A stretch of DNA of 54,089 nt from a virus, in IMG/VR virus record IMGVR_UViG_3300025141_000127, positions 1 to 54,089 of that record, one strand, 5' to 3'. A program made the position numbers and the translations under genes. Shown here in pieces: positions 1 to 54,089 of this stretch. A model generated the notes under the pieces. The model had not been told where the DNA came from, did no database searches, and saw nothing but the letters and a program-made list of their open reading frames with translations. How positions within the stretch are numbered: the first letter of the stretch is position 1; every line of letters begins with the position of its first letter.

Positions 1-141
1 GAGGGCTACGAAAGTGATATCGCGGAGGAAGGCGGCCTCGAGTTTATGCTCGGCGCGATGAATTACGAGGCGGCGGCGGAGGGCGTGGTGGCGCGCGGTG
101 CGGATGACCTTATGCGCATCGCCCCTACGACAGTTCAGGCC
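1..141. repeat. Terminal overlap, left copy (matches 53949-54089)
   Basis: Bases 1-141 equal 53949-54089 except at 127 (A here, T there) and 138 (G here, T there). Both differences lie in the last 15 bases of the contig, as expected of low-coverage assembly ends. The overlap lies inside one open reading frame and joins it in frame, so it most likely marks circular closure of the assembly. A true short terminal repeat of the virion DNA cannot be excluded from sequence alone. Confidence 0.9.
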
Positions 142-3100
142 GCCCCGTACTGGCAGGCGTATTTGGACTGGCAGCGGCTGCACAAGGATAATATAGACGC
201 TGAGGGTAATCCTGACCTTGACCCGAAAGAGGGGCGACAAGCCTATGTCTTAAAGAGGGGGGCGGAAATCGCTCAAGACCCGGACCAGTTGGCTCTGGCG
301 TTAGCGAGCAACTACGACCCCGCCGGCAATATGATGGTCTATGGCGGACGGATTGCGTACCCAAATCTTCATGAGAGGAGCCCTATTCTGGCGGGCCTAC
401 TGAACGGCTCTCCGCGTCTTCTCCTCATGCTGATCGAGCCTGATGCGCTACAGGCGTCGTTCGCCTCGTTTGGCTTAGTCGGCTCTCTCGTAGGTTATGT
501 GGGTGGAAGGATTCCCAGAGCGGCAAGGCTTGCAGGGCGCATATCGAAGGCGGCCGGAAGAGTGGACGATGTGGTTCAGGGCGCTGATAGTGCGCAGGAG
601 GTCATGGATAAACTTAAAGCTCTCCAAGATGCTGACGCCACAGGTGCAACCACCTTTGTCTCCGGTCTGGTTGGAAGTGATACCGCGCGGCATATGAACG
701 GCAGGGGCGCGGACGACATCGCGGATGTCCTTGCCGCCGAGAACAGGGCTTTCGTGGAAGCGGGAAGGAAGGTTGAGGAGTCCGAGAAAGTGCTTAAAGG
801 TGCAATGGCTGACCTCAAGGATGCAAAGACGGCGGTGGAGAAGCAAGCCAGCGGCGTTCGTGCCGTCGAGGCAAACGTCGCGAAGAAAAGCGCGGAAGTA
901 GAAGAGGCTGTTGCAGAAATACAGGTAGCCCAGCGCGGGATCGATATTGTCTTAAAAGAAGATGTGGTCATAGATCAGGCGAAGACTTTCTCTGGGTGGT
1001 CGGAGTTTGACCCTGCGACCGTACTGGAGGGTGCTAAAGGGGGCAAGAGAGGTTTTAAGGGATTCGAGCCCGACAGCCCCTTCAACAACCCCGATATGTG
1101 GTTACCATCAACCTTTGCCCGCGCCGCCGATGGAGACCCCGGCGCGATAAAGATAATGAAGAGGAAACTCAACAAAGTCGCAGGCGAGCCCCCCTTCAAA
1201 CCAGCGGCGGCGAAGCGCGCCAAGCGTGCGAAGCTTCTGAAGGAGCAGGCCGAGAGGATCGAAAGTCTACGGAAGCTCCTTCGCAACTCTGACCTGAGTA
1301 CAGACCAGCAGACTATTAACCAGATCGTAGCGGCCGCAACAACCGAAGACGCGAACTTGGACACTATTGTCGCCGCCGCAGGTGAGTCATTTGCGAAGGT
1401 CGATGAAAAGTTGCGCGCGGCGGTAAACACTGTTGCGGATGCCGAGCGGAAGTTAGCGATTTCAGAGAGGCTGGCGGAGGTGCTCGCAGAGGGCGCGGCT
1501 CCGGGCGCTCTGCTTCGCGGGACAGGCCCTGCGCTTGAGCGGATGAAAGAAACCTCTGCTGCATTTCGCGCGGCGGCTGAAGTCGTGGCATCGTCGGAGG
1601 GTCAGCGTCTACTAAAAGACCTTGATCTCCACAAGGGTGGCCGCGATACAGCGGAGCTTCTTGAGGCCGAGCCCGAAAAAGTCGGACGGCTTCTGGAATT
1701 GGGGGCTGACGAGTCCGATGTTCTTGCAACCCTCGCGGCATCGGGAGATGGGGGCAGGCGCGTCGCCCTGTCCTTCCTAGTCTGGGCTAAGAGTGGCGAC
1801 GTACAACTGCGTGGTATGAAAAACATCAAGCAGTCCTTCAACAATATGAAGAAAAAGTATAGCCGTGATGGCACTCGGATGTTTTATAGGGATTACTTCA
1901 CGGACCCTCTCTTTCTGGTGCAGCAGAGCCTTGCTACGGTTGCCGACATTGTCCAAATGTCAGGATTAGCTTCGACTCGGGTCGGCGTGCTTGGCGGCCG
2001 CTTCGCGGCGAGGCTTCAGGAAATAGCGAATGGGCAGGCGCGAGAGACCGCCGCATGGTTTGGTGATTTGGGCATGATCGCCAAGCATTTTTCGGGGACC
2101 ACGGAAGCAGGTGCGCCCCTCGCCAAGGCCAAGGCTGTTGAGTTTATCGGTACGCAAAACCGAATCGAGCTTGGCGGGCCTCAAAAGGGCACCCGCGTCA
2201 ACAGTAATGAGCTTGGCGGCGACATCAACGACAACATCATGAACATCGCTATCGAGGGCTGGGCAGGCGTAGGGAAGACATTTGTCAAGACGAATAAGGG
2301 AGTGGACCTGACCGAGCACTACCTTGAAAAATCCGAGAGCATGTATGCGTACATAACCTCGTTTGTCAGGGATAGGATTGATGGAGATCTTGTCCCTAGG
2401 GTCGGTTCTGCAACTGTCACGTTTGGACGCTGGCTCAACAAGCCCTCTAAGGCAAACAAAAAGCTTACCAACGCAGAGTACATCCTGCGAAAGCCTGACC
2501 CCGAAGAGAGAATGAGGCTGCTCGCTAACGGGGCGATAGATTCCCTGAAGAGGAATGGCGTGGGCCAGTTTACGCCCAAGTCACTAGATGATGTTCCCGG
2601 TGCTATCCTTGCTTTAGACAATAAAACCTTTGGCCTGATGCTCGATAACATCGTTGGGGGGGCGACAGAGTTTGAAGTTGCCAAGCGCTTCGCAAACTTC
2701 GCGGGCCCCAACATTGGGCTGCGCAACCTCCGCGCGATGTCGAGTTGGATCGGAGCGCCTGAAGCGGGGAAGAAGGGCAAGAGCATACTCCCAAATCGAG
2801 AAACGATTGAGGTCGGCGACCGTGTTGCGCTGCGCTCGGACATGGACCCCATCCGGCGCGTGCTGGCAGGGAAGCCGCTGGAGGGCAAGGGCTGGGATGC
2901 GGGACGCCCCTTCAAGACAACAGAGGGCGCAACTCGCGGCCCCCAGTTTGGACTGGGTGCGGTGGAGCGCACTGAAATGCCCATGACTCTCGAGGTGCTG
3001 AAGGTTGAGAAGAAGGGCGGGCGCACGGTCGTTACAGTAACGGATTGGACGGGGACAACATCGACCCACGCCCTTGATGAGGTGACGAGGTTGGGGGGAG

Positions 3101-5181
3101 AACTGAATACCCTTGACTTGATAGACGGGTATCTGACTTATGGCCTAAGTTTGATGAGGGATACAGGAATCACGGCAAGGAAGTGGTTCATGCCCCGCGA
3201 CAGGTATGTACAGTTCGTCCTGCACTCGTATGATGAGGCCGGTAATCCTCGGATCATCCCAAAGGTTGAGTTGGGCGCGTGGTCGCAAGAGTTAGCGAAC
3301 AACGCCAAGAAACTAGATGTCACCCTTTCAGAGAAAATGGCCAACAACCCCCTGTCCGACACCATGAGGCAAACCTTTAAGGGCGCGCTCAACTGGTGGA
3401 AACAGAGCGTGCTATTCGGCGTGAGCGGCCTGCGCTCTATCGCCTTCTTTCTAACCAACGCGCAGGGCGACTTTGAGCGTATGGCTATTCAGGTTGGCTA
3501 CATAAAAGCTGCACAGCTTTCGATGTATGGCTCGCTCGGCTGGATACCTGTGATCGGCCCAATGGTGCAGGATGTCGCGCGGGCTGGCACCGCTGCGGCG
3601 TCAAAGGCTGTCGGAAAGCTCGGGGTGCCGGAGCCGACGATCTTCGGCTCGCAATACAACCGAGTTTTGGACGATGTTATGAGCGGCGTCAACGAGACTC
3701 GCACATACCAGAACTCGAAGGGAAAGTCGTTCACTATCAACCCCCGAGAGTTTATGCGTGAGGCGCGAAGGGCGGGTGTCAACGAAGACTACCTTCGCTC
3801 GGAGTCTCTGCGTGAGTTGCGGATCGCTGCCGACCAGCAGTTCAGGGGGATGATCCCCGCCCTCGGCGCTTCACGAAAGGGCGTGAGTATCCCCCAACTC
3901 TATCGTGATTGGTTTGGCTTCTTGCGCACCACCGCCGCTGTTGCGACGCGCCGGCAGAAGCTGATGCTCTACATGGACCTTCGCTTCAATGAGGGAGCGG
4001 ATGTCTCTAAGGCAACCGACGCAATGAACCGCAGCGTCTTTGACTACACCCTAAGCTCTAGTCCGTTTGAGGCGGCCTACCTTACACAGTGGTCCGCCTT
4101 CTACATCTACAAGAAGAATGCACTTCTAAACGATGCGGCCAACTTTCTTAGTTTTGACCGCACTCTCGCGCGGCACATCACCAACAGATTGGTGTTTGGC
4201 ACGCGCTACAAGAGAGCGCGCGCGCTCTTCCATTTTGAAACCATCATGCGTCCGCGCGAAGAGTATTCTCGGGATCAGATGATGGCCCTGACCGAAGCGG
4301 AGCACCCCCTTGAAAACCGCCCCGGTATCTTTAAGACCCCGGAGTACATGAGCGATGTGCTGATCACCCAGAGGGGCGCGCTATCGCTGGACCAACAGCG
4401 ACGGCAGGTGGACTTGGGCGCGACGCCGACAGTCTTCACTATCGGCCACGGATCCCCGTGGGCTGTGGCGCAAAACATGAACACCTTTGCCCTGATGCAA
4501 AAAACCCTCATAGGTAGCCTCGCGGCCGCATTCGTGGCCGACCTCCACCCCAACTCGACACAGATGAAGCGGGACTTGACCTCGTCGTTCCTCGACAACC
4601 TATTCCCAACGCACCAATCGATTGTCGGTGACAGTGTGCGTCGGATATTCGGTGTTCCTGTCCCCCACAGAAAGGACAGGCGAACCTTGAAAGATAACGA
4701 GGTAAAATTTATAAAGGCGGCGGGGTTGGACTTCCTTCTGGAAGAGGAGAAGGGCAGGTACGTCTCAAGCAATGCTGTTATAAACAACGGTATATTTGAC
4801 CCAGTCGCGTGGGCGGGCAAAGAAACAGAGTATGCAGGACTTCTGGGCACAACAATTTTTGGGGAAATGCCGGTTATCACACCAGAAGAAATCAAAGTCA
4901 AACAAGAAGTCTACAAACCACGGTTCCCCTTTAAGATCAAAGAACTGGGCATCGACTTCAATAAGTATAAGGATCTAGGCCCTGCTGGTATTCGCTTGGC
5001 GGCGGCTGATGAGTTAACAAAAGCCATGTACATTAACTTATTCAATGCCACCCGAGATACAAGCTGGACCGTGCAGCAGGCCAAGAGGGCACATGAGACC
5101 CGCATGGAGAGGGCGGGACGCAAAAGTTCTGCGGCCGAGAAAGAATACGCGAGGCAGAAAAGCCAAGAGGAAGAAGAATAA
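1..5181 (+). CDS. Large candidate internal virion/ejection protein, C-terminal 1726 residues (continues from 52593)
   Basis: The reading frame is open from base 1 and joins in frame to the CDS that starts at 52593 once the 141-bp terminal overlap is collapsed, giving one protein of 2,178 residues. No enzyme domain is recognised with confidence. After an N-terminal Ala/Glu-rich part comes a long coiled-coil-like stretch (roughly 720-1500 bp in this copy), then mostly helical sequence. Near 4000-4120 is a segment with the pattern FDYTLSSSPFE followed by aromatic-rich FYIYKKN, which I associate with large phage virion proteins of the polyvalent type. The tail end is rich in Lys/Glu. Its place after the nozzle and virion genes and before the holin-like gene fits an ejected internal virion protein of a podovirus. 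That role is inferred from size and position, not from homology. Confidence 0.7.
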   Translation, partial: EGYESDIAEEGGLEFMLGAMNYEAAAEGVVARGADDLMRIAPTTVQAAPYWQAYLDWQRLHKDNIDAEGNPDLDPKEGRQAYVLKRGAEIAQDPDQLALALASNYDPAGNMMVYGGRIAYPNLHERSPILAGLLNGSPRLLLMLIEPDALQASFASFGLVGSLVGYVGGRIPRAARLAGRISKAAGRVDDVVQGADSAQEVMDKLKALQDADATGATTFVSGLVGSDTARHMNGRGADDIADVLAAENRAFVEAGRKVEESEKVLKGAMADLKDAKTAVEKQASGVRAVEANVAKKSAEVEEAVAEIQVAQRGIDIVLKEDVVIDQAKTFSGWSEFDPATVLEGAKGGKRGFKGFEPDSPFNNPDMWLPSTFARAADGDPGAIKIMKRKLNKVAGEPPFKPAAAKRAKRAKLLKEQAERIESLRKLLRNSDLSTDQQTINQIVAAATTEDANLDTIVAAAGESFAKVDEKLRAAVNTVADAERKLAISERLAEVLAEGAAPGALLRGTGPALERMKETSAAFRAAAEVVASSEGQRLLKDLDLHKGGRDTAELLEAEPEKVGRLLELGADESDVLATLAASGDGGRRVALSFLVWAKSGDVQLRGMKNIKQSFNNMKKKYSRDGTRMFYRDYFTDPLFLVQQSLATVADIVQMSGLASTRVGVLGGRFAARLQEIANGQARETAAWFGDLGMIAKHFSGTTEAGAPLAKAKAVEFIGTQNRIELGGPQKGTRVNSNELGGDINDNIMNIAIEGWAGVGKTFVKTNKGVDLTEHYLEKSESMYAYITSFVRDRIDGDLVPRVGSATVTFGRWLNKPSKANKKLTNAEYILRKPDPEERMRLLANGAIDSLKRNGVGQFTPKSLDDVPGAILALDNKTFGLMLDNIVGGATEFEVAKRFANFAGPNIGLRNLRAMSSWIGAPEAGKKGKSILPNRETIEVGDRVALRSDMDPIRRVLAGKPLEGKGWDAGRPFKTTEGATRGPQFGLGAVERTEMPMTLEVLKVEKKGGRTVVTVTDWTGTTSTHALDEVTRLGGELNTLDLIDGYLTYGLSLMRDTGITARKWFMPRDRYVQFVLHSYDEAGNPRIIPKVELGAWSQELANNAKKLDVTLSEKMANNPLSDTMRQTFKGALNWWKQSVLFGVSGLRSIAFFLTNAQGDFERMAIQVGYIKAAQLSMYGSLGWIPVIGPMVQDVARAGTAAASKAVGKLGVPEPTIFGSQYNRVLDDVMSGVNETRTYQNSKGKSFTINPREFMREARRAGVNEDYLRSESLRELRIAADQQFRGMIPALGASRKGVSIPQLYRDWFGFLRTTAAVATRRQKLMLYMDLRFNEGADVSKATDAMNRSVFDYTLSSSPFEAAYLTQWSAFYIYKKNALLNDAANFLSFDRTLARHITNRLVFGTRYKRARALFHFETIMRPREEYSRDQMMALTEAEHPLENRPGIFKTPEYMSDVLITQRGALSLDQQRRQVDLGATPTVFTIGHGSPWAVAQNMNTFALMQKTLIGSLAAAFVADLHPNSTQMKRDLTSSFLDNLFPTHQSIVGDSVRRIFGVPVPHRKDRRTLKDNEVKFIKAAGLDFLLEEEKGRYVSSNAVINNGIFDPVAWAGKETEYAGLLGTTIFGEMPVITPEEIKVKQEVYKPRFPFKIKELGIDFNKYKDLGPAGIRLAAADELTKAMYINLFNATRDTSWTVQQAKRAHETRMERAGRKSSAAEKEYARQKSQEEEE

Positions 5182-5486
5182 TGTCTGATCTAGACCACCG
5201 GGTGACGGCCTTAGAAGATCAGATTGTAGGCATCCGAGAGACTCTCGCTATTGTACAGAACGAGCAGAAGCACTCGGGGAAGACCCTCGACCGCATCGAG
5301 GCGCAGCTTATAGAGATGTGCAGGAGTAATCAATCAAACTGGGCGGCCGCGTTCAAGAATCCCCAGACACTGCTGCTCGGGCTAATTATTCTTGGCGGAC
5401 TCTTGGGACATGACACTATGCAGCTTGCAACGATGACAATGAATCCCGCCGCATCCTCACCTGCGGCCCTTGACATAGCACCTTAA
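5181..5486 (+). CDS. Holin-like protein: coiled coil plus one membrane segment
   Basis: This 101-residue protein starts at an ATG that shares its A with the TAA of the giant gene. Residues about 5-50 are a heptad-rich amphipathic helix (RVTALEDQIVGI, then LDRIEAQL). Residues about 62-77 are a hydrophobic span (LLLGLIILGGLLG), followed by a short polar tail. This helix-then-single-TM layout resembles XhlA-type haemolysin/holin accessory proteins, where the membrane segment helps release the lysin. The usual charged C-terminus is missing. An alternative is a small virion membrane component. The candidate lysin is encoded about 4 kb away on the other strand. Confidence 0.5.
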   Translation: MSDLDHRVTALEDQIVGIRETLAIVQNEQKHSGKTLDRIEAQLIEMCRSNQSNWAAAFKNPQTLLLGLIILGGLLGHDTMQLATMTMNPAASSPAALDIAP

Positions 5487-5498
5487 AGCTAATATCAA
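5470..5498 (+). promoter_or_regulatory. Candidate sigma70-type promoter ahead of the 5544 gene
   Basis: A perfect TTGACA (5470-5475) is followed after 17 bp by TATCAA (5493-5498), a 4 of 6 match to the -10 consensus. It overlaps the end of the holin-like gene and sits 46 bp upstream of the next start. A small hairpin AGGCC/GGCCT (5505-5517) lies just downstream in the leader. This would allow separate expression of the 5544-9298 virion genes. Only the motif is seen; there is no expression evidence. Confidence 0.4.
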
Positions 5499-5543
5499 TC
5501 AAATAGGCCAAGGGCCTGATTAAAGTCTATAGGAGACATTCGC

Positions 5544-6002
5544 ATGGGTAATTTGAAGCAAAGATTAATCAAGGCCGGCCGTGACTTCAATTACGCCGAA
5601 GGCGTCAAAGTCCTCAACAACGACACCGTGAACGCACTGCCCGCAGGCACCATTCTCTGCGGCGTGGGCGCTTCGGGCCCCTTCCTGAAGGTGGGCAAGG
5701 CAGTTGCAACTGCCTTGGCGACTACTCGGGGACGGCTCTTGATCGCCAAGCATGAGATTCCTGCCGGCGGGTACGGTGTCGCGCTGCCTTGGCAGATCGT
5801 GACCTTCAACACTGCCGCAGGCTCGGTTGGTGACCCTGTGTACGTTTCTGATACCGCCGCAGGCGAGATGACCCTGACGGTGCCCGATACGAGCGGCGAT
5901 GTGATCCGAGAGATTGGCACCGTAGTGGTGGATGGCGATGCAACCACTGGCAAGGTCCACTTCTCCGGGGAAGGCCTCCAAAACTTGGTCGTCGTCGCAT
6001 AG
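5544..6002 (+). CDS. Putative capsid decoration/cement protein (DUF2190-like)
   Basis: A 152-residue protein that starts with a basic stretch and then reads as an all-beta fold. The pattern AGTILCGVGASG, RGRLLIAKHEIPAGG, VTFNTAAGSVGDPVYVS resembles small head-decoration proteins of the DUF2190 type, which bind the outside of HK97-fold capsids. The start is set by TAGGAG 9 nt upstream of the ATG. It lies far from the capsid gene but in the same arm, behind the candidate promoter at 5470. A second possible decoration protein is encoded right after the capsid gene at 45984. The assignment rests on sequence style, not on a search. Confidence 0.5.
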   Translation: MGNLKQRLIKAGRDFNYAEGVKVLNNDTVNALPAGTILCGVGASGPFLKVGKAVATALATTRGRLLIAKHEIPAGGYGVALPWQIVTFNTAAGSVGDPVYVSDTAAGEMTLTVPDTSGDVIREIGTVVVDGDATTGKVHFSGEGLQNLVVVA

Positions 6003-6013
6003 TAGGAGGCTGA

Positions 6014-6583
6014 ATGCCACGCTCAGTTTCAGCTTCTAGGATTCAGGTCAAAGCGAGCTTTACACCTTCGGAGATGCCTTCAAGTGCCAACGATAGTGTG
6101 ACGTTGGCCCTCACCGTGCCTACTCGCGGGCTGATCACCCGTGCGGTGCTCGTTCTTACTGATGGTAGCACAATTGGCACCAGCACCAACCAAGACGTTA
6201 TGTTTGTCCACACCGACGCTGCCGGTGGCGCGGGCGAGGATACACTTACTGCGGCAGATGTTTCTAGTATTATTGCCTCATTCCCACTAGCATTCCTCAG
6301 CATCAACAGCCTCGGCGGTGACTTGTTGTTTGCGGATACGATTTATGCGGTGTCCTTCTCGTTGGCGCAGGCGCAGGCCAACCACGCCGGTACTTTGACG
6401 ACCGCTGGTAGGGATGCCTTCGCTGACGGCGGCAACGCTATCTTCTACGATGTGAGTGGAACGACAAAAGGCCCTGTGGCGGGCAACGGTACGTTGTACT
6501 TCTCCCTGATTGGTGATGGCAACTTTGACTACACCGCCATGTCTTCGGCGTACGTGATTGTAGACATCGAGCCCTGCACATAG
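6014..6583 (+). CDS. Hypothetical virion protein, beta-rich
   Basis: A 189-residue protein rich in Ser, Thr, Ala and Gly, with alternating hydrophobic residues suggesting a beta-sandwich and no signal peptide or motif that I recognise. It begins with a basic segment (PRSVSASRIQVKASF) and ends IVDIEPCT. It follows the decoration-like gene by 11 bp with an AGGAGG ribosome binding site overlapping that gene's stop, so both are probably made together. Composition and position suggest a head-surface or tail-associated component. No function is assigned. Confidence 0.6.
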   Translation: MPRSVSASRIQVKASFTPSEMPSSANDSVTLALTVPTRGLITRAVLVLTDGSTIGTSTNQDVMFVHTDAAGGAGEDTLTAADVSSIIASFPLAFLSINSLGGDLLFADTIYAVSFSLAQAQANHAGTLTTAGRDAFADGGNAIFYDVSGTTKGPVAGNGTLYFSLIGDGNFDYTAMSSAYVIVDIEPCT

Positions 6584-6595
6584 ACCGGAGTCCTC

Positions 6596-7195
6596 ATGGC
6601 AGACGGTGACGACTGGGGACAGATTGGCGCTGGGGTAGGAACGGGTGCCCTGAGCGGGGCAGGTACGGGTGCCGGCGTAGGTGCCGCCGCGATGGCTCCG
6701 GTGCCCCCTCTCATCCCTCTAGGGGCACTGTTGGGTGCAATTATTGGAGGGGTTGGAGGTGGCATCGCAGGAGGGATCTCGGCGCACGCAGAGAACCTTG
6801 CCGACGACATCCCGAGGAGTGAGGGAGGCGGGAAATGCCCCGAGGGCTATGTCTACAACCCGGCTACAAAATCCTGCCAGCCAACAGGAAGTACAGCCAA
6901 GGCCGTTTCTACCCTGCGAGGAGTAAAGGACAAAGAAGGCAAGAGCATCTTTGACGAGGCGGCCAAGAAGCTTGTGACCAAAAAGCCAAAGGCAGGTGAT
7001 GCGGCGGCGACAGCGGCGACAGCCAACCAGCGAGGGCAGAAGACGGGCGGAACTGTTGATCCGAAATTGGCTGCCTCACTTCTTGCTGTGAGTAAAAGCG
7101 TGGCCCCAAGCAAGAAAAAAGATAAGCGGCCCGAGGAGGAGGAGGAGGAGGAGCATCCGTATTACAGTCAAGCGGTTGGGCAGAAGATCAACTAG
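6596..7195 (+). CDS. Glycine-zipper protein, probable membrane-interacting virion protein
   Basis: The first 65 residues (of 199) are almost only Gly, Ala, Val, Ile and Pro with repeated GxGxG and GGIAGGI spacing, a glycine-zipper pattern that can insert into membranes. Next comes a short Cys-bounded motif (KCPEGYVYNPATKSCQP, about residues 80-96), which could form a disulfide loop. The last third is Lys/Ala-rich and ends in a run of Glu (EEEEEEE) before a Tyr-rich tail. The stop codon directly abuts the ATG of the next gene. A role in membrane penetration or as a small virion protein is possible but inferred. Confidence 0.55.
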   Translation: MADGDDWGQIGAGVGTGALSGAGTGAGVGAAAMAPVPPLIPLGALLGAIIGGVGGGIAGGISAHAENLADDIPRSEGGGKCPEGYVYNPATKSCQPTGSTAKAVSTLRGVKDKEGKSIFDEAAKKLVTKKPKAGDAAATAATANQRGQKTGGTVDPKLAASLLAVSKSVAPSKKKDKRPEEEEEEEHPYYSQAVGQKIN

Positions 7196-8368
7196 ATGGA
7201 AGAAGTCACCATAAGCGCGCAGGGGCAGCGTGTTAAGACATTGAAGCAGTTGCTGAAGCACGCTAACGTGGACACCAAGAAGTGGCGCGTCTCATCGTGG
7301 CGCTGCAACTCATGGGAGCAGAGCGTCAAGGGCGGCGAAGAGACGATCACCCTGTACCAAGTCAAGGCCAACCTAGAGCGCAAGCTTGAGCCTGACCGTA
7401 AGCCAGCGCACCCAGCAAGGACGATCCCCCGCATCGAGAGTATGCCGGGCCGTGTCTGCGGACTGCGCACTACACTCTTTATCCCAGATTTGCAGTTAGG
7501 ATTTTGCTGGCGGGACAGGTACACATATCTCGAGCCCATGCACGACCGGGTTGCGATGGACGCCGTCATGTCGTTAGTGAAGAGCATGCGCCCCGAAAAC
7601 GTAGTTTTGCTGGGGGATATGCTCGACCTTGCCCCGTGGAGCACACGCTTTCCTCGCAAGCCAGAGTACAGGCAGACGACGCAGCCAAGTATTGACGAGC
7701 TACACTGGTGGCTCGCTGACCTACGCGGCGCATCTCCCGCCAGTAAGATAGTCTACATGGCTGGAAATCATGAGGCGCGGGTCGATCGGGCGGTTGTTGA
7801 GTTACTACCGGAAGCTTCGGGTATCGCGCCAGCCTTGGAGACAGACCCGGTGCTAAGTCTCAACCGCCTGCTGCATCTCGACAAGTTAGACATCGAGTAC
7901 ATCGGCCCCTATGGTGCGGACTGGTGGCTGTGGCCAGAGTCCAACTCCCCCGTCCGGGTGACCCACGGAAACAAAATCAGGTCAGGGGCGGGAAGTACGG
8001 CTACAGCGATAGCCAAAAGCTCTCGGTGGTCCGAGGTGTACGGCCACATCCACAAGGTTGAGATGGTACAGAAAACCTTCCACGGTCCCTCTGGGCCCCA
8101 GACCGTCACGGCAATGAGCCCCGGATGTTTGGTCAGAGTGCCGGGTCCGACGCCCGGAGTTTCTTTAGCTCCTGACTGGCAACAGGCGGTGGGATTAGCT
8201 ATACTTGACGAGAACACGAATGATGTTCATATTCAGTTACTTCCAATCACTAATGGCCGGATCGTATGGGATGGCCAAGTCTTTGAGGGACAAGATCCCT
8301 TCGAGCGAATCGCATTTGAAACCGGCTGGCGTCAGTTTATCGGAGAAAAGCATGGGCAAGAAAGGTAA
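7196..8368 (+). CDS. Calcineurin-like metallophosphoesterase
   Basis: 390 residues with the metallophosphoesterase motifs in order: DLQ (about residue 96, where most family members have DxH), GDMLD (about 140), GNHE (about 189), a His in THGN (about 262) and GHIHK (about 282). The family uses two metal ions to hydrolyse phosphomonoesters or phosphodiesters, including nucleic acids. The 90-residue N-terminal part (a KKWRVSSWRCNSW stretch followed by YQVKANLE) is a conserved-looking extra domain. The gene starts one base after the preceding stop with no strong ribosome binding site, implying translational coupling. The substrate cannot be read from the sequence. An Mre11-like nuclease role is possible but not supported. 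Confidence 0.85.
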   Translation: MEEVTISAQGQRVKTLKQLLKHANVDTKKWRVSSWRCNSWEQSVKGGEETITLYQVKANLERKLEPDRKPAHPARTIPRIESMPGRVCGLRTTLFIPDLQLGFCWRDRYTYLEPMHDRVAMDAVMSLVKSMRPENVVLLGDMLDLAPWSTRFPRKPEYRQTTQPSIDELHWWLADLRGASPASKIVYMAGNHEARVDRAVVELLPEASGIAPALETDPVLSLNRLLHLDKLDIEYIGPYGADWWLWPESNSPVRVTHGNKIRSGAGSTATAIAKSSRWSEVYGHIHKVEMVQKTFHGPSGPQTVTAMSPGCLVRVPGPTPGVSLAPDWQQAVGLAILDENTNDVHIQLLPITNGRIVWDGQVFEGQDPFERIAFETGWRQFIGEKHGQER

Positions 8369-8534
8369 GAAGGGCTTCAACATCTTCGCGCTGGCTTCGC
8401 GCATCCTTCGGGTTGGTCGGGAGATCACAGGTGCGCTGTCTGATGATGGCAAGATCAGCAACTCTGAACGAGACGTGATCATCGCAGTGCTTTTGGAAGA
8501 AATTAGTTCATACCTTGATGAGATCATGGGGTAA
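8352..8534 (+). CDS. Small basic/amphipathic hypothetical protein
   Basis: A 60-residue protein that starts inside the end of the phosphoesterase gene (17-nt overlap). Its start is chosen because GGAG lies 6 nt upstream of this ATG. It has a Lys/Gly-rich N-terminus (GKKGKKGF) followed by amphipathic helices and the phrase SDDGKISNSERD, reminiscent of an EF-hand-like or TerB-like loop, ending EEISSYLDEIMG. No family recognised. It is probably coupled to the upstream gene. Confidence 0.6.
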   Translation: MGKKGKKGFNIFALASRILRVGREITGALSDDGKISNSERDVIIAVLLEEISSYLDEIMG

Positions 8535-8537
8535 CGC

Positions 8538-8915
8538 ATGGCCGCTACAGTAAATAAACAGTCTACTCGGGTAGACTACAGCCAGCTTGTAGACTCGTTG
8601 ACCACTACCGCTGCGGTAAGTGATGCCTTCGGCGCGGGCGGAAAGCTCTACTTCCTGTACGTTACGAGCAGCGGCGGGGCGTCATCGGGCAGCTTCGACT
8701 ACCTGAAGCTCTTCGACACCAAGGAGCAGGTCACGATCGGCACAACGCTGCCAGACCTCATCTTCCCAATCACCTACGGGGCCACGGAGATCTTCCACTT
8801 CCCCAACGGGCTGACGATTTCAAACGGCTTAGGGTACAACGCGAGCAGCGTCGGGGGCACTGCCGCCGGAAGCAGTCCTGCGCGTACCATAGCTATCCAG
8901 ATGGTTTTTAAGTGA
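8538..8915 (+). CDS. Hypothetical virion protein, paralogue of the 8924 gene
   Basis: This 125-residue, Gly/Ser/Thr-rich, predicted all-beta protein shares a layout with the next gene: an N-terminal strand pair, YLKLFDT (YLKVYNA next door), an Ile/Pro stretch, FHFPNGL (FMFPAGT) and a C-terminal hydrophobic strand. The pair looks like a tandem duplication of a small jelly-roll-like virion protein. It follows the previous stop by 3 bp. A capsid- or tail-surface location is likely by position only. Confidence 0.6.
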   Translation: MAATVNKQSTRVDYSQLVDSLTTTAAVSDAFGAGGKLYFLYVTSSGGASSGSFDYLKLFDTKEQVTIGTTLPDLIFPITYGATEIFHFPNGLTISNGLGYNASSVGGTAAGSSPARTIAIQMVFK

Positions 8916-8923
8916 GGTAACTG

Positions 8924-9298
8924 ATGGCGCAGATTCAACCCCTTCTTGATCCTATCGGCGGCAGCGTATACACCGCGACGATCTCCAACGCGAGCGCCGT
9001 GAACAACCCGCTGTCAGACACCGCCGTGACTGCCTACCAGATTGAGGTAGACAACACTGCCAACAGCGCGGTTACCTACCTCAAGGTGTACAACGCAGCA
9101 TCGCCAGCCCACGGCACCAACGAACCGATCATGGCCCTCAAGGCAGAGGCATCGACGAAGCAGCACTTCATGTTCCCAGCGGGCACGGAGATTGGCTACT
9201 TCTCGTACATCGTGACGACTACGCAGGCCAACACGGGCACCCCAGCGGCAACATCAAGCGCCGTTGACATCGCCCTGCTGTACGGCTCATCCCCGTAG
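8924..9298 (+). CDS. Hypothetical virion protein, paralogue of the 8538 gene, last gene of the rightward arm
   Basis: 124 residues, beta-rich, with YLKVYNAASP and FMFPAGTEIGYFSY matching the layout of the preceding gene. A GAGGTAACTG ribosome binding site precedes the ATG. Its last 12 bp overlap the 3' end of the leftward hydrolase gene, so the two arms of the genome meet tail to tail here with no room for a conventional bidirectional terminator. Confidence 0.6.
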   Translation: MAQIQPLLDPIGGSVYTATISNASAVNNPLSDTAVTAYQIEVDNTANSAVTYLKVYNAASPAHGTNEPIMALKAEASTKQHFMFPAGTEIGYFSYIVTTTQANTGTPAATSSAVDIALLYGSSP

Positions 9299-9874
9299 TC
9301 TGACGCAGCGGAACTCGGCGTCGCCGAGGATCTCTTCCTCGGTGCCTGACCACTCCGAAGGCAGAATGTCGAAGCTATCCACATCTCCAATCTTGCAGAT
9401 GTTGCGCCAGATCACACCCGACATCGACGATAGAGACGTGGCCTCGAGAACTAGAAGCAGGTCTCCACGCTTCAGCGCGAGGAAAGAGTGGCCGCGCTCC
9501 CAAGGCTTCTCCCACTTCTGATAGAGATACCACCCGTTGCCTCGGCCTTGGGTAGTGATGCCAAGCTCGTCGGCTGTGGTCAGGGGACCGTACAGGTCAT
9601 CTCTGCCCCACATCTGCCACTTCTTATACCGCTCAAAGCCCCAGTCTGCTTTGGGATAGACTGCCGATAGCAACCCATAGGTGAAGGTGGAGCAATCGAT
9701 CTCCCTCGTCCCCGTGCGGATCAGCGTGTGCGGGATGCCGGGGATGTGAGGTGGGTAGTCCACCTTGTGGCCATACTTATAGCCCCACCACACCGGCAGG
9801 GCCTGAAGGATTCGAGCGCGAAGACGGGTACTCCCAACCTCCGCAGGATGTAAACCAACGGGACAAACTTTCAT
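9287..9874 (-). CDS. NlpC/P60-like cysteine hydrolase, candidate endolysin
   Basis: 195 residues. The core reads REIDCSTFTYGLL (Cys61), then GHSFLALKRGDLLLVLEAT (His129), which is the Cys then GH-plus-strand order of NlpC/P60 and CHAP peptidoglycan hydrolases. A third polar residue is not certain. The ATG at 9874 is chosen over one 7 codons upstream because GAGGG precedes it and it forms a TGATG overlap with the ATPase gene. No signal peptide is visible, so release would need a holin. It is the last gene of the leftward arm, so it may be expressed earlier than usual for a lysin, or it may serve another wall-cleaving role. Confidence 0.6.
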   Translation of the reverse strand: MKVCPVGLHPAEVGSTRLRARILQALPVWWGYKYGHKVDYPPHIPGIPHTLIRTGTREIDCSTFTYGLLSAVYPKADWGFERYKKWQMWGRDDLYGPLTTADELGITTQGRGNGWYLYQKWEKPWERGHSFLALKRGDLLLVLEATSLSSMSGVIWRNICKIGDVDSFDILPSEWSGTEEEILGDAEFRCVRLRG

Positions 9875-10869
9875 CACACCCTCACCAAGTCCCAACCAAG
9901 GGACATAAAGTCATAGCCTTCCGGTAACACAGTCGTCTGCACAAATGCACCTGCGCACTCTACATTCCGAAGCGCCCGCATTATCCACCCAAGCGTGACG
10001 GGGTCATACGCCCTGTCAGGTAGGATGAAGAGTGACCTCGGGCCACTCAAGAGGGCACCCGCGAGCGCCACAGCAAGCGCCACAGTCTCCACACCCGAGG
10101 GGATAACCACCGTCCCATTAAGTGAGAGGCGAAACTCTCTCTCCGAAAGTTCGCAGAACTCAGCGCGCCCGATCTCCTCGGGCAGATACCTGTTGATGTG
10201 GGCCTCCACAGTAGAGAACGAGCCCCGGATGAACCGAAGAGCCTCGGCATCAATCTGCTTCTTCAACTCCTTAGCCCGACGAATGTCTTCTTCGAGCCCG
10301 TGCTTGTCGTTGATGATCTCCACGGGTGCCCCACCTCCATAGCCTTCATCGAAGAAGCCCTGCACCACGTTCAACTCGCGCAGGCGAGACTGGTGACTTC
10401 GGATCGCAGAGGCTGTGCCGCGTGACATCTCCAACAGGGCCTTGCGGTATGAACCATGATGCTTCACGCGCGCTTGCCAGCCGGGGATGTTCAGGTCAAT
10501 GGGGTGGTTATCATCGTCGATGTGCTCCAAAAGAAACTCCATCAATGACGCGGTACTTCCGGTGAGCGCATGCATAGCCATAGCAACTACGTTGTCAAAG
10601 CGGTCGCTGCGGTCACCCCAGCATACCTCCTCTCCGTCAACGTACAGAGTTGAGTGCAGCTTTGCCCCGCGCGGAGCGAGCCTCTCAAGCGCGCCCTTCT
10701 GCTTCACATCTTTACCCGCCGCATCGAAGGCGGTGTCGAATGCAGCCAACTCGATGGAGTGCATGATAGCGCTCTTGCCCGAGCCATTGCGGCCGATGAT
10801 CAGGTTGTAGGGCGAGTGCAAACTTAGGTCAATCCTGCCCTTCACATTAGAATGTATCTCATCAATCAT
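9874..10869 (-). CDS. SMC/RecF/Rad50-type ATPase
   Basis: 331 residues. Walker A is GRNGSGKS at 26-33 behind a YNLIIG strand, the usual head of RecF/SMC-type ATPases. A short helical insertion follows (residues about 125-235, only a small coiled coil), then PSGVETVALAVALAGALL as the signature-like segment and RSLFILPDRAYD as the Walker B region, where the usual DE is replaced by PD. Such proteins bind DNA and often work with a nuclease in repair or recombination. No adjacent nuclease partner is encoded. The start at 10869 is chosen for its GGGAGGACAA ribosome binding site. An in-frame ATG 18 codons upstream has none. Confidence 0.75.
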   Translation of the reverse strand: MIDEIHSNVKGRIDLSLHSPYNLIIGRNGSGKSAIMHSIELAAFDTAFDAAGKDVKQKGALERLAPRGAKLHSTLYVDGEEVCWGDRSDRFDNVVAMAMHALTGSTASLMEFLLEHIDDDNHPIDLNIPGWQARVKHHGSYRKALLEMSRGTASAIRSHQSRLRELNVVQGFFDEGYGGGAPVEIINDKHGLEEDIRRAKELKKQIDAEALRFIRGSFSTVEAHINRYLPEEIGRAEFCELSEREFRLSLNGTVVIPSGVETVALAVALAGALLSGPRSLFILPDRAYDPVTLGWIMRALRNVECAGAFVQTTVLPEGYDFMSLGWDLVRV

Positions 10870-11030
10870 TTGTCCTCCCTTACTTCTCGGGGCCATATCC
10901 AGCCCGCGTGTCTGTTCTCGCATTCCCAGCCTCCCTGTGGACCCGCGTCAACAACGGTGTCCATAATTCCCCAGTTCCATGTGCGCGCCTCCCCGCACCG
11001 TGAGCAACGGCTCCCCTCCTTCTCCCACAC
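10866..11030 (-). CDS. 54-residue zinc-ribbon-like protein with GTG start
   Basis: A short frame fills the gap between the winged-helix and ATPase genes exactly. Its GTG shares a base with the upstream TAG, and its TGA overlaps the downstream ATG (ATGA). The product has CSRCG near residue 9 and a WECENRHAGW segment near residue 37. That gives Cys-x2-Cys plus Cys-x3-His, enough ligands for one zinc, with several conserved-looking Trp residues. There is no strong ribosome binding site, so it would depend on coupling. It may be a nucleic-acid-binding accessory of the replication block. Confidence 0.5.
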   Translation of the reverse strand: MWEKEGSRCSRCGEARTWNWGIMDTVVDAGPQGGWECENRHAGWIWPREVREDK

Positions 11031-11224
11031 TAGGCGACGCGCCAAAGGTTCTCCTTGGTGGATCGGATCTGCCGGTGGTCAATCCTTCCTGTACTAGCCA
11101 GCTTACGCAGCCAGTAGTCCAACGTCAGTGGCGCGTAGCCGCTGCGGTCGGCGACCTCGCGCGTGGTGTACCATCCTCCTGCGGGTATGGCCTCCAGCAC
11201 TCGCTCTTGCTTCTTCTTGTTCAT
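11030..11224 (-). CDS. Small winged-helix DNA-binding protein
   Basis: 64 residues that read as a single winged helix-turn-helix: helix 1 KQERVLEAIPAGG, helix 2 TTREVADRSGYA, recognition helix TLDYWLRKLASTG, and a wing RIDHRQIRSTKENLWRVA. It starts 9 bp after the polymerase stop with GGGAGGACGG ahead of the ATG. It is probably a transcription factor or an origin/recombination accessory. The target is unknown. Confidence 0.65.
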   Translation of the reverse strand: MNKKKQERVLEAIPAGGWYTTREVADRSGYAPLTLDYWLRKLASTGRIDHRQIRSTKENLWRVA

Positions 11225-11233
11225 CCGTCCTCC

Positions 11234-13693
11234 CTAGACATCTTTCCAAGTTCTGCCAATCTCTGCGCTGGCCGTGAAGGTAACATCGAGACCCTCAACC
11301 CTGCGGGTCAGTGTCTCGTCAACGATCTCCTTGACCTCCTGCGCACGCTCTTCGGGCACCGACAGGAGCACAGCGTCATGTAGCTGATTGACCAGACCTA
11401 TCTTGTTGTCGAAGTCGAAGGGGATGTGCTGCTCCACCAACTCAAGCATAGACATGGCCACTACTGCAAAGCCTCCCGCCTGCACCCCGAAGTTCAGGAT
11501 GGCGTTGTAGTCCTCCTCCGCGAAGTAACGCCGGCGCATCCACACGCGCTCCTCGACGTACCCGTAGTCAGAGAAATGCTTTATTGTTTCTTTCCACCAC
11601 GCTTCAAACTCCGGGGCTTCTGACTTCCATCGGCGATGCAGCAATCGGATCTGCCGCAGGTCGTAGTGCGCGTAGAGCATGTTCCCTTCTTCGTCTTCCG
11701 CCCGCCCGCTGATTTCGTGGACTTTCGGGGCAGAGGCTCCGTACAGTGACGCGAAGCAGATGGTCTTGGCGAGGTTCCGCAGTTGCTTGAACTGGCCCGT
11801 GCCTTTGCCCATCTTGGTATCCGGCGCTCCCTCCGCTTTCCAAAACGCTTCTCCGAACATGAGGTCCGCAGTGAGGTTGTGGGGGTCGATCTCTTTCTTC
11901 TCGAAGGCGTCGAGGTAGTGCTGCGCTCCAGACAAGGCGGCTGCGAATCGTAGTTCAAGTTGATCGTAGTCCGCACCCACAAAGACGCAGCCTTCTGGAG
12001 GGATGAACATATCCCGTAGGTTGAAAGGTATGTTCTGAAAGTTTGGGTTAGAGGACGATAGTCTTCCAGTAACTGTTCCGTGTGAGTTGTAGTCGGGGTA
12101 GACATAGCCATCCTTTACGACACCCGCTCCGGGCGCGAACTTTCTAAGGTAAGTAGATAACAGCTTCTCCGCTCTACGGTAGAACCGAAGCGCCTGTAAA
12201 AATGCACGCTGCCTATCGTCCACTAAAGGGTTGATGGACAGGGACCGCAGGGAGGCTGCGCTAGTGGAGGGCTCACCTGACAGGGTGTACTCATGGGGAG
12301 GCAACGCCCACTTATCGAAGAGCAGGCGACGCAACTGGGTCGGTGAGTTGGGGTTGATGTCGGGCTGGATCTTGCTCAACTCCAGACGCCACTCATACGC
12401 GATCTCCGTCTGTTCCTCCTCATGCCAAGCGCGAGTCTCCTCGTCAATACGCATCCCCATACGACGCATGCCCGCACACAAGCTTTGGAGGCGCAGGTCT
12501 TTGTCGATCAGATGGGTCTGCTTTCTCTCCCAGACCATCTCCAACAAGGGCTGAATAATACGAGAGGTTACGGCCACGTCGGTAGCGCAGTATTGGTGAA
12601 GCTCCTCGTCGGTCTTCGCCGTCACACCCGCGTGGTCGGCCTTCCATGCCGGCACATCAGTAAGGACCGAGCCCACAAAGCCAAGGCTGTGACGGTACTC
12701 GGACGCGCCCAGCTTATGGAGTAGGATGGTATCGATCAGGGAGGTGGGGTTCCCTAGCTTATGAGACTCACACACCAGACGATCAAAGTAACCTGCATTG
12801 TGACCGGCAATACGAACCGACTCATCATCGAACACCTCACGAAGCAGACGTTTAATCTCTCGCTCATCCTCTGGCGAGTAGAATCTTGACACTCCGTCGA
12901 TACTTAGGAAGCCCAGTATTAAAACCTCGTTGTCCGTGCCGATCCCTATACAGCGAAGCTCGCAGTTCAGGGCGTCCACACCGTCGGTCTCCACGTCATA
13001 GGTCAGCACCCACTCGTTCTTGCGTGCGTCGTCAAAGAACTCACGCACCACATCGGGTGCCGGGTTGTATCTCACCACAGGGTCTTTCCAGCGTAGGGTG
13101 CCCTTGTGGTGACGCATTGCCTTCTGCACATCGCCATGCAGCACGGGCGTCAGATGCCTCTGTGCGGCGACCTGTGAGGGGTGATAGGTCGGGAGTATCT
13201 TGAGTCCCTCAACAAGCGTAGGGCCACCTCTGACGGCCTCGAGTGAAGGGTTGCCGGCGAGCATGAACTTGGTCGCGGTGGGGCCGCAGGTGATCACCGT
13301 CTTGTACCGGGCCATCTCCTCCTCGACGTGACCCCTGCACGCTTCGACGGGGGACATCGCAGGACGCCTGCCGGTGCCCGCACCTTGACGGTTCCTCTTC
13401 TTGAGTATCTGCATAAACATACGCGCGTCGTCTTTCGGCCACCGACACCCTACGACGTAGCCGTAGTCAACACCGTGGGCCTTGGTCCCCGCAGACTCGA
13501 GCGCATCCTTCATCGCGACGCCATGCTCGTCGGCCCATGCCCTTCCGAGAACGGACGCCTGCTTCGAGGGGGCGTCACCTAATACCAGAACATCGGAGCC
13601 GTTGTGTAAGAAGTCAACGCGCTCCCACTTACCCTCGGCCTGCCAGTATTTCCGAAGAGGGCAGCGCTCACACTTCGCCTTATCAAATCCCAT
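11234..13693 (-). CDS. UDG-like domain fused to 3'-5' exonuclease and family A DNA polymerase
   Basis: 819 residues, three domains. Residues 1 to about 190 resemble family 4/5 uracil-DNA glycosylases: Cys8, Cys11, Cys83 and Cys119 match the four iron-sulfur ligands, with LGDAPS at 38-43 (GEAPG in active enzymes) and a TYHPS motif near 170. Next is a proofreading exonuclease with DVETDG, HNAGYFD and YCATD. The polymerase has motif A DYDQLELR, motif B with K-x3-F-x3-YG, and motif C LHDAV, where the usual HDE Glu is Ala. The residue matching E. coli Pol I 762 is Phe, a state linked to virulent phages. It replicates the phage DNA. The glycosylase part may recognise rather than cut uracil. GGAGGACACGG sets the start, which overlaps the zinc-ribbon gene by 11 nt. 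Confidence 0.93.
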   Translation of the reverse strand: MGFDKAKCERCPLRKYWQAEGKWERVDFLHNGSDVLVLGDAPSKQASVLGRAWADEHGVAMKDALESAGTKAHGVDYGYVVGCRWPKDDARMFMQILKKRNRQGAGTGRRPAMSPVEACRGHVEEEMARYKTVITCGPTATKFMLAGNPSLEAVRGGPTLVEGLKILPTYHPSQVAAQRHLTPVLHGDVQKAMRHHKGTLRWKDPVVRYNPAPDVVREFFDDARKNEWVLTYDVETDGVDALNCELRCIGIGTDNEVLILGFLSIDGVSRFYSPEDEREIKRLLREVFDDESVRIAGHNAGYFDRLVCESHKLGNPTSLIDTILLHKLGASEYRHSLGFVGSVLTDVPAWKADHAGVTAKTDEELHQYCATDVAVTSRIIQPLLEMVWERKQTHLIDKDLRLQSLCAGMRRMGMRIDEETRAWHEEEQTEIAYEWRLELSKIQPDINPNSPTQLRRLLFDKWALPPHEYTLSGEPSTSAASLRSLSINPLVDDRQRAFLQALRFYRRAEKLLSTYLRKFAPGAGVVKDGYVYPDYNSHGTVTGRLSSSNPNFQNIPFNLRDMFIPPEGCVFVGADYDQLELRFAAALSGAQHYLDAFEKKEIDPHNLTADLMFGEAFWKAEGAPDTKMGKGTGQFKQLRNLAKTICFASLYGASAPKVHEISGRAEDEEGNMLYAHYDLRQIRLLHRRWKSEAPEFEAWWKETIKHFSDYGYVEERVWMRRRYFAEEDYNAILNFGVQAGGFAVVAMSMLELVEQHIPFDFDNKIGLVNQLHDAVLLSVPEERAQEVKEIVDETLTRRVEGLDVTFTASAEIGRTWKDV

Positions 13694-13874
13694 CCGTGTC
13701 CTCCGTCAGTTCAATCCTTGCAGGGGGCATCTTCTCTTCGACGCCAGAGTACACCAGCACCAGTGAGCTACACTTTGGGCAGGACAGGTTGGTGACCATA
13801 CTGTAGAAGTGGCTGTCCTCCGCCTCATGGTCGCCGCCCCAGATCAACTCGGCCTTACAGTGCCAGCAGTTCAT
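13683..13874 (-). CDS. Conserved small zinc-ribbon protein (CWHC...CPKC)
   Basis: 63 residues beginning MNCWHCKAELIWGGDH, with a second pair in LSCPKCSS, giving a four-Cys zinc ribbon. I recall similar WHC-x3-LIWGGDH proteins of unknown function from aquatic phages. The ATG at 13874 is chosen because GGAG lies 6 nt upstream and the Cys motif starts directly after it. A longer frame upstream runs through a structured RNA element and is unlikely to be translated. It overlaps the polymerase start, so the two are probably co-translated. Confidence 0.75.
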   Translation of the reverse strand: MNCWHCKAELIWGGDHEAEDSHFYSMVTNLSCPKCSSLVLVYSGVEEKMPPARIELTEDTDGI

Positions 13875-13887
13875 TATGTCTCCAGAG

Positions 13888-13971
13888 AAAAAGGGGATGC
13901 TTCGCGGACCAACTTTCAAAATCCTACTCAACAACCGAACTCACAACAGTTGGTGAGATTGAAGCACCCCC
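13888..13971 (-). terminator. Terminator-like or attenuator RNA element ahead of the polymerase genes
   Basis: On the leftward strand GGGGGTGCTTC (13971-13961) pairs with GAAGCATCCCC (13903-13893), an 11-bp stem with one G-U wobble. The wobble becomes an A-C mismatch on the other strand, so the fold belongs to the leftward transcript. Inside, ACCAACT (13954-13948) pairs with AGTTGGT (13914-13908). Five U residues (13892-13888) follow directly, then the ribosome binding site of the zinc-ribbon gene. An alternative hairpin CTCAC/GTGAG overlaps the inner stem. This looks like an intrinsic terminator or attenuator between the SSB-like gene and the polymerase genes. The rest of the 190-bp gap (13975-14065) has GGGGCGTCCC twice and a CCCGG/CCGGG pairing. 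Confidence 0.55.
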
Positions 13972-14065
13972 AATGAGGTGAAGGGACGCCCCGCAGGAAC
14001 AACCACGAACCTTACCCGGTAACGAGAGGACACAAACGTGCCGGGATTGGGACGCCCCTAAGTCA

Positions 14066-14566
14066 TTAGAATGGCACGTCAGCGTCGAGGCTTGCACGGG
14101 CCGCAGCGGCCTCCGCAGCAATCGCCTTGCGTGACTCGGCCTCGCTCTCGCGCAGCCACTCCGTCTCGGCGAAGGAACCCTCACCGATAGGTGGAGTGAA
14201 CTCCAGCCAACCGGACTGACCGACAACATGGTCCGAGCCCCACGCCTCGATTTCATCCCACTCGCAGCCGGAGTCTAAGATATCTCCAGCATCCTCGCGG
14301 GTGTAACCAATGCCTTCAAGGAACTCCATCCACACACGACCCGCCCAAGCGTAGGGCTGACCAGTGGCGTCAGCGTACATAAGCTGGCCGTAGCACACGC
14401 GGCCCTTCTCGGGACCATCCTCGACGGTGGCCTTCCACGTTGCCATGTAGTTGCCGGCCTTGCTCATGTCCGCGCGCAGCATATCCAGCCGCATGCGGTA
14501 GATGCCTCGAACGCTCAACTTGCCGCCCTGCAAACTCTCACTCTTATCAATACGAAACTTAACCAT
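14066..14566 (-). CDS. Single-stranded DNA-binding-like protein with acidic C-terminal tip
   Basis: 166 residues. The body is a beta-rich domain (GIYRMRLDML, NYMATWKATVEDGPEKGRV, DATGQPYAWAGRVWMEFLEGIGY) resembling phage SSB-like proteins of the gp2.5/DUF669 type, followed by an Ala/Glu helix and the terminus DADVPF. Bacterial SSB proteins end DDDIPF, and that tip recruits partners. It likely coats ssDNA for the Sak4-like ATPase and polymerase encoded on either side. The start at 14566 is preferred to an ATG two codons upstream, since only it has proper spacing from GGGAG. Confidence 0.7.
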   Translation of the reverse strand: MVKFRIDKSESLQGGKLSVRGIYRMRLDMLRADMSKAGNYMATWKATVEDGPEKGRVCYGQLMYADATGQPYAWAGRVWMEFLEGIGYTREDAGDILDSGCEWDEIEAWGSDHVVGQSGWLEFTPPIGEGSFAETEWLRESEAESRKAIAAEAAAARASLDADVPF

Positions 14567-14581
14567 TGTCATCTCCCTCTA

Positions 14582-15514
14582 CTAAAAGTTGGTGAAAAAA
14601 TCATCCAACAGGTTGGTCTTGTAGCGGCGAAGTACCGCCCTATCAATGCCGTCGCTGACTCCCCAGCGAACGTGTCTTGGATCCTTGTCCTTGTACTTGG
14701 TTGAAATGCTGGCACCGTTTGCCTGCAACCACTTCTTAACCGAGCGTCGGTCCTTTGCCTCTGCCTTTATGATCCCTTGGCAAACCTTCTCGGCCAACTC
14801 GTCGAGCCACTCCAGTCCTTTGGCTCGGGGCAGGTCATAGCCTGTCGCTATCATGATCTCCCGAATGTTGGTGGGTGAGTAATCAGGCATCATCGAGAGG
14901 CGGCTACCCGTGATGTAGTTTGGGGTCGGCGCAGACTGGTAGACGTAGGGCCAGTTGCTTAGGGCGTCCTTGTCATACTTCATGCGGACCACGAAGTCTG
15001 ACATCGCCGGGATTTTCTCCGGCAGTTTCCAGCCTGTAATGGAGGGGTGTCCGGGGATGAACACCGTCTTGTTGTCACGGGTGACTTCGCGTGGCGGGGT
15101 CTCATGCATGACGAGGAAGCAGTGGCAGTCCGCGTTACGCACCCCGTCGCGCAGCTTGTACATCGTCTTGATCAAAACATCGAATGCCTTGAAGCCGGCG
15201 TTGCGTGGGTTGCTCTGGATGTGAATCAGTTCCGCATCGGCGATCAGGCTGAAGTCATCAATGATGATCGCGTTGTACTTCTTCGAAGCGCGGTGAACGA
15301 CATCGGTGATCTTGTCCACCGTCGTGTCGGGGGTGATCACCCAAGTGTCTGGCTCATGCCCGATGTAGTCAGAGCAGGAGGTTCCCCCCACCGACGTGAT
15401 CACAAGGGTCGAGCCGGCGAACGACTTGAGTAGGCCGAGCGTCTTGCCCACCTTGGGCGGCGCATAGATAATACCGAACACCTTCGGCAGGTCTTTGATC
15501 TTCGTCTTACTCAT
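14582..15514 (-). CDS. RecA-like recombinase/annealase ATPase (Sak4-like)
   Basis: 310 residues. Walker A APPKVGKT is at 18-25 right after a short strand, a Walker B region NAIIIDDFSLI is near 95, and a compact RecA core follows. This matches phage Sak4-type single-domain RecA proteins, which stimulate strand annealing with a partner SSB. An SSB-like gene follows and a Cas4-like nuclease precedes, the usual recombination triplet. The C-terminal 90 residues are an added basic region. GAGGAGGACACT sets the ATG, which overlaps the stop of the nuclease gene by 8 nt. DnaC-like loading is a less likely alternative. Confidence 0.75.
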   Translation of the reverse strand: MSKTKIKDLPKVFGIIYAPPKVGKTLGLLKSFAGSTLVITSVGGTSCSDYIGHEPDTWVITPDTTVDKITDVVHRASKKYNAIIIDDFSLIADAELIHIQSNPRNAGFKAFDVLIKTMYKLRDGVRNADCHCFLVMHETPPREVTRDNKTVFIPGHPSITGWKLPEKIPAMSDFVVRMKYDKDALSNWPYVYQSAPTPNYITGSRLSMMPDYSPTNIREIMIATGYDLPRAKGLEWLDELAEKVCQGIIKAEAKDRRSVKKWLQANGASISTKYKDKDPRHVRWGVSDGIDRAVLRRYKTNLLDDFFTNF

Positions 15515-16337
15515 AGTGTCCTCCTCGTTTGCAGGTCTGAAAGAAACGGCACTCGCCGAAGGTTGTTTGGCATGCGTGCTCTTGGTGACTCCCCGGCCAG
15601 CCGAAGGCTTCCCTTCCATCGAACTGGGCTATCATCCGCTCCGCCAACCTAACCGTCTCGGGGAACCGCGCAACAGACTTTTCGGCATACGGCAGAACTT
15701 TCCTCTTGAACGAAGAAACGGGCTTGCGGTCATCCCAGCCAATGAGGTTCAAGATGACGCCCCCGAACTGGTCGCCGTACATCTCACGCCCGATCATCTG
15801 CTGCCCGAGGAACTGGCCCGACAGGGCATACTTGTTGTGTGTCCTGTGCAGGATGGCGAAGCTCGTCTTGTGGTCCACGAAGTACACCTTGTCGTGGTGC
15901 TCCACGATCAGGTCGATGCGTGCCGTGTAGTCATACGCCCTCTCCGTGTGGTCCATGTGCGGGTCGAGCACCTGCGTCTCCACCTCTTTCTCCACGGCGA
16001 GGATGTGCCAGCTTGGAGTGAGGTACATCGCCGTGTACTGGTGGTACACCTCAATGACCTTGCGCCACCACTTGTCGTAGAGCGGATGGCCAGCCTCCAC
16101 GGCGCAGCGCGCTACCGCATCCTCGGGCGACAGGTACGAGGGCTCCTCGTCCTGCTGTTCACATTGGAGGTTGGCATAGTGGTGGGCGAGCGCAACGTGC
16201 ATGAGCGTGCCGCGAACCAACGCATCGGTTGGCTTCCACTCGCGCTCCTTGTTGAAGGCGTAGTAGCGGGGACACTTGAGCACGTTGGCCAGCCTGTGCC
16301 AGCCGGCGCGAGAGGGACCGGTGTCTAGGTATTGCAT
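15507..16337 (-). CDS. Cas4/RecB-type PD-(D/E)xK nuclease with probable iron-sulfur cluster
   Basis: 276 residues. An N-terminal SRAGWHRLANVLKCPRYYAF segment carries the first Cys. RGTLMHVALAHHY supplies the conserved His, ARIDLIVEHHDKVYFVDHKT has the D and D-x-K catalytic residues, and GQFLGQQ is the QxxxY-like motif. Three Cys near the C-terminus (HACQTTFGECRFFQTC) complete the Cas4/AddB pattern for a 4Fe-4S cluster. Such enzymes resect DNA ends to give ssDNA for recombination. There is no CRISPR array or cas1 nearby. The start is set by GGAGGACGC. The gene overlaps both neighbours. Confidence 0.85.
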   Translation of the reverse strand: MQYLDTGPSRAGWHRLANVLKCPRYYAFNKEREWKPTDALVRGTLMHVALAHHYANLQCEQQDEEPSYLSPEDAVARCAVEAGHPLYDKWWRKVIEVYHQYTAMYLTPSWHILAVEKEVETQVLDPHMDHTERAYDYTARIDLIVEHHDKVYFVDHKTSFAILHRTHNKYALSGQFLGQQMIGREMYGDQFGGVILNLIGWDDRKPVSSFKRKVLPYAEKSVARFPETVRLAERMIAQFDGREAFGWPGSHQEHACQTTFGECRFFQTCKRGGHYE

Positions 16338-16501
16338 GCGTCCTCCATCGGCTCGGGCTTCCCGTCTTTGCCGATCACGCTGTACCAGCCGGGCCCATCG
16401 CAGGTAGGGCACATAGGCTCCGACGGCGACGAACGATCCTGCTCGTACTCAATGAACTCTCCGCAGTGGTTGCACTCGGCCCAGAAGTCTGCAAGTGTCA
16501 T
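16325..16501 (-). CDS. Small zinc-ribbon protein
   Basis: 58 residues with CNHCGEF near the N-terminus and CPTCDGPG mid-protein, two Cys-x2-Cys pairs typical of one zinc ribbon, then a short polar tail. The ATG at 16501 forms an ATGA overlap with the gene upstream and has GGGAG 5 nt ahead. A GTG four codons earlier is less likely. The function is unknown, possibly nucleic-acid binding. It is one of a run of small zinc proteins in this arm. Confidence 0.65.
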   Translation of the reverse strand: MTLADFWAECNHCGEFIEYEQDRSSPSEPMCPTCDGPGWYSVIGKDGKPEPMEDACNT

Positions 16502-16758
16502 GCGTTCTCCCACATGCGAAAGGCTTTGTCCAACAGGACCAGTTCGCGGATGACGGTCTTGAACGAGGCCCGCTTGTTGTTGCGGGCAGCGAGGTTGCGG
16601 ATCAACCAGCGCACGTTGGCTGGGCGACTCGCGTCTCGGCGGAACGCGGGGATGTCCATCGAGTGCAGAAGCTTCTTCACTTCGAGGGCACGCTCTTGTA
16701 TCTCTTCGCCCCGGATACGGTGGATGGTAGCCTTGTAGTCGATCGTCTCGTCACCCAT
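16498..16758 (-). CDS. Hypothetical protein, helical and basic
   Basis: 86 residues, mostly helical, with KATIHRIRGEEIQERALEVKKLL and then an Arg-rich stretch (RRDASRPANVRWLIRNLAARNNKRASF). No family recognised. The ATG at 16758 makes a TGATG overlap with the upstream gene and has GGGAGG ahead of it. Its TGA overlaps the next ATG, so it is embedded in a coupled gene string. The basic face suggests nucleic-acid contact, which is inference. Confidence 0.55.
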   Translation of the reverse strand: MGDETIDYKATIHRIRGEEIQERALEVKKLLHSMDIPAFRRDASRPANVRWLIRNLAARNNKRASFKTVIRELVLLDKAFRMWENA

Positions 16759-17096
16759 CACTCACCTCCCGCTTCGTAGGCGGCCCGCTCTGTTGGCAGG
16801 GTGATGAGGCAGTGGTCCCACAACTCCCGCTCGTACTGGTCCCAACGCCTGAAGATGAACACATCGACGACCCGACCCGGTACCACGCACTCCCGCAGGC
16901 GAGGCCACTCAAGGAAGTCGCCCTCGATTGAGTCTGCGTACCCGAGCCCAGTAACATCCGCCGCGTCATGCTGGTGAGCCTCGTCCCGGTAGGTCACGAA
17001 CTCAAAGGACCACGCGCCCTCTTCGCCCTCGAGTGTAGCCCGCACCGCATCGCGGCAAAACTGAATCATCTGCTTCTTCGTTGGCTTGCGCCCCAT
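16758..17096 (-). CDS. Hypothetical protein
   Basis: 112 residues: a basic N-terminus (GRKPTKKQMIQFCRDAVRATLEGEEG) and a mixed alpha/beta remainder rich in aromatic and acidic residues (GDFLEWPRLREC, VDVFIFRRWDQYERELWDHC). No motif recognised. GGAGGACAC lies directly upstream of the ATG. It is the first gene after the 78-bp gap behind the helicase, so it may begin a separate transcript. Confidence 0.55.
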   Translation of the reverse strand: MGRKPTKKQMIQFCRDAVRATLEGEEGAWSFEFVTYRDEAHQHDAADVTGLGYADSIEGDFLEWPRLRECVVPGRVVDVFIFRRWDQYERELWDHCLITLPTERAAYEAGGE

Positions 17097-17152
17097 GTGT
17101 CCTCCAATGGTTGTGTCAGTTTGGTTGCTGACCTGAATAAGTTAACAAGGTA

Positions 17153-17172
17153 GATGTCAACCAGATGTCAAA
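17153..17172 (-). promoter_or_regulatory. Tandem TTGACATCT repeat, possible promoter region
   Basis: In the gap between the helicase stop and the 17096 start the leftward strand has TTGACATCT twice, 11 bp apart. Both contain a perfect -35 hexamer, but no good -10 lies 16-18 bp downstream of either (the best is TGTTAA, 3 of 6). It could be a promoter for the recombination and replication block, or a pair of binding sites one helical turn apart. The -10 is the weak point. Confidence 0.3.
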
Positions 17173-17174
17173 AC

Positions 17175-18617
17175 TTATAGACCCGCACTGGCAGCGAGTA
17201 TAGAAGCGATGATCGAGTCTTCGTCCTGATCTCCCATGAGGGTGCCGGCCACCTCGCCGGACTCTTTATCATCCAGCACAGCCTCCACTGATTGAAGCTT
17301 GTCGATCAGTATGTCCGCGACGTATTCGTCCACCGTACCACTGGCTACGGTGTACATGATCAGTACCGACCGCTTCGACCCGTGCCTGCTGAAGCGTCCC
17401 TCCGCCTGTGTGATCTGTCCCGGCGTCCACGGTAGCAGCCCGAAGACCACAAGGTCCGTGTTCTGCAACCCGTCGATGGATTCGCCGAACGCATCGGTGG
17501 TGCCGACGAATGCCGCCGCCCCCTCATGCGCTGCGTACTCGGCGACGATGCCGTCACGGTACTGGGTGCTGTCACCGCCGTGCCCTGTCCAGAGGGGAGC
17601 ATCCTTCAGCTTCTTCCCGATCAGCTTGGCGAGAGCCTCGCAGTCCTTGCGCCGCCCAGTGAAGACGCAGACCTTTTGTCCGGCGTCCACCGCGTCGGCC
17701 ACCGTCTCCGCGATCCAGCGGCGCTTACTACTTGCCGCTGAAAGAATCCTCACCTCGAAGAGAGCCTGCGCTCCGTTGCGGGCGGCCCTCTTCATATCCG
17801 CAGCGAACCCGGAAGGGCGGACCAGATCTGTCTTCGAGAGATACACAAGCTGCCGCCTCTTCGGAGGTAGCTTCCGCGCCATCTCCTCGCGCGAGACTAC
17901 ATGAACTATTTTTGCCAGTCTCTTTTTTAACTCTTCCTCATTCGAGCGGCCGGACACGTCGAGCCCGCCGAACTTACCGGGCTTCGCATCGCAGTAGCGG
18001 TGTACGAAAGACCAGTTAGTACCTAGAAAGTTGGGAGACACTAGGTCAGCCTGACCCCACAGGTCGCCAACCCTGTCCCTGATCAGCGTCGCCGTAAGAC
18101 CGAGACGACGGTGCGCCATGCGTGAGATCGCACAGGCTGCCGCCGCGCGGTTCTCCGCCGAGCGGTACTTGACGTTGCCATCACGGCCAAGGTACTTCCT
18201 CTGTCGCCGCCACGACTTGCCCTTGTGTAGCTCGTCGAACACCACGAAGAGGCGACCCGTCGTCTGACGCCACGCAGCTATCGCATCGATCCAGTAGGGT
18301 ATCGTATCCCATGAGAGGATCAGGATGTCAGCGTCGCGCATCTCCTCAAGAGGCATCGGCGTCCTACTCTCACCCACGATGGCACGGCCCGTGGTGTAGT
18401 GCGACACCTCCCGCTGCCACTGGCGGCGAGCGGGGGCGCGTGTGATGACCAGCGTCTTGCCGGGCTCACCCTGTGACGAGGCCCACAACAATGCAGCTAG
18501 CGTCTTACCTGACCCGCACGCCCACCACAGGATGGCGTCCTTCTGGAACATGAAGTCCCAACCCTCGTTCTGGTACTCGGTGAGGAACCCGTCGAGCACC
18601 CACTGGTGTACTCTCAT
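17175..18617 (-). CDS. Superfamily 2 helicase/translocase (SNF2-like)
   Basis: 480 residues. Walker A ACGSGKT at 33-39, motif Ia VITRAPARRQW, Walker B VVFDELH (a DExH box) near 125, motif III GLTAT, and in the second domain VCVFTGRRKDCEAL and QAEGRFSRHGSKRS (motif VI with Arg finger). This is a full two-lobe SF2 ATPase, closest in style to phage SNF2/DEAH proteins that move on DNA in replication, recombination or repair. A primase-helicase is encoded elsewhere, so this is likely a second, remodelling helicase. The start codon sits within the stop of the preceding gene (ATGA). Confidence 0.85.
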   Translation of the reverse strand: MRVHQWVLDGFLTEYQNEGWDFMFQKDAILWWACGSGKTLAALLWASSQGEPGKTLVITRAPARRQWQREVSHYTTGRAIVGESRTPMPLEEMRDADILILSWDTIPYWIDAIAAWRQTTGRLFVVFDELHKGKSWRRQRKYLGRDGNVKYRSAENRAAAACAISRMAHRRLGLTATLIRDRVGDLWGQADLVSPNFLGTNWSFVHRYCDAKPGKFGGLDVSGRSNEEELKKRLAKIVHVVSREEMARKLPPKRRQLVYLSKTDLVRPSGFAADMKRAARNGAQALFEVRILSAASSKRRWIAETVADAVDAGQKVCVFTGRRKDCEALAKLIGKKLKDAPLWTGHGGDSTQYRDGIVAEYAAHEGAAAFVGTTDAFGESIDGLQNTDLVVFGLLPWTPGQITQAEGRFSRHGSKRSVLIMYTVASGTVDEYVADILIDKLQSVEAVLDDKESGEVAGTLMGDQDEDSIIASILAASAGL

Positions 18618-18859
18618 ATCTCACCCAGCGTCCACAAGATCGTGAACGAGAGCCACGACCAGATGTCCCTCTTCTTGCCCGTGACCTTCAACACACCACC
18701 TTCGATCTCAATCTCAAGGTCGAACATATCACCCATGATGGCGTACATAATGGAGTCCGCAGCATCGGGATGCTCGTCTAGTTCAAGAGATATGGAGGTC
18801 ATGATGCCTCGTATCGTGCCACGCTTCCCGAAGCAGGGGTCGGTAGTAACTAGCTTCAC
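18614..18859 (-). CDS. Hypothetical acidic protein with GTG start
   Basis: 81 residues: LVTTDPCFGKRG, then an acidic stretch ELDEHPDAADSIMYAIMGDMFDLEIEIEGGVLKV, ending WSWLSFTILWTLGEI with several Trp. No family recognised. The GTG overlaps the stop of the zinc-ribbon gene (GTGA) and has GAGGACC upstream. An ATG 19 codons in is a weaker alternative. It is coupled to the helicase gene. Confidence 0.5.
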   Translation of the reverse strand: MKLVTTDPCFGKRGTIRGIMTSISLELDEHPDAADSIMYAIMGDMFDLEIEIEGGVLKVTGKKRDIWSWLSFTILWTLGEI

Positions 18860-19092
18860 TTGGTCCTCATGATCTGGGCGATCTCTTCGTGGGTGATAAA
18901 GTAGCAGTCACAGTGGGTGCAGTGGCGACGCCTCCCGACGCCACCCCTACGGGCCAACTCTCCCGTGTCTTGCATCCGCAGCGCACTCACCAGTCGGTTG
19001 AGGATGTACCTCTTCTTCCCGGCCTTGCGCGTGTACGTCTTGACAGAGTCAATCACCTTGTTCTTTGATGAACCACAGACAGGGCACTTCAT
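18856..19092 (-). CDS. Stand-alone NrdR-like zinc ribbon
   Basis: 78 residues. MKCPVCGSSKNKVIDSVKTY is followed by an inserted basic stretch and then GRRRHCTHCDCYFITHEEIAQIM. The CPVCG...VIDS and RRR-x-C-x2-C...F-x-T-x-E elements match the zinc ribbon of the NrdR ribonucleotide reductase repressor, without its ATP-cone domain and with a longer loop. Ogr/Delta-type phage activators have a similar finger and are the main alternative. Either way DNA binding is likely. GGGAGATC precedes the ATG, which overlaps the upstream TGA. Confidence 0.65.
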   Translation of the reverse strand: MKCPVCGSSKNKVIDSVKTYTRKAGKKRYILNRLVSALRMQDTGELARRGGVGRRRHCTHCDCYFITHEEIAQIMRTK

Positions 19093-19415
19093 GATCTCCC
19101 ACCCTCAATGATGTGGGCCATCGGCTCATCGAACCCTTCTTGGTTAGTGTTGAGGTCGCCGTCACAGGTCTGACGGGCAGCGTCATTCAACATCTTGATG
19201 ATGCCGGCTCGGGTCAAGTCCTCGTCGGGCACCTCGTACTCGCACAGGTAGTGGCCCACCTCGGTCCCCTCGGGGTCAGCCCCACACGCGAGGCCCTCCA
19301 TGAACTTCATGGCCGGGTCACTGAACTCAAAGAAGCGGATGCGCGGACCCCTCGGCCCCCACTCGCCACGGTCCTCATCTTCCTGCTTGTCCCAAGTTAC
19401 TGTATAGAACTTCAT
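19089..19415 (-). CDS. Hypothetical protein
   Basis: 108 residues with strands MKFYTVTWDKQED, PRIRFFEFSDPAMKFMEGLACG and HYLCEYEVPDEDLTRAGIIKMLNDAARQT. It reads as a small soluble alpha/beta protein of unknown family. The ATG at 19415 is chosen over an upstream TTG because GGGAG lies 5 nt ahead. Its stop overlaps the NrdR-like gene. A 45-bp gap separates it from the next gene upstream. Confidence 0.55.
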   Translation of the reverse strand: MKFYTVTWDKQEDEDRGEWGPRGPRIRFFEFSDPAMKFMEGLACGADPEGTEVGHYLCEYEVPDEDLTRAGIIKMLNDAARQTCDGDLNTNQEGFDEPMAHIIEGGRS

Positions 19416-19460
19416 TCTTTCTCCCAAAACTACTGTGTGTGTGCAATGTCTCTTGCCATG

Positions 19461-19742
19461 TTAATCTCCCTCATGGAATCTAAGCGTGCCGTCCTGACGT
19501 TTGCTTGCCTCTACATCCTCTCGTATGTCGTGATCAGCGGGGGGCTCGGCACGTACTGGGCGGGGCTTGCGCTCGGCTGGTGGTGAGACCTTAGCAAGTT
19601 CCCTGCGCCACACCCGGAGGAAGCGGCGACCATGCCTGCAATCGCAGGCCACGATCTTCCGCTCGTCTCCGTGACGCCACGCCAAGACGGACAGGTAGCC
19701 CGCGTCCAAACAATCAGGACACTTCTTCAGCTTACGAGGCAT
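19461..19742 (-). CDS. Cys-rich small protein, possible zinc binder
   Basis: 93 residues. The N-terminal half has KKCPDCLDAGYLS and IVACDCRHGRRF, a DnaJ-like CPxC plus CxCxH arrangement that could bind zinc. The rest is basic then Pro/Glu-rich and ends HEGD. The ATG at 19742 lies inside the end of the upstream gene and its ribosome binding site is weak (GGTGG), so it may rely on coupling. A rightward frame over the same DNA encodes a short hydrophobic peptide and is rejected. Confidence 0.5.
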   Translation of the reverse strand: MPRKLKKCPDCLDAGYLSVLAWRHGDERKIVACDCRHGRRFLRVWRRELAKVSPPAERKPRPVRAEPPADHDIREDVEASKRQDGTLRFHEGD

Positions 19743-19917
19743 CGCCGCCACCAAAACCAAAGTAAGGGTCGTGTGTGTTTCCACCCGGCGGGCACAGGTA
19801 TACCTTCGTAATAGTAAGTGGTAGATCTAGGTCGCTAGCGTCACAAGCCTCCTGCATAATCTCTAAGAACCATGCGTAGTCATCTTCATTTGCAAATGTA
19901 ACTCTCGCTTCAATCAT
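19732..19917 (-). CDS. Hypothetical protein
   Basis: 61 residues: MIEARVTFANEDDYAWFLEIMQEACD, then LPLTITKVYLCPPGGNTHD and a Gly/Phe tail FGFGGGDAS. No family recognised. GGGAGG lies 5 nt ahead of this ATG, and the start overlaps the stop of the FmdB-like gene, fixing it over upstream candidates. It is part of the coupled small-gene string. Confidence 0.55.
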   Translation of the reverse strand: MIEARVTFANEDDYAWFLEIMQEACDASDLDLPLTITKVYLCPPGGNTHDPYFGFGGGDAS

Positions 19918-20167
19918 CACTTCCCTCCTTACTGTACCCATCCTTGTACCAGCCACCGCCCTTCAGAACGAACGAGCCGCCGGACACCATCTTCGTCGAG
20001 TCCTTGTACCCACAGTTGGGGCACGTCTGCTTGTCCCTGCAACCCATCGAGACGAACACCTCGAAGACATCGCCGCAACCGTCGCACTTGTACTCATAGA
20101 TAGGCACTGACTTCCTCCTGCTGCGAGGCTGGAACTGGTTGATGTACTCTTCGTCATGTGCTCCCAT
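19910..20167 (-). CDS. FmdB-family zinc ribbon, two possible starts
   Basis: The core VPIYEYKCDGCGDVFEVF...CPNCGYKDS is the FmdB zinc ribbon (family members start MPIYEYKC). The ATG at 20167 gives 85 residues and has GGGAGG 5 nt upstream. The GTG at 20107 coincides with the usual family start, has AGGAGG 5 nt upstream, and gives 65 residues. Both look usable, so two forms may be made. The 20-residue extension is polar and basic. FmdB proteins are poorly understood. Zinc binding is likely and a regulatory role unproven. A second FmdB-like protein is encoded at 43193 among the head genes. Confidence 0.7.
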   Translation of the reverse strand: MGAHDEEYINQFQPRSRRKSVPIYEYKCDGCGDVFEVFVSMGCRDKQTCPNCGYKDSTKMVSGGSFVLKGGGWYKDGYSKEGSDD

Positions 20168-20185
20168 GTTGACCTCCCTAAAGGT

Positions 20186-20203
20186 GGCCCCCCGAAGGGG
20201 GCC
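20186..20203 (-). other. C(UUCG)G tetraloop hairpin after the DUF932 gene
   Basis: The leftward transcript reads GGCCCCC-UUCG-GGGGGCC, a 7-bp stem with the extra-stable C(UUCG)G loop, 7 nt after the DUF932 stop and just ahead of the next ribosome binding site. It has the same placement as the hairpins paired with ribozymes at 25.2-27.0 kb, but no ribozyme follows here. No U run follows, so mRNA 3'-end protection is more likely than termination. Confidence 0.75.
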
Positions 20204-20210
20204 TCAAGTC

Positions 20211-21182
20211 CTACGCAGTGAGCAGTGCCATCGCGCGCTCGTTCAACTTGGCGGCAGGGCCTTCAACTGAACCGAGGAAGAGCTTCTCTTCACGGTCACC
20301 ACCCCGCGTTGGGATGTGGTGTGTGCTGTACTCGGTGACTGCATTGAGCGCCTGCCACTTCGAGCCACGTCCAGAGTGGGCACCGCGCCCGTGCTCGTAC
20401 AAGTCGAAGAGCAACTCGCGACGGTTCTCTGCCAACGTGTAGCCACGGGTAGGCTCGCCCTCCAGAGGAACCTCGGGCAGTGGAAGCAGGTTGTCCATGA
20501 AGTCGGCGAAGTCCATCGCGCTGAAGGGAGTATCCGCGAGGGTCTTCATGATCGCCTTCTGCGTCATGATCATCCGCTCACAGTTGCGGAAGAGATCCTC
20601 CGCCATACGCAAACGCTCCGGCGCGCTGCGCGTGTGGCGGATGCTGGTATGGGGCAGGCCCATGCGCTTGACCATCTGCCTTGTTGCGACCAGTTGGTTC
20701 GTGCAGTAGCCACGGCCAAGGGCCACGAACACCTCGGTGGAGGAGCTACTGTCGTGCGAACCTCGGGTCCAAACGTATGGGGTGACGAGGTCGCCGTCCC
20801 CGGTCACGTCGAACTGGTAGTCCGTCAACTCCACACTGACGAAGAGCCTGCGCCCGTTGAACTCGATGGCCCTGTCAAGGGAGAAGCCCTCCTGTAGCAG
20901 GTGGTCAATCACTCCGAACATCTCGCCGAAGCCGATGGGTGTGTAGCGGTCGGTGACGTTCTCACCAACGATGCGGCCACGACTGTCCATCAGGTTGTAC
21001 TTGCCGGGGATCACCCGCACGCCACCGTCGGGTAGGATGGAAGCCATCGGCACCTTGACGGGCGCGTCGAATGGGATGTCGGCAGACAGGAGAGCCTGCA
21101 CGATATTCTCGGACTCGGTTGGAACCTTGAAGCCGAGGGTGGTGGCGGGGGCCTGATGATCATATTCAATATCGTCAAACAT
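20211..21182 (-). CDS. DUF932 family protein
   Basis: 323 residues with the DUF932 (phage/plasmid-like protein) pattern: an N-terminal ASILPDGGVRVIPGKYNLMDSRGR, DRYTPIGFGEMFGVIDHLLQEG, FNGRRLFVSVEL, CTNQLVATR, RHTRSAPERLRMAED and a C-terminal GRGAHSGRGSKWQALNAVTEYSTHH. The family is common on phages and plasmids near replication genes, and its biochemical role is unknown. It starts after GAGAGGACAAT and stands alone between two gaps, so it probably has its own regulation. Confidence 0.85.
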   Translation of the reverse strand: MFDDIEYDHQAPATTLGFKVPTESENIVQALLSADIPFDAPVKVPMASILPDGGVRVIPGKYNLMDSRGRIVGENVTDRYTPIGFGEMFGVIDHLLQEGFSLDRAIEFNGRRLFVSVELTDYQFDVTGDGDLVTPYVWTRGSHDSSSSTEVFVALGRGYCTNQLVATRQMVKRMGLPHTSIRHTRSAPERLRMAEDLFRNCERMIMTQKAIMKTLADTPFSAMDFADFMDNLLPLPEVPLEGEPTRGYTLAENRRELLFDLYEHGRGAHSGRGSKWQALNAVTEYSTHHIPTRGGDREEKLFLGSVEGPAAKLNERAMALLTA

Positions 21183-21203
21183 ATTGTCCTCTCAAGTATG
21201 GTT

Positions 21204-21255
21204 GGGAACTGTTGTGGCCGTTCCCTTCGCCATCATGACCCCTGTATTTAGGGGT
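21204..21255 (-). other. Two hairpins in the leader of the DUF932 gene
   Basis: The 104-bp gap upstream of the DUF932 gene holds two perfect 6-bp stems on the leftward strand: ACCCCT/AGGGGT (21255-21238, loop of 6) and GGGAAC/GTTCCC (21225-21204, loop of 10), the second just before the ribosome binding site. They could act on mRNA stability or translation. The hammerhead core motifs found elsewhere were looked for here and are absent. Confidence 0.4.
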
Positions 21256-21286
21256 GCGTAGATACGCAACAAAGTTTCTCGTTTTC

Positions 21287-21394
21287 TTATCGTCCCCCTT
21301 CGTCCTGCGCTTGCATCAAAAACACCGTGCCCATACCTCCGAGGTAGAAGGAGGCGAGCAACACGATGAACTCCAGCCCGGTGATCTCGGTCAT
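21287..21394 (-). CDS. 35-residue single-span membrane peptide
   Basis: A short frame beginning MTEITGLEFIVLLASFYLGGMG, with one hydrophobic span (residues about 7-26) and a polar tail QAQDEGGR. AAGGAGG lies 6 nt ahead of the ATG, and the ATG overlaps the previous gene's TGA (ATGA), the same coupling style as its neighbours. It is probably an inner-membrane peptide of unknown role. Confidence 0.55.
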   Translation of the reverse strand: MTEITGLEFIVLLASFYLGGMGTVFLMQAQDEGGR

Positions 21395-21573
21395 GCCGTC
21401 ACCTCCTTCGTGCTCTCGATGGCGTCGGTGGTCAGCATGTCATGCAGCACACTGTGCGCGTGGTCCAGAACCTTCTCCACTTCAGCGGGGTTGACATCGG
21501 GGAGCGCCTCGCACACTTCGTACAACATGCGGCTGATGCTCTCTAGTTTTTCACTCTGTTTTTCACTTAACAT
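21391..21573 (-). CDS. 60-residue hypothetical helical protein
   Basis: Reads as two or three amphipathic helices: SEKQSEKLESISRMLYEVCEAL, then DVNPAEVEKVLDHAHSVLHDML. No family recognised. The ATG at 21573 is set by AAGGAGGACGCA and follows the stop of the 22225 gene by 10 bp. A longer frame through the upstream gene is a shadow. It is coupled downstream to the membrane peptide. Confidence 0.6.
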   Translation of the reverse strand: MLSEKQSEKLESISRMLYEVCEALPDVNPAEVEKVLDHAHSVLHDMLTTDAIESTKEVTA

Positions 21574-21583
21574 TGCGTCCTCC

Positions 21584-22225
21584 TTAGAACGGCAGGTCGT
21601 CGTCATCATGGACAACGGCGACGGGGGTTGGGGTTGGGGTTGGGGTTGGCTCGGCTGGCTCCGGCTGGTCGTGCGCGTAGTCAAAGTAGAAGTAGGCATG
21701 TCCGTCAACCAGACGAGCGTGAACCTCGTAGCGCACGCTGCCCCTCGGCATCTCCTCGGAGAACCACAGTGAGGCAGACACCTCTTGAGGCGCGGACACG
21801 ATGAGCACTCGAAGCTGGTCCTCCTCACACAACTCACCGAGCCCAGTGTTTGGCTCGCAGGGGTCGGACAGGTTCTGCCAGTCGGCGACCACCTCAACAT
21901 CAAAGTCGGCGCTGACGAGCACGCGGCTCACCGTACCGTGGAATTGTTGGGCGATCGTCTTCTCGTACTCGACACACAGATCAAGAGAGACGCGAACCTC
22001 AACGTCGTCGCTGTACTCGTTGCCGGCCTCGGTCTCTTCGCGCTCGTCCTTGATGACGTACACCCGAGCAATGTCCTTGCCGGGGCGCGCACCATTGCGA
22101 TCAAGAGATGCGTCGTGCTTGCCGTGAAGCAAGTCGTGCAGGAACTTGGATGCCTGCGGGGTCATGTCCCACCCGCTCTCGCGGGTGAGGTTGGTGCCCT
22201 TGTCGTCGTAGCGTGAGTCTTCCAT
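21584..22225 (-). CDS. Hypothetical protein with Pro/Thr linker and SSB-like tip DDDDLPF
   Basis: 213 residues. The body (about 1-185) is mixed alpha/beta with HDLLHGKHDASLDRNGARPGKD and a strand-rich second half ending DGHAYFYFDYAHDQ. Then comes a flexible linker with four Pro-Thr pairs and the terminus DDDDLPF, nearly identical to the C-terminal tip of bacterial SSB (DDDIPF). That arrangement, a globular domain, Pro-rich linker and acidic tip, is the hallmark of SSB-type proteins, although the body is not a recognisable OB fold. It may bind ssDNA or compete for SSB-binding partners of the host. It starts after AAGGAGGACGAC. Confidence 0.6.
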   Translation of the reverse strand: MEDSRYDDKGTNLTRESGWDMTPQASKFLHDLLHGKHDASLDRNGARPGKDIARVYVIKDEREETEAGNEYSDDVEVRVSLDLCVEYEKTIAQQFHGTVSRVLVSADFDVEVVADWQNLSDPCEPNTGLGELCEEDQLRVLIVSAPQEVSASLWFSEEMPRGSVRYEVHARLVDGHAYFYFDYAHDQPEPAEPTPTPTPTPVAVVHDDDDLPF

Positions 22226-22235
22226 GTCGTCCTCC

Positions 22236-22490
22236 TTAGAACGGGGAGTGGGGTTCAGGTTCATCATCGAGGGTCGGGTTCATGTCCGGCGGAACGACCG
22301 GAGTCTGTGGCACAATGGGCTCCAACGCATCCGCGCTGCCGCACTCCAGCTTGTCAGCATAGGCGCGGGCCTTAACGACGAAGCGCTCCATCGCATTCGC
22401 GCAGGCCCTCCAGTCGTCTGCGTGGTTGATCGTGTCCATGTCTACCTCGGGGGTAGGGTGGTCGTAGGCTTCGGCGAGAGTGAGTTTCAT
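22236..22490 (-). CDS. Hypothetical protein with acidic tail ending SPF
   Basis: 84 residues: a helical N-terminal 50 (DDWRACANAMERFVVKARAYADKLE), a Pro-rich stretch (PIVPQTPVVPPDMNP), then LDDEPEPHSPF. As in its downstream neighbour, a Pro-rich linker leads to an acidic tail ending Pro-Phe, like SSB C-terminal tips. Function unknown. GGAGGACACGAC precedes the ATG and the stop is 10 bp from the next start. Confidence 0.55.
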   Translation of the reverse strand: MKLTLAEAYDHPTPEVDMDTINHADDWRACANAMERFVVKARAYADKLECGSADALEPIVPQTPVVPPDMNPTLDDEPEPHSPF

Positions 22491-22544
22491 GTCGTGTCCT
22501 CCAAGCAGGTGGTTTGTTCCTGCATCTGTCTAGTAATTGGTTGC

Positions 22545-22562
22545 GCCCCCCAAGTGGGGGGC
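22545..22562 (-). other. Stable hairpin with ACUU loop between two small genes
   Basis: In the 91-bp gap 22491-22581 the leftward strand has GCCCCCC-ACTT-GGGGGGC, a 7-bp stem. Unlike the other intergenic hairpins the loop is ACUU rather than UUCG, and it sits 19 nt after the stop. No U run or ribozyme core follows. It may stabilise the 3' end or weakly terminate. Confidence 0.55.
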
Positions 22563-22581
22563 AGGTTTGTCAAGAGAATGT

Positions 22582-22710
22582 CTAGGCCCCCATGTCGTAG
22601 ACGTGGTAGCGTCCGTCGAGTTCTTTCTCGATGCGAAGGTTGCTGTGGTGGTAGGCGTCGCAGAAGTCGATAGCCGGCCAGAGGTAGAGGAACTGGGCGA
22701 TGCTTTTCAT
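22582..22710 (-). CDS. 42-residue hypothetical protein
   Basis: Begins MKSIAQFLYLWPAIDFCDAYHH and ends RYHVYDMGA. It is aromatic-rich and too short for a domain call. The ATG lies in an ATGA overlap generated by the repeated GGnGGTGCnGCATGA junction, with GGGGGTG as ribosome binding site. The repeated junction is the main support that it is translated. Confidence 0.5.
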   Translation of the reverse strand: MKSIAQFLYLWPAIDFCDAYHHSNLRIEKELDGRYHVYDMGA

Positions 22711-23045
22711 GCCGCACCCCCTTCGAGTGCAGCCTTGACGAGGTGGTACGCTTCGGCGCTGTTGCCCCCGACGTTCCACGTCGTGACCTGAAAGCGGTTC
22801 ATGCCGCCGGGGCCGCAGTAGTTGGGACCGTTCTTCCAGTTGTACACCGTAGCCACGGTGCCGCAGGGGAACTCAATGTTCCATGACCAGTCCACCTGAT
22901 CGGGGCCCTCCACCCAGATGTGCTTGCCGAAGGCGAGGTACAGTTGGTTGTAGGTGATGTCGGTCAGGGTGCCCTGCTTGTAGGTGCCGTGGATGCAGAT
23001 GCCTTCGTCCTCGTTGTGCGTGAGGTAGGCTCGGTTCTTCGTCAT
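22707..23045 (-). CDS. Hypothetical protein ending GGAA
   Basis: 112 residues, beta-rich and aromatic: DEGICIHGTYKQGTLTDITY, then HIWVEGPDQVDWSWNIEF and NGPNYCGPGGMNRFQVTTWN. No family recognised. The ATG at 23045 follows AGGAGGACACACC. Its C-terminal Gly-Gly-Ala-Ala is encoded by the junction that also starts the next gene. Its 77-bp upstream gap holds nothing clear. Confidence 0.6.
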   Translation of the reverse strand: MTKNRAYLTHNEDEGICIHGTYKQGTLTDITYNQLYLAFGKHIWVEGPDQVDWSWNIEFPCGTVATVYNWKNGPNYCGPGGMNRFQVTTWNVGGNSAEAYHLVKAALEGGAA

Positions 23046-23122
23046 GGTGTGTCCTCCTGCCGGGTGGTTTGGTGCCGGCTCACCGTGGTTAACTGACTCA
23101 AGATGTAGGGGCAACAATATGA

Positions 23123-23269
23123 TCACAGCCACCGCTTCTGGCGGCAGGCTCGTCGGTCGGCCTCCTTCTTCTTGTCGGTGTGGTACCCCGCCTTGGCGGA
23201 GCGTGACTTCATGGCCTGCACGACGGCGTTGCGTCGCTTCGGTGGGGCCTGTCGTTTGCGCCTGCTCAT
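23123..23269 (-). CDS. 48-residue very basic protein
   Basis: About 40 percent Lys/Arg (SRRKRQAPPKRRN, KKKEADRRACRQKRW). Probably binds nucleic acid or a nucleic-acid-binding host factor. It starts at an ATGA junction preceded by GGAGGTGCAGC and is the last of four genes joined by that junction. No family recognised. Confidence 0.5.
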   Translation of the reverse strand: MSRRKRQAPPKRRNAVVQAMKSRSAKAGYHTDKKKEADRRACRQKRWL

Positions 23270-23364
23270 GCTGCACCTCCGAGTTGTGAATAGAAGTACA
23301 TTGTAACTGCCCAGCAGACGATCGCGAGGAGCCACGCGGCAACCTCGTAGCGTAGGTCTCTCAT
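23266..23364 (-). CDS. 32-residue membrane peptide ending GGAA
   Basis: A single hydrophobic span (VAAWLLAIVCWAVTMYFY) between a charged start (MRDLRYE) and the tail SQLGGAA. Both ends are ATGA junctions of the GGnGGTGCnGCATGA type. It is paralogous in start (MRD) to the preceding 40-residue peptide. Probably an inner-membrane peptide of unknown effect. Confidence 0.5.
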   Translation of the reverse strand: MRDLRYEVAAWLLAIVCWAVTMYFYSQLGGAA

Positions 23365-23483
23365 GCTGCACCCCCTTCGAGCAGCAGGCTCACAGTGAGC
23401 ACGGTCAGGGTCACCAGCCACGGGGTGCCGAAGATGAAGACGAAGGCGGCGACGGTCTCGTCGCTGAAGTAGGGGTCTCTCAT
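23361..23483 (-). CDS. 40-residue membrane peptide ending GGAA
   Basis: MRDPYFSDETVAAF is followed by a strongly hydrophobic span (FIFGTPWLVTLTVLTVSLLL) and EGGAA. It is coupled at both ends by ATGA junctions. With the next peptide it forms a pair of tiny membrane proteins, which in phages often perturb the host membrane or exclude superinfection. That role is speculation here. Confidence 0.5.
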   Translation of the reverse strand: MRDPYFSDETVAAFVFIFGTPWLVTLTVLTVSLLLEGGAA

Positions 23484-24088
23484 GCCGCACCTCCAAGCTG
23501 CAAGAACTGCGAGAGGTGGAGCGCCGCCGCGTGGTAGGACCGGCTCGTGTTCAGCGAGACCTGCTGTAGCCGCCGCAGGATCTCCTCCGCCTCGTCCATG
23601 TCTCCTCGGTTGCGGAAGTCCACGATGTCCTGCGCCAGCTTGCGGACGGTGGTCTGCACCGTACCCCTCGCGCACAACCACCAGAACTCCCGGTCATAGG
23701 TACGCTCGCGCTGAAGCTGGCCCTCCCTCACGGTTGCCCGGAACCACTTGTTGTCCACGTCATCTATGCCACGCTCCCGAAGGTCAAGCAGGACCGCCCA
23801 CTGGGAGAGACACCACGCAACAGCATCCCTGTCCTCTCGGTTGTAGTCCCGAACTACGAACACCATCCTTTCGTCCTCGACGTAGGCCAAGGGATGCCCC
23901 TCGTCCCCGTGAGTGGGGTGCTCGTAGATGCGCACGCCGTAGCGGGAGTAGAGCAGGGTGGAGTTCAGCCTAAGCTCGTCTCCACTCCACTTTGTGGTGG
24001 GCAGATCCCAGAAGTCGCAGAAGTAGCGGCCGTCCGCAAGGGAGGGGTACAGGTACGGGACGTAGGTTGTGTTTGTGTCGCGGTTCAT
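23480..24088 (-). CDS. Hypothetical protein ending GGAA
   Basis: 202 residues. The N-terminal half is strand-rich (NTTYVPYLYPSLADGRYFCDFWDL, SRYGVRIYEHPTHGDEGHPLAYVEDERMVFVVRD). The C-terminal half is helical and charged (REFWWLCARGTVQTTVRKLAQDIV, EAEEILRRLQQVSLNTS). No family recognised. The ATG at 24088 is fixed by the ATGA junction and GGGAGGTGCAGC. It is the largest member of the junction-linked string. Confidence 0.6.
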   Translation of the reverse strand: MNRDTNTTYVPYLYPSLADGRYFCDFWDLPTTKWSGDELRLNSTLLYSRYGVRIYEHPTHGDEGHPLAYVEDERMVFVVRDYNREDRDAVAWCLSQWAVLLDLRERGIDDVDNKWFRATVREGQLQRERTYDREFWWLCARGTVQTTVRKLAQDIVDFRNRGDMDEAEEILRRLQQVSLNTSRSYHAAALHLSQFLQLGGAA

Positions 24089-24780
24089 GCTGCACCTCCC
24101 TGCGCGCTGCGCACAGGCTCGGCGATGACCCTGCCCACGGTGACGACATCGCCCTGCTCCAACGCAGCGATGTACGCGAAGCGGGAGAGGTTGCACCGGC
24201 AGTCGTCCTCGCTGGCGGCGATGTAGCTTGAGCCCTCATACCGATTGTGGATGCGCACGACGGCGGCGCCCTTCGTGATGGGCAGGAAGGACACGCGCCC
24301 AACCATGCCCCCATCCGTGTCAGCCATGCTGGGGCGAAGGCCGGAAGAGAGAGCCTGCTGCACGCAGGTCCAGACCTCGTCGGTCATGTCGGAGCAGTGC
24401 TTGCGGAAGTGGCCTCGGTTGCTGGTGACGATGGTGTGCGGGGTGGGTCCGCAGGTGGCGGGGTAGGTGATCGCCACCTCATGGTCAGCGTAGTCGAAGG
24501 CCTCTTCGATCACCGCGCCCGTGGCGTGGGCGATGGTAGGTCCGACCTCCTCAAGTGCTGCCCGGTACATCGCCTCCTTCGGGGCGGCCTCGTCCACCTC
24601 CTCGGTGGTGAGCGCACCGTACAGGTCGTCCATCGTGGCAGGGGAGCGGGGATCGTGACCGTAGGTGAAGAGCAGGTCACGCAGACCCTCGGTCAGGTGG
24701 ACGTTCACGTCGTCGTGGATGCGTTGGGCGCACGCGCCCTCGGCGAAGTCAAGTTCAATGGTGAAGCGGATTTTTTTCAT
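24085..24780 (-). CDS. Hypothetical protein ending GGAA
   Basis: 231 residues. Starts MKKIRFTIELDFAEGACAQRIHDD, with a middle segment ATCGPTPHTIVTSNRGHFRKHCSD and C-terminal strands AAVVRIHNRYEGSSYIAA and GDVVTVGRVIAEP. No family recognised. GAGAGGACACC sets the ATG. It heads the run of five genes whose boundaries use the GGAA junction. Confidence 0.6.
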   Translation of the reverse strand: MKKIRFTIELDFAEGACAQRIHDDVNVHLTEGLRDLLFTYGHDPRSPATMDDLYGALTTEEVDEAAPKEAMYRAALEEVGPTIAHATGAVIEEAFDYADHEVAITYPATCGPTPHTIVTSNRGHFRKHCSDMTDEVWTCVQQALSSGLRPSMADTDGGMVGRVSFLPITKGAAVVRIHNRYEGSSYIAASEDDCRCNLSRFAYIAALEQGDVVTVGRVIAEPVRSAQGGAA

Positions 24781-24815
24781 GGTGTCCTCTCGAATGAATG
24801 GTGGGTGGGTGGTGA

Positions 24816-25190
24816 TCAGATGTTGTTTGCGTATGCGTAACGGGCCTCGCGCTCATCTTCCTCAAGCTTCTTGACGCGCTCCTCGATGAGGTGGGCGATG
24901 TACGCGGCCTTCACCTCGGACGCACCGCGCAGGGGACCGTGGTTAGCAGAAGGGCCGGAGGTGCGGAAGTAGTGGAGAGCGTTGCGGTCACCGTCGTAGA
25001 CCATGTGCGATGTTCCATCGCTCGTAATCTTGAGCCCCTTCGGGATCTCGATGTCGAGCAGGGTAGCAAGGGCGCGAAGTTTCCTGACGCCCTCGGCCTC
25101 TCCGCCCGCCAGCGTGAAGACTGCGGTCTCGATGTCGAAGGTCATGGTGATGCCGGGCTCGGATGCGTGCTGGGTGAATGCGATGTTCAT
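24816..25190 (-). CDS. Hypothetical protein downstream of hammerhead 4
   Basis: 124 residues: TMTFDIETAVFTLAGGEAEGVRKLRALATLLDIEIPKG, then a central strand region and an acidic C-terminal helix HLIEERVKKLEEDEREARYAY. No family recognised. The ATG at 25190 follows GAGAGGACAAC and lies 29 nt after the ribozyme, so its mRNA would begin with the ribozyme's first helix if cleavage occurs. Confidence 0.6.
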   Translation of the reverse strand: MNIAFTQHASEPGITMTFDIETAVFTLAGGEAEGVRKLRALATLLDIEIPKGLKITSDGTSHMVYDGDRNALHYFRTSGPSANHGPLRGASEVKAAYIAHLIEERVKKLEEDEREARYAYANNI

Positions 25191-25219
25191 GTTGTCCTCT
25201 CGAATGGTTGATGGCTGAC

Positions 25220-25275
25220 GGGGTTTCGGCCCTCTGTGGGCCATCGTCAGGAGCGCAGATGCAGCGCCCGACCCC
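25220..25275 (-). ncRNA. Type III hammerhead ribozyme 4
   Basis: Leftward transcript, 25275 to 25220. Helix III GGGGU/ACCCC, cleavage after C at 25270, helix I GGGCGC/GCGCUC (one G-U, 7-nt loop), core CUGACGA, one extra U, helix II GGCCC/GGGCC (5-nt loop), then GAAA. All invariant hammerhead core bases are present. An extra residue at exactly this core position is described for a viroid hammerhead. The UUCG hairpin ACCC-UUCG-GGGU (25282-25271) overlaps helix III here, and CGUCAG just downstream can pair with the core CUGACG, so two competing folds exist. It sits 12 nt after the preceding gene's stop codon. Confidence 0.87.
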
Positions 25276-25287
25276 GAAGGGTGGGCG

Positions 25288-26055
25288 TCAGCCCTGCACC
25301 TCCCACTCGACGAGCGCGTCACCGATGGCGTCGGACATGTCCACGATGAGGGAGCGCTCCACGGCGTAGGCGTGACCCCTGTCGGTGGCGTTGGAGCCGT
25401 GCTCATGGAGGGCGCTGAAGTATCCCTTCAGCATGTCGTGTGAGGCCCAGTGGAAGGCGCTCCATTGCAGGGCGGACATGTCCTCACCGTACCCGAGATA
25501 CCTTTCGACGATCTCGCCAACGGAGTGACTGTCACTATTCCTCCACGTCCGCTCGAAACCCCAGCCGCCGTCCTTGAGTTGGCGCTCGACAGTGAAGGTC
25601 CGACGAACGCAGATGTGCGAGCGAGCATCGCCGTCGAAGGACGTGATGGTGGCCACGACATCCACCTTGATGCGACGCACGACGCCCTCGAAGTCGGTGT
25701 TCTCGTAGGTGGCGGTGGGCATGGTCGCCGTCAGGTCGTGCTCGATCCCGCGCGATGGGCGGGAGTGGATGTGACGCGCTTCGCCGGCGCGGCGAACGCA
25801 CCAAGCGGTGAACTCCTCGGAGAAGAGAGGCGCGACAGGCGTGACGGTGACGCCGCAGGCATAGCCGCCGCCGCCGATGGTGACGCTCTCGCCTGTGGCC
25901 TTGGCCGCTGCCGTCGCAGCCATGATGAGGGCTAGCGTCACATCGTTCACGACCTCCTCGTCGTAGCTCGAACGCTTGATGTCGTCCCCGTCCATGCGGG
26001 TCGTGAGGGGGCCGGTGTCGCCGGTGTTGATGGTGATGTCGAATGTCGGTGTCAT
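25288..26055 (-). CDS. Hypothetical protein between hammerheads 3 and 4
   Basis: 255 residues. The N-terminus is Asp/Thr-rich (TFDITINTGDTGPLTTRMDGDD), followed by VNDVTLALIMAATAAAKATGESVTIGGGGYACG, a strand-rich centre (RIKVDVVATITSFDGD, HICVRRTFTVERQ), and a helical end. No family recognised. The ATG at 26055 follows GAGAGGACAAC. It would be released as a single-gene mRNA if both flanking ribozymes cut. Confidence 0.6.
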   Translation of the reverse strand: MTPTFDITINTGDTGPLTTRMDGDDIKRSSYDEEVVNDVTLALIMAATAAAKATGESVTIGGGGYACGVTVTPVAPLFSEEFTAWCVRRAGEARHIHSRPSRGIEHDLTATMPTATYENTDFEGVVRRIKVDVVATITSFDGDARSHICVRRTFTVERQLKDGGWGFERTWRNSDSHSVGEIVERYLGYGEDMSALQWSAFHWASHDMLKGYFSALHEHGSNATDRGHAYAVERSLIVDMSDAIGDALVEWEVQG

Positions 26056-26080
26056 GTTGTCCTCTCTGGTTGTGACTGAC

Positions 26081-26135
26081 GGGGTTTCGGCTCTCCATGA
26101 GCCATCGTCAGGCGGGCGGTACAGCCCACGACCCC
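26081..26135 (-). ncRNA. Type III hammerhead ribozyme 3
   Basis: Leftward transcript, 26135 to 26081. Helix III GGGGU/ACCCC, cleavage after C at 26130, helix I GUGGGC/GCCCGC (one U-G, loop UGUACC), core CUGACGA, extra U, helix II GGCUC/GAGCC (loop AUGGA), GAAA. Compared with ribozyme 4, helix II has a compensatory change (GGCUC/GAGCC against GGCCC/GGGCC), which supports a selected structure. The downstream CGUCAG can also pair with the core here. The start codon of the next gene is 25 nt beyond. Confidence 0.9.
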
Positions 26136-26136
26136 T

Positions 26137-26152
26137 GCCCCCCGAAGGGGGC
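26137..26152 (-). other. C(UUCG)G hairpin upstream of hammerhead 3
   Basis: The leftward strand reads GCCCCC-UUCG-GGGGGC, a 6-bp stem 7 nt after the preceding stop and one base before helix III of the ribozyme. After cleavage it would sit near the new 3' end of the upstream mRNA and could block 3' exonucleases. Confidence 0.8.
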
Positions 26153-26159
26153 TCGGTGA

Positions 26160-26639
26160 TCAGCCCTTCACCTCCTTCACGATGCGGACCTTGAGGTTCG
26201 ACACGCACTTGGCGAGACCCCATCCAGTCGGGCTCCTGCTTTCGTCAGGGAGATCCTTCCAGACCTTGAGCCCGGTCATGAAGTCGTCCTTGTCGTAGCC
26301 AGAGCCGGCGGTGACGAGACCGAAGAGCACGGTGGCAATGACGGTAAGCTCGCGGTCCTTCGCCAGCACCCGCTCGGTGGTGGGGTACTTCGGATGGGCC
26401 TCGGCCTCGGCCACCGAGAGTCGAGGGTGCTTCTTGTCGAACTTCTTCATCCGGCTGTAGGCGTCCCTCTCGGCAGCGTAGGCGGCGAGGGCATACCGAT
26501 GGAGGATCCGAAGTCCGGCGTCGCCGTGGCAGGCGGTGTGAAAGCCAACCGTGAAGCACTGGGTCGCGAGGCGGTGCATGGTCTCGGCCTCGGCTGCGGT
26601 CATGTTGATGGTGATGGTCTTGTTGGTGGTCGGTGTCAT
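26160..26639 (-). CDS. Hypothetical protein between hammerheads 2 and 3
   Basis: 159 residues, helical: NMTAAEAETMHRLATQCFTVGFH, LRILHRYALAAYAAERDAYSRMKKF, an HPKYPTTERVLAKDRELTVIATVLFG segment, and a basic end LKVRIVKEVKG. No family recognised. The ATG at 26639 follows GAGAGGACGAC. Bounded by ribozymes on both sides. Confidence 0.6.
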   Translation of the reverse strand: MTPTTNKTITINMTAAEAETMHRLATQCFTVGFHTACHGDAGLRILHRYALAAYAAERDAYSRMKKFDKKHPRLSVAEAEAHPKYPTTERVLAKDRELTVIATVLFGLVTAGSGYDKDDFMTGLKVWKDLPDESRSPTGWGLAKCVSNLKVRIVKEVKG

Positions 26640-26661
26640 GTCGTCCTCTCGTTGGTTGGTT

Positions 26662-26708
26662 CCGTTTCGGCCTTGCTTGGCCTCATCAGCGGGGCTTCCC
26701 CCGGACGG
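26662..26708 (-). ncRNA. Type III hammerhead ribozyme 2
   Basis: Leftward transcript, 26708 to 26662. Helix III CCGU/ACGG (4 bp), cleavage after C at 26704, helix I CGGGG/CCCCG (loop GAAG), core CUGAUGA, helix II GGCC/GGCC (loop AAGCAA), GAAA. There is no extra core base, and this is a textbook consensus. Helix III is the shortest of the four. The next start codon is 22 nt downstream. Confidence 0.92.
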
Positions 26709-26709
26709 T

Positions 26710-26723
26710 GCCCCCGAAGGGGC
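26710..26723 (-). other. C(UUCG)G hairpin upstream of hammerhead 2
   Basis: GCCCC-UUCG-GGGGC on the leftward strand, 7 nt after the preceding TAG and one base before ribozyme helix III. Same arrangement as at the other ribozymes. Confidence 0.8.
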
Positions 26724-26730
26724 GTGGCGG

Positions 26731-26949
26731 CTAGTAGCCCTCCTCGGATGTGACCTTGTCGAACCAGCGTTCGCAGAGGCGTGCGGTGTCGAGGTCGCCA
26801 TCTGACCTCGCGTTAAACCCGAGCAGGTCGAGCATGGTGCAGCCGGGGCACCCGAAGGCCTCCTCGATGTGATCTTCCTTGTACTGGCGCAGCTTGCTGA
26901 TGACCCATTCTGCCGTCCGTCGTGTCTCTGTCTTGTATGTCCGTTTCAT
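26731..26949 (-). CDS. Hypothetical protein between hammerheads 1 and 2
   Basis: 72 residues: a basic start KRTYKTETRRTAEWVISKLRQYKEDHIEEAFG, then CPGCTMLDLLGFNARSDGD and CERWFDKVTSEEGY. One Cys-x2-Cys plus a later Cys might bind metal. No family recognised. GAGAGGACGAC precedes the ATG, 18 nt after the ribozyme. Confidence 0.6.
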   Translation of the reverse strand: MKRTYKTETRRTAEWVISKLRQYKEDHIEEAFGCPGCTMLDLLGFNARSDGDLDTARLCERWFDKVTSEEGY

Positions 26950-26967
26950 GTCGTCCTCTCGTTGGTT

Positions 26968-27016
26968 GCTGTTTCGCCCTTCATCGGGCTCGTCAGGTGG
27001 GCTTCCCCACGACAGC
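26968..27016 (-). ncRNA. Type III hammerhead ribozyme 1
   Basis: Leftward transcript, 27016 to 26968. Helix III GCUGU/ACAGC, cleavage after C at 27011, helix I GUGGG/CCCAC (loop GAAG), core CUGACGA, helix II GCCC/GGGC (loop GAUGAA), GAAA. It is a complete consensus without insertions and the first ribozyme met by leftward transcription from the origin. Helix sequences differ from ribozyme 2 throughout while the core, the GAUG/AAGC-sized loop II and the GAAG loop are kept. Confidence 0.93.
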
Positions 27017-27031
27017 GCCCCCGAAGGGGCG
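27016..27031 (-). other. C(UUCG)G hairpin upstream of hammerhead 1
   Basis: CGCCCC-UUCG-GGGGCG on the leftward strand, 6 bp, starting 5 nt after the preceding TAG. Its last base is also the first of ribozyme helix III, so the two structures stack directly or share that pair. Confidence 0.8.
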
Positions 27032-27036
27032 GCCCG

Positions 27037-27300
27037 CTAGGGCTGGGTGATCAGCTTCACCAGAAGCAGGGTGATTGCGTCGTCGTTGGCCGGGTTGTAC
27101 CGGGCCAGAGCCTCCTCCAGCGTGACGCCTTGCAGGTACTTCCGCAGGTAGATGTGGACGAACTCCGTGCTGAGATCCGTCGTCGGGCCTTCGTGGTGGC
27201 GACGGGGCTCGGTGCTGCCGAGGGCGTCCTCGTAGGTGAGGTTGGCCGTGGCTGGCACGAAGGTGATGTCGGCGGTGTCGAGAATGGATTGGAGTGTCAT
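27037..27300 (-). CDS. Hypothetical protein upstream of hammerhead 1
   Basis: 87 residues: MTLQSILDTADITFVPATANLTYEDALG, then RRHHEGPTTDLSTEFVHIYLRKYLQGVTLEEALARY and a hydrophobic end AITLLLVKLITQP. No family recognised. The ATG at 27300 is preferred to a TTG five codons upstream because GAGGACACACACC precedes it. Confidence 0.6.
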   Translation of the reverse strand: MTLQSILDTADITFVPATANLTYEDALGSTEPRRHHEGPTTDLSTEFVHIYLRKYLQGVTLEEALARYNPANDDAITLLLVKLITQP

Positions 27301-27329
27301 GGTGTGTGTCCTCAAAGGTTGGTTGGTGA

Positions 27330-27515
27330 TCAGGAGATGAAGGCGTTCTTGTGGAGGATCTGGCGGGTCCGGCCAGTGGCGGGGCAGCAGAGGGTGACCC
27401 AGTCGCCGGTCGCGAGGGAGATGGCCTTGGCCGAGTCCATCGCGGTGAAGATGTTGCCGGTGACCGTGTGAACGGTGTCGGTGTTGTCGGTGATGGTGAA
27501 CAGCTTGATGCGCAT
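27330..27515 (-). CDS. Hypothetical protein, first gene of the leftward arm
   Basis: 61 residues, strand-rich: KLFTITDNTDTVHTVTGNIFTAMDSAKAISLATGDWVTLCC, then PATGRTRQILHKNAFIS. It resembles a small barrel domain but no family is recognised. GGGGG lies 7 nt ahead of the ATG, weaker than its neighbours' signals. The leftward promoter should lie upstream in the intergenic region, but no clear -35/-10 pair is seen. Confidence 0.6.
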   Translation of the reverse strand: MRIKLFTITDNTDTVHTVTGNIFTAMDSAKAISLATGDWVTLCCPATGRTRQILHKNAFIS

Positions 27516-27673
27516 GGATGGCCCCCAGAAGAAAAGAGAAGAGATTCAGAATGTGGACGCTCTTTGGCGTACTAGTAGTGTAGGCGCAAACGGGCCGGGT
27601 CAGAGGAAGGGCCTGTAAAGCTGGGCCGGCAGCGGGTTTAGAAAAGTTGTAAACTCTTGCATGACACGGGTTT

Positions 27674-27701
27674 CGGGGGCCTCCCGACGATCGGGGGCCT
27701 C
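27674..27701. repeat. Direct repeat CGGGGGCCTC x2
   Basis: Two identical 10-bp units at 27674-27683 and 27692-27701 (18 bp apart) at the edge of the large intergenic region. Between 27516 and 27670 nothing else is seen. They may be protein-binding sites for control of the divergent arms. Confidence 0.55.
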
Positions 27702-27734
27702 GCGATATTCGGCGTTCTACCGTGGAGCCAACTC

Positions 27735-27800
27735 AACGGGCAAACGCCAGCTTTCGGGCGAAAATGGGGGTGATCGCGAACGGGCCAACGCCGGCTTTCG
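27735..27800. repeat. 22-bp imperfect direct repeat x2
   Basis: AACGGGCAAACGCCAGCTTT plus CG at 27735-27756 recurs at 27779-27800 with two substitutions, 44 bp start to start, about four helical turns. The phasing suggests a pair of sites for one protein on the same DNA face. Confidence 0.65.
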
Positions 27801-27823
27801 TGAGGTGAGCTTGGCCGGGTCGC

Positions 27824-27875
27824 CCTGATCAGGAGCCCGACTTCGGAGCCAGCTTGCTCGCAAACCTGATCAGGA
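27824..27875. repeat. Palindrome CCTGATCAGG x2
   Basis: The perfect 10-bp palindrome, followed by A, occurs at 27824-27833 and 27865-27874, 41 bp apart. Dimeric regulators bind such sites. The HTH proteins at 28574 and 11030 are candidates. The stretch 27880-28190 has no gene or repeat that I can support. Confidence 0.6.
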
Positions 27876-28196
27876 TGGGACGAGACCACCACATGTAGGA
27901 GAGGGGTCCGCGACACCCTTCCGAGCGACACCCCAACGACCCGTTCAGACACCCCCACCGGAGAGGGAGTACACGCCGGATGCACTGCACCACATGAGGG
28001 GGCGACCACTACCGGTTGAGAGCCCCCAAATGGGGTGTTCTGGCCCGCAGAAGATGGTGCCCGCGAGGGGGGTCGAGTCGAGGTCGAGGGCTCCCGAGGT
28101 GGGCGGGCGGCGCAACGGACCATCCCCCTTTTTCGCAAAAAAAATTCTATTACTGGGTTACTGCCTCAACATGACGGCGGTTTTTGACATTTTCTT

Positions 28197-28484
28197 GTCT
28201 ACGCTTGTCTACGCTTTGTCTACACCCTAGCGAGGCAAAGTGTAGACAGATTATCCCAGCTTAATCCTTTACTATGGCCCAATGTCTACGTTGTCTACGG
28301 TGTCTACACCCTACATTCAATCAATCCCATATATATAAAGATAGTACCCCCCTATATGGTACTACCCCGAAACAGCTACAGAACTCATAATAGGGAAAAA
28401 AGCGTAGACAGTGTAGACAACTAGCCATATGCCCGCTGCAAGCTGAACTATCGTGTCTACGCTAAAACGTAGCAAAGTGTAGAC
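28197..28484. repeat. Iteron array GTCTAC x11, candidate replication origin
   Basis: GTCTAC occurs forward at 28197, 28207, 28218, 28284, 28293, 28302 and 28455 and inverted at 28242, 28404, 28413 and 28479. Clusters are spaced 9-11 bp, one helical turn. TGTCTACAC and GTGTAGACA form a 9-bp inverted pair at 28217-28249. The middle (28328-28345) is an AT-rich run, a possible unwinding element, flanked by TAGTACC/GGTACTA. The array lies directly upstream of an HTH gene and the primase-helicase gene, the usual position of an iteron origin. A role in controlling those genes is equally possible. Confidence 0.75.
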
Positions 28485-28573
28485 ATCCAAGGCTGTCGTC
28501 TATGTCGTGCCCTGTCACCCCTTGCACACCTACGACGGCTATGTTACTTGGGCTGGGACAGAGGAGGGAGATA

Positions 28574-28792
28574 ATGTCATCAAATGTGCTTCTTTCTGTC
28601 GTAGAGGTAGCCCAGCGTTTGCGGGTTAGCTCTAGGACAGTGCAACGTTTAATCAGGTCGCAGCAGCTAAGGGCCTATCGCGTCGGGCGACAACTTAGGA
28701 TACCGGAGTTGGCCATCACGGAGTTGTTGCGGAACACGCGCTTCGACGATGATGAGTTTGAGAAGATTCAGGCCGCTGAAGCGTTGTTCTAG
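28574..28792 (+). CDS. Helix-turn-helix protein (excisionase/MerR-like, HTH_17 type)
   Basis: 72 residues. SVVEVAQRLRVSSRTVQRLIRSQQLRAYRVGRQLRIPELAITELL is the classic HTH_17 pattern shared by excisionases and small regulators. GGAGGGAG lies 3-4 nt before the ATG at 28574, and an ATG further up (28502) has no ribosome binding site and runs into the iteron region. It is the first rightward gene next to the GTCTAC array, so it may bind those repeats as an origin-binding protein or autoregulator. No integrase is encoded, so an excisionase role is unlikely. Confidence 0.8.
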   Translation: MSSNVLLSVVEVAQRLRVSSRTVQRLIRSQQLRAYRVGRQLRIPELAITELLRNTRFDDDEFEKIQAAEALF

Positions 28793-28800
28793 GGGGGAGT

Positions 28801-31311
28801 ATGAAGGACAAGTCAGGCGAGACCCGCATCCTGCGCGGTCTTGAGAAGGTACTGCGCCCGAATCAGGTGGTAGAATTACGCGCACTAGGGGTAGAGACGG
28901 CGGAGGGTTACCGGAATCTGAACGGATTCTTTGATGACCACCGCCTTCTAGCGGAGGCAGCAGCACATCTCTGTAGTGAGGGGGCTCGAGGGGTGTACTT
29001 CACGCCGAACCCCCTTAAAGCGGACTTTCACTTGGACGCCCGCAACACACTTGGGGTAGCTCGGCGCGGGTTCGCGGCGACGGATACCGATGTGGAGGAG
29101 ATCCGGTGGATACTCATCGACATCGACCCCTCACGTCCGGCGAACATCTCCAGTACGGAGGAAGAGAAGGAGGGTGCCCTCGCTGTTGCGGGGAAGGTGC
29201 GCGCATTCTTGGAATCGCACGGATGGCCGCAACCATTGTTTGCAGATTCCGGCAATGGCTACCATCTCATGTACCTGTGCGAGGGATTGACGGCGAAAGA
29301 CCACAAGAGGCTGCTTGACCTCCTATCCTTCCGCTTTAATCTGGACGGTGTCGCCGTTGTGGACCAGTCTGTCTACAACCCAAGCCGGATATGGAAGGTT
29401 TACGGTACATACTCAAGGAAAGGGGAAGATGCCCCCAACCGCCCTTGGCCCTTGGCGCATATCATCTCTAAAGTCGCTCCGAAAAAAGCTGTCAAGCAGC
29501 AGCAACTGCAAGCGCTGCTTGCTGATTCTCCAAAGGAGAATAAGCGTGCTATTCTATCCGAGGATGATCAGGAGCGGCTCCAGACTTGGGTCGCTGCGCA
29601 CTTCCCTCAAGCAACCGGGCCAGACCCGTGGCAGGGCAAGGGGCGGCGCTGGGTATTCGACGTGTGTCCTTGGGATCCCTTCCATACAGACCGCAGCGCC
29701 TACATTGTGCAGTTCAATAGCGGGGCAGTCTCCGCCGGGTGCCTGCATAAGAACTGTGCCGGCCACGGAAGGGACGATGATGGCCGCAGTCTGGGCTGGA
29801 GGAGGCTTCAGGAGTTGGCTGGGGACGATTTTGGAGGAGGGGGAGAGGACAACACCCCACCACAGGGCCCGCTGGCCCCATCGTCTTCAGATAACTTTAA
29901 TCTGACGGACCTCGGGAACGCGAAGCGGATGATCTCGTCCTTCGGGGTAAACATGCGCTACTGCCCAACACATGCCTCTTGGTATATCTTTGATGACGCC
30001 AGATGGCAGAGGGACATGGATGGGGCGGTTCAGCGCTACGCGAAATCTTCGGTTGGTTTGATTTTTCAGGACGCCAATGCTGAAACAAACCGTCAGCGCC
30101 AGCGTGCCCTTCAGCGCCACGCCCTCCGCAGTGAGGGGTGCGGCGCGCTCAACTCAATGGTGTCCGTAGCCTCTACCGAAGCTGAAGTTTGTATTCCATC
30201 TTACCGTTTGGACTCTGACCCTTGGCTCTTCAACACATCCAGCGGAACCCTCGACCTTCGCACCGGCGAACTATCTGACCACGACAGGACCGACCTTATC
30301 ACTAAGATCAGCCCCGTTGAATGGGATGTGGACGCGAAGTGCCCCCTCTGGGATGAGTTCATCATGTATGCGATGGAGGAGGATGAGGAAGTCGTCGAGT
30401 TCCTGCACCGCTTCTTTGGTTATTGCTTGACGGGCATGGTCACGGAGCAGGTTCTTCTCTTCATGGAGGGGACAGGAGGAAATGGTAAGACTACTGCCTT
30501 GTTAGTTTTAATGCACATTCTCGGGGAATACTCCATTCAGGGAGCGCCCGGACTTCTGATGGCCAAGCACAACGAATCCCACCCAACGGAGGTGGCTGAC
30601 TTGGAGGGTGCCCGCTTTGTGGCCAACGCCGAAGTCGAGAAGGGCAAGCCCTTTGCGGAGGTGCTGATCAAGCAGTTGACCGGCAGCGACCCCATCCGGG
30701 CTCGTCGGATGCGTATGGACTTTTACCAATTCATGCCCTCCCACAAACTGTGCATCGCGGCGAATCATCGGCCCATCATCAAGGGCAACGATGAGGGAAT
30801 TTGGCGGCGCGTCTTGCGGATCCCTTGGAGAGTAAAAATTCCAGATAGCAAGAAAGACCCCCACTTGGTGGAAAAGCTGAAGAAGGAATCCTCCGGTATT
30901 CTGAATAAGCTGGTTGAAGGCTGCTTATCGTGGCAGAAGGATGGATTGAATCCCCCTCAAAAAGTTCGTGTGGCGACGAATGAATACCGCGAGGAGATGG
31001 ATGTTCTCTCCGAGTACATGGAAGAGAGATGCATTATTGGTAAGGACAGGTCGGTCCCGAAGAAACAGCTTTATATGGACTACGCCGAGTGGTGCGAAGA
31101 CATGAAGCAGCGACCCCAGAGTTACTCTCTGTTCTGCCGCCAGCTATCCGAGAGAGACTACAAGAGTTCCGTGACCAAGGTAATGTTCAATGGGCAGAGA
31201 AAGTCCATTCGGGTTTGGAGGGGCCTCACTTTGGCGCACCTCACTCGCACTGCGGAGTCGCCCGCCAGCGCGATTGTTTCTAAACTTAAATGGGGGGATG
31301 CGGAAGCTTGA
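28801..31311 (+). CDS. Primase-helicase (AEP primase domain plus P4/D5-type SF3 helicase)
   Basis: 836 residues. The N-terminal part has WILIDIDPS (metal-binding DxD near residue 106), then DSGNGYHLMY (SxH-like motif near 150) and SRIWKVYGTYSRKG, the order of an archaeo-eukaryotic-type primase-polymerase. A middle region with CPWDPFHTDRSAY and CLHKNCAGH may bind zinc. The D5_N/P4 helicase follows with Walker A GTGGNGKT near 557-564, ARFVANAEVEKG, and KLCIAANHRPIIKGNDEGIWRRV (motif C and Arg finger). It should open the origin, unwind and prime. It lies 8 bp after the HTH gene with GGGGGAG as ribosome binding site. Confidence 0.92.
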   Translation: MKDKSGETRILRGLEKVLRPNQVVELRALGVETAEGYRNLNGFFDDHRLLAEAAAHLCSEGARGVYFTPNPLKADFHLDARNTLGVARRGFAATDTDVEEIRWILIDIDPSRPANISSTEEEKEGALAVAGKVRAFLESHGWPQPLFADSGNGYHLMYLCEGLTAKDHKRLLDLLSFRFNLDGVAVVDQSVYNPSRIWKVYGTYSRKGEDAPNRPWPLAHIISKVAPKKAVKQQQLQALLADSPKENKRAILSEDDQERLQTWVAAHFPQATGPDPWQGKGRRWVFDVCPWDPFHTDRSAYIVQFNSGAVSAGCLHKNCAGHGRDDDGRSLGWRRLQELAGDDFGGGGEDNTPPQGPLAPSSSDNFNLTDLGNAKRMISSFGVNMRYCPTHASWYIFDDARWQRDMDGAVQRYAKSSVGLIFQDANAETNRQRQRALQRHALRSEGCGALNSMVSVASTEAEVCIPSYRLDSDPWLFNTSSGTLDLRTGELSDHDRTDLITKISPVEWDVDAKCPLWDEFIMYAMEEDEEVVEFLHRFFGYCLTGMVTEQVLLFMEGTGGNGKTTALLVLMHILGEYSIQGAPGLLMAKHNESHPTEVADLEGARFVANAEVEKGKPFAEVLIKQLTGSDPIRARRMRMDFYQFMPSHKLCIAANHRPIIKGNDEGIWRRVLRIPWRVKIPDSKKDPHLVEKLKKESSGILNKLVEGCLSWQKDGLNPPQKVRVATNEYREEMDVLSEYMEERCIIGKDRSVPKKQLYMDYAEWCEDMKQRPQSYSLFCRQLSERDYKSSVTKVMFNGQRKSIRVWRGLTLAHLTRTAESPASAIVSKLKWGDAEA

Positions 31312-31354
31312 CCCAAGCAAGTTACCACCTTAATACCTTTACAGGAGTTTTCTG

Positions 31355-31783
31355 ATGGCTAATCGAACCCGCAGTAATCAGGGCAGAGGTAGGCCGGCGG
31401 AGGGCGGTGGCGGAGATTACGCCCAGTGGCTGATGCTGGTCCCAAAGGACAAGCGTAAAGAAGTCGCCGATTTTATTTTAGATCATACGGTCGAGACCTA
31501 TGATGACCTTGTAGGCTTTGGTTGTAAGATCATGGCCGCCTTGATGGAGGGGAGGATCACCCCCGCCATCGCCAAAGAACTCCGGGCGTGGCACGAAATG
31601 AACTTCACGGTTATTGCTGCTAAGAATGCTACCTCGGATACTCCGCAGGAAACTTATTCCGACATCGTGACTGCGCTTGTGCAGGTGAAGCGAGAGACGA
31701 AGAAGCTCCGGGGAGATTATTTTAACGCAAATGAGCTAGAGGAAACTCGAACTCCCGCCGTATTGGAGGCCAAAAATGGCTGA
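31355..31783 (+). CDS. Hypothetical protein, possible small terminase subunit
   Basis: 142 residues: a basic, Gly-rich start (NRTRSNQGRGRPAEGGGG), a helical centre (DKRKEVADFILDHTVETYDDLVGFGCKIMAALMEG) and a charged helix (SDIVTALVQVKRETKKLRGDY). Helical content, basic N-terminus and location at the head of the packaging genes would suit a small terminase subunit, but the large subunit is 4.6 kb away and no HTH is clear. AGGAG lies 8 nt upstream. It overlaps the next gene by 8 nt. Confidence 0.5.
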   Translation: MANRTRSNQGRGRPAEGGGGDYAQWLMLVPKDKRKEVADFILDHTVETYDDLVGFGCKIMAALMEGRITPAIAKELRAWHEMNFTVIAAKNATSDTPQETYSDIVTALVQVKRETKKLRGDYFNANELEETRTPAVLEAKNG

Positions 31784-32522
31784 CACCTTGACCCCCCTGA
31801 CCCCCGAAGAAACGAAGATGCTGCAAGAGTTGGTTCTTCGTGCGCGCGCCACAATGAGCGAAGAAGATCTGATGAATATGGCGGAAGAGGATTCTGATCT
31901 GGCCTCTGCCACCTCGGAGGCGAAGCAACTGGACGCCACGCGGGGACGGAGCCCAGAGCAGCGCGCGATGAGTCAGGCGCTTGAGGAGCGTTACGCCCGG
32001 ACGGGAGAGGGGCCGGAGATCCAAGAGCCACCAGAGGGCGCTGATTTCGTGGAACCCATTCCGCCTCAATTTCCATTCCAACCCGAGGTCCGCACTCTTC
32101 GGGCCGTTCATTGGCCCCCTGATGGACTGAATCCGAACACACCAGAGCCGGGCACCCCCGAGGCGGACGATGCGGCAGCGGAAGAGTTGTCGGAGATGCC
32201 CTCCATCACGGAGATCTCCCGCAGACTCATGCCCTCCCCCGCTATGGAAAGGATGGATATGAAGGAGCACATGGAGCGGGCGAAGAAGATAGAGACGGCG
32301 GAGCCGATGGAGAAGTTTCCTATGGCGGAAGGAGAGCCCCCTGCGGGTCTGACCGAAGGGGATATAGAAGACACTCGGGAAAGCTTGGCACATCCCTACA
32401 CGCCTGAGTTTAAGGCTCAATTTGAAAAACTTCTCGAGATCGCTAGGCGCGCTCAGGAGAAGGCCCGCCCCGCGTTGAACATGCCGGCTCCCGAAAAAGA
32501 AGGCGCTGAAGAAACGGAGTAG
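31776..32522 (+). CDS. Hypothetical acidic protein
   Basis: 248 residues, Glu/Pro-rich and probably extended: TPEETKMLQELVLRARATMSEEDLMNMAEED, PEGADFVEPIPPQFPFQPEV and a C-terminal helix FKAQFEKLLEIARRAQEKARP. No family recognised. It overlaps the preceding gene and precedes the 1,223-residue protein by 9 bp. Composition suggests a minor virion or assembly protein. Confidence 0.55.
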   Translation: MADTLTPLTPEETKMLQELVLRARATMSEEDLMNMAEEDSDLASATSEAKQLDATRGRSPEQRAMSQALEERYARTGEGPEIQEPPEGADFVEPIPPQFPFQPEVRTLRAVHWPPDGLNPNTPEPGTPEADDAAAEELSEMPSITEISRRLMPSPAMERMDMKEHMERAKKIETAEPMEKFPMAEGEPPAGLTEGDIEDTRESLAHPYTPEFKAQFEKLLEIARRAQEKARPALNMPAPEKEGAEETE

Positions 32523-32531
32523 GTAAAGGCC

Positions 32532-35500
32532 ATGTCTGTTAGGAAGTCGCCAAGCCTGTCCATCATGTCTTTTAACGAGGCACTGGAAAACCTAGGCCTC
32601 AAAGCGCGTCCCCCAACGTCGGAGGAGTTGGCGGATAAAGCTCGTCAAGAGGAGGCTTCGCGTGAGGCTGTGCGCGCGGCTCGCCAAGAGGAAGAGGATT
32701 TCGCTGCCTCCGAAGAGGGGCAACGGCAGGCGGCCTACAATCAATCCTTGGCTGATGCAGGGCGCGGTCACTACGCCCCCATCCAAGACCTGTCCCGTGA
32801 AGAAAGGCGCTTTGTTCTCGCTGACCAGTCGAAGGCAACAGAGCGCGCGCTTGCAAAGGAGCTTGGTATTAAGCTCGGAGAACCCCTGACTCCTCGCGGA
32901 GGAATGTCCGGGGCTACCGTGATCCGCAACCCCACCGCTGCCGAAGATCGCGCCCGTGAGAAGGGCATTGCTTATACGGGAGATATCTCTGTCCGTCCGC
33001 TGGGCACACCCAACTACGTCGGGGATATACTGCGTGCTCGCCCGACGATTGTCGCCGAGGCGCTTGCGTACCCCGCATCTGTGTTGGGTGGTATCTATGA
33101 CTTGACCAAGCAGGCTCTTGACTCGAATCCAAACTTGAGTCAGAAAGAGCGACTCGCCATGACAGTTCTTGCCTCTATGGCTTTTATTCCTGTAGTAGGT
33201 AAGGCCGGAGCGACAGCCAAAGAGGTTGCCGAAGAGGCAGCCAAAGAGGCAGCAAAGGCGGGCGCTAAGAAAACCGCCAAAGAGGGGCTGAAAGAAGGCG
33301 TGGAGAAGGTGGCGAAAAAAGGTGCGGCAAACGTAGACCACCTTGTTGACCTAAAAGGCAATCTTCCTCCTCTGAATGCAGACGGAACGATTACACTTTA
33401 TCACCGAACAAGCCCAGAAGCCGCCGCTGAAATCCGTAGAACAGGGACATGGAAGTCTAAAGAAAATACGGGAGAGGTCTTCTTATCTACAAACCCAAAA
33501 GGGCAGGGGTGGGGGTACGGGACTGAAGCGGTAGAGGTGCGCGTTGACCCTAGTCTAGTTCGACTCGATGATGCTTTTGAGGGCGAAGTTCATGTCGCTA
33601 TTCGTGCGGACGATCTAAGCAAAACAGCCGCAAGGGAAGGCGCAGAGAAGGTGGCGAAGGACGTGGTGAAGATTCTGCCCGAAGGGTCTCTCTCTGTTCT
33701 TCGTGAAGGCGACGTGGAAAGTGTTAGGCGCACCCTTGAGGAAATGGGTGTCTCTCCTGCACAGGTAGATGCGCGCATTAAATCCGGTCAGGGCGCTTCT
33801 GACATACCGCTGCTTCTAGATGACCTTCAACTCAAAGCTCGGCAGAGTCGCATTGACGAGCGGAAGGCTGCCATTCTGGGTCGCAAGACCACGGCGCAGC
33901 AGTCCCCAGAACTCATGCAGAAGGCAGCCGAGATCTCGAAAAAGATTGATGTGCCCGAATATATCCCCGGCATCCTTCCCGTCCAAAGCGCTGCCGTATC
34001 TCGAAATGTGCGAGGATTGTCTGACGCGGACGAATTTGCCCAGCAGTCATCGGAGCTATCCCGCATCGCTAAACAAGATGTGGACTTAGCCAAAGACCCG
34101 GCACAGCGCGCGGTTGACCCTGCCACGCTAGAGTTGCCGGATTATGTTCGTAAGTTTGCGTCGGAAAGAAAATACAACCTGACCCCCGACGAAGATGCCG
34201 CCCTTGCCTCCGCTATTAAGAGTAACGGAGGAATAACTTATGATATGTCCGGCAAGGAGGCCCTCGAGACAGGCTACAGCGTGGCACCATTTAAGGCGAC
34301 GGAGTTGCGTCTTGACCCCGGAGACCTTACATCCGCAACTCTCCGGGCGTATGCGCAGTCAATGCATAGGCTTCTGGATGTGGAGGGCGTACATCTTGGT
34401 GCTTGGTTTGACGGTAAGACAAACAAGTATGTTCTTGACGTTTCGTTGGTTGCGCCCAATACCCCCGAAGGCAGACTGCTGGCCTCAAGGTTAGCTAAGA
34501 ATGGCAATCAGGACGCCGTGTTCCATTTGGATACTTTTGATGAGATCAAGACCCGCGATTTGGAGATAGAATATGGAGAAGAAATCCTCTTTGGCGAAAT
34601 CACGCCAGAATATGAAGCTCTTTCACAAGTCATCGAAGGAGTCACTCGACGAATTTCTCCAGAGGATACAGCAGGACTTGCCAAAAAGTACGGACTCAAA
34701 CCCAAAGAAGTAGAGGACATACGCGCCTACCATGAAAAGATGGTGCGGAGCAGATGGAAGAGGGGCGAGGAGGTTGCTCAGGATATTCTTGATCAATATC
34801 CCAATCTCCAAACACCGCCGGGCCCCCTTATAAACTTGACGCTTGTCGCGCCGGACATCGTAAAAAATTCAAAGGCGTCGTTTACTCTTGGTCTGCTCGG
34901 GGAGGATAAGACGCTTCACAGCATTCTCCGTCCAGACGGAACTCCTTACGTCGAGGAGGGAGTCAAGATTGTAAACAATGATGTTTTTGATTTCTTGGGC
35001 GATACCTTTAAGGCCAAGTTTGGGGTCACGGAGGGTCTCGACCTTAAAGATCCTGTCGCAAAGATGATGGTCCAGAACCAACTTCTTGAAGAGTTTGTGA
35101 GTCAGTTTGCCGACACAAAACATTTTTTGAACTGGTATACCGACGACGTTCAGAAGTTTTTGAATACAGCTTCTGAAATCTTCCCCGAGCTAAAAAACAG
35201 CGAAGTGCATCGCATGACGCTGCTGAACATCGCCAGCTATACGTCAAACGGCGTGAATCCTGTTGAGAACGGCAGGTACGCGCTCGCCTCCTACGCCGAG
35301 TTGACGCAGAAAGGCTTTATGACAGGGCGTAATCCGTTCTCCGTTAAAAACGATGTGCTGGCCGGGTATGGAATCCGAGGCCCCACTGTTGAGGTAGGTC
35401 TCAAGTTCTATAGTGAACGGATCAGAAAGCTTGGCATGGACGGGGCCGCGCGGGAACTTCTCGAGTTAGGCAGCGCGAGAAGCATAAGCCAACAACGAGG

Positions 35501-36203
35501 GGCCACCGATCTGTTTAGGGATACCTTTAAGATAGGGCACCCAAAGACATCTATGGATGCGATCATGCCAAACCTGTACGGCAACGGCCCTAAGATTGGA
35601 ACTTATGGCGGTAACTTGGTAGGTATTCCGGGTGTTACTTACGATGTTTGGATGTCTCGACAACTATTGAGCAGGGCCGGATATGGCTCTATGTTAAAAC
35701 AAGTAAAACTCCCAGACGGTCGGGTCGTACATGTTGACCCAAATACTCCCGGCTTCGTAAAGGTGCCCGCAGAGACTATGTTGCTTGGTCAAGAAATTTA
35801 TACCAATATTGCCCGCGCTACTGACTTAGATGACTTTCAGATCCAAGCCCTTCTCTGGTTCTACGAGCAGCGCCTGTATCGGACTCTAGGCATTCCTGCG
35901 GCGAGCGGAAAGCTGTCAACAGGCGCTGTCAAGTTTGCCGAAGAATTGGACAGCCTCCGCTTCCTCACTCCGAATGGTTATGCCGGCACACGGGTTGACC
36001 TGTCGAGTAAAGGGTATCCCATAGGCGCGGGAACCCAAAAGTCTCGCAAATCGCTCGAGTCAGTTCGCGCCCCTAGAGAGAGACTAAAGAGTGGCGAGGC
36101 AGACCTTGGTAAGCGGTTAAAGAAAGAGCGCGCAGACAGAGCAAAGAAGGCTGCGAAGAAGAAGGCGGAAAAAGAAAAGGCAGAGGCAGGGGCGAAGAAA
36201 TGA
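32532..36203 (+). CDS. Very large protein with ADP-ribosyltransferase-like segment, candidate injected virion protein
   Basis: 1,223 residues. Residues about 220-260 are an Ala/Lys/Glu coiled coil. At about 285-365 comes TLYHRTSPEAAAEIRRTGTW, VFLSTNPKGQGWGYG, VEVRVDPSLVRLDD, GEVHVAIRADDL, the strand/helix order and YH, ST and E positions of ADP-ribosyltransferase-fold domains often found in polyvalent phage proteins. The C-terminal half (about 760-1160) is a large helical domain with Arg/Lys-rich helices and an extremely Lys-rich tail (KKAAKKKAEKEKAEAG). It probably enters the cell with the DNA and modifies host targets early. Catalysis is inferred. The start has only a weak GGTAAAGG signal. 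Confidence 0.6.
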   Translation: MSVRKSPSLSIMSFNEALENLGLKARPPTSEELADKARQEEASREAVRAARQEEEDFAASEEGQRQAAYNQSLADAGRGHYAPIQDLSREERRFVLADQSKATERALAKELGIKLGEPLTPRGGMSGATVIRNPTAAEDRAREKGIAYTGDISVRPLGTPNYVGDILRARPTIVAEALAYPASVLGGIYDLTKQALDSNPNLSQKERLAMTVLASMAFIPVVGKAGATAKEVAEEAAKEAAKAGAKKTAKEGLKEGVEKVAKKGAANVDHLVDLKGNLPPLNADGTITLYHRTSPEAAAEIRRTGTWKSKENTGEVFLSTNPKGQGWGYGTEAVEVRVDPSLVRLDDAFEGEVHVAIRADDLSKTAAREGAEKVAKDVVKILPEGSLSVLREGDVESVRRTLEEMGVSPAQVDARIKSGQGASDIPLLLDDLQLKARQSRIDERKAAILGRKTTAQQSPELMQKAAEISKKIDVPEYIPGILPVQSAAVSRNVRGLSDADEFAQQSSELSRIAKQDVDLAKDPAQRAVDPATLELPDYVRKFASERKYNLTPDEDAALASAIKSNGGITYDMSGKEALETGYSVAPFKATELRLDPGDLTSATLRAYAQSMHRLLDVEGVHLGAWFDGKTNKYVLDVSLVAPNTPEGRLLASRLAKNGNQDAVFHLDTFDEIKTRDLEIEYGEEILFGEITPEYEALSQVIEGVTRRISPEDTAGLAKKYGLKPKEVEDIRAYHEKMVRSRWKRGEEVAQDILDQYPNLQTPPGPLINLTLVAPDIVKNSKASFTLGLLGEDKTLHSILRPDGTPYVEEGVKIVNNDVFDFLGDTFKAKFGVTEGLDLKDPVAKMMVQNQLLEEFVSQFADTKHFLNWYTDDVQKFLNTASEIFPELKNSEVHRMTLLNIASYTSNGVNPVENGRYALASYAELTQKGFMTGRNPFSVKNDVLAGYGIRGPTVEVGLKFYSERIRKLGMDGAARELLELGSARSISQQRGATDLFRDTFKIGHPKTSMDAIMPNLYGNGPKIGTYGGNLVGIPGVTYDVWMSRQLLSRAGYGSMLKQVKLPDGRVVHVDPNTPGFVKVPAETMLLGQEIYTNIARATDLDDFQIQALLWFYEQRLYRTLGIPAASGKLSTGAVKFAEELDSLRFLTPNGYAGTRVDLSSKGYPIGAGTQKSRKSLESVRAPRERLKSGEADLGKRLKKERADRAKKAAKKKAEKEKAEAGAKK

Positions 36204-36400
36204 AAAAGATGTCCGTAGAGAGCGCGCTCGCCGAGGCCATGACGGTTAAGCTGGACACCAACATTTCTGCTCTGGCTGAAGAAGGGATTGCTATTCCTAC
36301 GCTTGAAGATCTGGTAAAAAGAAATACGGCGGGCATGGAGAAGCAGCCTCTGTCTCCCCGAGAGCTTAGACAAACCGCTGCCAAGAAGGCGCTCGAGTGA
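36200..36400 (+). CDS. Hypothetical small protein upstream of terminase
   Basis: 66 residues: SVESALAEAMTVKLDTNISALAEEGIAIPTLEDLVKRN, then a basic SPRELRQTAAKKALE. Helical. It overlaps the large gene upstream (ATGA) and the terminase start downstream (GTGA), so it is translationally coupled on both sides. It could assist terminase but is short for a small subunit. Confidence 0.55.
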   Translation: MKKMSVESALAEAMTVKLDTNISALAEEGIAIPTLEDLVKRNTAGMEKQPLSPRELRQTAAKKALE

Positions 36401-38100
36401 GCCTGCCCTTCGAGGAAGAGGCGCTTGAGGCGCTTAGTGACCCCGCGATTAGTTTGCGGGCCTACGCGAAGATCATCGATCAGAAGACCGGTAACGAACA
36501 TACCTTCGACCCCTTTGCGATCACCGACCGCCTCCAAGAGACGGTTGTCTCTTACTACTCGGACCCACCAGAGACCGCCCTAGGCCAGACCAAGTGGCTG
36601 ACCCTACTTGGGTATAGGCAGGCCGGCAAGAGCCTCACATCGGAACTCTGCGGCTATGTAAAGGCCGCCTACACTCCGGGCCACGACCATGTCTGCATCG
36701 CAGATAATCGTGACCGTGCAGAGTATCTTCATCGCCGTATCCACTTAACGCACAGTCGATGGCCAGAGCTTGTTCGCTCCGCCACGGTGCCGAATCGAGA
36801 GGTGCGCCAGCTAACCTTTCAGCACGGCGGCAAGATGCGCGTTCTCTCTGGTGAGTCGGGGGCCGTCGGTATCGGCCAGTCGCCTGACTCCTTCCACGGG
36901 TCGGAGCTACCGTACTGGCGAAACGCTGGACATCAGTTCTCTATGATCTACCCCTCGATGATCAACAGGGACCACTCCCAAGTCCTGCTCGAGTCTACCC
37001 CGGCCCCGATGAACGAACCTTCCGCAGAGTGGTGGCGTGACCATTGCCGCGACGCCAAGCTTGGCCGAGGACGCTGGGCCTATGCGTTCTTCCCTTTTTG
37101 GGATGGGGTACTGAATCGACGCCCGTGGCCGGAGGGCCAGAAGTTAACTCTCGAAGAGATGAAGATGATGGAGAAGTTTGGGCACCTCGGATTGGCCAAA
37201 GACAACTTACAGTTCAGACGGCTAATGATTGAGACGGATGCGGAGATCCGGCGGAACCCTGACCTGTTCAAGGTTTACTACCCCTTCGACGACATTAGCT
37301 GTTGGATCGCCTCCGTGGGCTCGGTGTTCCACTCGACGCTTCTGAAGAAGCACCAAGAGAGTCTTCTCATTCCTTGGAAGGCTCCGTATATGGAGTATGA
37401 GCAGCCGGAGGGTGGTGCGGTTTACGCTATTGGCGTTGACCCGGCGGGTTATGCTGCGCGCGATCACGCAGCCTTTCAGGTGCTAAAGGTTTACGATGGA
37501 GAGTGGACCCAAGTTGCAGTCTACGGCGGTATTACCGACCCCCTCATCTTCGCAAAGAAAATCAATGAGGTGGGCAAGAAGTACAATAATGCACTTGTGG
37601 CTGTGGAGAGTAATGGTGTCGGTGTTGCTACTCTGGCTCTACTTGATGAGCTTAACTACCCAAACCTCTACTACGAAAAAGCTTACAAGCCGGGCATCGC
37701 CGCCACCGCAAAGTCAGTCACTATGATGTTGGCGTATCTTCAGGATGCGCTGAAGGACGAGTTGATTCTTCGGGACGAGGATACTGTAGGACAACTAGGC
37801 TCCTACCGGGAAGACAAGCGCACAGAGCGCAGCGCGCTATCCGAGATGCTGCACTCGGGCAAGACAGGCAAGCGCCGTGACCGTCACCACTGGGATAAAA
37901 TATCTGCCCTACAGATAGCCTGCCTCGCAGCGCGTAACTGTCCGCGTCGGTATAAAAACGACACACCAGAAGGGCTCAAGAATGTACTGCTCTTCCGCGA
38001 TATGAGCTATTCTGAAGTAGAGGCGTTCCGTAAAAAGAATGCGAATGAGTCCACGAAAACAAAGTGGCGTAGAAGTCGTTACCCCCAGAGGAAAAGATAA
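36397..38100 (+). CDS. terL: Terminase large subunit (GTG start)
   Basis: 567 residues. ATPase: LLGYRQAGKS (Walker A 72-79), a region VRQLTFQHGGKMRVLSGESG, and GSELPYW near 170, followed by QVLLESTPAP (coupling motif). Nuclease domain: AIGVDPAGYAARD (first Asp), VAVESNGVG (second acidic residue), HHWDKISALQIACL (third). This motor cuts and packages DNA into the prohead through the portal encoded 3 kb downstream. The GTG overlaps the previous TGA. Ends with a basic tail typical of the family. Confidence 0.93.
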   Translation: MSLPFEEEALEALSDPAISLRAYAKIIDQKTGNEHTFDPFAITDRLQETVVSYYSDPPETALGQTKWLTLLGYRQAGKSLTSELCGYVKAAYTPGHDHVCIADNRDRAEYLHRRIHLTHSRWPELVRSATVPNREVRQLTFQHGGKMRVLSGESGAVGIGQSPDSFHGSELPYWRNAGHQFSMIYPSMINRDHSQVLLESTPAPMNEPSAEWWRDHCRDAKLGRGRWAYAFFPFWDGVLNRRPWPEGQKLTLEEMKMMEKFGHLGLAKDNLQFRRLMIETDAEIRRNPDLFKVYYPFDDISCWIASVGSVFHSTLLKKHQESLLIPWKAPYMEYEQPEGGAVYAIGVDPAGYAARDHAAFQVLKVYDGEWTQVAVYGGITDPLIFAKKINEVGKKYNNALVAVESNGVGVATLALLDELNYPNLYYEKAYKPGIAATAKSVTMMLAYLQDALKDELILRDEDTVGQLGSYREDKRTERSALSEMLHSGKTGKRRDRHHWDKISALQIACLAARNCPRRYKNDTPEGLKNVLLFRDMSYSEVEAFRKKNANESTKTKWRRSRYPQRKR

Positions 38101-38288
38101 TGCCGGAAACCCAAGCGCAAAAAGACAGCACATCCCCCTCCTCTAAGACCCAGAAATTGGTGAAGAAATTGCACGCCCGACGACTGGGTAGGGCGGACTC
38201 AACTCTTCGAGACATTAACGACGAAGAGTTGGGAGAGGAGATTGCCAATCCCGACCTCGTAGAATACAAACAAACTATTCGAGGTTAG
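38100..38288 (+). CDS. Small hypothetical protein
   Basis: 62 residues, charged: KTQKLVKKLHARRLGRADSTLRDINDEELGEEIANPD. Starts at an ATG overlapping the terminase TAA. No family recognised. The helical basic-then-acidic pattern could suit a small packaging accessory. Confidence 0.55.
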   Translation: MPETQAQKDSTSPSSKTQKLVKKLHARRLGRADSTLRDINDEELGEEIANPDLVEYKQTIRG

Positions 38289-38290
38289 TC

Positions 38291-39019
38291 TTGGCCAAAG
38301 TCACACCCCCTAATTTTGTTGATGGGTCCACGCCTTCGGGTGAACAAGTTTTTGACGCTATCTACGATTTGTCAACCGATGTTCTGAACGGGCGTGTGGA
38401 GGCAAGCAACCTCGAGTTAATCGAAGACCGAAGCATTACCTTTCCGTACCTTCAGCAAAACTCCGCATCCGGCGGCGGCATGGTCGCGGGCACATGCAAT
38501 TTGGATTATTTTACTCACGTTACCTACGTCGATGGCTCCGACGATGAGACAGGTGGGGTGGATGGCTCGTATTCGGGTACAGAGGTGCCGGAGGACGCGG
38601 CGTCGAGGATGTTTTCTGCTATCCCCGGAGCCTCAATTACATTCCACCTGCCCTTTAAGGCTTATGTTCTTTTGACTTGGCAGGTAACATGGACCAGCGA
38701 TTCGGAGATACACACCGATGATGGGCACACGCACATCCGGTTATTTGTAGACGGGAAAAAGCATAACAACTGTAATACGCGCCGCGTTGGACGGACAATG
38801 TTCTATGCTAACGCCAGCGCCAGCAGTGATGCGCAGTATTCATACTTACGCGACCGCTACAAGGGAAGGTACTGGTCAGGACACAAATGGATTTCTGTCC
38901 CTCTGGATAAAGGTTTTCACTCTGTGTCCCTTCGCGTTACACAGGGTGAGAAGGTCAAGCAGGCGAGGGTGCGCGCTCGCTCCATGAAGTATATGTTCTT
39001 CAAAGCAAAGAACGATTGA
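38291..39019 (+). CDS. Putative virion-surface protein (TTG start)
   Basis: 242 residues. After a short N-terminal adsorber-like stretch (FVDGSTPSGEQVFDAIYDL) comes a beta-sandwich: FHLPFKAYVLLTWQVTWTSD, HIRLFVDGKKHNN, YWSGHKWISVPLDKGFHSVSLRVT and VRARSMKYMFFKAK. This sheet pattern recurs in the tail-region protein at 51070 (HNWSGTN and the preceding LSPGPHKIELTV), so the two may be paralogous surface domains. TTG is the only start, with GAGG 6 nt upstream. A fibre or head-decoration role is inferred. Confidence 0.55.
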   Translation: MAKVTPPNFVDGSTPSGEQVFDAIYDLSTDVLNGRVEASNLELIEDRSITFPYLQQNSASGGGMVAGTCNLDYFTHVTYVDGSDDETGGVDGSYSGTEVPEDAASRMFSAIPGASITFHLPFKAYVLLTWQVTWTSDSEIHTDDGHTHIRLFVDGKKHNNCNTRRVGRTMFYANASASSDAQYSYLRDRYKGRYWSGHKWISVPLDKGFHSVSLRVTQGEKVKQARVRARSMKYMFFKAKND

Positions 39020-39027
39020 GGTAGGCT

Positions 39028-39609
39028 ATGGGTTTATGGAAGCCAAGGGTTAGAGCGATACGCGAAGAAAACCCAGATATGAGCGCCCGAGAATCTCGTC
39101 TGCTGGCGCAAGCCGAGCGCAAAGAGTACAAGGGCAAGAGCGCGGCGGCGGAAGACGCGCGCCTGAAGGCAGAGTATGGCACGAAGGACCGCGCGAAGAT
39201 TGCGGCACAGCGCTCCTCCGAGGCTCTGCGCGAGTTTGAAGATAATCCCTTCAAAGCATCTGGAGCGGGGCAGGCGCAGACGGATGCGCAAATGCGGGCC
39301 AGCCAAGCGGCGAGAGAAGCTACCTCGGACCAGCTTAGGAAGACCTTGGGACTCGCGGAGATGCGCGGACAGGGACAGGAGGCTGCGGACGCCTTTGTAG
39401 CGGCTGCCCCGCAGGCAGACCTTGCGGAGGCTGCGGACAGGGCGGCCATCATGCAAGCGGCCAGAGATCGCGTCGCCGGCACGCAGGCACAGTTGGAGGC
39501 TGCCGCGCTGGGACAGGCCGCTCCGGCGGGCACTCAAGACAGCGAGCGGTTGACGCGGGCACTTGCGGCTCTGGCAGCCGAGGGCGCGGACGAAGCCGGT
39601 ACGGTATAG
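39028..39609 (+). CDS. Ala/Glu/Arg-rich helical virion protein
   Basis: 193 residues, almost entirely helix-forming, with long Ala, Glu, Gln and Arg runs (RLLAQAERKEYKGKSAAAEDARLKAEYG) and very low aromatic content. Such proteins are typical of podovirus internal core or ejection proteins encoded next to the portal. No family recognised. AGGTAGGC lies upstream of the ATG. Confidence 0.55.
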   Translation: MGLWKPRVRAIREENPDMSARESRLLAQAERKEYKGKSAAAEDARLKAEYGTKDRAKIAAQRSSEALREFEDNPFKASGAGQAQTDAQMRASQAAREATSDQLRKTLGLAEMRGQGQEAADAFVAAAPQADLAEAADRAAIMQAARDRVAGTQAQLEAAALGQAAPAGTQDSERLTRALAALAAEGADEAGTV

Positions 39610-39618
39610 GGGGCGACG

Positions 39619-41271
39619 ATGAATAGAAAAGACCGGCTTAAAGTGGACGAGATAGAGGCAAAGGCGAAGGCCGACCCTGCGAGCATTACGGAGGAAGACC
39701 GGGCATTCGTAATGAATTACGACATAGACCGAAGACGCAAGAGGGCGGTTGGCGCTAAGAGAAAAGAGGCTATCTTTGATATACTGGGCAAGGGGCTTCG
39801 CATGTACGCGGGCGTCCCTCTGGGTCCGGGTCTGCGCGAGAAGCGCGAGGCGCTTGAGGCCGCAGAGCGTGAGCAGGCCCGTGAGTACGCCGATCAAGAC
39901 ACCTTTACGCACCGCACCGCGTACGGCGAAAAGAAGGCGAAGTTCATAGATGATCTCGCAAACCGTGCGTCGGCGAGCCTTAGTGCGGAAGACAACGAAG
40001 AGATCGAGAAAGCAAAGCTTGAGGTTCAGAGAGAGAAAGACCTACGAGACTTCCTCGTTGCGGGTGGCGGCACTGTGCAGAAGGAAGACCTCGCGGCCCA
40101 GAAGGCGGCGGCGCGCTACCTCATGGGGCAGAGCCGGGGCGGCGCTTCCCAGATGACGATGACGCAGACAATGGCCGGGCTCGAGACAGAGTACGCGCTT
40201 GACCGCTACGCCCATTGGATGAACATCTATCTTGGGGAAGCGGGAAGAAACGCTGTTTCGGCTCACGCGCAATCTCAAAATCGAGCCAACCTGACCGCAG
40301 GTGAAATCGCCCATGGGCAGGCGGCTAATACTCCTGCCGGACTTACAAAGGGCGACATTGAGGCTACCCGTGCCTTGATGGTCACCCCGTCCCGAGGGGC
40401 CGACCCCTCAAATACCTACCCGTATATCAAGCAACAAAAGATCGATGCGGGCACCCTCAAGCCGAGCCCGGATAGGCTTACGGAAGAGCAGAGGGCCCTC
40501 GTAGCTAGTGGGATGTCCCCGGAGGAGGCGACCCGGCGGGCGACCGCAGCGCTGGACAGGCTGGAGAAGATGCCGGCCATCCAAGATCAAATCAAGGCGA
40601 TTGCCGCGCAAAACCTCACGTCAAAGGAGCTTGACGCCCTACAGTACGGGAAAGATGAAGACGGAAATAGGATCAAGAAAGATTTCACCGCCGGCGACGT
40701 GTTCGACAAAGTGTACGGACAGACGCAGGAACAAGCTCACGCACTCGACACAGAGACCGAGAGCGAAGTCGAGTGGGCGATGAAGAGGCTGCAACGGACA
40801 GGCAACTTCGACCCTCTCACAAGCAACGAGGCTTTCCTCGCGGATATGAAGAGTAAGGGTCTCTCTCCGAAAGATTACGCCGAGTTTCTAAGGCGGAACG
40901 CGCAACTCAAGCGGGAGAGGGAGGGTACGTCCCCAGATAAACTCGAGAGGTTGTCAAAGCAATATTACGACGAGACCGAAGAGGCTACAAGACTCGCCAC
41001 CCAGACCAACCTGAGGGAGAGGCGTGGCCCCGCGCAGTGGTTTAGCAAAAGCGCCAAAGCAGCGGGTGCCGATTCGGGCGGCAGTGGCGATCCCGTTGGC
41101 GGTGTGCCCGGTGCGGTGCCCACGGTGGAATCGAGTGAGGACGGCGACCCCAAGGTTGAGGGCACAGAAGTTAGCGCGTCCGGGGCCGGCAAAAGAGGCG
41201 GCGCAAAGATTAAGACTCGCAAAGAAGAGCGCAAGAAAAAAGTTAGGGGCTTTTTGCCCGGTTACCTATAG
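39619..41271 (+). CDS. Helical internal virion-like protein
   Basis: 550 residues, highly charged and helical, with possible coiled coils (NEEIEKAKLEVQREKDLRDFL) and Pro/Gly-rich low-complexity sequence near the end before a basic tail (KTRKEERKKKVRGFLPGYL). Between terminase and portal genes, after another helical protein, it suits an ejection or internal core protein. No enzymatic motif is visible. It starts 9 bp after the previous stop with GGGGGCGACG. Confidence 0.55.
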   Translation: MNRKDRLKVDEIEAKAKADPASITEEDRAFVMNYDIDRRRKRAVGAKRKEAIFDILGKGLRMYAGVPLGPGLREKREALEAAEREQAREYADQDTFTHRTAYGEKKAKFIDDLANRASASLSAEDNEEIEKAKLEVQREKDLRDFLVAGGGTVQKEDLAAQKAAARYLMGQSRGGASQMTMTQTMAGLETEYALDRYAHWMNIYLGEAGRNAVSAHAQSQNRANLTAGEIAHGQAANTPAGLTKGDIEATRALMVTPSRGADPSNTYPYIKQQKIDAGTLKPSPDRLTEEQRALVASGMSPEEATRRATAALDRLEKMPAIQDQIKAIAAQNLTSKELDALQYGKDEDGNRIKKDFTAGDVFDKVYGQTQEQAHALDTETESEVEWAMKRLQRTGNFDPLTSNEAFLADMKSKGLSPKDYAEFLRRNAQLKREREGTSPDKLERLSKQYYDETEEATRLATQTNLRERRGPAQWFSKSAKAAGADSGGSGDPVGGVPGAVPTVESSEDGDPKVEGTEVSASGAGKRGGAKIKTRKEERKKKVRGFLPGYL

Positions 41272-41286
41272 GGAGACAGGCTAGTC

Positions 41287-43092
41287 ATGGCACTTACAGG
41301 AAAGCAGGTCCAAGGGATCATTCGGACCCATCGCTCTAAGTCCCGCTCGGAGAGGCAGGACTGGGACCGATGGCGTTCGTGGTACATGTCCGAGTATTGG
41401 CATCAGTCGAACCCCGGCCCCACAGGCTCCGGGCCAGTCGGCACATCGAACGCGGCGGAGGATGTCAACTTCGAGACCAACTATCCGTATGCCTTTATCG
41501 ACACGATGATCGCCAACATCTGTCCGCAGAACCCGCAGGTCACCGTGACCGCTCGCCGGGAGAAACTCAAGGGCGCGGCGAAGTTTCGCGAGGCGCTGAT
41601 CAACGACACCTTCCGGCGTAACAACCTGCACTCGCTTCTATGGAAGACATCCACCAGCGCGTCCATCTGCGGGCGCGCCTTCCTTAAGGTGGTGTGGAAC
41701 TTCAGGAAAAGCTCTCCTGAAGTATTTTCGGTTGACCCTCGCTTTGTGTTCTTCGATATGTCTGCGGCTAAGTTCCGCGACATCCGCTACCTCGTCGAGG
41801 TGACGGTGCTTACGCGCGCCGAGTTTAATGCCCGCACAAAAAAGCAGGGCCGAAAGGGCGCGATGTACAACAAGAATGTTTCAGAGAAGGCCCACTTCGG
41901 GGGCTATCCGACCTTCTTGAAAGATCAGTCTCGGGACAAGAGTCACGTCAATGAGGCTTCCCACGAAGTGTATAAGTGGGTCACAGTATATGAGGTGTAC
42001 GACTTCCAAGGAGAGGGGCGCTACTACCACTTCCTCGACGATGTAGAGGAGCCTCTCTTTGAGGGCGAGTTGCCTTACCGCTATATCCGTAATCCGTTTA
42101 TTCATTTGACGTTCAATGAGAACATGCTGGACCTCGCTGGACTCTCTGATGTGAAGCTCGTTCAGTCTCTTCAGCAGCGCCTCAATGAGATCGATACCCT
42201 TGAACTGTGGCACGCGCACACATCCACACCGGTCATGCTGGTCAACACTGCTCTCGCGGACAATCCCGAGGCGATCATGACCGCGCTGCAAGACGCCAAC
42301 CAGCCGGGCACGATGATCGCCATTCAAGGAAAAGCGAACGCCCCGCTAGGAGACATCGTTGGCCAGACACCCGTTCCGTCATTCTCACCCTCGTTCGCCG
42401 ACATGCGAGACCGTTGTAATCAGGTTATTGAATTTATACTGGGCATTCCACAATATAGTCGTGGTGTTGTTGGTGTGGCCGATGTTGCGACGGAGGTTGC
42501 GCTTGCAGATACGGCGACGAGAACTCGAAACGGGCGAAGAATAAAGCAGATCGAGGATGTGGTTAACTCGGCTGCCGAGAGAATTATCGGTCTGTACGAA
42601 GAGTTTCTTGACCCGGATACTAAGCTTCCTATCCGGCTTACCGGCAGCAAGGAAGTGCTGAAGGCATCTCGGGAGAGCCTTATGTTGCGCCCGGAGAGAG
42701 ATTCCTCCGAGAATCCGCTGGACTTTGACTATGATGCATTGCCGTACTCACCTACCGAGAATCACAAGTTGATCCAGCTTCAGAAGTTTCAGCAGTACAT
42801 GCCACTTCTTCTTGAAGCGCCCAATGTCAACAAGGAGAAGCTGATCACAAAGCTCCTTGATTTGTTGGGTATGCAGGACATTATCGACGACACCCCTCCC
42901 GCGCCACCAGCGCCGCCGGGCGCGCCTCCTATGATGCCGGGCGCGCCTCCTATGATGCCGGGTGCGCCGCCGATGATGCCGGGATCGCCACCCGCTGCGG
43001 ACGGCGTAGCAACTGGGGGACTTCCACCCGGCCTCGCGGAACCGCCACCAATGCCACTTCCCGCCGGCGGGCCGGGATTCCCGCTTAAGTAG
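41287..43092 (+). CDS. Portal protein
   Basis: 601 residues. RSWYMSEYWHQSNPG at the start, ANICPQNPQVTVTARREK, FLKVVWNFRKSSPEVFSVDPRFVFFDMSA, a long central wing/stem region, QRLNEIDTLELWHAHTSTP and EFILGIPQYSRGVVGVADVATEVALADTATRTRNGRRIKQIEDVV together match phage portal proteins, whose dodecamer forms the DNA gate. Position between terminase and scaffold/capsid genes agrees. The C-terminus is Pro-rich with three GAPPMMP repeats. Confidence 0.9.
   Translation: MALTGKQVQGIIRTHRSKSRSERQDWDRWRSWYMSEYWHQSNPGPTGSGPVGTSNAAEDVNFETNYPYAFIDTMIANICPQNPQVTVTARREKLKGAAKFREALINDTFRRNNLHSLLWKTSTSASICGRAFLKVVWNFRKSSPEVFSVDPRFVFFDMSAAKFRDIRYLVEVTVLTRAEFNARTKKQGRKGAMYNKNVSEKAHFGGYPTFLKDQSRDKSHVNEASHEVYKWVTVYEVYDFQGEGRYYHFLDDVEEPLFEGELPYRYIRNPFIHLTFNENMLDLAGLSDVKLVQSLQQRLNEIDTLELWHAHTSTPVMLVNTALADNPEAIMTALQDANQPGTMIAIQGKANAPLGDIVGQTPVPSFSPSFADMRDRCNQVIEFILGIPQYSRGVVGVADVATEVALADTATRTRNGRRIKQIEDVVNSAAERIIGLYEEFLDPDTKLPIRLTGSKEVLKASRESLMLRPERDSSENPLDFDYDALPYSPTENHKLIQLQKFQQYMPLLLEAPNVNKEKLITKLLDLLGMQDIIDDTPPAPPAPPGAPPMMPGAPPMMPGAPPMMPGSPPAADGVATGGLPPGLAEPPPMPLPAGGPGFPLK
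42916..42981 (+). repeat. 21-bp tandem repeat in the portal gene
   Basis: About three copies of a 21-bp unit encoding GAPPMMP lie in tandem. The first two are nearly identical and the third is diverged at wobble positions. The unit length is a multiple of three, so copy-number change would keep the frame. It forms a flexible Pro-rich tail of the portal protein. Confidence 0.8.
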
Positions 43093-43100
43093 GAGTAGTC

Positions 43101-43193
43101 ATGCGTGTGCCTGTAAAGGAAATCTTAGGGATCGTGGGTGCCGCTCTTCGTTTGGTGGTGTCTTTTCTTAAAAAGAAGAAGAAGGGAAACTGA
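43101..43193 (+). CDS. 30-residue basic amphipathic peptide
   Basis: MRVPVKEILGIVGAALRLVV followed by a Lys-rich end (SFLKKKKKGN). AGGAG lies 6 nt ahead of the ATG and the TGA overlaps the next ATG (TGATG), so it fills the gap exactly. A hydrophobic helix with a basic tail could contact membrane or DNA, perhaps as a minor virion peptide. Confidence 0.55.
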   Translation: MRVPVKEILGIVGAALRLVVSFLKKKKKGN

Positions 43194-43609
43194 TGCCGTT
43201 CTATGACTTCAAGTGCCCGGATGGCTGCGGTTACTTTCACGACATATTTGTCCCATTGGCCGAGCACGGCAGCACAACGTGTCCCGAGTGCGCCTCTCTA
43301 ATGTTGACCGTTATTGGGGAGGTCGCAACTATCGGGCCGATGCCCTCGAAGCCCTTGGTTGTGGGACAGGTGGGCCGAACGTTTGAATCGGGCTCGGAGT
43401 GGCGGGAGTACCAGAGGGAGAATCCTGACTGTGAAATTCTGTCATCTGATTCCTCCGCTTGGAGAAAGCATCGCGACAAAGCAGCCGAGAAGGCCGAAGC
43501 TAGGGCGAGGAAAGGCGGTTATAGAGATCTGGCAGATAAAAAGGCACAACGGAAAAAAGAGAAGGATAAACTTGTTGGAAGGGTTGACAATAAAATCTAT
43601 GTCCACTAA
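43193..43609 (+). CDS. FmdB-like zinc-ribbon protein in the head module
   Basis: 138 residues: MPFYDFKCPDGCGYFHDIFVPLAEHG then TTCPECASLM, the FmdB ribbon with CxxxC plus CxxC, followed by a linker and a very basic, helical C-terminal half (HRDKAAEKAEARARKGGYRDLADKKAQRKKEKDK). Similar proteins occur in phage head operons. The role is unknown. Zinc binding is likely and the basic tail could bind DNA or scaffold. Confidence 0.7.
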   Translation: MPFYDFKCPDGCGYFHDIFVPLAEHGSTTCPECASLMLTVIGEVATIGPMPSKPLVVGQVGRTFESGSEWREYQRENPDCEILSSDSSAWRKHRDKAAEKAEARARKGGYRDLADKKAQRKKEKDKLVGRVDNKIYVH

Positions 43610-43627
43610 AGACAATACGAGGTTCCT

Positions 43628-44002
43628 ATGCCCTTGATGAATGATTTGCTTACTCGTCTGCAAGAAGATCCACCCGAAACGGAGATGGACCTTCGCGCTA
43701 TTCTGGATGACACTGGGTACGATCTGGTAGCAAAAGAACCGGGCTCCGAAGGTGAGGGGGAGTACGCTCCCGAGGGAACGGAAGAGGAAGAGGCGGCGGA
43801 AGACCAGTCTGCGGAGGGCGAAGCGGGGGAAGGTGGTGGACCAGAGGGCTCGTCGGAAGACCCTATGGCCATGATGAAGGAGCTTATGCCGCCGGGCATG
43901 GCACCTCCGAGTGAGAACGAGAACCCCCGGATGAAGGTCCGCAGGATGACGATGGTGGCAGCACATAAAGCTTTGCCTAAGGATAAGAAGGGGAGAGCAT
44001 GA
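43628..44002 (+). CDS. Acidic hypothetical protein before scaffold
   Basis: 124 residues: MNDLLTRLQEDPPETEMDLRAIL at the start, a Glu/Gly-rich centre (EGEGEYAPEGTEEEEAAEDQ) and a C-terminal MAMMKELMPPGMAPP. Unfolded acidic centre, no family. Overlaps the scaffold gene by ATGA. Possibly an assembly cofactor. Confidence 0.55.
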   Translation: MPLMNDLLTRLQEDPPETEMDLRAILDDTGYDLVAKEPGSEGEGEYAPEGTEEEEAAEDQSAEGEAGEGGGPEGSSEDPMAMMKELMPPGMAPPSENENPRMKVRRMTMVAAHKALPKDKKGRA

Positions 44003-44889
44003 TGAGTGAGGGCGAGGAGAATTTTGAGGCGGGGGTTGCGTCCCCGGCACCCGAGGCAGTTGACGCTTCTGTTGGGGCGGCTTCGGTTGATACCGCCCCC
44101 GATGAAGCTGCTGCCGCTTCGGATATCTCCCTATCCGACGACACGGGACCGGATGATGTGGCTCCCGTCTCTTTCCCCTCCTCCGACGAATTTGAGTGGG
44201 ATTCTTGGGACGGCGAGCATGGGGGGCTTCCAGAACAACTGCGTCCGTGGGGCGAGCGATTCAATTCGTATTATAGTTCGCGACATCAAACCGCGATGGA
44301 TACACAGAAGCGTCAGATTGAAGATCAACACAATCTGTATGAGGCGCTGATTTCAGGGAGAGAAGATCCGAGAGTCTCGCAGTATGCGGACCAGATCAAA
44401 GAGTGGGAGGAGAAGCATCAGGCTCTTGAGACTAAGTATCAGACTCTTGAGACTGACAGCCAGCAATTTGTAGACGGTGTAAATCAGTCTATTGAGTCAG
44501 AGGCCGAGCGTTATGCGAAGGCGTTTCAGGAATCTAATCCTGACCTGTTCAATACTGACGAGCTTGCTACTAAGTTTGCAGACCTGCTCGAAGAGGGCTG
44601 GGATCTTGAGACAGCAGCGGAAGCCTCGCGCCTTCCCGAGTCTGCGCTCAAGATTGCAAAAGAGGCGAAGGCCGATGGTGTTCCTGATTCGTATGCGCTC
44701 AAGATTGCGCGCGGTACGAAGATGCGCACACCCCAGCCGAGGCCGGGTGCCAAAATCACGTCGGGGGCCACAACCCCCAGCCGCTCCCCGGAGCAGGTTG
44801 AAACGACTGATACTGGCGCAATGTCCTTGAAGGATTGGAGATCTCATGTCGCGCGTAATGCTTTGAACAAAAACAAGAGGAGAGCCTAA
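43999..44889 (+). CDS. Scaffolding protein
   Basis: 296 residues: an acidic, disordered Ala/Asp/Pro N-terminal 75, a central coiled coil (QKRQIEDQHNLYEAL, EKHQALETKYQTLETDSQQFVDG) and a basic C-terminus (LKDWRSHVARNALNKNKRRA) that would bind capsid protein. The acidic start, coiled coil and basic end, immediately upstream of the capsid gene, are characteristic of phage scaffolds, though the sequence itself is not conserved. Two adjacent ATG codons can start it. Confidence 0.8.
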   Translation: MMSEGEENFEAGVASPAPEAVDASVGAASVDTAPDEAAAASDISLSDDTGPDDVAPVSFPSSDEFEWDSWDGEHGGLPEQLRPWGERFNSYYSSRHQTAMDTQKRQIEDQHNLYEALISGREDPRVSQYADQIKEWEEKHQALETKYQTLETDSQQFVDGVNQSIESEAERYAKAFQESNPDLFNTDELATKFADLLEEGWDLETAAEASRLPESALKIAKEAKADGVPDSYALKIARGTKMRTPQPRPGAKITSGATTPSRSPEQVETTDTGAMSLKDWRSHVARNALNKNKRRA

Positions 44890-45974
44890 TGGCTATTTCA
44901 CCAGACGTTCTGGCGACGGCGCTTAATGAGTTGATGCCGTCCTATAGCGAAATGTTTGTCAAATTCCATCCCCTGATGGAAAAGATTATGCAGAACGGGA
45001 GTTTGTCCCGCGATGCTTTGAAGGGTCCGAAGCGTGAGTTCGCTGTTGTGACTGATGGTCCCGGTACTGTGACGCAAGTCGATACCGGATCTGAGGTTAT
45101 CGCAGGTGGACGCTCGCAGAATGCACACCGAGGAAACGTGGTTGCTCCGCGTCTCATCTATGCGTTCGACGTTCCCGGTAAGGATTTGGCCGAGGCCAAC
45201 GGCGAGATGGACCTCGCTCGCATCCTTCAGCACTATCCTGAATTGGCTCTGTCCGATTTCCATGAGCGGATCTCTCGTCAGCTTGGCACCGGCGACGGCC
45301 CTCAGGTCGGCGGCTTCGCTACCCTGAACGGCAACACTCAATTCACTCCTGATGGAACGGCCCGCGACGGTATCCTTCAGTTGTCGGCTTCTTCCGGTAA
45401 TACGGTGCATGGCCTCAACTGCTCGGGCCACGCAACTCCCGTGACAGGTTGGAACAACCAGTACCAAGATATCTCTTCGTTCGCAGTCAATGGTCGCAGC
45501 CAACTGCGCAAGGCATACTTCGCCGCTTCTCGTCAAGGCAAGACCTCTGGTCCTGTTGACTTGATGATTGGTGATGAGGGCTCTTACCTTAACTACATCG
45601 ATGACTTGGATGACCAAGTCCGCGTGGTGAAGGTTGAGGGCGACAAGGCTCCGCCTCTGGTTCGTCAGGGCGTGAAGTTCCTCGACGCTGACTTCTTCCT
45701 CGACGATGCCATCGACGTGACTGACGCCAACTACACAGGCGGGTCCATCACTGCTGGCGCGGACGGCGTCATCTACGGGATGAAGACTCCGACTTGGCAC
45801 TTGTTCACCCTTGGTCACGATTCTGACCGCGAAACGAAGGGCGACTTCGCTCTCCGTGGACCGTTCCGTATCCCCGACCAAGACATCTTCCGCTACGAGT
45901 TGGTGCTCATGATGGGCATTCACACCACGCAGCTTCGCTCCAACTTCGTCGTAACCGGCGCAGGAACGCCTTAG
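44889..45974 (+). CDS. Major capsid protein
   Basis: 361 residues following the scaffold gene directly, with an ATG overlapping its TAA. It contains MFVKFHPLMEKIMQNGSLSRDA, DVPGKDLAEANGEMDLARILQHYPELALSDFHERISRQ (long spine-helix-like segment), RQGKTSGPVDLMIGDEGSYLNYID, GVKFLDADFFLDDAIDV and YELVLMMGIHTTQLRSNFVVTGAG. This is the layout of an HK97-fold capsid subunit without a protease domain. Codons are strongly biased to a few, consistent with high expression. Identification rests on position, size and fold-like pattern. Confidence 0.85.
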   Translation: MAISPDVLATALNELMPSYSEMFVKFHPLMEKIMQNGSLSRDALKGPKREFAVVTDGPGTVTQVDTGSEVIAGGRSQNAHRGNVVAPRLIYAFDVPGKDLAEANGEMDLARILQHYPELALSDFHERISRQLGTGDGPQVGGFATLNGNTQFTPDGTARDGILQLSASSGNTVHGLNCSGHATPVTGWNNQYQDISSFAVNGRSQLRKAYFAASRQGKTSGPVDLMIGDEGSYLNYIDDLDDQVRVVKVEGDKAPPLVRQGVKFLDADFFLDDAIDVTDANYTGGSITAGADGVIYGMKTPTWHLFTLGHDSDRETKGDFALRGPFRIPDQDIFRYELVLMMGIHTTQLRSNFVVTGAGTP

Positions 45975-45983
45975 GAGGCCATC

Positions 45984-46484
45984 ATGGGTTTTACAGCAGC
46001 AGGTATTACTACCTCAACAGTTACCACTACGCAGCAGGCTCCACTTGGCTTCGAGTTGACCGTTCCTAACGGCGACTACGGCAATCAGGTGTGGGTCTAC
46101 ATCAAGAATGTCGATGACGGACCAACCGCCCTTGCGGAAGGCAACCCCGTTATGACGCTGGACGCAGACGACACCTCAAGGGCCGAGTATTACCAAGTGC
46201 AAATCTGCCCAACGGGGAGGCACTCGGCAAAGAAAGTCGTGGGTGTGGCGCAGCATGTGATTGCGGTCAACTCGTATGGCTTTGTGTTGAAGTCTGGCAA
46301 GGGCAGCGTCAAGGGCGGTGCTACTACCGACTCGGGCCTCTCCTTGATGACAGACACCTCGACCCCCGGTGAGGTCATTGCTTTGGACACCACAGGTGGA
46401 CAAAACGATGCTTGCATCGGAGTGTCGTTGGGTGACCTTGCTGACGACACGGTTGGCTCTGCCATCATTAGCTGCGGCGTCTAG
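45984..46484 (+). CDS. Putative head decoration protein
   Basis: 166 residues, beta-rich and Thr/Gly-rich: TTSTVTTTQQAPLGFELTVPNGDYGNQVWVYI, GRHSAKKVVGVAQHVIAVNSYGFVLKSGKG and a C-terminal DACIGVSLGDLADDTVGSAIISCGV. A small beta protein directly after the capsid gene is usually a decoration or capsid-stabilising protein. AGGAGGCCATC precedes the ATG. Confidence 0.65.
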   Translation: MGFTAAGITTSTVTTTQQAPLGFELTVPNGDYGNQVWVYIKNVDDGPTALAEGNPVMTLDADDTSRAEYYQVQICPTGRHSAKKVVGVAQHVIAVNSYGFVLKSGKGSVKGGATTDSGLSLMTDTSTPGEVIALDTTGGQNDACIGVSLGDLADDTVGSAIISCGV

Positions 46485-46490
46485 TAGCTG

Positions 46491-48401
46491 ATGAATCTCA
46501 AGGAGATTCGGAACGCGATGTTCGCTCAGGCGGATTGGGCTCCAACCCAATCCCCTGAAGCGACATCTCGCGTTAACGGCTTCATTAACCGGGCCTACAA
46601 TCAGTTGGCCTTGGAAGCTCCGTTTCTCTTTTTTGAATCTAAAGTCCATCTAGCGACCGAGCCAGATGTCGAGTCGCTAGAGGGCATTTCCACCAACAAC
46701 CCCGACCGTATTCAGTTGTCGGGCACGAACACTCTTCCTCTGTCTCCTACCAGTAGAGACCCTTGGACTTGGAAGGCGACGTTCACCCACGCACAAGCTA
46801 CGGCAGCGCCGACAAAGCTTAACGTGTGGAAGTACGACCGCTCATGGGACGGCCGTATGATTGAAATCACCGCCCATGACGGGACACTCATTCGGAACCA
46901 GATCCGCTCGGTCTGGAACAACTCCGGCACCTACCACGTCACGATGGTTCGTCCGTGGGACATCGACACCTTTGGTGACGGAACCGCCAATGATGCTGAC
47001 GGCATCGCTGGATTCAAGTACCGCATCTTCACGGATGCGTACTCTCTGCCGGACGACCTGATCCAGCTAAACTCCGCACGGCTTAGGGACAACACCAACA
47101 ACTACCCCCTTGAGGTTGTTGGGCAGCAGGAGGCTGAAGTTCTTCAGCTTGATGGTCCTCCCTCGCAGATCACAAGCGGCATCCCGCGCGTCATCTTTCG
47201 CAGGCAACACATCCACATGCAGGGACCAAGCGTGGCTCCGGTAGCCTCGGCCTCCCTCACAAACAAGGATGCCCTCAAGGAGACGATCAGCATTCCCCGA
47301 GGAGGCTCCTCCGTCGAAGAGAACACACAGGCGACCCGCGCTACTTATGACAGCCGTTATATTAAGATTGAAGCACGCGGTGAGACTTCTCGCACGGGAG
47401 AAGCTCTCGAGTCAAACCCCTCGGATACAGCCGTGGATGTTTCGTGGCTAGGCCCAGAGCCAACGGGAACCTTTGAATACAAGGTTACTTACACTTGGGG
47501 CAAGCGAGATGTGGAGTTTGAACTCCCCGGTCTTGGTCACTGGGAGGGCTTTGGCCGCCCGCTCGACATCACGGAGGCGACCGCTTTTCCCTCCGACCCG
47601 AGCACAAGTACCGTGGCGTCAGGGGATTCCTCTTCACGCAACCGCTTCAGGACTCCCCGCTTTGAGTCCCCTCCCTCCGAGGCGTCTAACGCTATGGCCA
47701 ATGTTAAGGTGGGGGATGCCTTCTCGGCTATCAAGCTGTCGCTGCCCAACATTAACTATGCTCTCGGGTACATGATCAAGCGCACAGGCGTGAGCCGCCA
47801 GTCGCTAGACCAGAGCGGGATTTACATCCGCATTTACCGGCGTCGGGTTGCGGTTAGCTTGGCGAACTACGAGCGCCTTCCCAACGCCGTTGACGGACTT
47901 CAACACGCACAGTTGGACAGCGCTGACGCCTTCCACCTCCTCTCGGAGTTCCGTGCGGATAGCTCAAACTCTAGTGTTTGGTACGACAATGGTGAGTTTT
48001 TGCCTGACCGCAGCCATCGCCTGCGGGACATCCACGGTTACCAGACCATGCAGTTTTACCCTAAGCCCGACAAGCGCTACGTCATTGACATCCGCGCTAT
48101 TACGCGGCCTCCAAGATTAGCTGACGACCGGGACGCTCCCTTGGTCCACGCAGAAGCCGTCAATGTCCTTATTGAAAAAGCGATGGTGTACCTGTACGAG
48201 AACATGGGTCAGACCGGCCGCTCGGAGTACAGCGAGGCTCGCTATTTGGAGCTTCTCCTTACCCTCTCAAAAAGATACGGCGACCTTCGACCCCCCTCCG
48301 TCCCTGTGTTACGCTCAATGACACGGGCCACAGGCGTTCGCACAAACCGCAGGTGGAACCGTAGGCTATCAACAGACGATTTGGGAGGCGTAGTAGAATG
48401 A
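46491..48401 (+). CDS. Head-tail adaptor/tail tubular-like protein
   Basis: 636 residues. N-terminal LKEIRNAMFAQADWAPTQSPEATSRVNGFINRAYNQLALEAPFLFF and C-terminal APLVHAEAVNVLIEKAMVYLYENMG resemble adaptor (T7 gp11-like) proteins, where helices dock on the portal. A large beta insertion fills the middle (about 230-460). It comes between capsid and nozzle-like genes, as expected for a podovirus adaptor. There is no good ribosome binding site, and it starts 6 bp after the decoration gene. Confidence 0.65.
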   Translation: MNLKEIRNAMFAQADWAPTQSPEATSRVNGFINRAYNQLALEAPFLFFESKVHLATEPDVESLEGISTNNPDRIQLSGTNTLPLSPTSRDPWTWKATFTHAQATAAPTKLNVWKYDRSWDGRMIEITAHDGTLIRNQIRSVWNNSGTYHVTMVRPWDIDTFGDGTANDADGIAGFKYRIFTDAYSLPDDLIQLNSARLRDNTNNYPLEVVGQQEAEVLQLDGPPSQITSGIPRVIFRRQHIHMQGPSVAPVASASLTNKDALKETISIPRGGSSVEENTQATRATYDSRYIKIEARGETSRTGEALESNPSDTAVDVSWLGPEPTGTFEYKVTYTWGKRDVEFELPGLGHWEGFGRPLDITEATAFPSDPSTSTVASGDSSSRNRFRTPRFESPPSEASNAMANVKVGDAFSAIKLSLPNINYALGYMIKRTGVSRQSLDQSGIYIRIYRRRVAVSLANYERLPNAVDGLQHAQLDSADAFHLLSEFRADSSNSSVWYDNGEFLPDRSHRLRDIHGYQTMQFYPKPDKRYVIDIRAITRPPRLADDRDAPLVHAEAVNVLIEKAMVYLYENMGQTGRSEYSEARYLELLLTLSKRYGDLRPPSVPVLRSMTRATGVRTNRRWNRRLSTDDLGGVVE

Positions 48402-48634
48402 AGGCACCTATGATTTGTGGTGGTGTATACGAGTGGTCGGGTACTGCGGGCAGGATCTTGCAGGGCACCCTTGTGTCTATTACGACGCGGCCGAAAGGGG
48501 AACAGGTGGGGACGATCATGGCCACGGGCTTTGCTCCTGAACTCGTTCAGGGCGGCTCCGAGCGGTGGGATCAATTTACATTGATCGGACGCCCCGCATC
48601 TCCAAGCTTGGGACGCCCAAAGAAGAAGGCCTAA
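48398..48634 (+). CDS. Small hypothetical protein between adaptor and nozzle genes
   Basis: 78 residues: MICGGVYEWSGTAGRILQGTLVSITTRPKGEQVGTIM, then a basic Pro/Lys-rich end (RPASPSLGRPKKKA). Probably a small beta barrel. The ATG overlaps the adaptor TGA (ATGA). Perhaps a tail accessory. Confidence 0.6.
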   Translation: MKAPMICGGVYEWSGTAGRILQGTLVSITTRPKGEQVGTIMATGFAPELVQGGSERWDQFTLIGRPASPSLGRPKKKA

Positions 48635-48637
48635 TAA

Positions 48638-51067
48638 ATGGCCTACCTGCGCAAGCGTCGTGAAGTTTCTGGCACTGGCTCTGCGCTATTTCTGCGTGGC
48701 CAAGATGACGGGCTAATTCTCTCGAACGATATCGCTCAGGAGATCACAAACATGTACGGCCTGCAAGAGGGTACACTTCGCACCGTCTGGGGCCCGGCGA
48801 CTTATCTTCCGGCCAAGTACGACGTCGAGGGGATGGGATTTGGCAGTCTCGGCGGCGGCATTACAGTGGGAGGAGAAGTATCAGACCCTGATATTGAGAG
48901 TCTTGGGACGGCAGGGGTTGCCGGGGTTGCCGGGGAGCAGCCTCGGTCAGCAGACTACTTCGCTTATAACAGCGAGACCGTGGAGCCCTCCGATATATCA
49001 TTCTGCAACCCCGATGACCCTGTGTACGGAAAGTTGCAGCACGGCATCCATCACGCAATACTCCAGAACGGCGAGCGCGATGTTCTGCTGCTCCACACAG
49101 GCAATGAGTTGTGGGAGTTTCGTGGTTGGAAGAGGGACTGGCGGCAATTGTTGTCCAGCCCCGCCGGCCCTCATGGGATTAGGGCAGAGTTAGAAGATGA
49201 TGAAGCGCCTCGCTTTCCGACCCAGTTTGAAACGATGGGCAATGGTGTCGTGATTGTCCCTCAAGAGGGCCGTGCGTATTTTTACAACGGACACATCATT
49301 GCACCATTAGGGTTCTCACAAACACCCGCATCCCCTAGCTGTCTCGGGCCGGAAAACTCCCTCGCCGGGGCTAGGATGTCAGACAAGGTCTCTGGCGTAA
49401 ACGATACCGGGTTTGCACACACAGGGCTGTGGGCGTGTGGCAAAAACACGAACCCATCCGGCATGACGTATGGCCTCGGAAGAAGTCGTATAGGGACGGT
49501 CAATGATTATATCGCAGACAGCGGTGATGCGATGTTTAAGGAGGGTATGCTGGACCCCGGCGAGTGGCGCTCGCGCGTTCAGTATATCGATGTTTTCGGC
49601 AATCTCTCCGCCGCATCGGAACCGAGCGCCCCTGTTGGTTGTTCCCGGCAGGGCACGTTGATCACAATAGCAAATGAAGTTCCGATTGCAACTGGTGATA
49701 AGATCGCCACCCCCTCGGTCTCACCGGATCACCTCAAGTTTCAACTTGCGTGGACAGGCATCCCCACAGGCCCTGACCACTGCGTTGGTCGGAACCTCTA
49801 CCGCACCAAAGACCTGATCAACTCTGGGGACGGAAACTACTACGAAGTTCCACAGAACACCTCGTCTACGTTTTCAACATTTGCGACCCTACAGGACAAT
49901 GTCACTACGATGTATCCAGACAATATGTCTGATGGATACCTCGGAAGCAAGATGCTCAATCTTGTCCCTGTCCCTTTGTTTCGTCTTTGCCGCGCAGCCT
50001 TTGGTCGTCTTTTTATTGCGAACGAACTAGATAACGAGGGCCTGATCCGGTTCTCGCAACCCGGCGCTTGGGGCACCTTTCAGGCTGGCGACACGATCTT
50101 CCCCGACGCAACGGGCGGTCAGGTTACAGGTATGTGGCGATGCGACCGTGGCCTCTTGGCCTTCACGGCTTCAAGCACGTTCCTCATCACAGCCCTAGAC
50201 AAGGGTGATGATTTCGTTGCAGCGCCGCTGTCACAGGAGGTTGGCTGCGTAGCGCCCAACTCAATCCAGACCTTAACGGACGGTAGTGTAGTTTGGCTCG
50301 GGAGCAACGGGTTCTATTCCTTTAACGGGCAGAACATCTCCTTTATCTCCGCTCCGCTGAGTCGGGTTTTTAAGCGTCTCACCATCTCCCGTTTCTCTCA
50401 AGCGTGCTCTGCTTTTGACCGTCACACTGGCGAATATCGCTGCTGGGTTTCGATCGATGGCTCAACGGAGAATGAATTTTGCCTCGTCATGACACAGGGC
50501 AAGTGGAGAACGCGCACCGATTTTGCCCCCCGTGATGTTTGTACGACCGATGACCATCGCGGCTATATGCTGGGCGCGGGAGGCGTTGTCGGCCAGTCTG
50601 GCAGGGATGGGGTGTACCTGCTTGACCATCCCCCCTCGCGGGCGGACGCGGCCATCCGTACCCTTGTAGACTCGAGGGAAGCGGTGATCGAGACTGTTTG
50701 GATGGAGGGTATTAACTCCAAGAAGAAAGAGACAATACCCACTGTGTATCTTTGGTTTCGGGAGACAGAGAACGCCGGGATAAACATCGAGGTTATGCGG
50801 GATTGGCGTGAGGATGTGGTGGAGACCGTTGAAGTGGCCCGCTACAGTACGGTGGACGCCCCGGCGCTGTGGGGTGATAGTACGCTCGGTGACCCAGAAG
50901 CAAAGTTTCGTCGTCGCCGTCCCTACTGGACAAGGGCTCAAATCTACCTTCCTTCGGCAGAAGTGGTTAAGTTGCGCATCAGAGGCACGGGCTTCTGGGA
51001 GTTTGTTGGACTTTCATTCGACGCCTCTCCCCGTACATTTGGAAATGCACAACTGCCGACGAGGTAA
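48638..51067 (+). CDS. Tail nozzle-like protein (beta-propeller type)
   Basis: 809 residues. The N-terminus GLILSNDIAQEITNMYGLQEGTLRTVWGPATYLP is typical of tail tubular B/stabilisation-type proteins. The centre has propeller-like blades such as RLFIANELDNEGLIRFSQPGAWGTF, GMWRCDRGLLAFTASSTFLITAL and DGSVVWLGSNGFYSFNGQNISFIS. The C-terminal part is a separate beta domain. Such proteins form the podovirus tail end below the adaptor. Identification by pattern and order. Confidence 0.75.
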   Translation: MAYLRKRREVSGTGSALFLRGQDDGLILSNDIAQEITNMYGLQEGTLRTVWGPATYLPAKYDVEGMGFGSLGGGITVGGEVSDPDIESLGTAGVAGVAGEQPRSADYFAYNSETVEPSDISFCNPDDPVYGKLQHGIHHAILQNGERDVLLLHTGNELWEFRGWKRDWRQLLSSPAGPHGIRAELEDDEAPRFPTQFETMGNGVVIVPQEGRAYFYNGHIIAPLGFSQTPASPSCLGPENSLAGARMSDKVSGVNDTGFAHTGLWACGKNTNPSGMTYGLGRSRIGTVNDYIADSGDAMFKEGMLDPGEWRSRVQYIDVFGNLSAASEPSAPVGCSRQGTLITIANEVPIATGDKIATPSVSPDHLKFQLAWTGIPTGPDHCVGRNLYRTKDLINSGDGNYYEVPQNTSSTFSTFATLQDNVTTMYPDNMSDGYLGSKMLNLVPVPLFRLCRAAFGRLFIANELDNEGLIRFSQPGAWGTFQAGDTIFPDATGGQVTGMWRCDRGLLAFTASSTFLITALDKGDDFVAAPLSQEVGCVAPNSIQTLTDGSVVWLGSNGFYSFNGQNISFISAPLSRVFKRLTISRFSQACSAFDRHTGEYRCWVSIDGSTENEFCLVMTQGKWRTRTDFAPRDVCTTDDHRGYMLGAGGVVGQSGRDGVYLLDHPPSRADAAIRTLVDSREAVIETVWMEGINSKKKETIPTVYLWFRETENAGINIEVMRDWREDVVETVEVARYSTVDAPALWGDSTLGDPEAKFRRRRPYWTRAQIYLPSAEVVKLRIRGTGFWEFVGLSFDASPRTFGNAQLPTR

Positions 51068-51069
51068 AC

Positions 51070-51816
51070 ATGGCGTGGAAGTACCCGAAGTTCGACATCC
51101 GCTCCGGCTATGTGATCGATATGGACCCGATCAACGACAACTTCCTCGGGGTCACGAATGAGATCTCCGGCACCCTAAACGAGCACAACTTCAACAGTGA
51201 GGAGGCGGGAGAGGTTCCCATTACACGCTCCCAGTTGGACGCTGGCGCAGCTTTTCGTTTACACACTAGCTCGGCACGCCCAAGCAACGCGGTCACGGTC
51301 CCGATCAATAGCAACTGGCTGAAGATCGACCAGATAGACGGGTGGCAAACATTCGACGAGGACGGGGCAGTTTTGGAGTTTGTTTCCCGAGGAGCCACCG
51401 TCTGGGCGTGTGCTTCATTTCAGTTGATGGCCACCTACGGCACAACCACCTCACTCCTTGAGGCCAAGCAAAAGGGATACGGCATTAAGGTTGCTCTCAA
51501 GCTTGACGGAACCGTTGTCCATGATGCTCTTCTGGGAAGCGGTGACACGGAGACAGATTTTTATCGCGGCGCACAAGGTCGCGCGGCACTAAAAATTCCC
51601 AGCGCAGTAGCCAAGCAGGGAACTCCTTACGGAGGGGGAGGCTTGTCAGGTGCGAGGTTGCCTATCGTGGTTGATGCAATGGTGGACCTATCTCCGGGGC
51701 CACATAAAATCGAACTCACTGTCATGAGTATCCGGGGACACAACTGGTCAGGCACCAACATTAGAGGGCCGTACATTGCAGCCCGAGAGATCTTTGCTTT
51801 GGAGATGCGTCGATAA
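51070..51816 (+). CDS. Putative tail-associated beta-sandwich protein
   Basis: 248 residues: a short N-terminal attachment-like stretch (FDIRSGYVIDMDPINDNFLGVTNEISGTLNEHNF) and a sandwich with EFVSRGATVWACASFQLMATYG, GYGIKVALKLDGTVVHDA, HKIELTVMSIRGHNWSGT and AREIFALEMRR. Its pattern matches the 38291 protein, suggesting paralogues. The location after the nozzle suggests a tail spike or fibre subunit. GAGGTAAAC precedes the ATG. Confidence 0.6.
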   Translation: MAWKYPKFDIRSGYVIDMDPINDNFLGVTNEISGTLNEHNFNSEEAGEVPITRSQLDAGAAFRLHTSSARPSNAVTVPINSNWLKIDQIDGWQTFDEDGAVLEFVSRGATVWACASFQLMATYGTTTSLLEAKQKGYGIKVALKLDGTVVHDALLGSGDTETDFYRGAQGRAALKIPSAVAKQGTPYGGGGLSGARLPIVVDAMVDLSPGPHKIELTVMSIRGHNWSGTNIRGPYIAAREIFALEMRR

Positions 51817-52583
51817 TGTCCGGATACAACTACCTTGAGACAGGTACTGATTTCACTGCGGATGAGTTGCAGGAGAGGTTTGACTCACTCACAGAGGGCC
51901 CTATGGGGCTGAACGGACTGAAGGAAGAGTCCTTCGCGCTTGGGTGCTTTCGGCACAATCTTCTCCCTCGCATGATTCACAGCGCAGAACTTACAGAGAC
52001 TCCCATCTCTGGGGGCCTCTTTACAGCAGAGCGCAATGTGCGGTTTACAGAAACTTCGAGCGCTAGGATAATCGCTGAAGTTGATTTTGGGAGCACCCCC
52101 TTCATGCTTGACATGAACTCCGATTCAAACGTTGGCGCAGTTATGGTGCTGGCGAATGTATCGGTGGAAAAGTTTGAAGTGCTCTGGCATCCCCTTTTTG
52201 ATGACGGAAACGCCAAGGATACGCCAAATGAGGATGTGTGTTACGGCAAATTCTATATAGAGATCGTGACCTTGGCGGGGGAAGAAATTACTATCCGCCG
52301 CAGCCGACGATCGTTGTCGCCTCGAGTAACTATCGCTGTAGACAACACACACTATACGGGTTTCAACACATCGCACGCGACTACAAATAGGGATGTTTTT
52401 ACTAACCAAGACGTAGCGATCCGCACGGTGATCAAGCAGTCAGACCTCCCCGAAGGGGATAAGATCCAGAGTGTACGCTTTATCTATGAGGAGGGCACCA
52501 CGCATGGGTTCATGACAACCTGTGGGCTGATCTATTCCAAGGCCAACCTGACCGCCCTACCACTGCACGCAGACGTGACTTAG
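51816..52583 (+). CDS. Putative tail-associated protein
   Basis: 255 residues beginning with a helical attachment segment (YNYLETGTDFTADELQERFDSLTEGPMGLN), then a beta-rich remainder with RRSRRSLSPRVTIAVDNTHYTGF and SVRFIYEEGTTHGFMTTCGLIY. It overlaps the preceding stop and shares the short N-terminal attachment plus sandwich layout with its neighbour. Probably a tail appendage. No family named. Confidence 0.55.
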   Translation: MSGYNYLETGTDFTADELQERFDSLTEGPMGLNGLKEESFALGCFRHNLLPRMIHSAELTETPISGGLFTAERNVRFTETSSARIIAEVDFGSTPFMLDMNSDSNVGAVMVLANVSVEKFEVLWHPLFDDGNAKDTPNEDVCYGKFYIEIVTLAGEEITIRRSRRSLSPRVTIAVDNTHYTGFNTSHATTNRDVFTNQDVAIRTVIKQSDLPEGDKIQSVRFIYEEGTTHGFMTTCGLIYSKANLTALPLHADVT

Positions 52584-52592
52584 GAGACCGCA

Positions 52593-54089
52593 ATGTCTAA
52601 AACGGACGTACTCCTGAAAGGGGCCAAGGCCGCCGCAATCTCAGATCCTGTTGAGGAAGAGGTTGAGGAAGAAGAGGAGAGCCCCTCATCCCTGCCGTCT
52701 GTTGAAGTAGACTTGAGGGGGATCCCCACTACCTCTCCCCTCATCATCCGGCCGGAAGTGATGGCAATTCAGGCCATGCGGCGCGAGATGGAGTCGCAAC
52801 CCGGCGTAGACTTGACGGAAATGGACGAGTTTATCGAGTCTAACCAATTTTATGCGTCCGATCGAAAGCGCTATGGCACCAGCATTCCCGCAGAGGACTT
52901 TCTTCCTCGTACCGACCCTGAAGAGGCGATGCGGAAAGATGTCCAAGTGTGGCAAACAAGCGCGATTAAGCACATCTCCGACGCTCGCGACAGGGCCATA
53001 CAGGATAACCCCGAAGTTAACCCGGCGCTGTTTCAGAGCGTGTACGACTCTGCGTATAGGCGGGTCATGGACGGGACGTATCGCTCGGGCGCGATGATCA
53101 GCGAGAACTTTGTCAATGACGCCGTGCTGGATACCCAAATAGACAGGGCGCTCGCGCAGGAGATACAGGACGCAGAGGTCATCGCTATCGTGCGCGCGGT
53201 GGACACGGCGACGGGAAAGTCGATTGATGTACCAATCACAGGCACCGACCTAGACAAAAAGCTAGCGGATAGGCTGCCCCCGAGCCCACAGAAAACAGTG
53301 CTGCTGGCGGGCATCAACCCCGTGTCGTGGAATGGTGTCAGTCTGGGTATGGCGGATACCGAGCTAAACCGCAAGTATATCAACGAGGAGACGGGCAAAA
53401 CAAAGAACCCGTCCATCACAGCGCGGGATCTTCGCAACCTGTACCAGCCGCGCCCCGAGGAGGCAGGCCAAGAGGTTCCCTTTCCCTTGATCGTGGTGCC
53501 TATCTTTGACGACCCCACAGTTGGCGCAGGATACACAGGCAAAAACTCAATCAACTTGACAACCGTAGCAGATGCCGCCGGGCGCAATGCGTGGAGTATA
53601 ATCACGGGCGGCCGTAGTCGGGATGAGTTGAAAGCTGACGCGGCGAAAGCGTACAATGAGGGCTCATCGCTTCTGGGGGTTTCTCTCTCCTCGGCCGAGA
53701 GCGCGGAAGACTACGCAGAGCTAGTCTCCAAAGTCGCTACGGACAGACAGCAGGCCGCGAGGGACGAAGAGATCGCGAGGATCCGCGCAGAGCTTTCAGG
53801 TCAATATGTGTTTAGTGCAGACAGTGACTCCATCGTTGACTATCTGGAGGGTCAGTCCTACGGCGGTGTTGGCAAAGAGCCCTATGCGCGGCAGTTGGGA
53901 GCACTCTCGCTTCCTGTCCGGGCGATTGCGGGGCAGGTCACAGGACCAGAGGGCTACGAAAGTGATATCGCGGAGGAAGGCGGCCTCGAGTTTATGCTCG
54001 GCGCGATGAATTACGAGGCGGCGGCGGAGGGCGTGGTGGCGCGCGGTGCGGATGACCTTATGCGCATCGCCCCTTCGACAGTTCATGCC
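52593..54089 (+). CDS. Large candidate internal virion/ejection protein, N-terminal part (continues at 1-5181)
   Basis: Open from an ATG preceded by AGGAGACCGCA to the contig end (499 codons), with no stop. It continues in frame at base 1 once the overlap is removed. The first 50 residues are acidic (EEEVEEEEESPSSLP). Then come helical segments (MAIQAMRREMESQPGVDL, DVQVWQTSAIKHISDARDR) and AYRRVMDGTYRSGAM. No transglycosylase Glu motif or other enzyme signature is evident in this part. See the entry at 1-5181 for the rest. The last two codon differences against that copy are at low-quality contig bases. Confidence 0.75.
   Translation, partial: MSKTDVLLKGAKAAAISDPVEEEVEEEEESPSSLPSVEVDLRGIPTTSPLIIRPEVMAIQAMRREMESQPGVDLTEMDEFIESNQFYASDRKRYGTSIPAEDFLPRTDPEEAMRKDVQVWQTSAIKHISDARDRAIQDNPEVNPALFQSVYDSAYRRVMDGTYRSGAMISENFVNDAVLDTQIDRALAQEIQDAEVIAIVRAVDTATGKSIDVPITGTDLDKKLADRLPPSPQKTVLLAGINPVSWNGVSLGMADTELNRKYINEETGKTKNPSITARDLRNLYQPRPEEAGQEVPFPLIVVPIFDDPTVGAGYTGKNSINLTTVADAAGRNAWSIITGGRSRDELKADAAKAYNEGSSLLGVSLSSAESAEDYAELVSKVATDRQQAARDEEIARIRAELSGQYVFSADSDSIVDYLEGQSYGGVGKEPYARQLGALSLPVRAIAGQVTGPEGYESDIAEEGGLEFMLGAMNYEAAAEGVVARGADDLMRIAPSTVHA
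53949..54089. repeat. Terminal overlap, right copy (matches 1-141)
   Basis: Repeats bases 1-141 with differences at 54075 and 54086, which would change Thr to Ser and Gln to His in the giant protein. The position at the extreme contig end suggests read errors or minor population variants rather than a second functional copy. Confidence 0.9.

Follow-up and report, generated by a model that had tools for sequence, protein, structure and literature searches.

Neighbouring minus-strand genes of a virus are joined by a 15-nt sequence, GGnGGTGCnGCATGA, which closes one protein with Gly-Gly-Ala-Ala and at the same time opens the next gene. The sequence was found in the 54,089-base stretch of viral DNA analysed here (IMG/VR record IMGVR_UViG_3300025141_000127, hereafter the window). 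This joint is real and non-random. On balance, we favour the view that it couples genes in translation and also serves as a point of gene exchange, some of the changes having arisen through annealing recombination between its copies.

Results

Anatomy of the joint and the genes that it links

The window contains five exact copies of GGnGGTGCnGCATGA, all of them on the minus strand, all at -4 stop/start overlaps and none elsewhere. Dinucleotide shuffles of the window (n = 100) yielded no copy. A repeat at five gene boundaries had been claimed in a first-pass annotation, which placed it by the four ATGA bases of each copy, and the repeat is confirmed. Equally borne out is the dual role that had been assigned to it, Gly-Gly-Ala-Ala and a stop for the upstream gene together with an in-frame Shine-Dalgarno sequence and the next ATG for the downstream gene. 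In the upstream frame the 15 nt read GGN GGT GCN GCA TGA. For the downstream gene, GGAGG or GGGGG is followed by six bases and then ATG. The window copies vary at two wobble positions only (A or G) and the encoded amino acids are constant in all five.

Joints J1 to J4 connect g1 to g5 in an unbroken chain, and J5 connects g6 to g7, with 77 bases separating g5 from g6. J1 (g1/g2, 24085..24099) and J4 (g4/g5, 23266..23280) both read GGAGGTGCAGCATGA, J2 (g2/g3, 23480..23494) reads GGAGGTGCGGCATGA, J3 (g3/g4, 23361..23375) reads GGGGGTGCAGCATGA and J5 (g6/g7, 22707..22721) reads GGGGGTGCGGCATGA. Beyond the 15 nt, J3 and J5 have six additional upstream bases in common, and J2 and J3 six additional downstream bases.

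All seven genes lie on the minus strand in the neighbourhood of a family A DNA polymerase, a helicase and a DUF932 protein. The first, g1 (24085..24780), encodes 231 aa of unknown function, and g2 (23480..24088, 202 aa) shows a weak match to phrog_11770, likewise of unknown function. The products of g3 (23361..23483, 40 aa) and g4 (23266..23364, 32 aa) appear membrane-like by eye, and g6 (22707..23045) encodes 112 aa. At the five overlaps these proteins end, in gene order, with AQGGAA, QLGGAA, LEGGAA, QLGGAA and LEGGAA directly before the stop. The basic 48-aa protein of g5 (23123..23269) and the 42-aa protein of g7 (22582..22710), which close their chains, carry no GGAA tail. The earlier statement that unrelated proteins share one tail applies to most of the upstream proteins, which are dissimilar, but not to g3 and g4, which are alike: both are tiny, both start with MRD and six bases past ATGA are common to them.

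Frequency of the joint

Among the -4 overlaps between likely real genes of the window, as selected by us, 5 of 12 bear the joint. Background rates were taken from other phage contigs after the seed match that had fetched each contig was removed. By a strict rule, which also loses true joints (it kept 4/5 in the window and 0/5 in G001, the sister phage described below), the joint accounts for 11 of 717 -4 overlaps (3/403, 8/274 and 0/40); by a looser rule it accounts for 21 of 1,401. At the strict background rate, which is approximate because most contigs had been chosen for containing one joint, the probability of at least 5 in 12 is 6e-7. In whole genomes (24 others, one bacterial family; G010, a genome picked for its joints, is left out of the count) 25 copies occur in 105 Mb, as compared to 5 in the 54 kb of the window.

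The joint is not the general ribosome-binding site of this phage, since the other early starts use GGAGG followed by AC or vary, and do so without TGCRGC. On the minus strand between 10 and 24 kb, ten other starts have GGAGG with AC next (10869, 11224, 13693, 15514, 16337, 17096, 21573, 22225, 22490 and 23045) and five are variable (10923, 16758, 19917, 20167 and 21394); TGCRGC was found at none of these 15. Translation nevertheless accounts for part of the pattern, because GGnGGTG matches the 16S rRNA end and ATGA is a common overlap. By itself the pattern is frequent as single copies among the matches listed, and one copy therefore carries little meaning.

Comparison with a sister phage

The first-pass annotation had suggested examining gene order in relatives for insertions or deletions bounded by this sequence; the sole close relative found does show gene gain or loss of this kind. 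This relative, G001 (IMGVR_UViG_3300030098_003801, 52,804 bases), is about 84% identical in the joint region. Its gene order is g1'-joint-g3'-joint-X1-X2-g4'-joint-g5', and then g6'-joint-g7'. As compared to the window, g2 is absent and two additional genes, X1 and X2, stand between g3 and g4; no match to g2 was found in G001, and none to X1 or X2 in the window. The X1/X2 and X2/g4' boundaries in G001 read GGAGGTGACGCATGA and give the tail GGDA.

BLAST blocks between the two phages cover window positions 24484-24085, 23494-23360 and 23375-19910, with edges within J1, J2 and J3. A block ends at J1, similarity resumes at J2, and at J3 one block ends and the next one starts. At all four ends of the differing segments, DNA similarity breaks or resumes within the joint, and identity per 100 nt up- and downstream of the shared joints is 81/30, 24/96, 96/23 and 39/97%. 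J4 stands between the same genes in G001, and the G001 boundary orthologous to J5 reads GGAGGTGCAGCATGA. By our own count, neighbours have changed at 3 of 5 joints versus 0 of 7 other -4 overlaps (Fisher p 0.045); the seven other accepted -4 overlaps of the window all lie inside continuous alignment to G001. The DNA of g3 and g4 is 97% identical to G001 versus 84-86% in the long early-region blocks, which for genes so short is only a hint of a recent exchange. These gene comparisons rest on alignments, the simple gene caller having taken wrong strands in places.

The same genes with unrelated junctions in relatives had been named as the sign of a mere ribosome-binding-site constraint. Such a case is absent at the five sites, but it does occur at one further boundary on the minus strand (16756..16770), where the same two genes lie on both sides of GGGAGGTGAGTGATG in the window and of a joint in G001 (10247-10261). 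Here identity ends directly past GGGAGGTG and the N-terminus of the downstream protein differs; in the window the orthologue at 16758 has a protein ending in GGE. This ending bears on the idea that the Gly-Gly-Ala-Ala tail itself is selected, for example as a weak C-terminal degron making small proteins short-lived. Ala-Ala ends can be ClpXP signals, and amino acids that stay constant in 5/5 window copies over varying wobble bases would agree with such selection. Tails are missing, however, from the chain-ending g5 and g7, and the two GGDA boundaries of G001, one of them before g4', depart from the pattern as does GGE. The degron role suggested in the first-pass annotation is accordingly unsupported, and we regard selection on the tail as very improbable.

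Other relatives were scarce. Searches with g1, the DUF932 protein and g5 returned G001 only, and no relative of g2 was found. Relatives of the helicase mostly stop short of the joint region. Among nine helicase-linked records examined, joints occur in G001 only; GGnGGTGnnGCATGA has no copy in the eight others, most of which are too fragmentary to cover the region. One of them, L156, extends 10 kb before its helicase and has the joint nowhere in the record. The cluster is therefore not an ancient, fixed trait of this group. Phage records gave no near match and distant DUF932 matches only, and no relative of the helicase was found in bacterial genomes.

Joints in other contigs and genomes

Scanning contigs for the joint preceded by five upstream bases (TCGAA) gave 67 stretches. 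With G001 excluded, the joint occupies two or three -4 overlaps in 14 of 66 contigs according to the ORF rule. Joint-bounded gene change was seen in three groups of phage or bacterial contigs besides the pair of window and G001. In two of them (L203/L208/L226 and L213/L221/L224) a common upstream gene, 83-90% identical per 100 nt in the aligned pairs, is followed by the joint and then by unrelated genes, and in the converse case one downstream gene, 92-98% identical, comes after unrelated genes. Identity per 100 nt up- and downstream is 90/29, 89/27, 36/92 and 44/98% in the former group and 90/18 and 83/27% in the latter. In the third group, two genes are common to L240 and L243, and only one of these contigs has a 92-aa gene between them, bounded by two joints. 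The same short sequence is thus present at the edges of exchanged segments, with identity switching within the joint in four groups. The upstream gene of L221 has one match in E. coli genomes and one in phage records, too few for a breakpoint survey.

Tandem pairs were sought in the genome collection, which gave 20 loci; by our rule, 16 of them have at least two copies at -4 overlaps, three have one copy and one has none. Runs of three or four copies are present at 4 of the 16 loci (a betaproteobacterial MAG, a streptomycete, Undibacterium and a coriobacterial MAG). In the Streptomyces contigs L241, L247 and L251 the genes following the joint start alike, for example with MNGMLTLDGMAAPLRVLRLL and MSGNLTLDDVAVPLRALRLL; similar genes after joints in three streptomycetes indicate that the joint is not limited to obvious phage genes.

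L250, a Coriobacteriales contig, has four joints, three of which precede genes that begin alike (MRPRYYRAGYF, MRDRWYRAQYF and MRDDRIRIRYF), suggesting a tandem duplication that included the joint. Local duplication could be extended to the window: a small gene would have been copied in tandem with its joint and the copies would have diverged, leaving the joints as the best-kept part. Besides L250, it is in line with g3 and g4, which start with the same three residues and have ATGAGAGACC in common. The remaining proteins of the chain, however, are of different lengths and look dissimilar in sequence by eye, and G001 differs from the window through unrelated inserted genes. We consider duplication an improbable origin of the window joints.

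Pooled comparison and convergence

Neighbour change was also counted in pooled contig pairs, excluding pairs with the joint on one side only or with the variant GGnGGTGnnGC. Where the upstream gene is the same, the neighbour has changed in 38 of 118 joint pairs versus 160 of 619 other -4 pairs (p 0.17); where the downstream gene is the same, the figures are 7 of 87 versus 278 of 741, in the opposite direction. The test is weak, given that the pairs are interdependent and that chance frames make up many of the 'other' overlaps. It is no help to the recombination claim. The recombinational joint proposed in the first-pass annotation finds partial support, namely in the joint-bounded gene changes of the sister phage and the three groups, but not in the pooled data, where neighbour change is no higher at joints.

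Of 40 -4 overlaps with GGnGGTG in frame (seeds removed), 23 end in GGAA, often in unrelated phages. Convergence is likely part of the story, alongside descent. It is also possible, and we give this view real if lesser weight, that convergent translation constraint is the whole of it: -4 overlaps with an extended in-frame Shine-Dalgarno sequence would drift to GGnGGTGCnGCATGA, genes would turn over independently of homology under selection for clean boundaries, and the joint would have no part in exchange. The frequency of GGAA among in-frame overlaps, the presence of joints in Streptomyces contigs as well as unrelated phages, and the lack of an excess of pooled neighbour change at joints all agree with it. 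Several observations are less easily accommodated. The joint is rare in whole genomes, yet 4 of the 20 loci of the tandem-pair search go beyond a pair to three or four consecutive copies; the joint of the window is unlike its free ribosome-binding sites; J3 resembles J5 upstream and J2 downstream beyond the 15 nt; and the sister pair changed neighbours at joint boundaries only.

The joint had also been described as possibly mobile. This finds no support, as no inverted repeats have arms at joints and none of the scanned proteins is named as a transposase or integrase. The inverted repeats considered for a mobile element were five pairs in 22500-24300, and 0/5 have their arms at joints. Nor does the scanned subset of window proteins include a name indicating the recombinase or transposase of a mobile element.

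Discussion

We favour a joint that combines gene coupling with gene exchange. GGnGGTG is a Shine-Dalgarno sequence that is read in frame as Gly-Gly, with GCn-GCA supplying both Ala-Ala and the spacing. ATGA combines stop and start, and by analogy with other published gene pairs a ribosome ending one gene could restart on the next. In E. coli, removal of the intragenic Shine-Dalgarno sequence reduced reinitiation in four of five gene pairs, according to the portion of the report cited (PMC6728339). Within 15 bases the joint contains a ribosome-binding site, a stop, a start and a small tail, so that a gene between two copies could be gained, lost or replaced with frame and expression intact. Some of these changes most likely arose by annealing recombination between joint copies, probably aided by a Sak4-like protein and an exonuclease. 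A candidate recombinase, a Sak4-like single-strand annealing protein, is encoded on the minus strand at 14582..15514 (phrog_124, E 2.1e-10), adjoined by an exonuclease at 15507..16337, also on the minus strand (phrog_1218, E 1.2e-12), and because both are encoded recombination at short homology is plausible. Phage Rad52-like recombinases have been assigned a main role in recombining regions that share short homology only (PMC3945230, whose main text does not mention Sak4). Recombinant products might be retained as they would be immediately translatable. The shared tail would be a by-product of the way the ribosome-binding site is read and no signal itself, because the chain-ending g5 and g7 lack GGAA.

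Several points weigh against this mechanism. Breakpoints at gene boundaries are expected from selection alone, and 15 bases are short. One close relative was found, L156 has no joint, and the boundary at 16756..16770 keeps its genes but not the joint. A broader claim, that GGnGGTGCnGCATGA is a convergent and universal 15-nt joint serving as ribosome-binding site, stop, start and harmless tail together, arranged in tandem in phages and prophages of several bacterial phyla and used by phage annealing recombinases to swap small accessory genes without a mobile element, seems doubtful to us.

The nin region of lambdoid phages is the closest known counterpart. It was described as a chain of genes interlinked by ATGA (Kroger & Hobom 1982, as cited in PMC8022706) and, from the account in PMC8022706 as far as it is cited here, it resembles the joint region in its packed small genes, its ATGA overlaps and a gene content that varies among relatives. 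Consecutive ATGA overlaps are present in the window (five, in the g1-g5 and g6-g7 chains), and gene content differs at overlaps through the presence or absence of g2 and X1-X2. Nin homologues were not found, as no named nin family was obtained for g1, g2, g3, g5, g6, X1 or X2. In lambda itself (J02459) three nin overlaps end with Ala-Ala and one with Gly-Ala, by way of GC[TC]GCATGA or GGCGCATGA. Unlike in the window, the lambda Shine-Dalgarno sequence is in another register (RAA, EAA, EAA and EGA instead of GGAA) and the boundaries are less uniform.

Short conserved sequences at module boundaries have been proposed to allow homologous exchange in phage mosaicism (Clark et al. 2001; Susskind & Botstein 1978; both as cited in PMC3029335). 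From that summary, the joint is like them in being short, conserved and located at boundaries of exchanged segments; it differs in lying within coding sequence and setting a common protein tail. Start-Associated Sequences of Cluster K mycobacteriophages are likewise short repeats at the ribosome-binding sites of several unrelated genes in the non-structural half, but they typically lie 3-7 bp ahead of the start codon, and no common coded tail is described in the passages cited (PMC3203893). A 13-bp Start-Associated Sequence, GGGATAGGAGCCC, has one match with two mismatches in the window versus 1.74 expected, which is not beyond chance. Termination-reinitiation at overlapping genes shares the ATGA overlap and the intragenic Shine-Dalgarno sequence with the joint; it is a general translation mechanism, and the cited part of PMC6728339 is silent on a repeated joint or gene exchange. 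The open-access literature searched for joint or boundary sequences yielded no description of a GGAA joint. This kind of joint is known from lambda and its relatives; in its sequence, its coded GGAA tail and its recurrence among unrelated phages, the present one looks like a variant of which we found no description.

Whether clean cassette cuts at gene ends reflect short homology or random breakage followed by selection is an old dispute. As the joint is short, uniform, located within coding sequence and synonymously changeable with the Shine-Dalgarno sequence intact, both views become directly testable. For annotators it carries a warning, since a common C-terminus can be a translated ribosome-binding site instead of a sign of homology.

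Other features of the window

Directly upstream of the joint chain is a run of hammerhead ribozymes on the minus strand (27018-26966, 26711-26659, 26135-26081 and 25275-25220), which lie in the leaders of successive small genes. Two of them match Rfam RF00008 (E 8e-5 and 2e-6), under the gathering score. A motif script found the first hammerhead again and two more, as well as three in G001 and one in L156; G001 gave no match to RF00008 at the gathering score, and the hammerhead shape is not present in all minimum-energy folds. Hammerhead clusters flanking single prophage genes have already been described (PMC3088659, in the part cited).

Two genes, of 311 and 124 aa, occur in swapped order in the sister phage (window 26223-24816 against 1116-2338 of L006). 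The same hammerhead leader precedes the 124-aa gene in the window and g1' in the relative. Hammerhead leaders would thus seem to be exchange boundaries of a second kind. Alignment of window 17094-17090 with L006 9646-9938 shows about 290 additional bases immediately behind the start codon in the sister phage, which give the protein an N-terminal extension. This change likewise begins at a ribosome-binding site and start.

On the plus strand, 46-5181 is a 1,711-aa open frame without a PHROGs match at E 0.001. At its N-terminus the family A DNA polymerase (11234-13693, minus strand) has a domain resembling uracil-DNA glycosylase (Pfam UDG 1e-12, DNA_pol_A 2e-54).

Follow-up and report, generated by a model that had tools for sequence, protein, structure and literature searches.

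Four type III hammerhead ribozymes in consecutive gaps of one phage operon, with a matching row in a related phage

The window, by which we mean the whole stretch of viral DNA analysed here, is an IMG/VR record of an uncultivated phage; it comprises 54,089 bases with 57% G+C and contains no tRNA genes. On its minus strand, five small genes run from 27300 to 24816 and form the head of a co-directional block, which further along encodes a DUF932 protein, a helicase, a Sak4-like protein and a DNA polymerase (Table 1). Searches of the five small proteins against PHROGs and Pfam gave no useful match. Divergent from this early block, and separated from it by about 1 kb, lies the gene of an 836-aa primase-helicase-like protein with D5_N and DUF5906 domains (28801-31311, plus strand). 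When the region was scanned for sigma-70-like sites only, no such promoter above chance was found for the genes of the row, and no terminator-like site was present on the minus strand within 24816-27300. Annotated phages gave no DNA match for the operon; they offered only distant matches, to the terminase and the polymerase, all below 60% identity. A search for related loci through the 255-aa gene returned none, and the 124-aa gene led to G001 and G002, two contigs of a related phage.

Table 1 Features of the operon in the window and of RNA elements in other contigs (window positions unless a locus is named).
Feature	Position	Strand	Remarks
Gene 1	27037..27300	-	87 aa; homolog in G002
Hairpin GCCCC-UUCG-GGGGC	27017..27030	-	just before copy 1; from sequence
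Type III hammerhead, copy 1	26968..27016	-	predicted cleavage after 27011; motif scan, RF00008 (38.4 bits), covariance model not trained on this copy
Gene 2	26731..26949	-	72 aa; 81% identical in G002
Hairpin GCCCC-UUCG-GGGGC	26710..26723	-	just before copy 2; from sequence
Type III hammerhead, copy 2	26662..26708	-	predicted cleavage after 26704; motif scan, RF00008 (44.1 bits), covariance model
Gene 3	26160..26639	-	159 aa; convincing G002 counterpart not found
Hairpin GCCCCC-UUCG-GGGGGC	26137..26152	-	just before copy 3; from sequence
Type III hammerhead, copy 3	26081..26135	-	predicted cleavage after 26130; extra U between A9 and helix II; motif scan
CGUCAG	26076..26081	-	exact complement of copy 3 core CUGACG; possible core lock
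Gene 4	25288..26055	-	255 aa; about 51% identical in G002 (protein)
Hairpin ACCC-UUCG-GGGU	25271..25282	-	at copy 4; 3' arm common to helix III, mutually exclusive with helix III
Type III hammerhead, copy 4	25220..25275	-	predicted cleavage after 25270; extra U between A9 and helix II; motif scan
CGUCAG	25215..25220	-	exact complement of copy 4 core CUGACG; possible core lock
Gene 5	24816..25190	-	124 aa; G002 homolog after hammerhead 2
Next gene	24085..24780	-	231 aa; gap without hammerhead in the window; G002 homolog directly after hammerhead 4
DUF932 protein	20211-21182		further along block
Helicase	17175-18617		further along block
Sak4-like protein	14582-15619		further along block
DNA polymerase	11234-13693		further along block
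Type I (permuted) hammerheads, G009	L086:3650-3712 and 4230-4286		in gaps, alongside type III
Unclassified RNA, about 90 nt	L086:3160-3247 (G009), L087:3340-3426 (G012), L096:5918-6012 (G048)		
Unclassified RNA, about 90 nt	L107:1074-1167, L111:7039-7131, L117:3590-3501 (-)		other viral contigs

The initial annotation had proposed four complete type III hammerheads on the minus strand, one in each gap between the five genes, and the motif scan bore this out. An N-U-C cleavage site, CUGANGA and GAAA are present in all four copies. Around this core stand helices I, II and III of 5-6, 4-5 and 4-6 bp, the first two closed by loops and the third open, as expected of type III; loops I and II vary among the copies. 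A scan of both strands of the whole window for types I, II and III (core, UH site and three helices) returned exactly these four, the type I and type II scans adding none, and Markov shuffles of the window yielded no hammerhead (40 shuffles for type III, 20 for all types). The flanking gaps at 27330/27300 and 24816/24780 are without a hammerhead. All four copies lie on the coding strand. The cut falls 18-30 nt past a stop codon and 61-79 nt ahead of a start codon; counted from the end of helix III, the start codon is 18, 22, 25 and 28 nt away. Such an arrangement, with several hammerheads in gaps on one phage strand which is the coding strand and with co-directional genes nearby, is that of clustered hammerheads.

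Scoring against Rfam, which the initial annotation had named as a check, succeeded only in part. The model RF00008 (Hammerhead_3) matched copy 2 (E 2e-6) and copy 1 (E 8e-5), whose topology, core and helices are those of the family, although both scored under its gathering score of 48.5, a curation threshold which lies outside the definition of the ribozyme. Copies 3 and 4, unlike these, remained unmatched in Rfam at E<=1; both have an extra U between A9 and helix II, which is missing from the initial annotation, and a longer loop I. A covariance model trained on copies 3 and 4 together with two copies from relatives nevertheless found copy 1 (36.6 bits, E 7e-9) and copy 2 (34.9 bits, E 3e-8), while its next match in the window had an E value of 0.41 and nothing else was credible.

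An unpaired nucleotide after A9 recurs in many of the phage hammerheads that we collected. It also has a natural parallel in the plus-strand hammerhead of chrysanthemum chlorotic mottle viroid (CChMVd), which has an extra A between A9 and helix II (PMC3705267) in an otherwise consensus core. The viroid nucleotide is A whereas that of the window is U, and a viroid circle differs from a phage operon. Since the extra A is natural there, the extra U of copies 3 and 4 is tolerable, though cleavage may be slower for it.

The fold of these elements is also reflected in their covariation. In an alignment of 21 distinct sequences, 95.5% of the pair cells hold standard pairs, and 13 of the 16 pairs show changes on both sides; none of 500 shuffles reached the observed covariation values, and the signal was lost when the partners were slid. 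Because the matches were placed in this alignment by fitting to the model, which biases the counts, we recounted the covariation without an alignment by indexing helix positions from the core. In the nine distinct copies of the phage group, 130 of 135 positions pair, and several helix positions show three or four pair types. The compensatory change in helix II between copies 3 and 4, remarked on initially, is real (U-A to C-G). Strict conservation of the core together with compensatory changes in the helices shows selection on the fold.

The initial annotation had also suggested looking for the same gaps in related phages. Most of the 52.8 kb of G002 is syntenic with the window, and four type III hammerheads occupy the same series of gaps there. 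The ribozyme gaps of the two phages are 94, 87, 95 and 91% identical and the coding sequences 74-93%, so that conservation of the gaps equals or exceeds that of the genes. The 61-nt ribozyme copy 3 is identical in G002, although the gene downstream is only about 51% identical at the protein level. Copy 2 of G002 has the helix III and the upstream hairpin of copy 2 in the window, and its helices I and II are different. Conservation of the row in G002 strengthens what we regard as the best reading of the four elements, namely type III hammerheads that fill every gap of one operon and would cut its polycistronic mRNA into single-gene units.

Genes and ribozymes have not always travelled together in these two phages. 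Downstream of hammerhead 4 the window has the 124-aa gene, which in G002 comes after hammerhead 2 instead, and G002 lacks the 159-aa gene of the window, which was either gained or lost. The leader of hammerhead 4 hardly differs between the two phages, so leaders remain with their gap rather than with a gene. When 24816-26639 of the window is set beside L004:1030-2976, genes are seen to be swapped under conserved ribozyme leaders.

More distant relatives were found through the terminase and the polymerase. A scan of 47 records of relatives, many of them fragments, with the motif CTGANGAN{8,24}CGAAAC revealed real hammerheads in G009 and G012 alone. In both, hammerheads occupy gaps of the corresponding region: one of type III and two of type I in G009; one of type III in G012, together with the beginning of a type I at the contig end (L087, about 4145-4180). 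In type I geometry, the ribozyme body would remain on the upstream message. The presence of types I and III in G009 indicates that a single phage can employ the two geometries. The complete or long records of G013, G019, G048 and G005 held no hammerhead by the motif tried, so the ribozymes are dispensable within this phage group.

Rows of hammerheads also occur in viral contigs unrelated to the window. The prophage G051 (IMG/VR 2928394966_000006) has four type III copies in series on one strand (C1:2373-4759, minus), like the window; G050 (contig 3300012940_000043) has three type III (C1:38894-40175, plus) and one type I, and G052 and G053 have two hammerheads each in series. G051 and G050, which we compared with the window by their hammerheads alone, differ from it in bearing long hairpins of 10-12 bp just upstream of several copies, where the window has short UUCG hairpins.

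These short GC hairpins, which have a cUUCGg loop and stand before each copy in the window, were not mentioned in the initial annotation. In G002, the loop of the first is UACG and its stem is one pair longer, so a UNCG loop is kept. No U run follows any of the cUUCGg hairpins, which therefore do not resemble intrinsic terminators. Since the region is GC-rich, folding by itself gives weak support to the hairpins of the window: upstream hairpins were individually significant at p<=0.05 in 8 of 28 cases, all of them in unrelated contigs and none in the window. The case for the window hairpins is therefore made by the repeated cUUCGg and by the UACG loop with its extra pair in G002. They would naturally serve to shield the 3' end that cutting creates on the upstream message. 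As a separate matter, we considered a general trap in which the upstream hairpin takes the 5' strand of helix III. Such sharing was seen in copy 4, in G002 copy 4, in G009 and G012, and in L133, L141 and L142, but it is not above chance at fixed composition, and the general trap was rejected by a composition-preserving test (Fisher p = 0.72).

Another short element, CGUCAG, likewise missing from the initial annotation, immediately follows helix III in copies 3 and 4. It stands in the same place in G012 and in the two CCCC-type copies of G002. It recurs in L138, L140 and L141, contigs without detected similarity to the window, and in G009 it reads CGUUAG, by which pairing with the core is kept through G-U. 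In total, the core complement is present in 7 of 28 distinct type III hammerheads, against about 0.04 expected by chance according to our own estimate. Folding of the 3' product predicts that the core is locked by this complement with a probability of 0.6-0.99 in 7 of 8 cases. The hexamer may thus be either a lock that forms after cutting or an off-state that precedes it.

Taking these observations together, we consider it likely that the type III hammerheads act in cis and cut the nascent early transcript once per gap. From where the copies lie and from the known chemistry of the family, we infer that cutting would take place co-transcriptionally at the four predicted positions, and that the upstream message would then end in ...GUC, bearing a 2',3'-cyclic phosphate, at a distance of a few bases from the small cUUCGg hairpin. 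Owing to the type III geometry, the ribozyme body would stay on the downstream message as a 5'-OH leader, occupying part of the 61-79 nt before the start codon. One polycistronic message would in this way be turned into single-gene messages, each bearing hairpins at both ends, and their structured, chemically blocked ends would uncouple the decay and the translation of neighbouring genes.

The benefit of such segmentation might be an independent stability and dosage of each gene. In folding predictions, the Shine-Dalgarno-like site and the start codon are mostly unpaired both before and after the cut; since they are accessible either way, cutting is unlikely to act by uncovering them, and independent decay and uncoupling of the genes is the more likely benefit. 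Against this reading stands nearest-neighbour folding, which ignores loop-loop contacts and co-transcriptional order and gives the full active fold a low probability in several copies. The competitors in this folding are the UUCG hairpin against helix III and, in copies 3 and 4, CGUCAG against the core.

The same competitors could be read as parts of a switch. In some copies, the UUCG hairpin would hold the 5' strand of helix III and CGUCAG would pair with the CUGACG core before the cut, and ribosomes, proteins or the speed of transcription would decide whether cutting occurs. The occurrence of CGUCAG or CGUUAG in copies 3 and 4, G002, G012, G009, L138, L140 and L141, at a frequency far above chance and with a high predicted probability of the lock, speaks for this. 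However, copies 1 and 2 are without CGUCAG, the cases of core complement possibly represent only about three lineages, and the lock may form only after cleavage, which it would make irreversible; moreover, the overlap between helix III and the upstream hairpin was not above chance at fixed composition. We therefore regard both the switch and the proposed control of cutting by ribosomes, proteins or transcription speed as rather doubtful. Somewhat less probable still is that the hammerheads mainly mark the borders of exchangeable cassettes or are passengers maintained by recombination, with mRNA processing being incidental. The altered gene order under the ribozymes, with the 124-aa gene moved and the 159-aa gene missing in G002, would fit such a role, and so would leaders that follow the gap rather than the gene and the G002 copy 2 in which helices I and II were replaced while helix III and the upstream hairpin were kept. 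Passengers, however, would decay, whereas the core and the compensatory helix changes bear the mark of selection for the fold, and recombination needs identity, yet the copies differ in sequence.

Two further readings fare worse. Hammerhead chemistry is reversible, and cleavage could serve an outcome other than segmentation, such as the release or stabilisation of small RNAs, ligation into circles or the premature decay of the promoter-distal message. Ligation and circles were raised by Perreault et al., who sought spliced or circular products and detected none (PMC3088659). In the window, what lies between two cuts is a complete gene, and its own Shine-Dalgarno-like site is predicted to be accessible whether or not the cut has been made; we consider such other outcomes improbable. 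That the elements are non-functional look-alikes is hardly credible. Two copies do fall below the Rfam gathering score and two are unseen by Rfam; but the four stand in consecutive gaps, none appears elsewhere in the window or in the shuffles, their covariation is strong, and the row is kept in a relative.

The proposed segmentation of the early transcript has a precedent in phages. Perreault et al. (2011) described prophages in which several hammerheads border single genes, and suggested that they process polycistronic RNA; they showed three tandem arrangements to cleave in vitro and a triple arrangement to cleave in E. coli (PMC3088659). A 2017 review repeats the association with phages and calls the role of the hammerheads open (PMC6155905). 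The view that only isolated hammerheads are known in phages, taken in the initial annotation, was accordingly wrong, in the light of that report and of the rows in unrelated viral contigs. The rows of Perreault et al. and that of the window have in common several hammerheads in gaps that flank single genes or short blocks of one phage transcript. They differ in that the window has type III in all four copies, fills four consecutive gaps, is matched by four copies in a relative and has a cUUCGg hairpin before each copy, its cleavage being predicted only. Because clustered phage hammerheads were reported in 2011 and other rows exist, the present row is a clean new example and not a new principle; it is unusually regular and well supported by comparison. 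With every gap filled and the same row in a relative, it offers a clean system for the study of mRNA segmentation through point mutants, in a field where the role of hammerheads has been open since their discovery in phages.

The gaps of this phage group hold one more RNA, which, like the type I hammerheads of the relatives, had no place in the initial annotation. This unclassified, covarying element of about 90 nt, found in G009, G012, G048 and three other viral contigs (Table 1), resembles the hammerheads in being flanked by a stop codon on one side and a start codon on the other, and in G009 and G012 it lies in the same region as the hammerheads. Judged by the company it keeps, this RNA suggests itself as a candidate self-cleaving RNA, and possibly as a new ribozyme. 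It is conceivable, though we put it forward only tentatively, that self-cutting RNA is a standard, exchangeable part of the gaps in this phage group, present as type III, as type I or as the unclassified RNA, which would perhaps be a new self-cleaving class, and in some cases fitted with a CGUCAG lock that makes cutting irreversible or conditional. The unclassified RNA had no Rfam match at E<=1. Its consensus includes CCTGCRNGGATGG and CCACGRACGGRC; among five sequences, 9 of 21 predicted pairs change on both sides, and a covariance model built from these five finds the sixth at E 3e-8.
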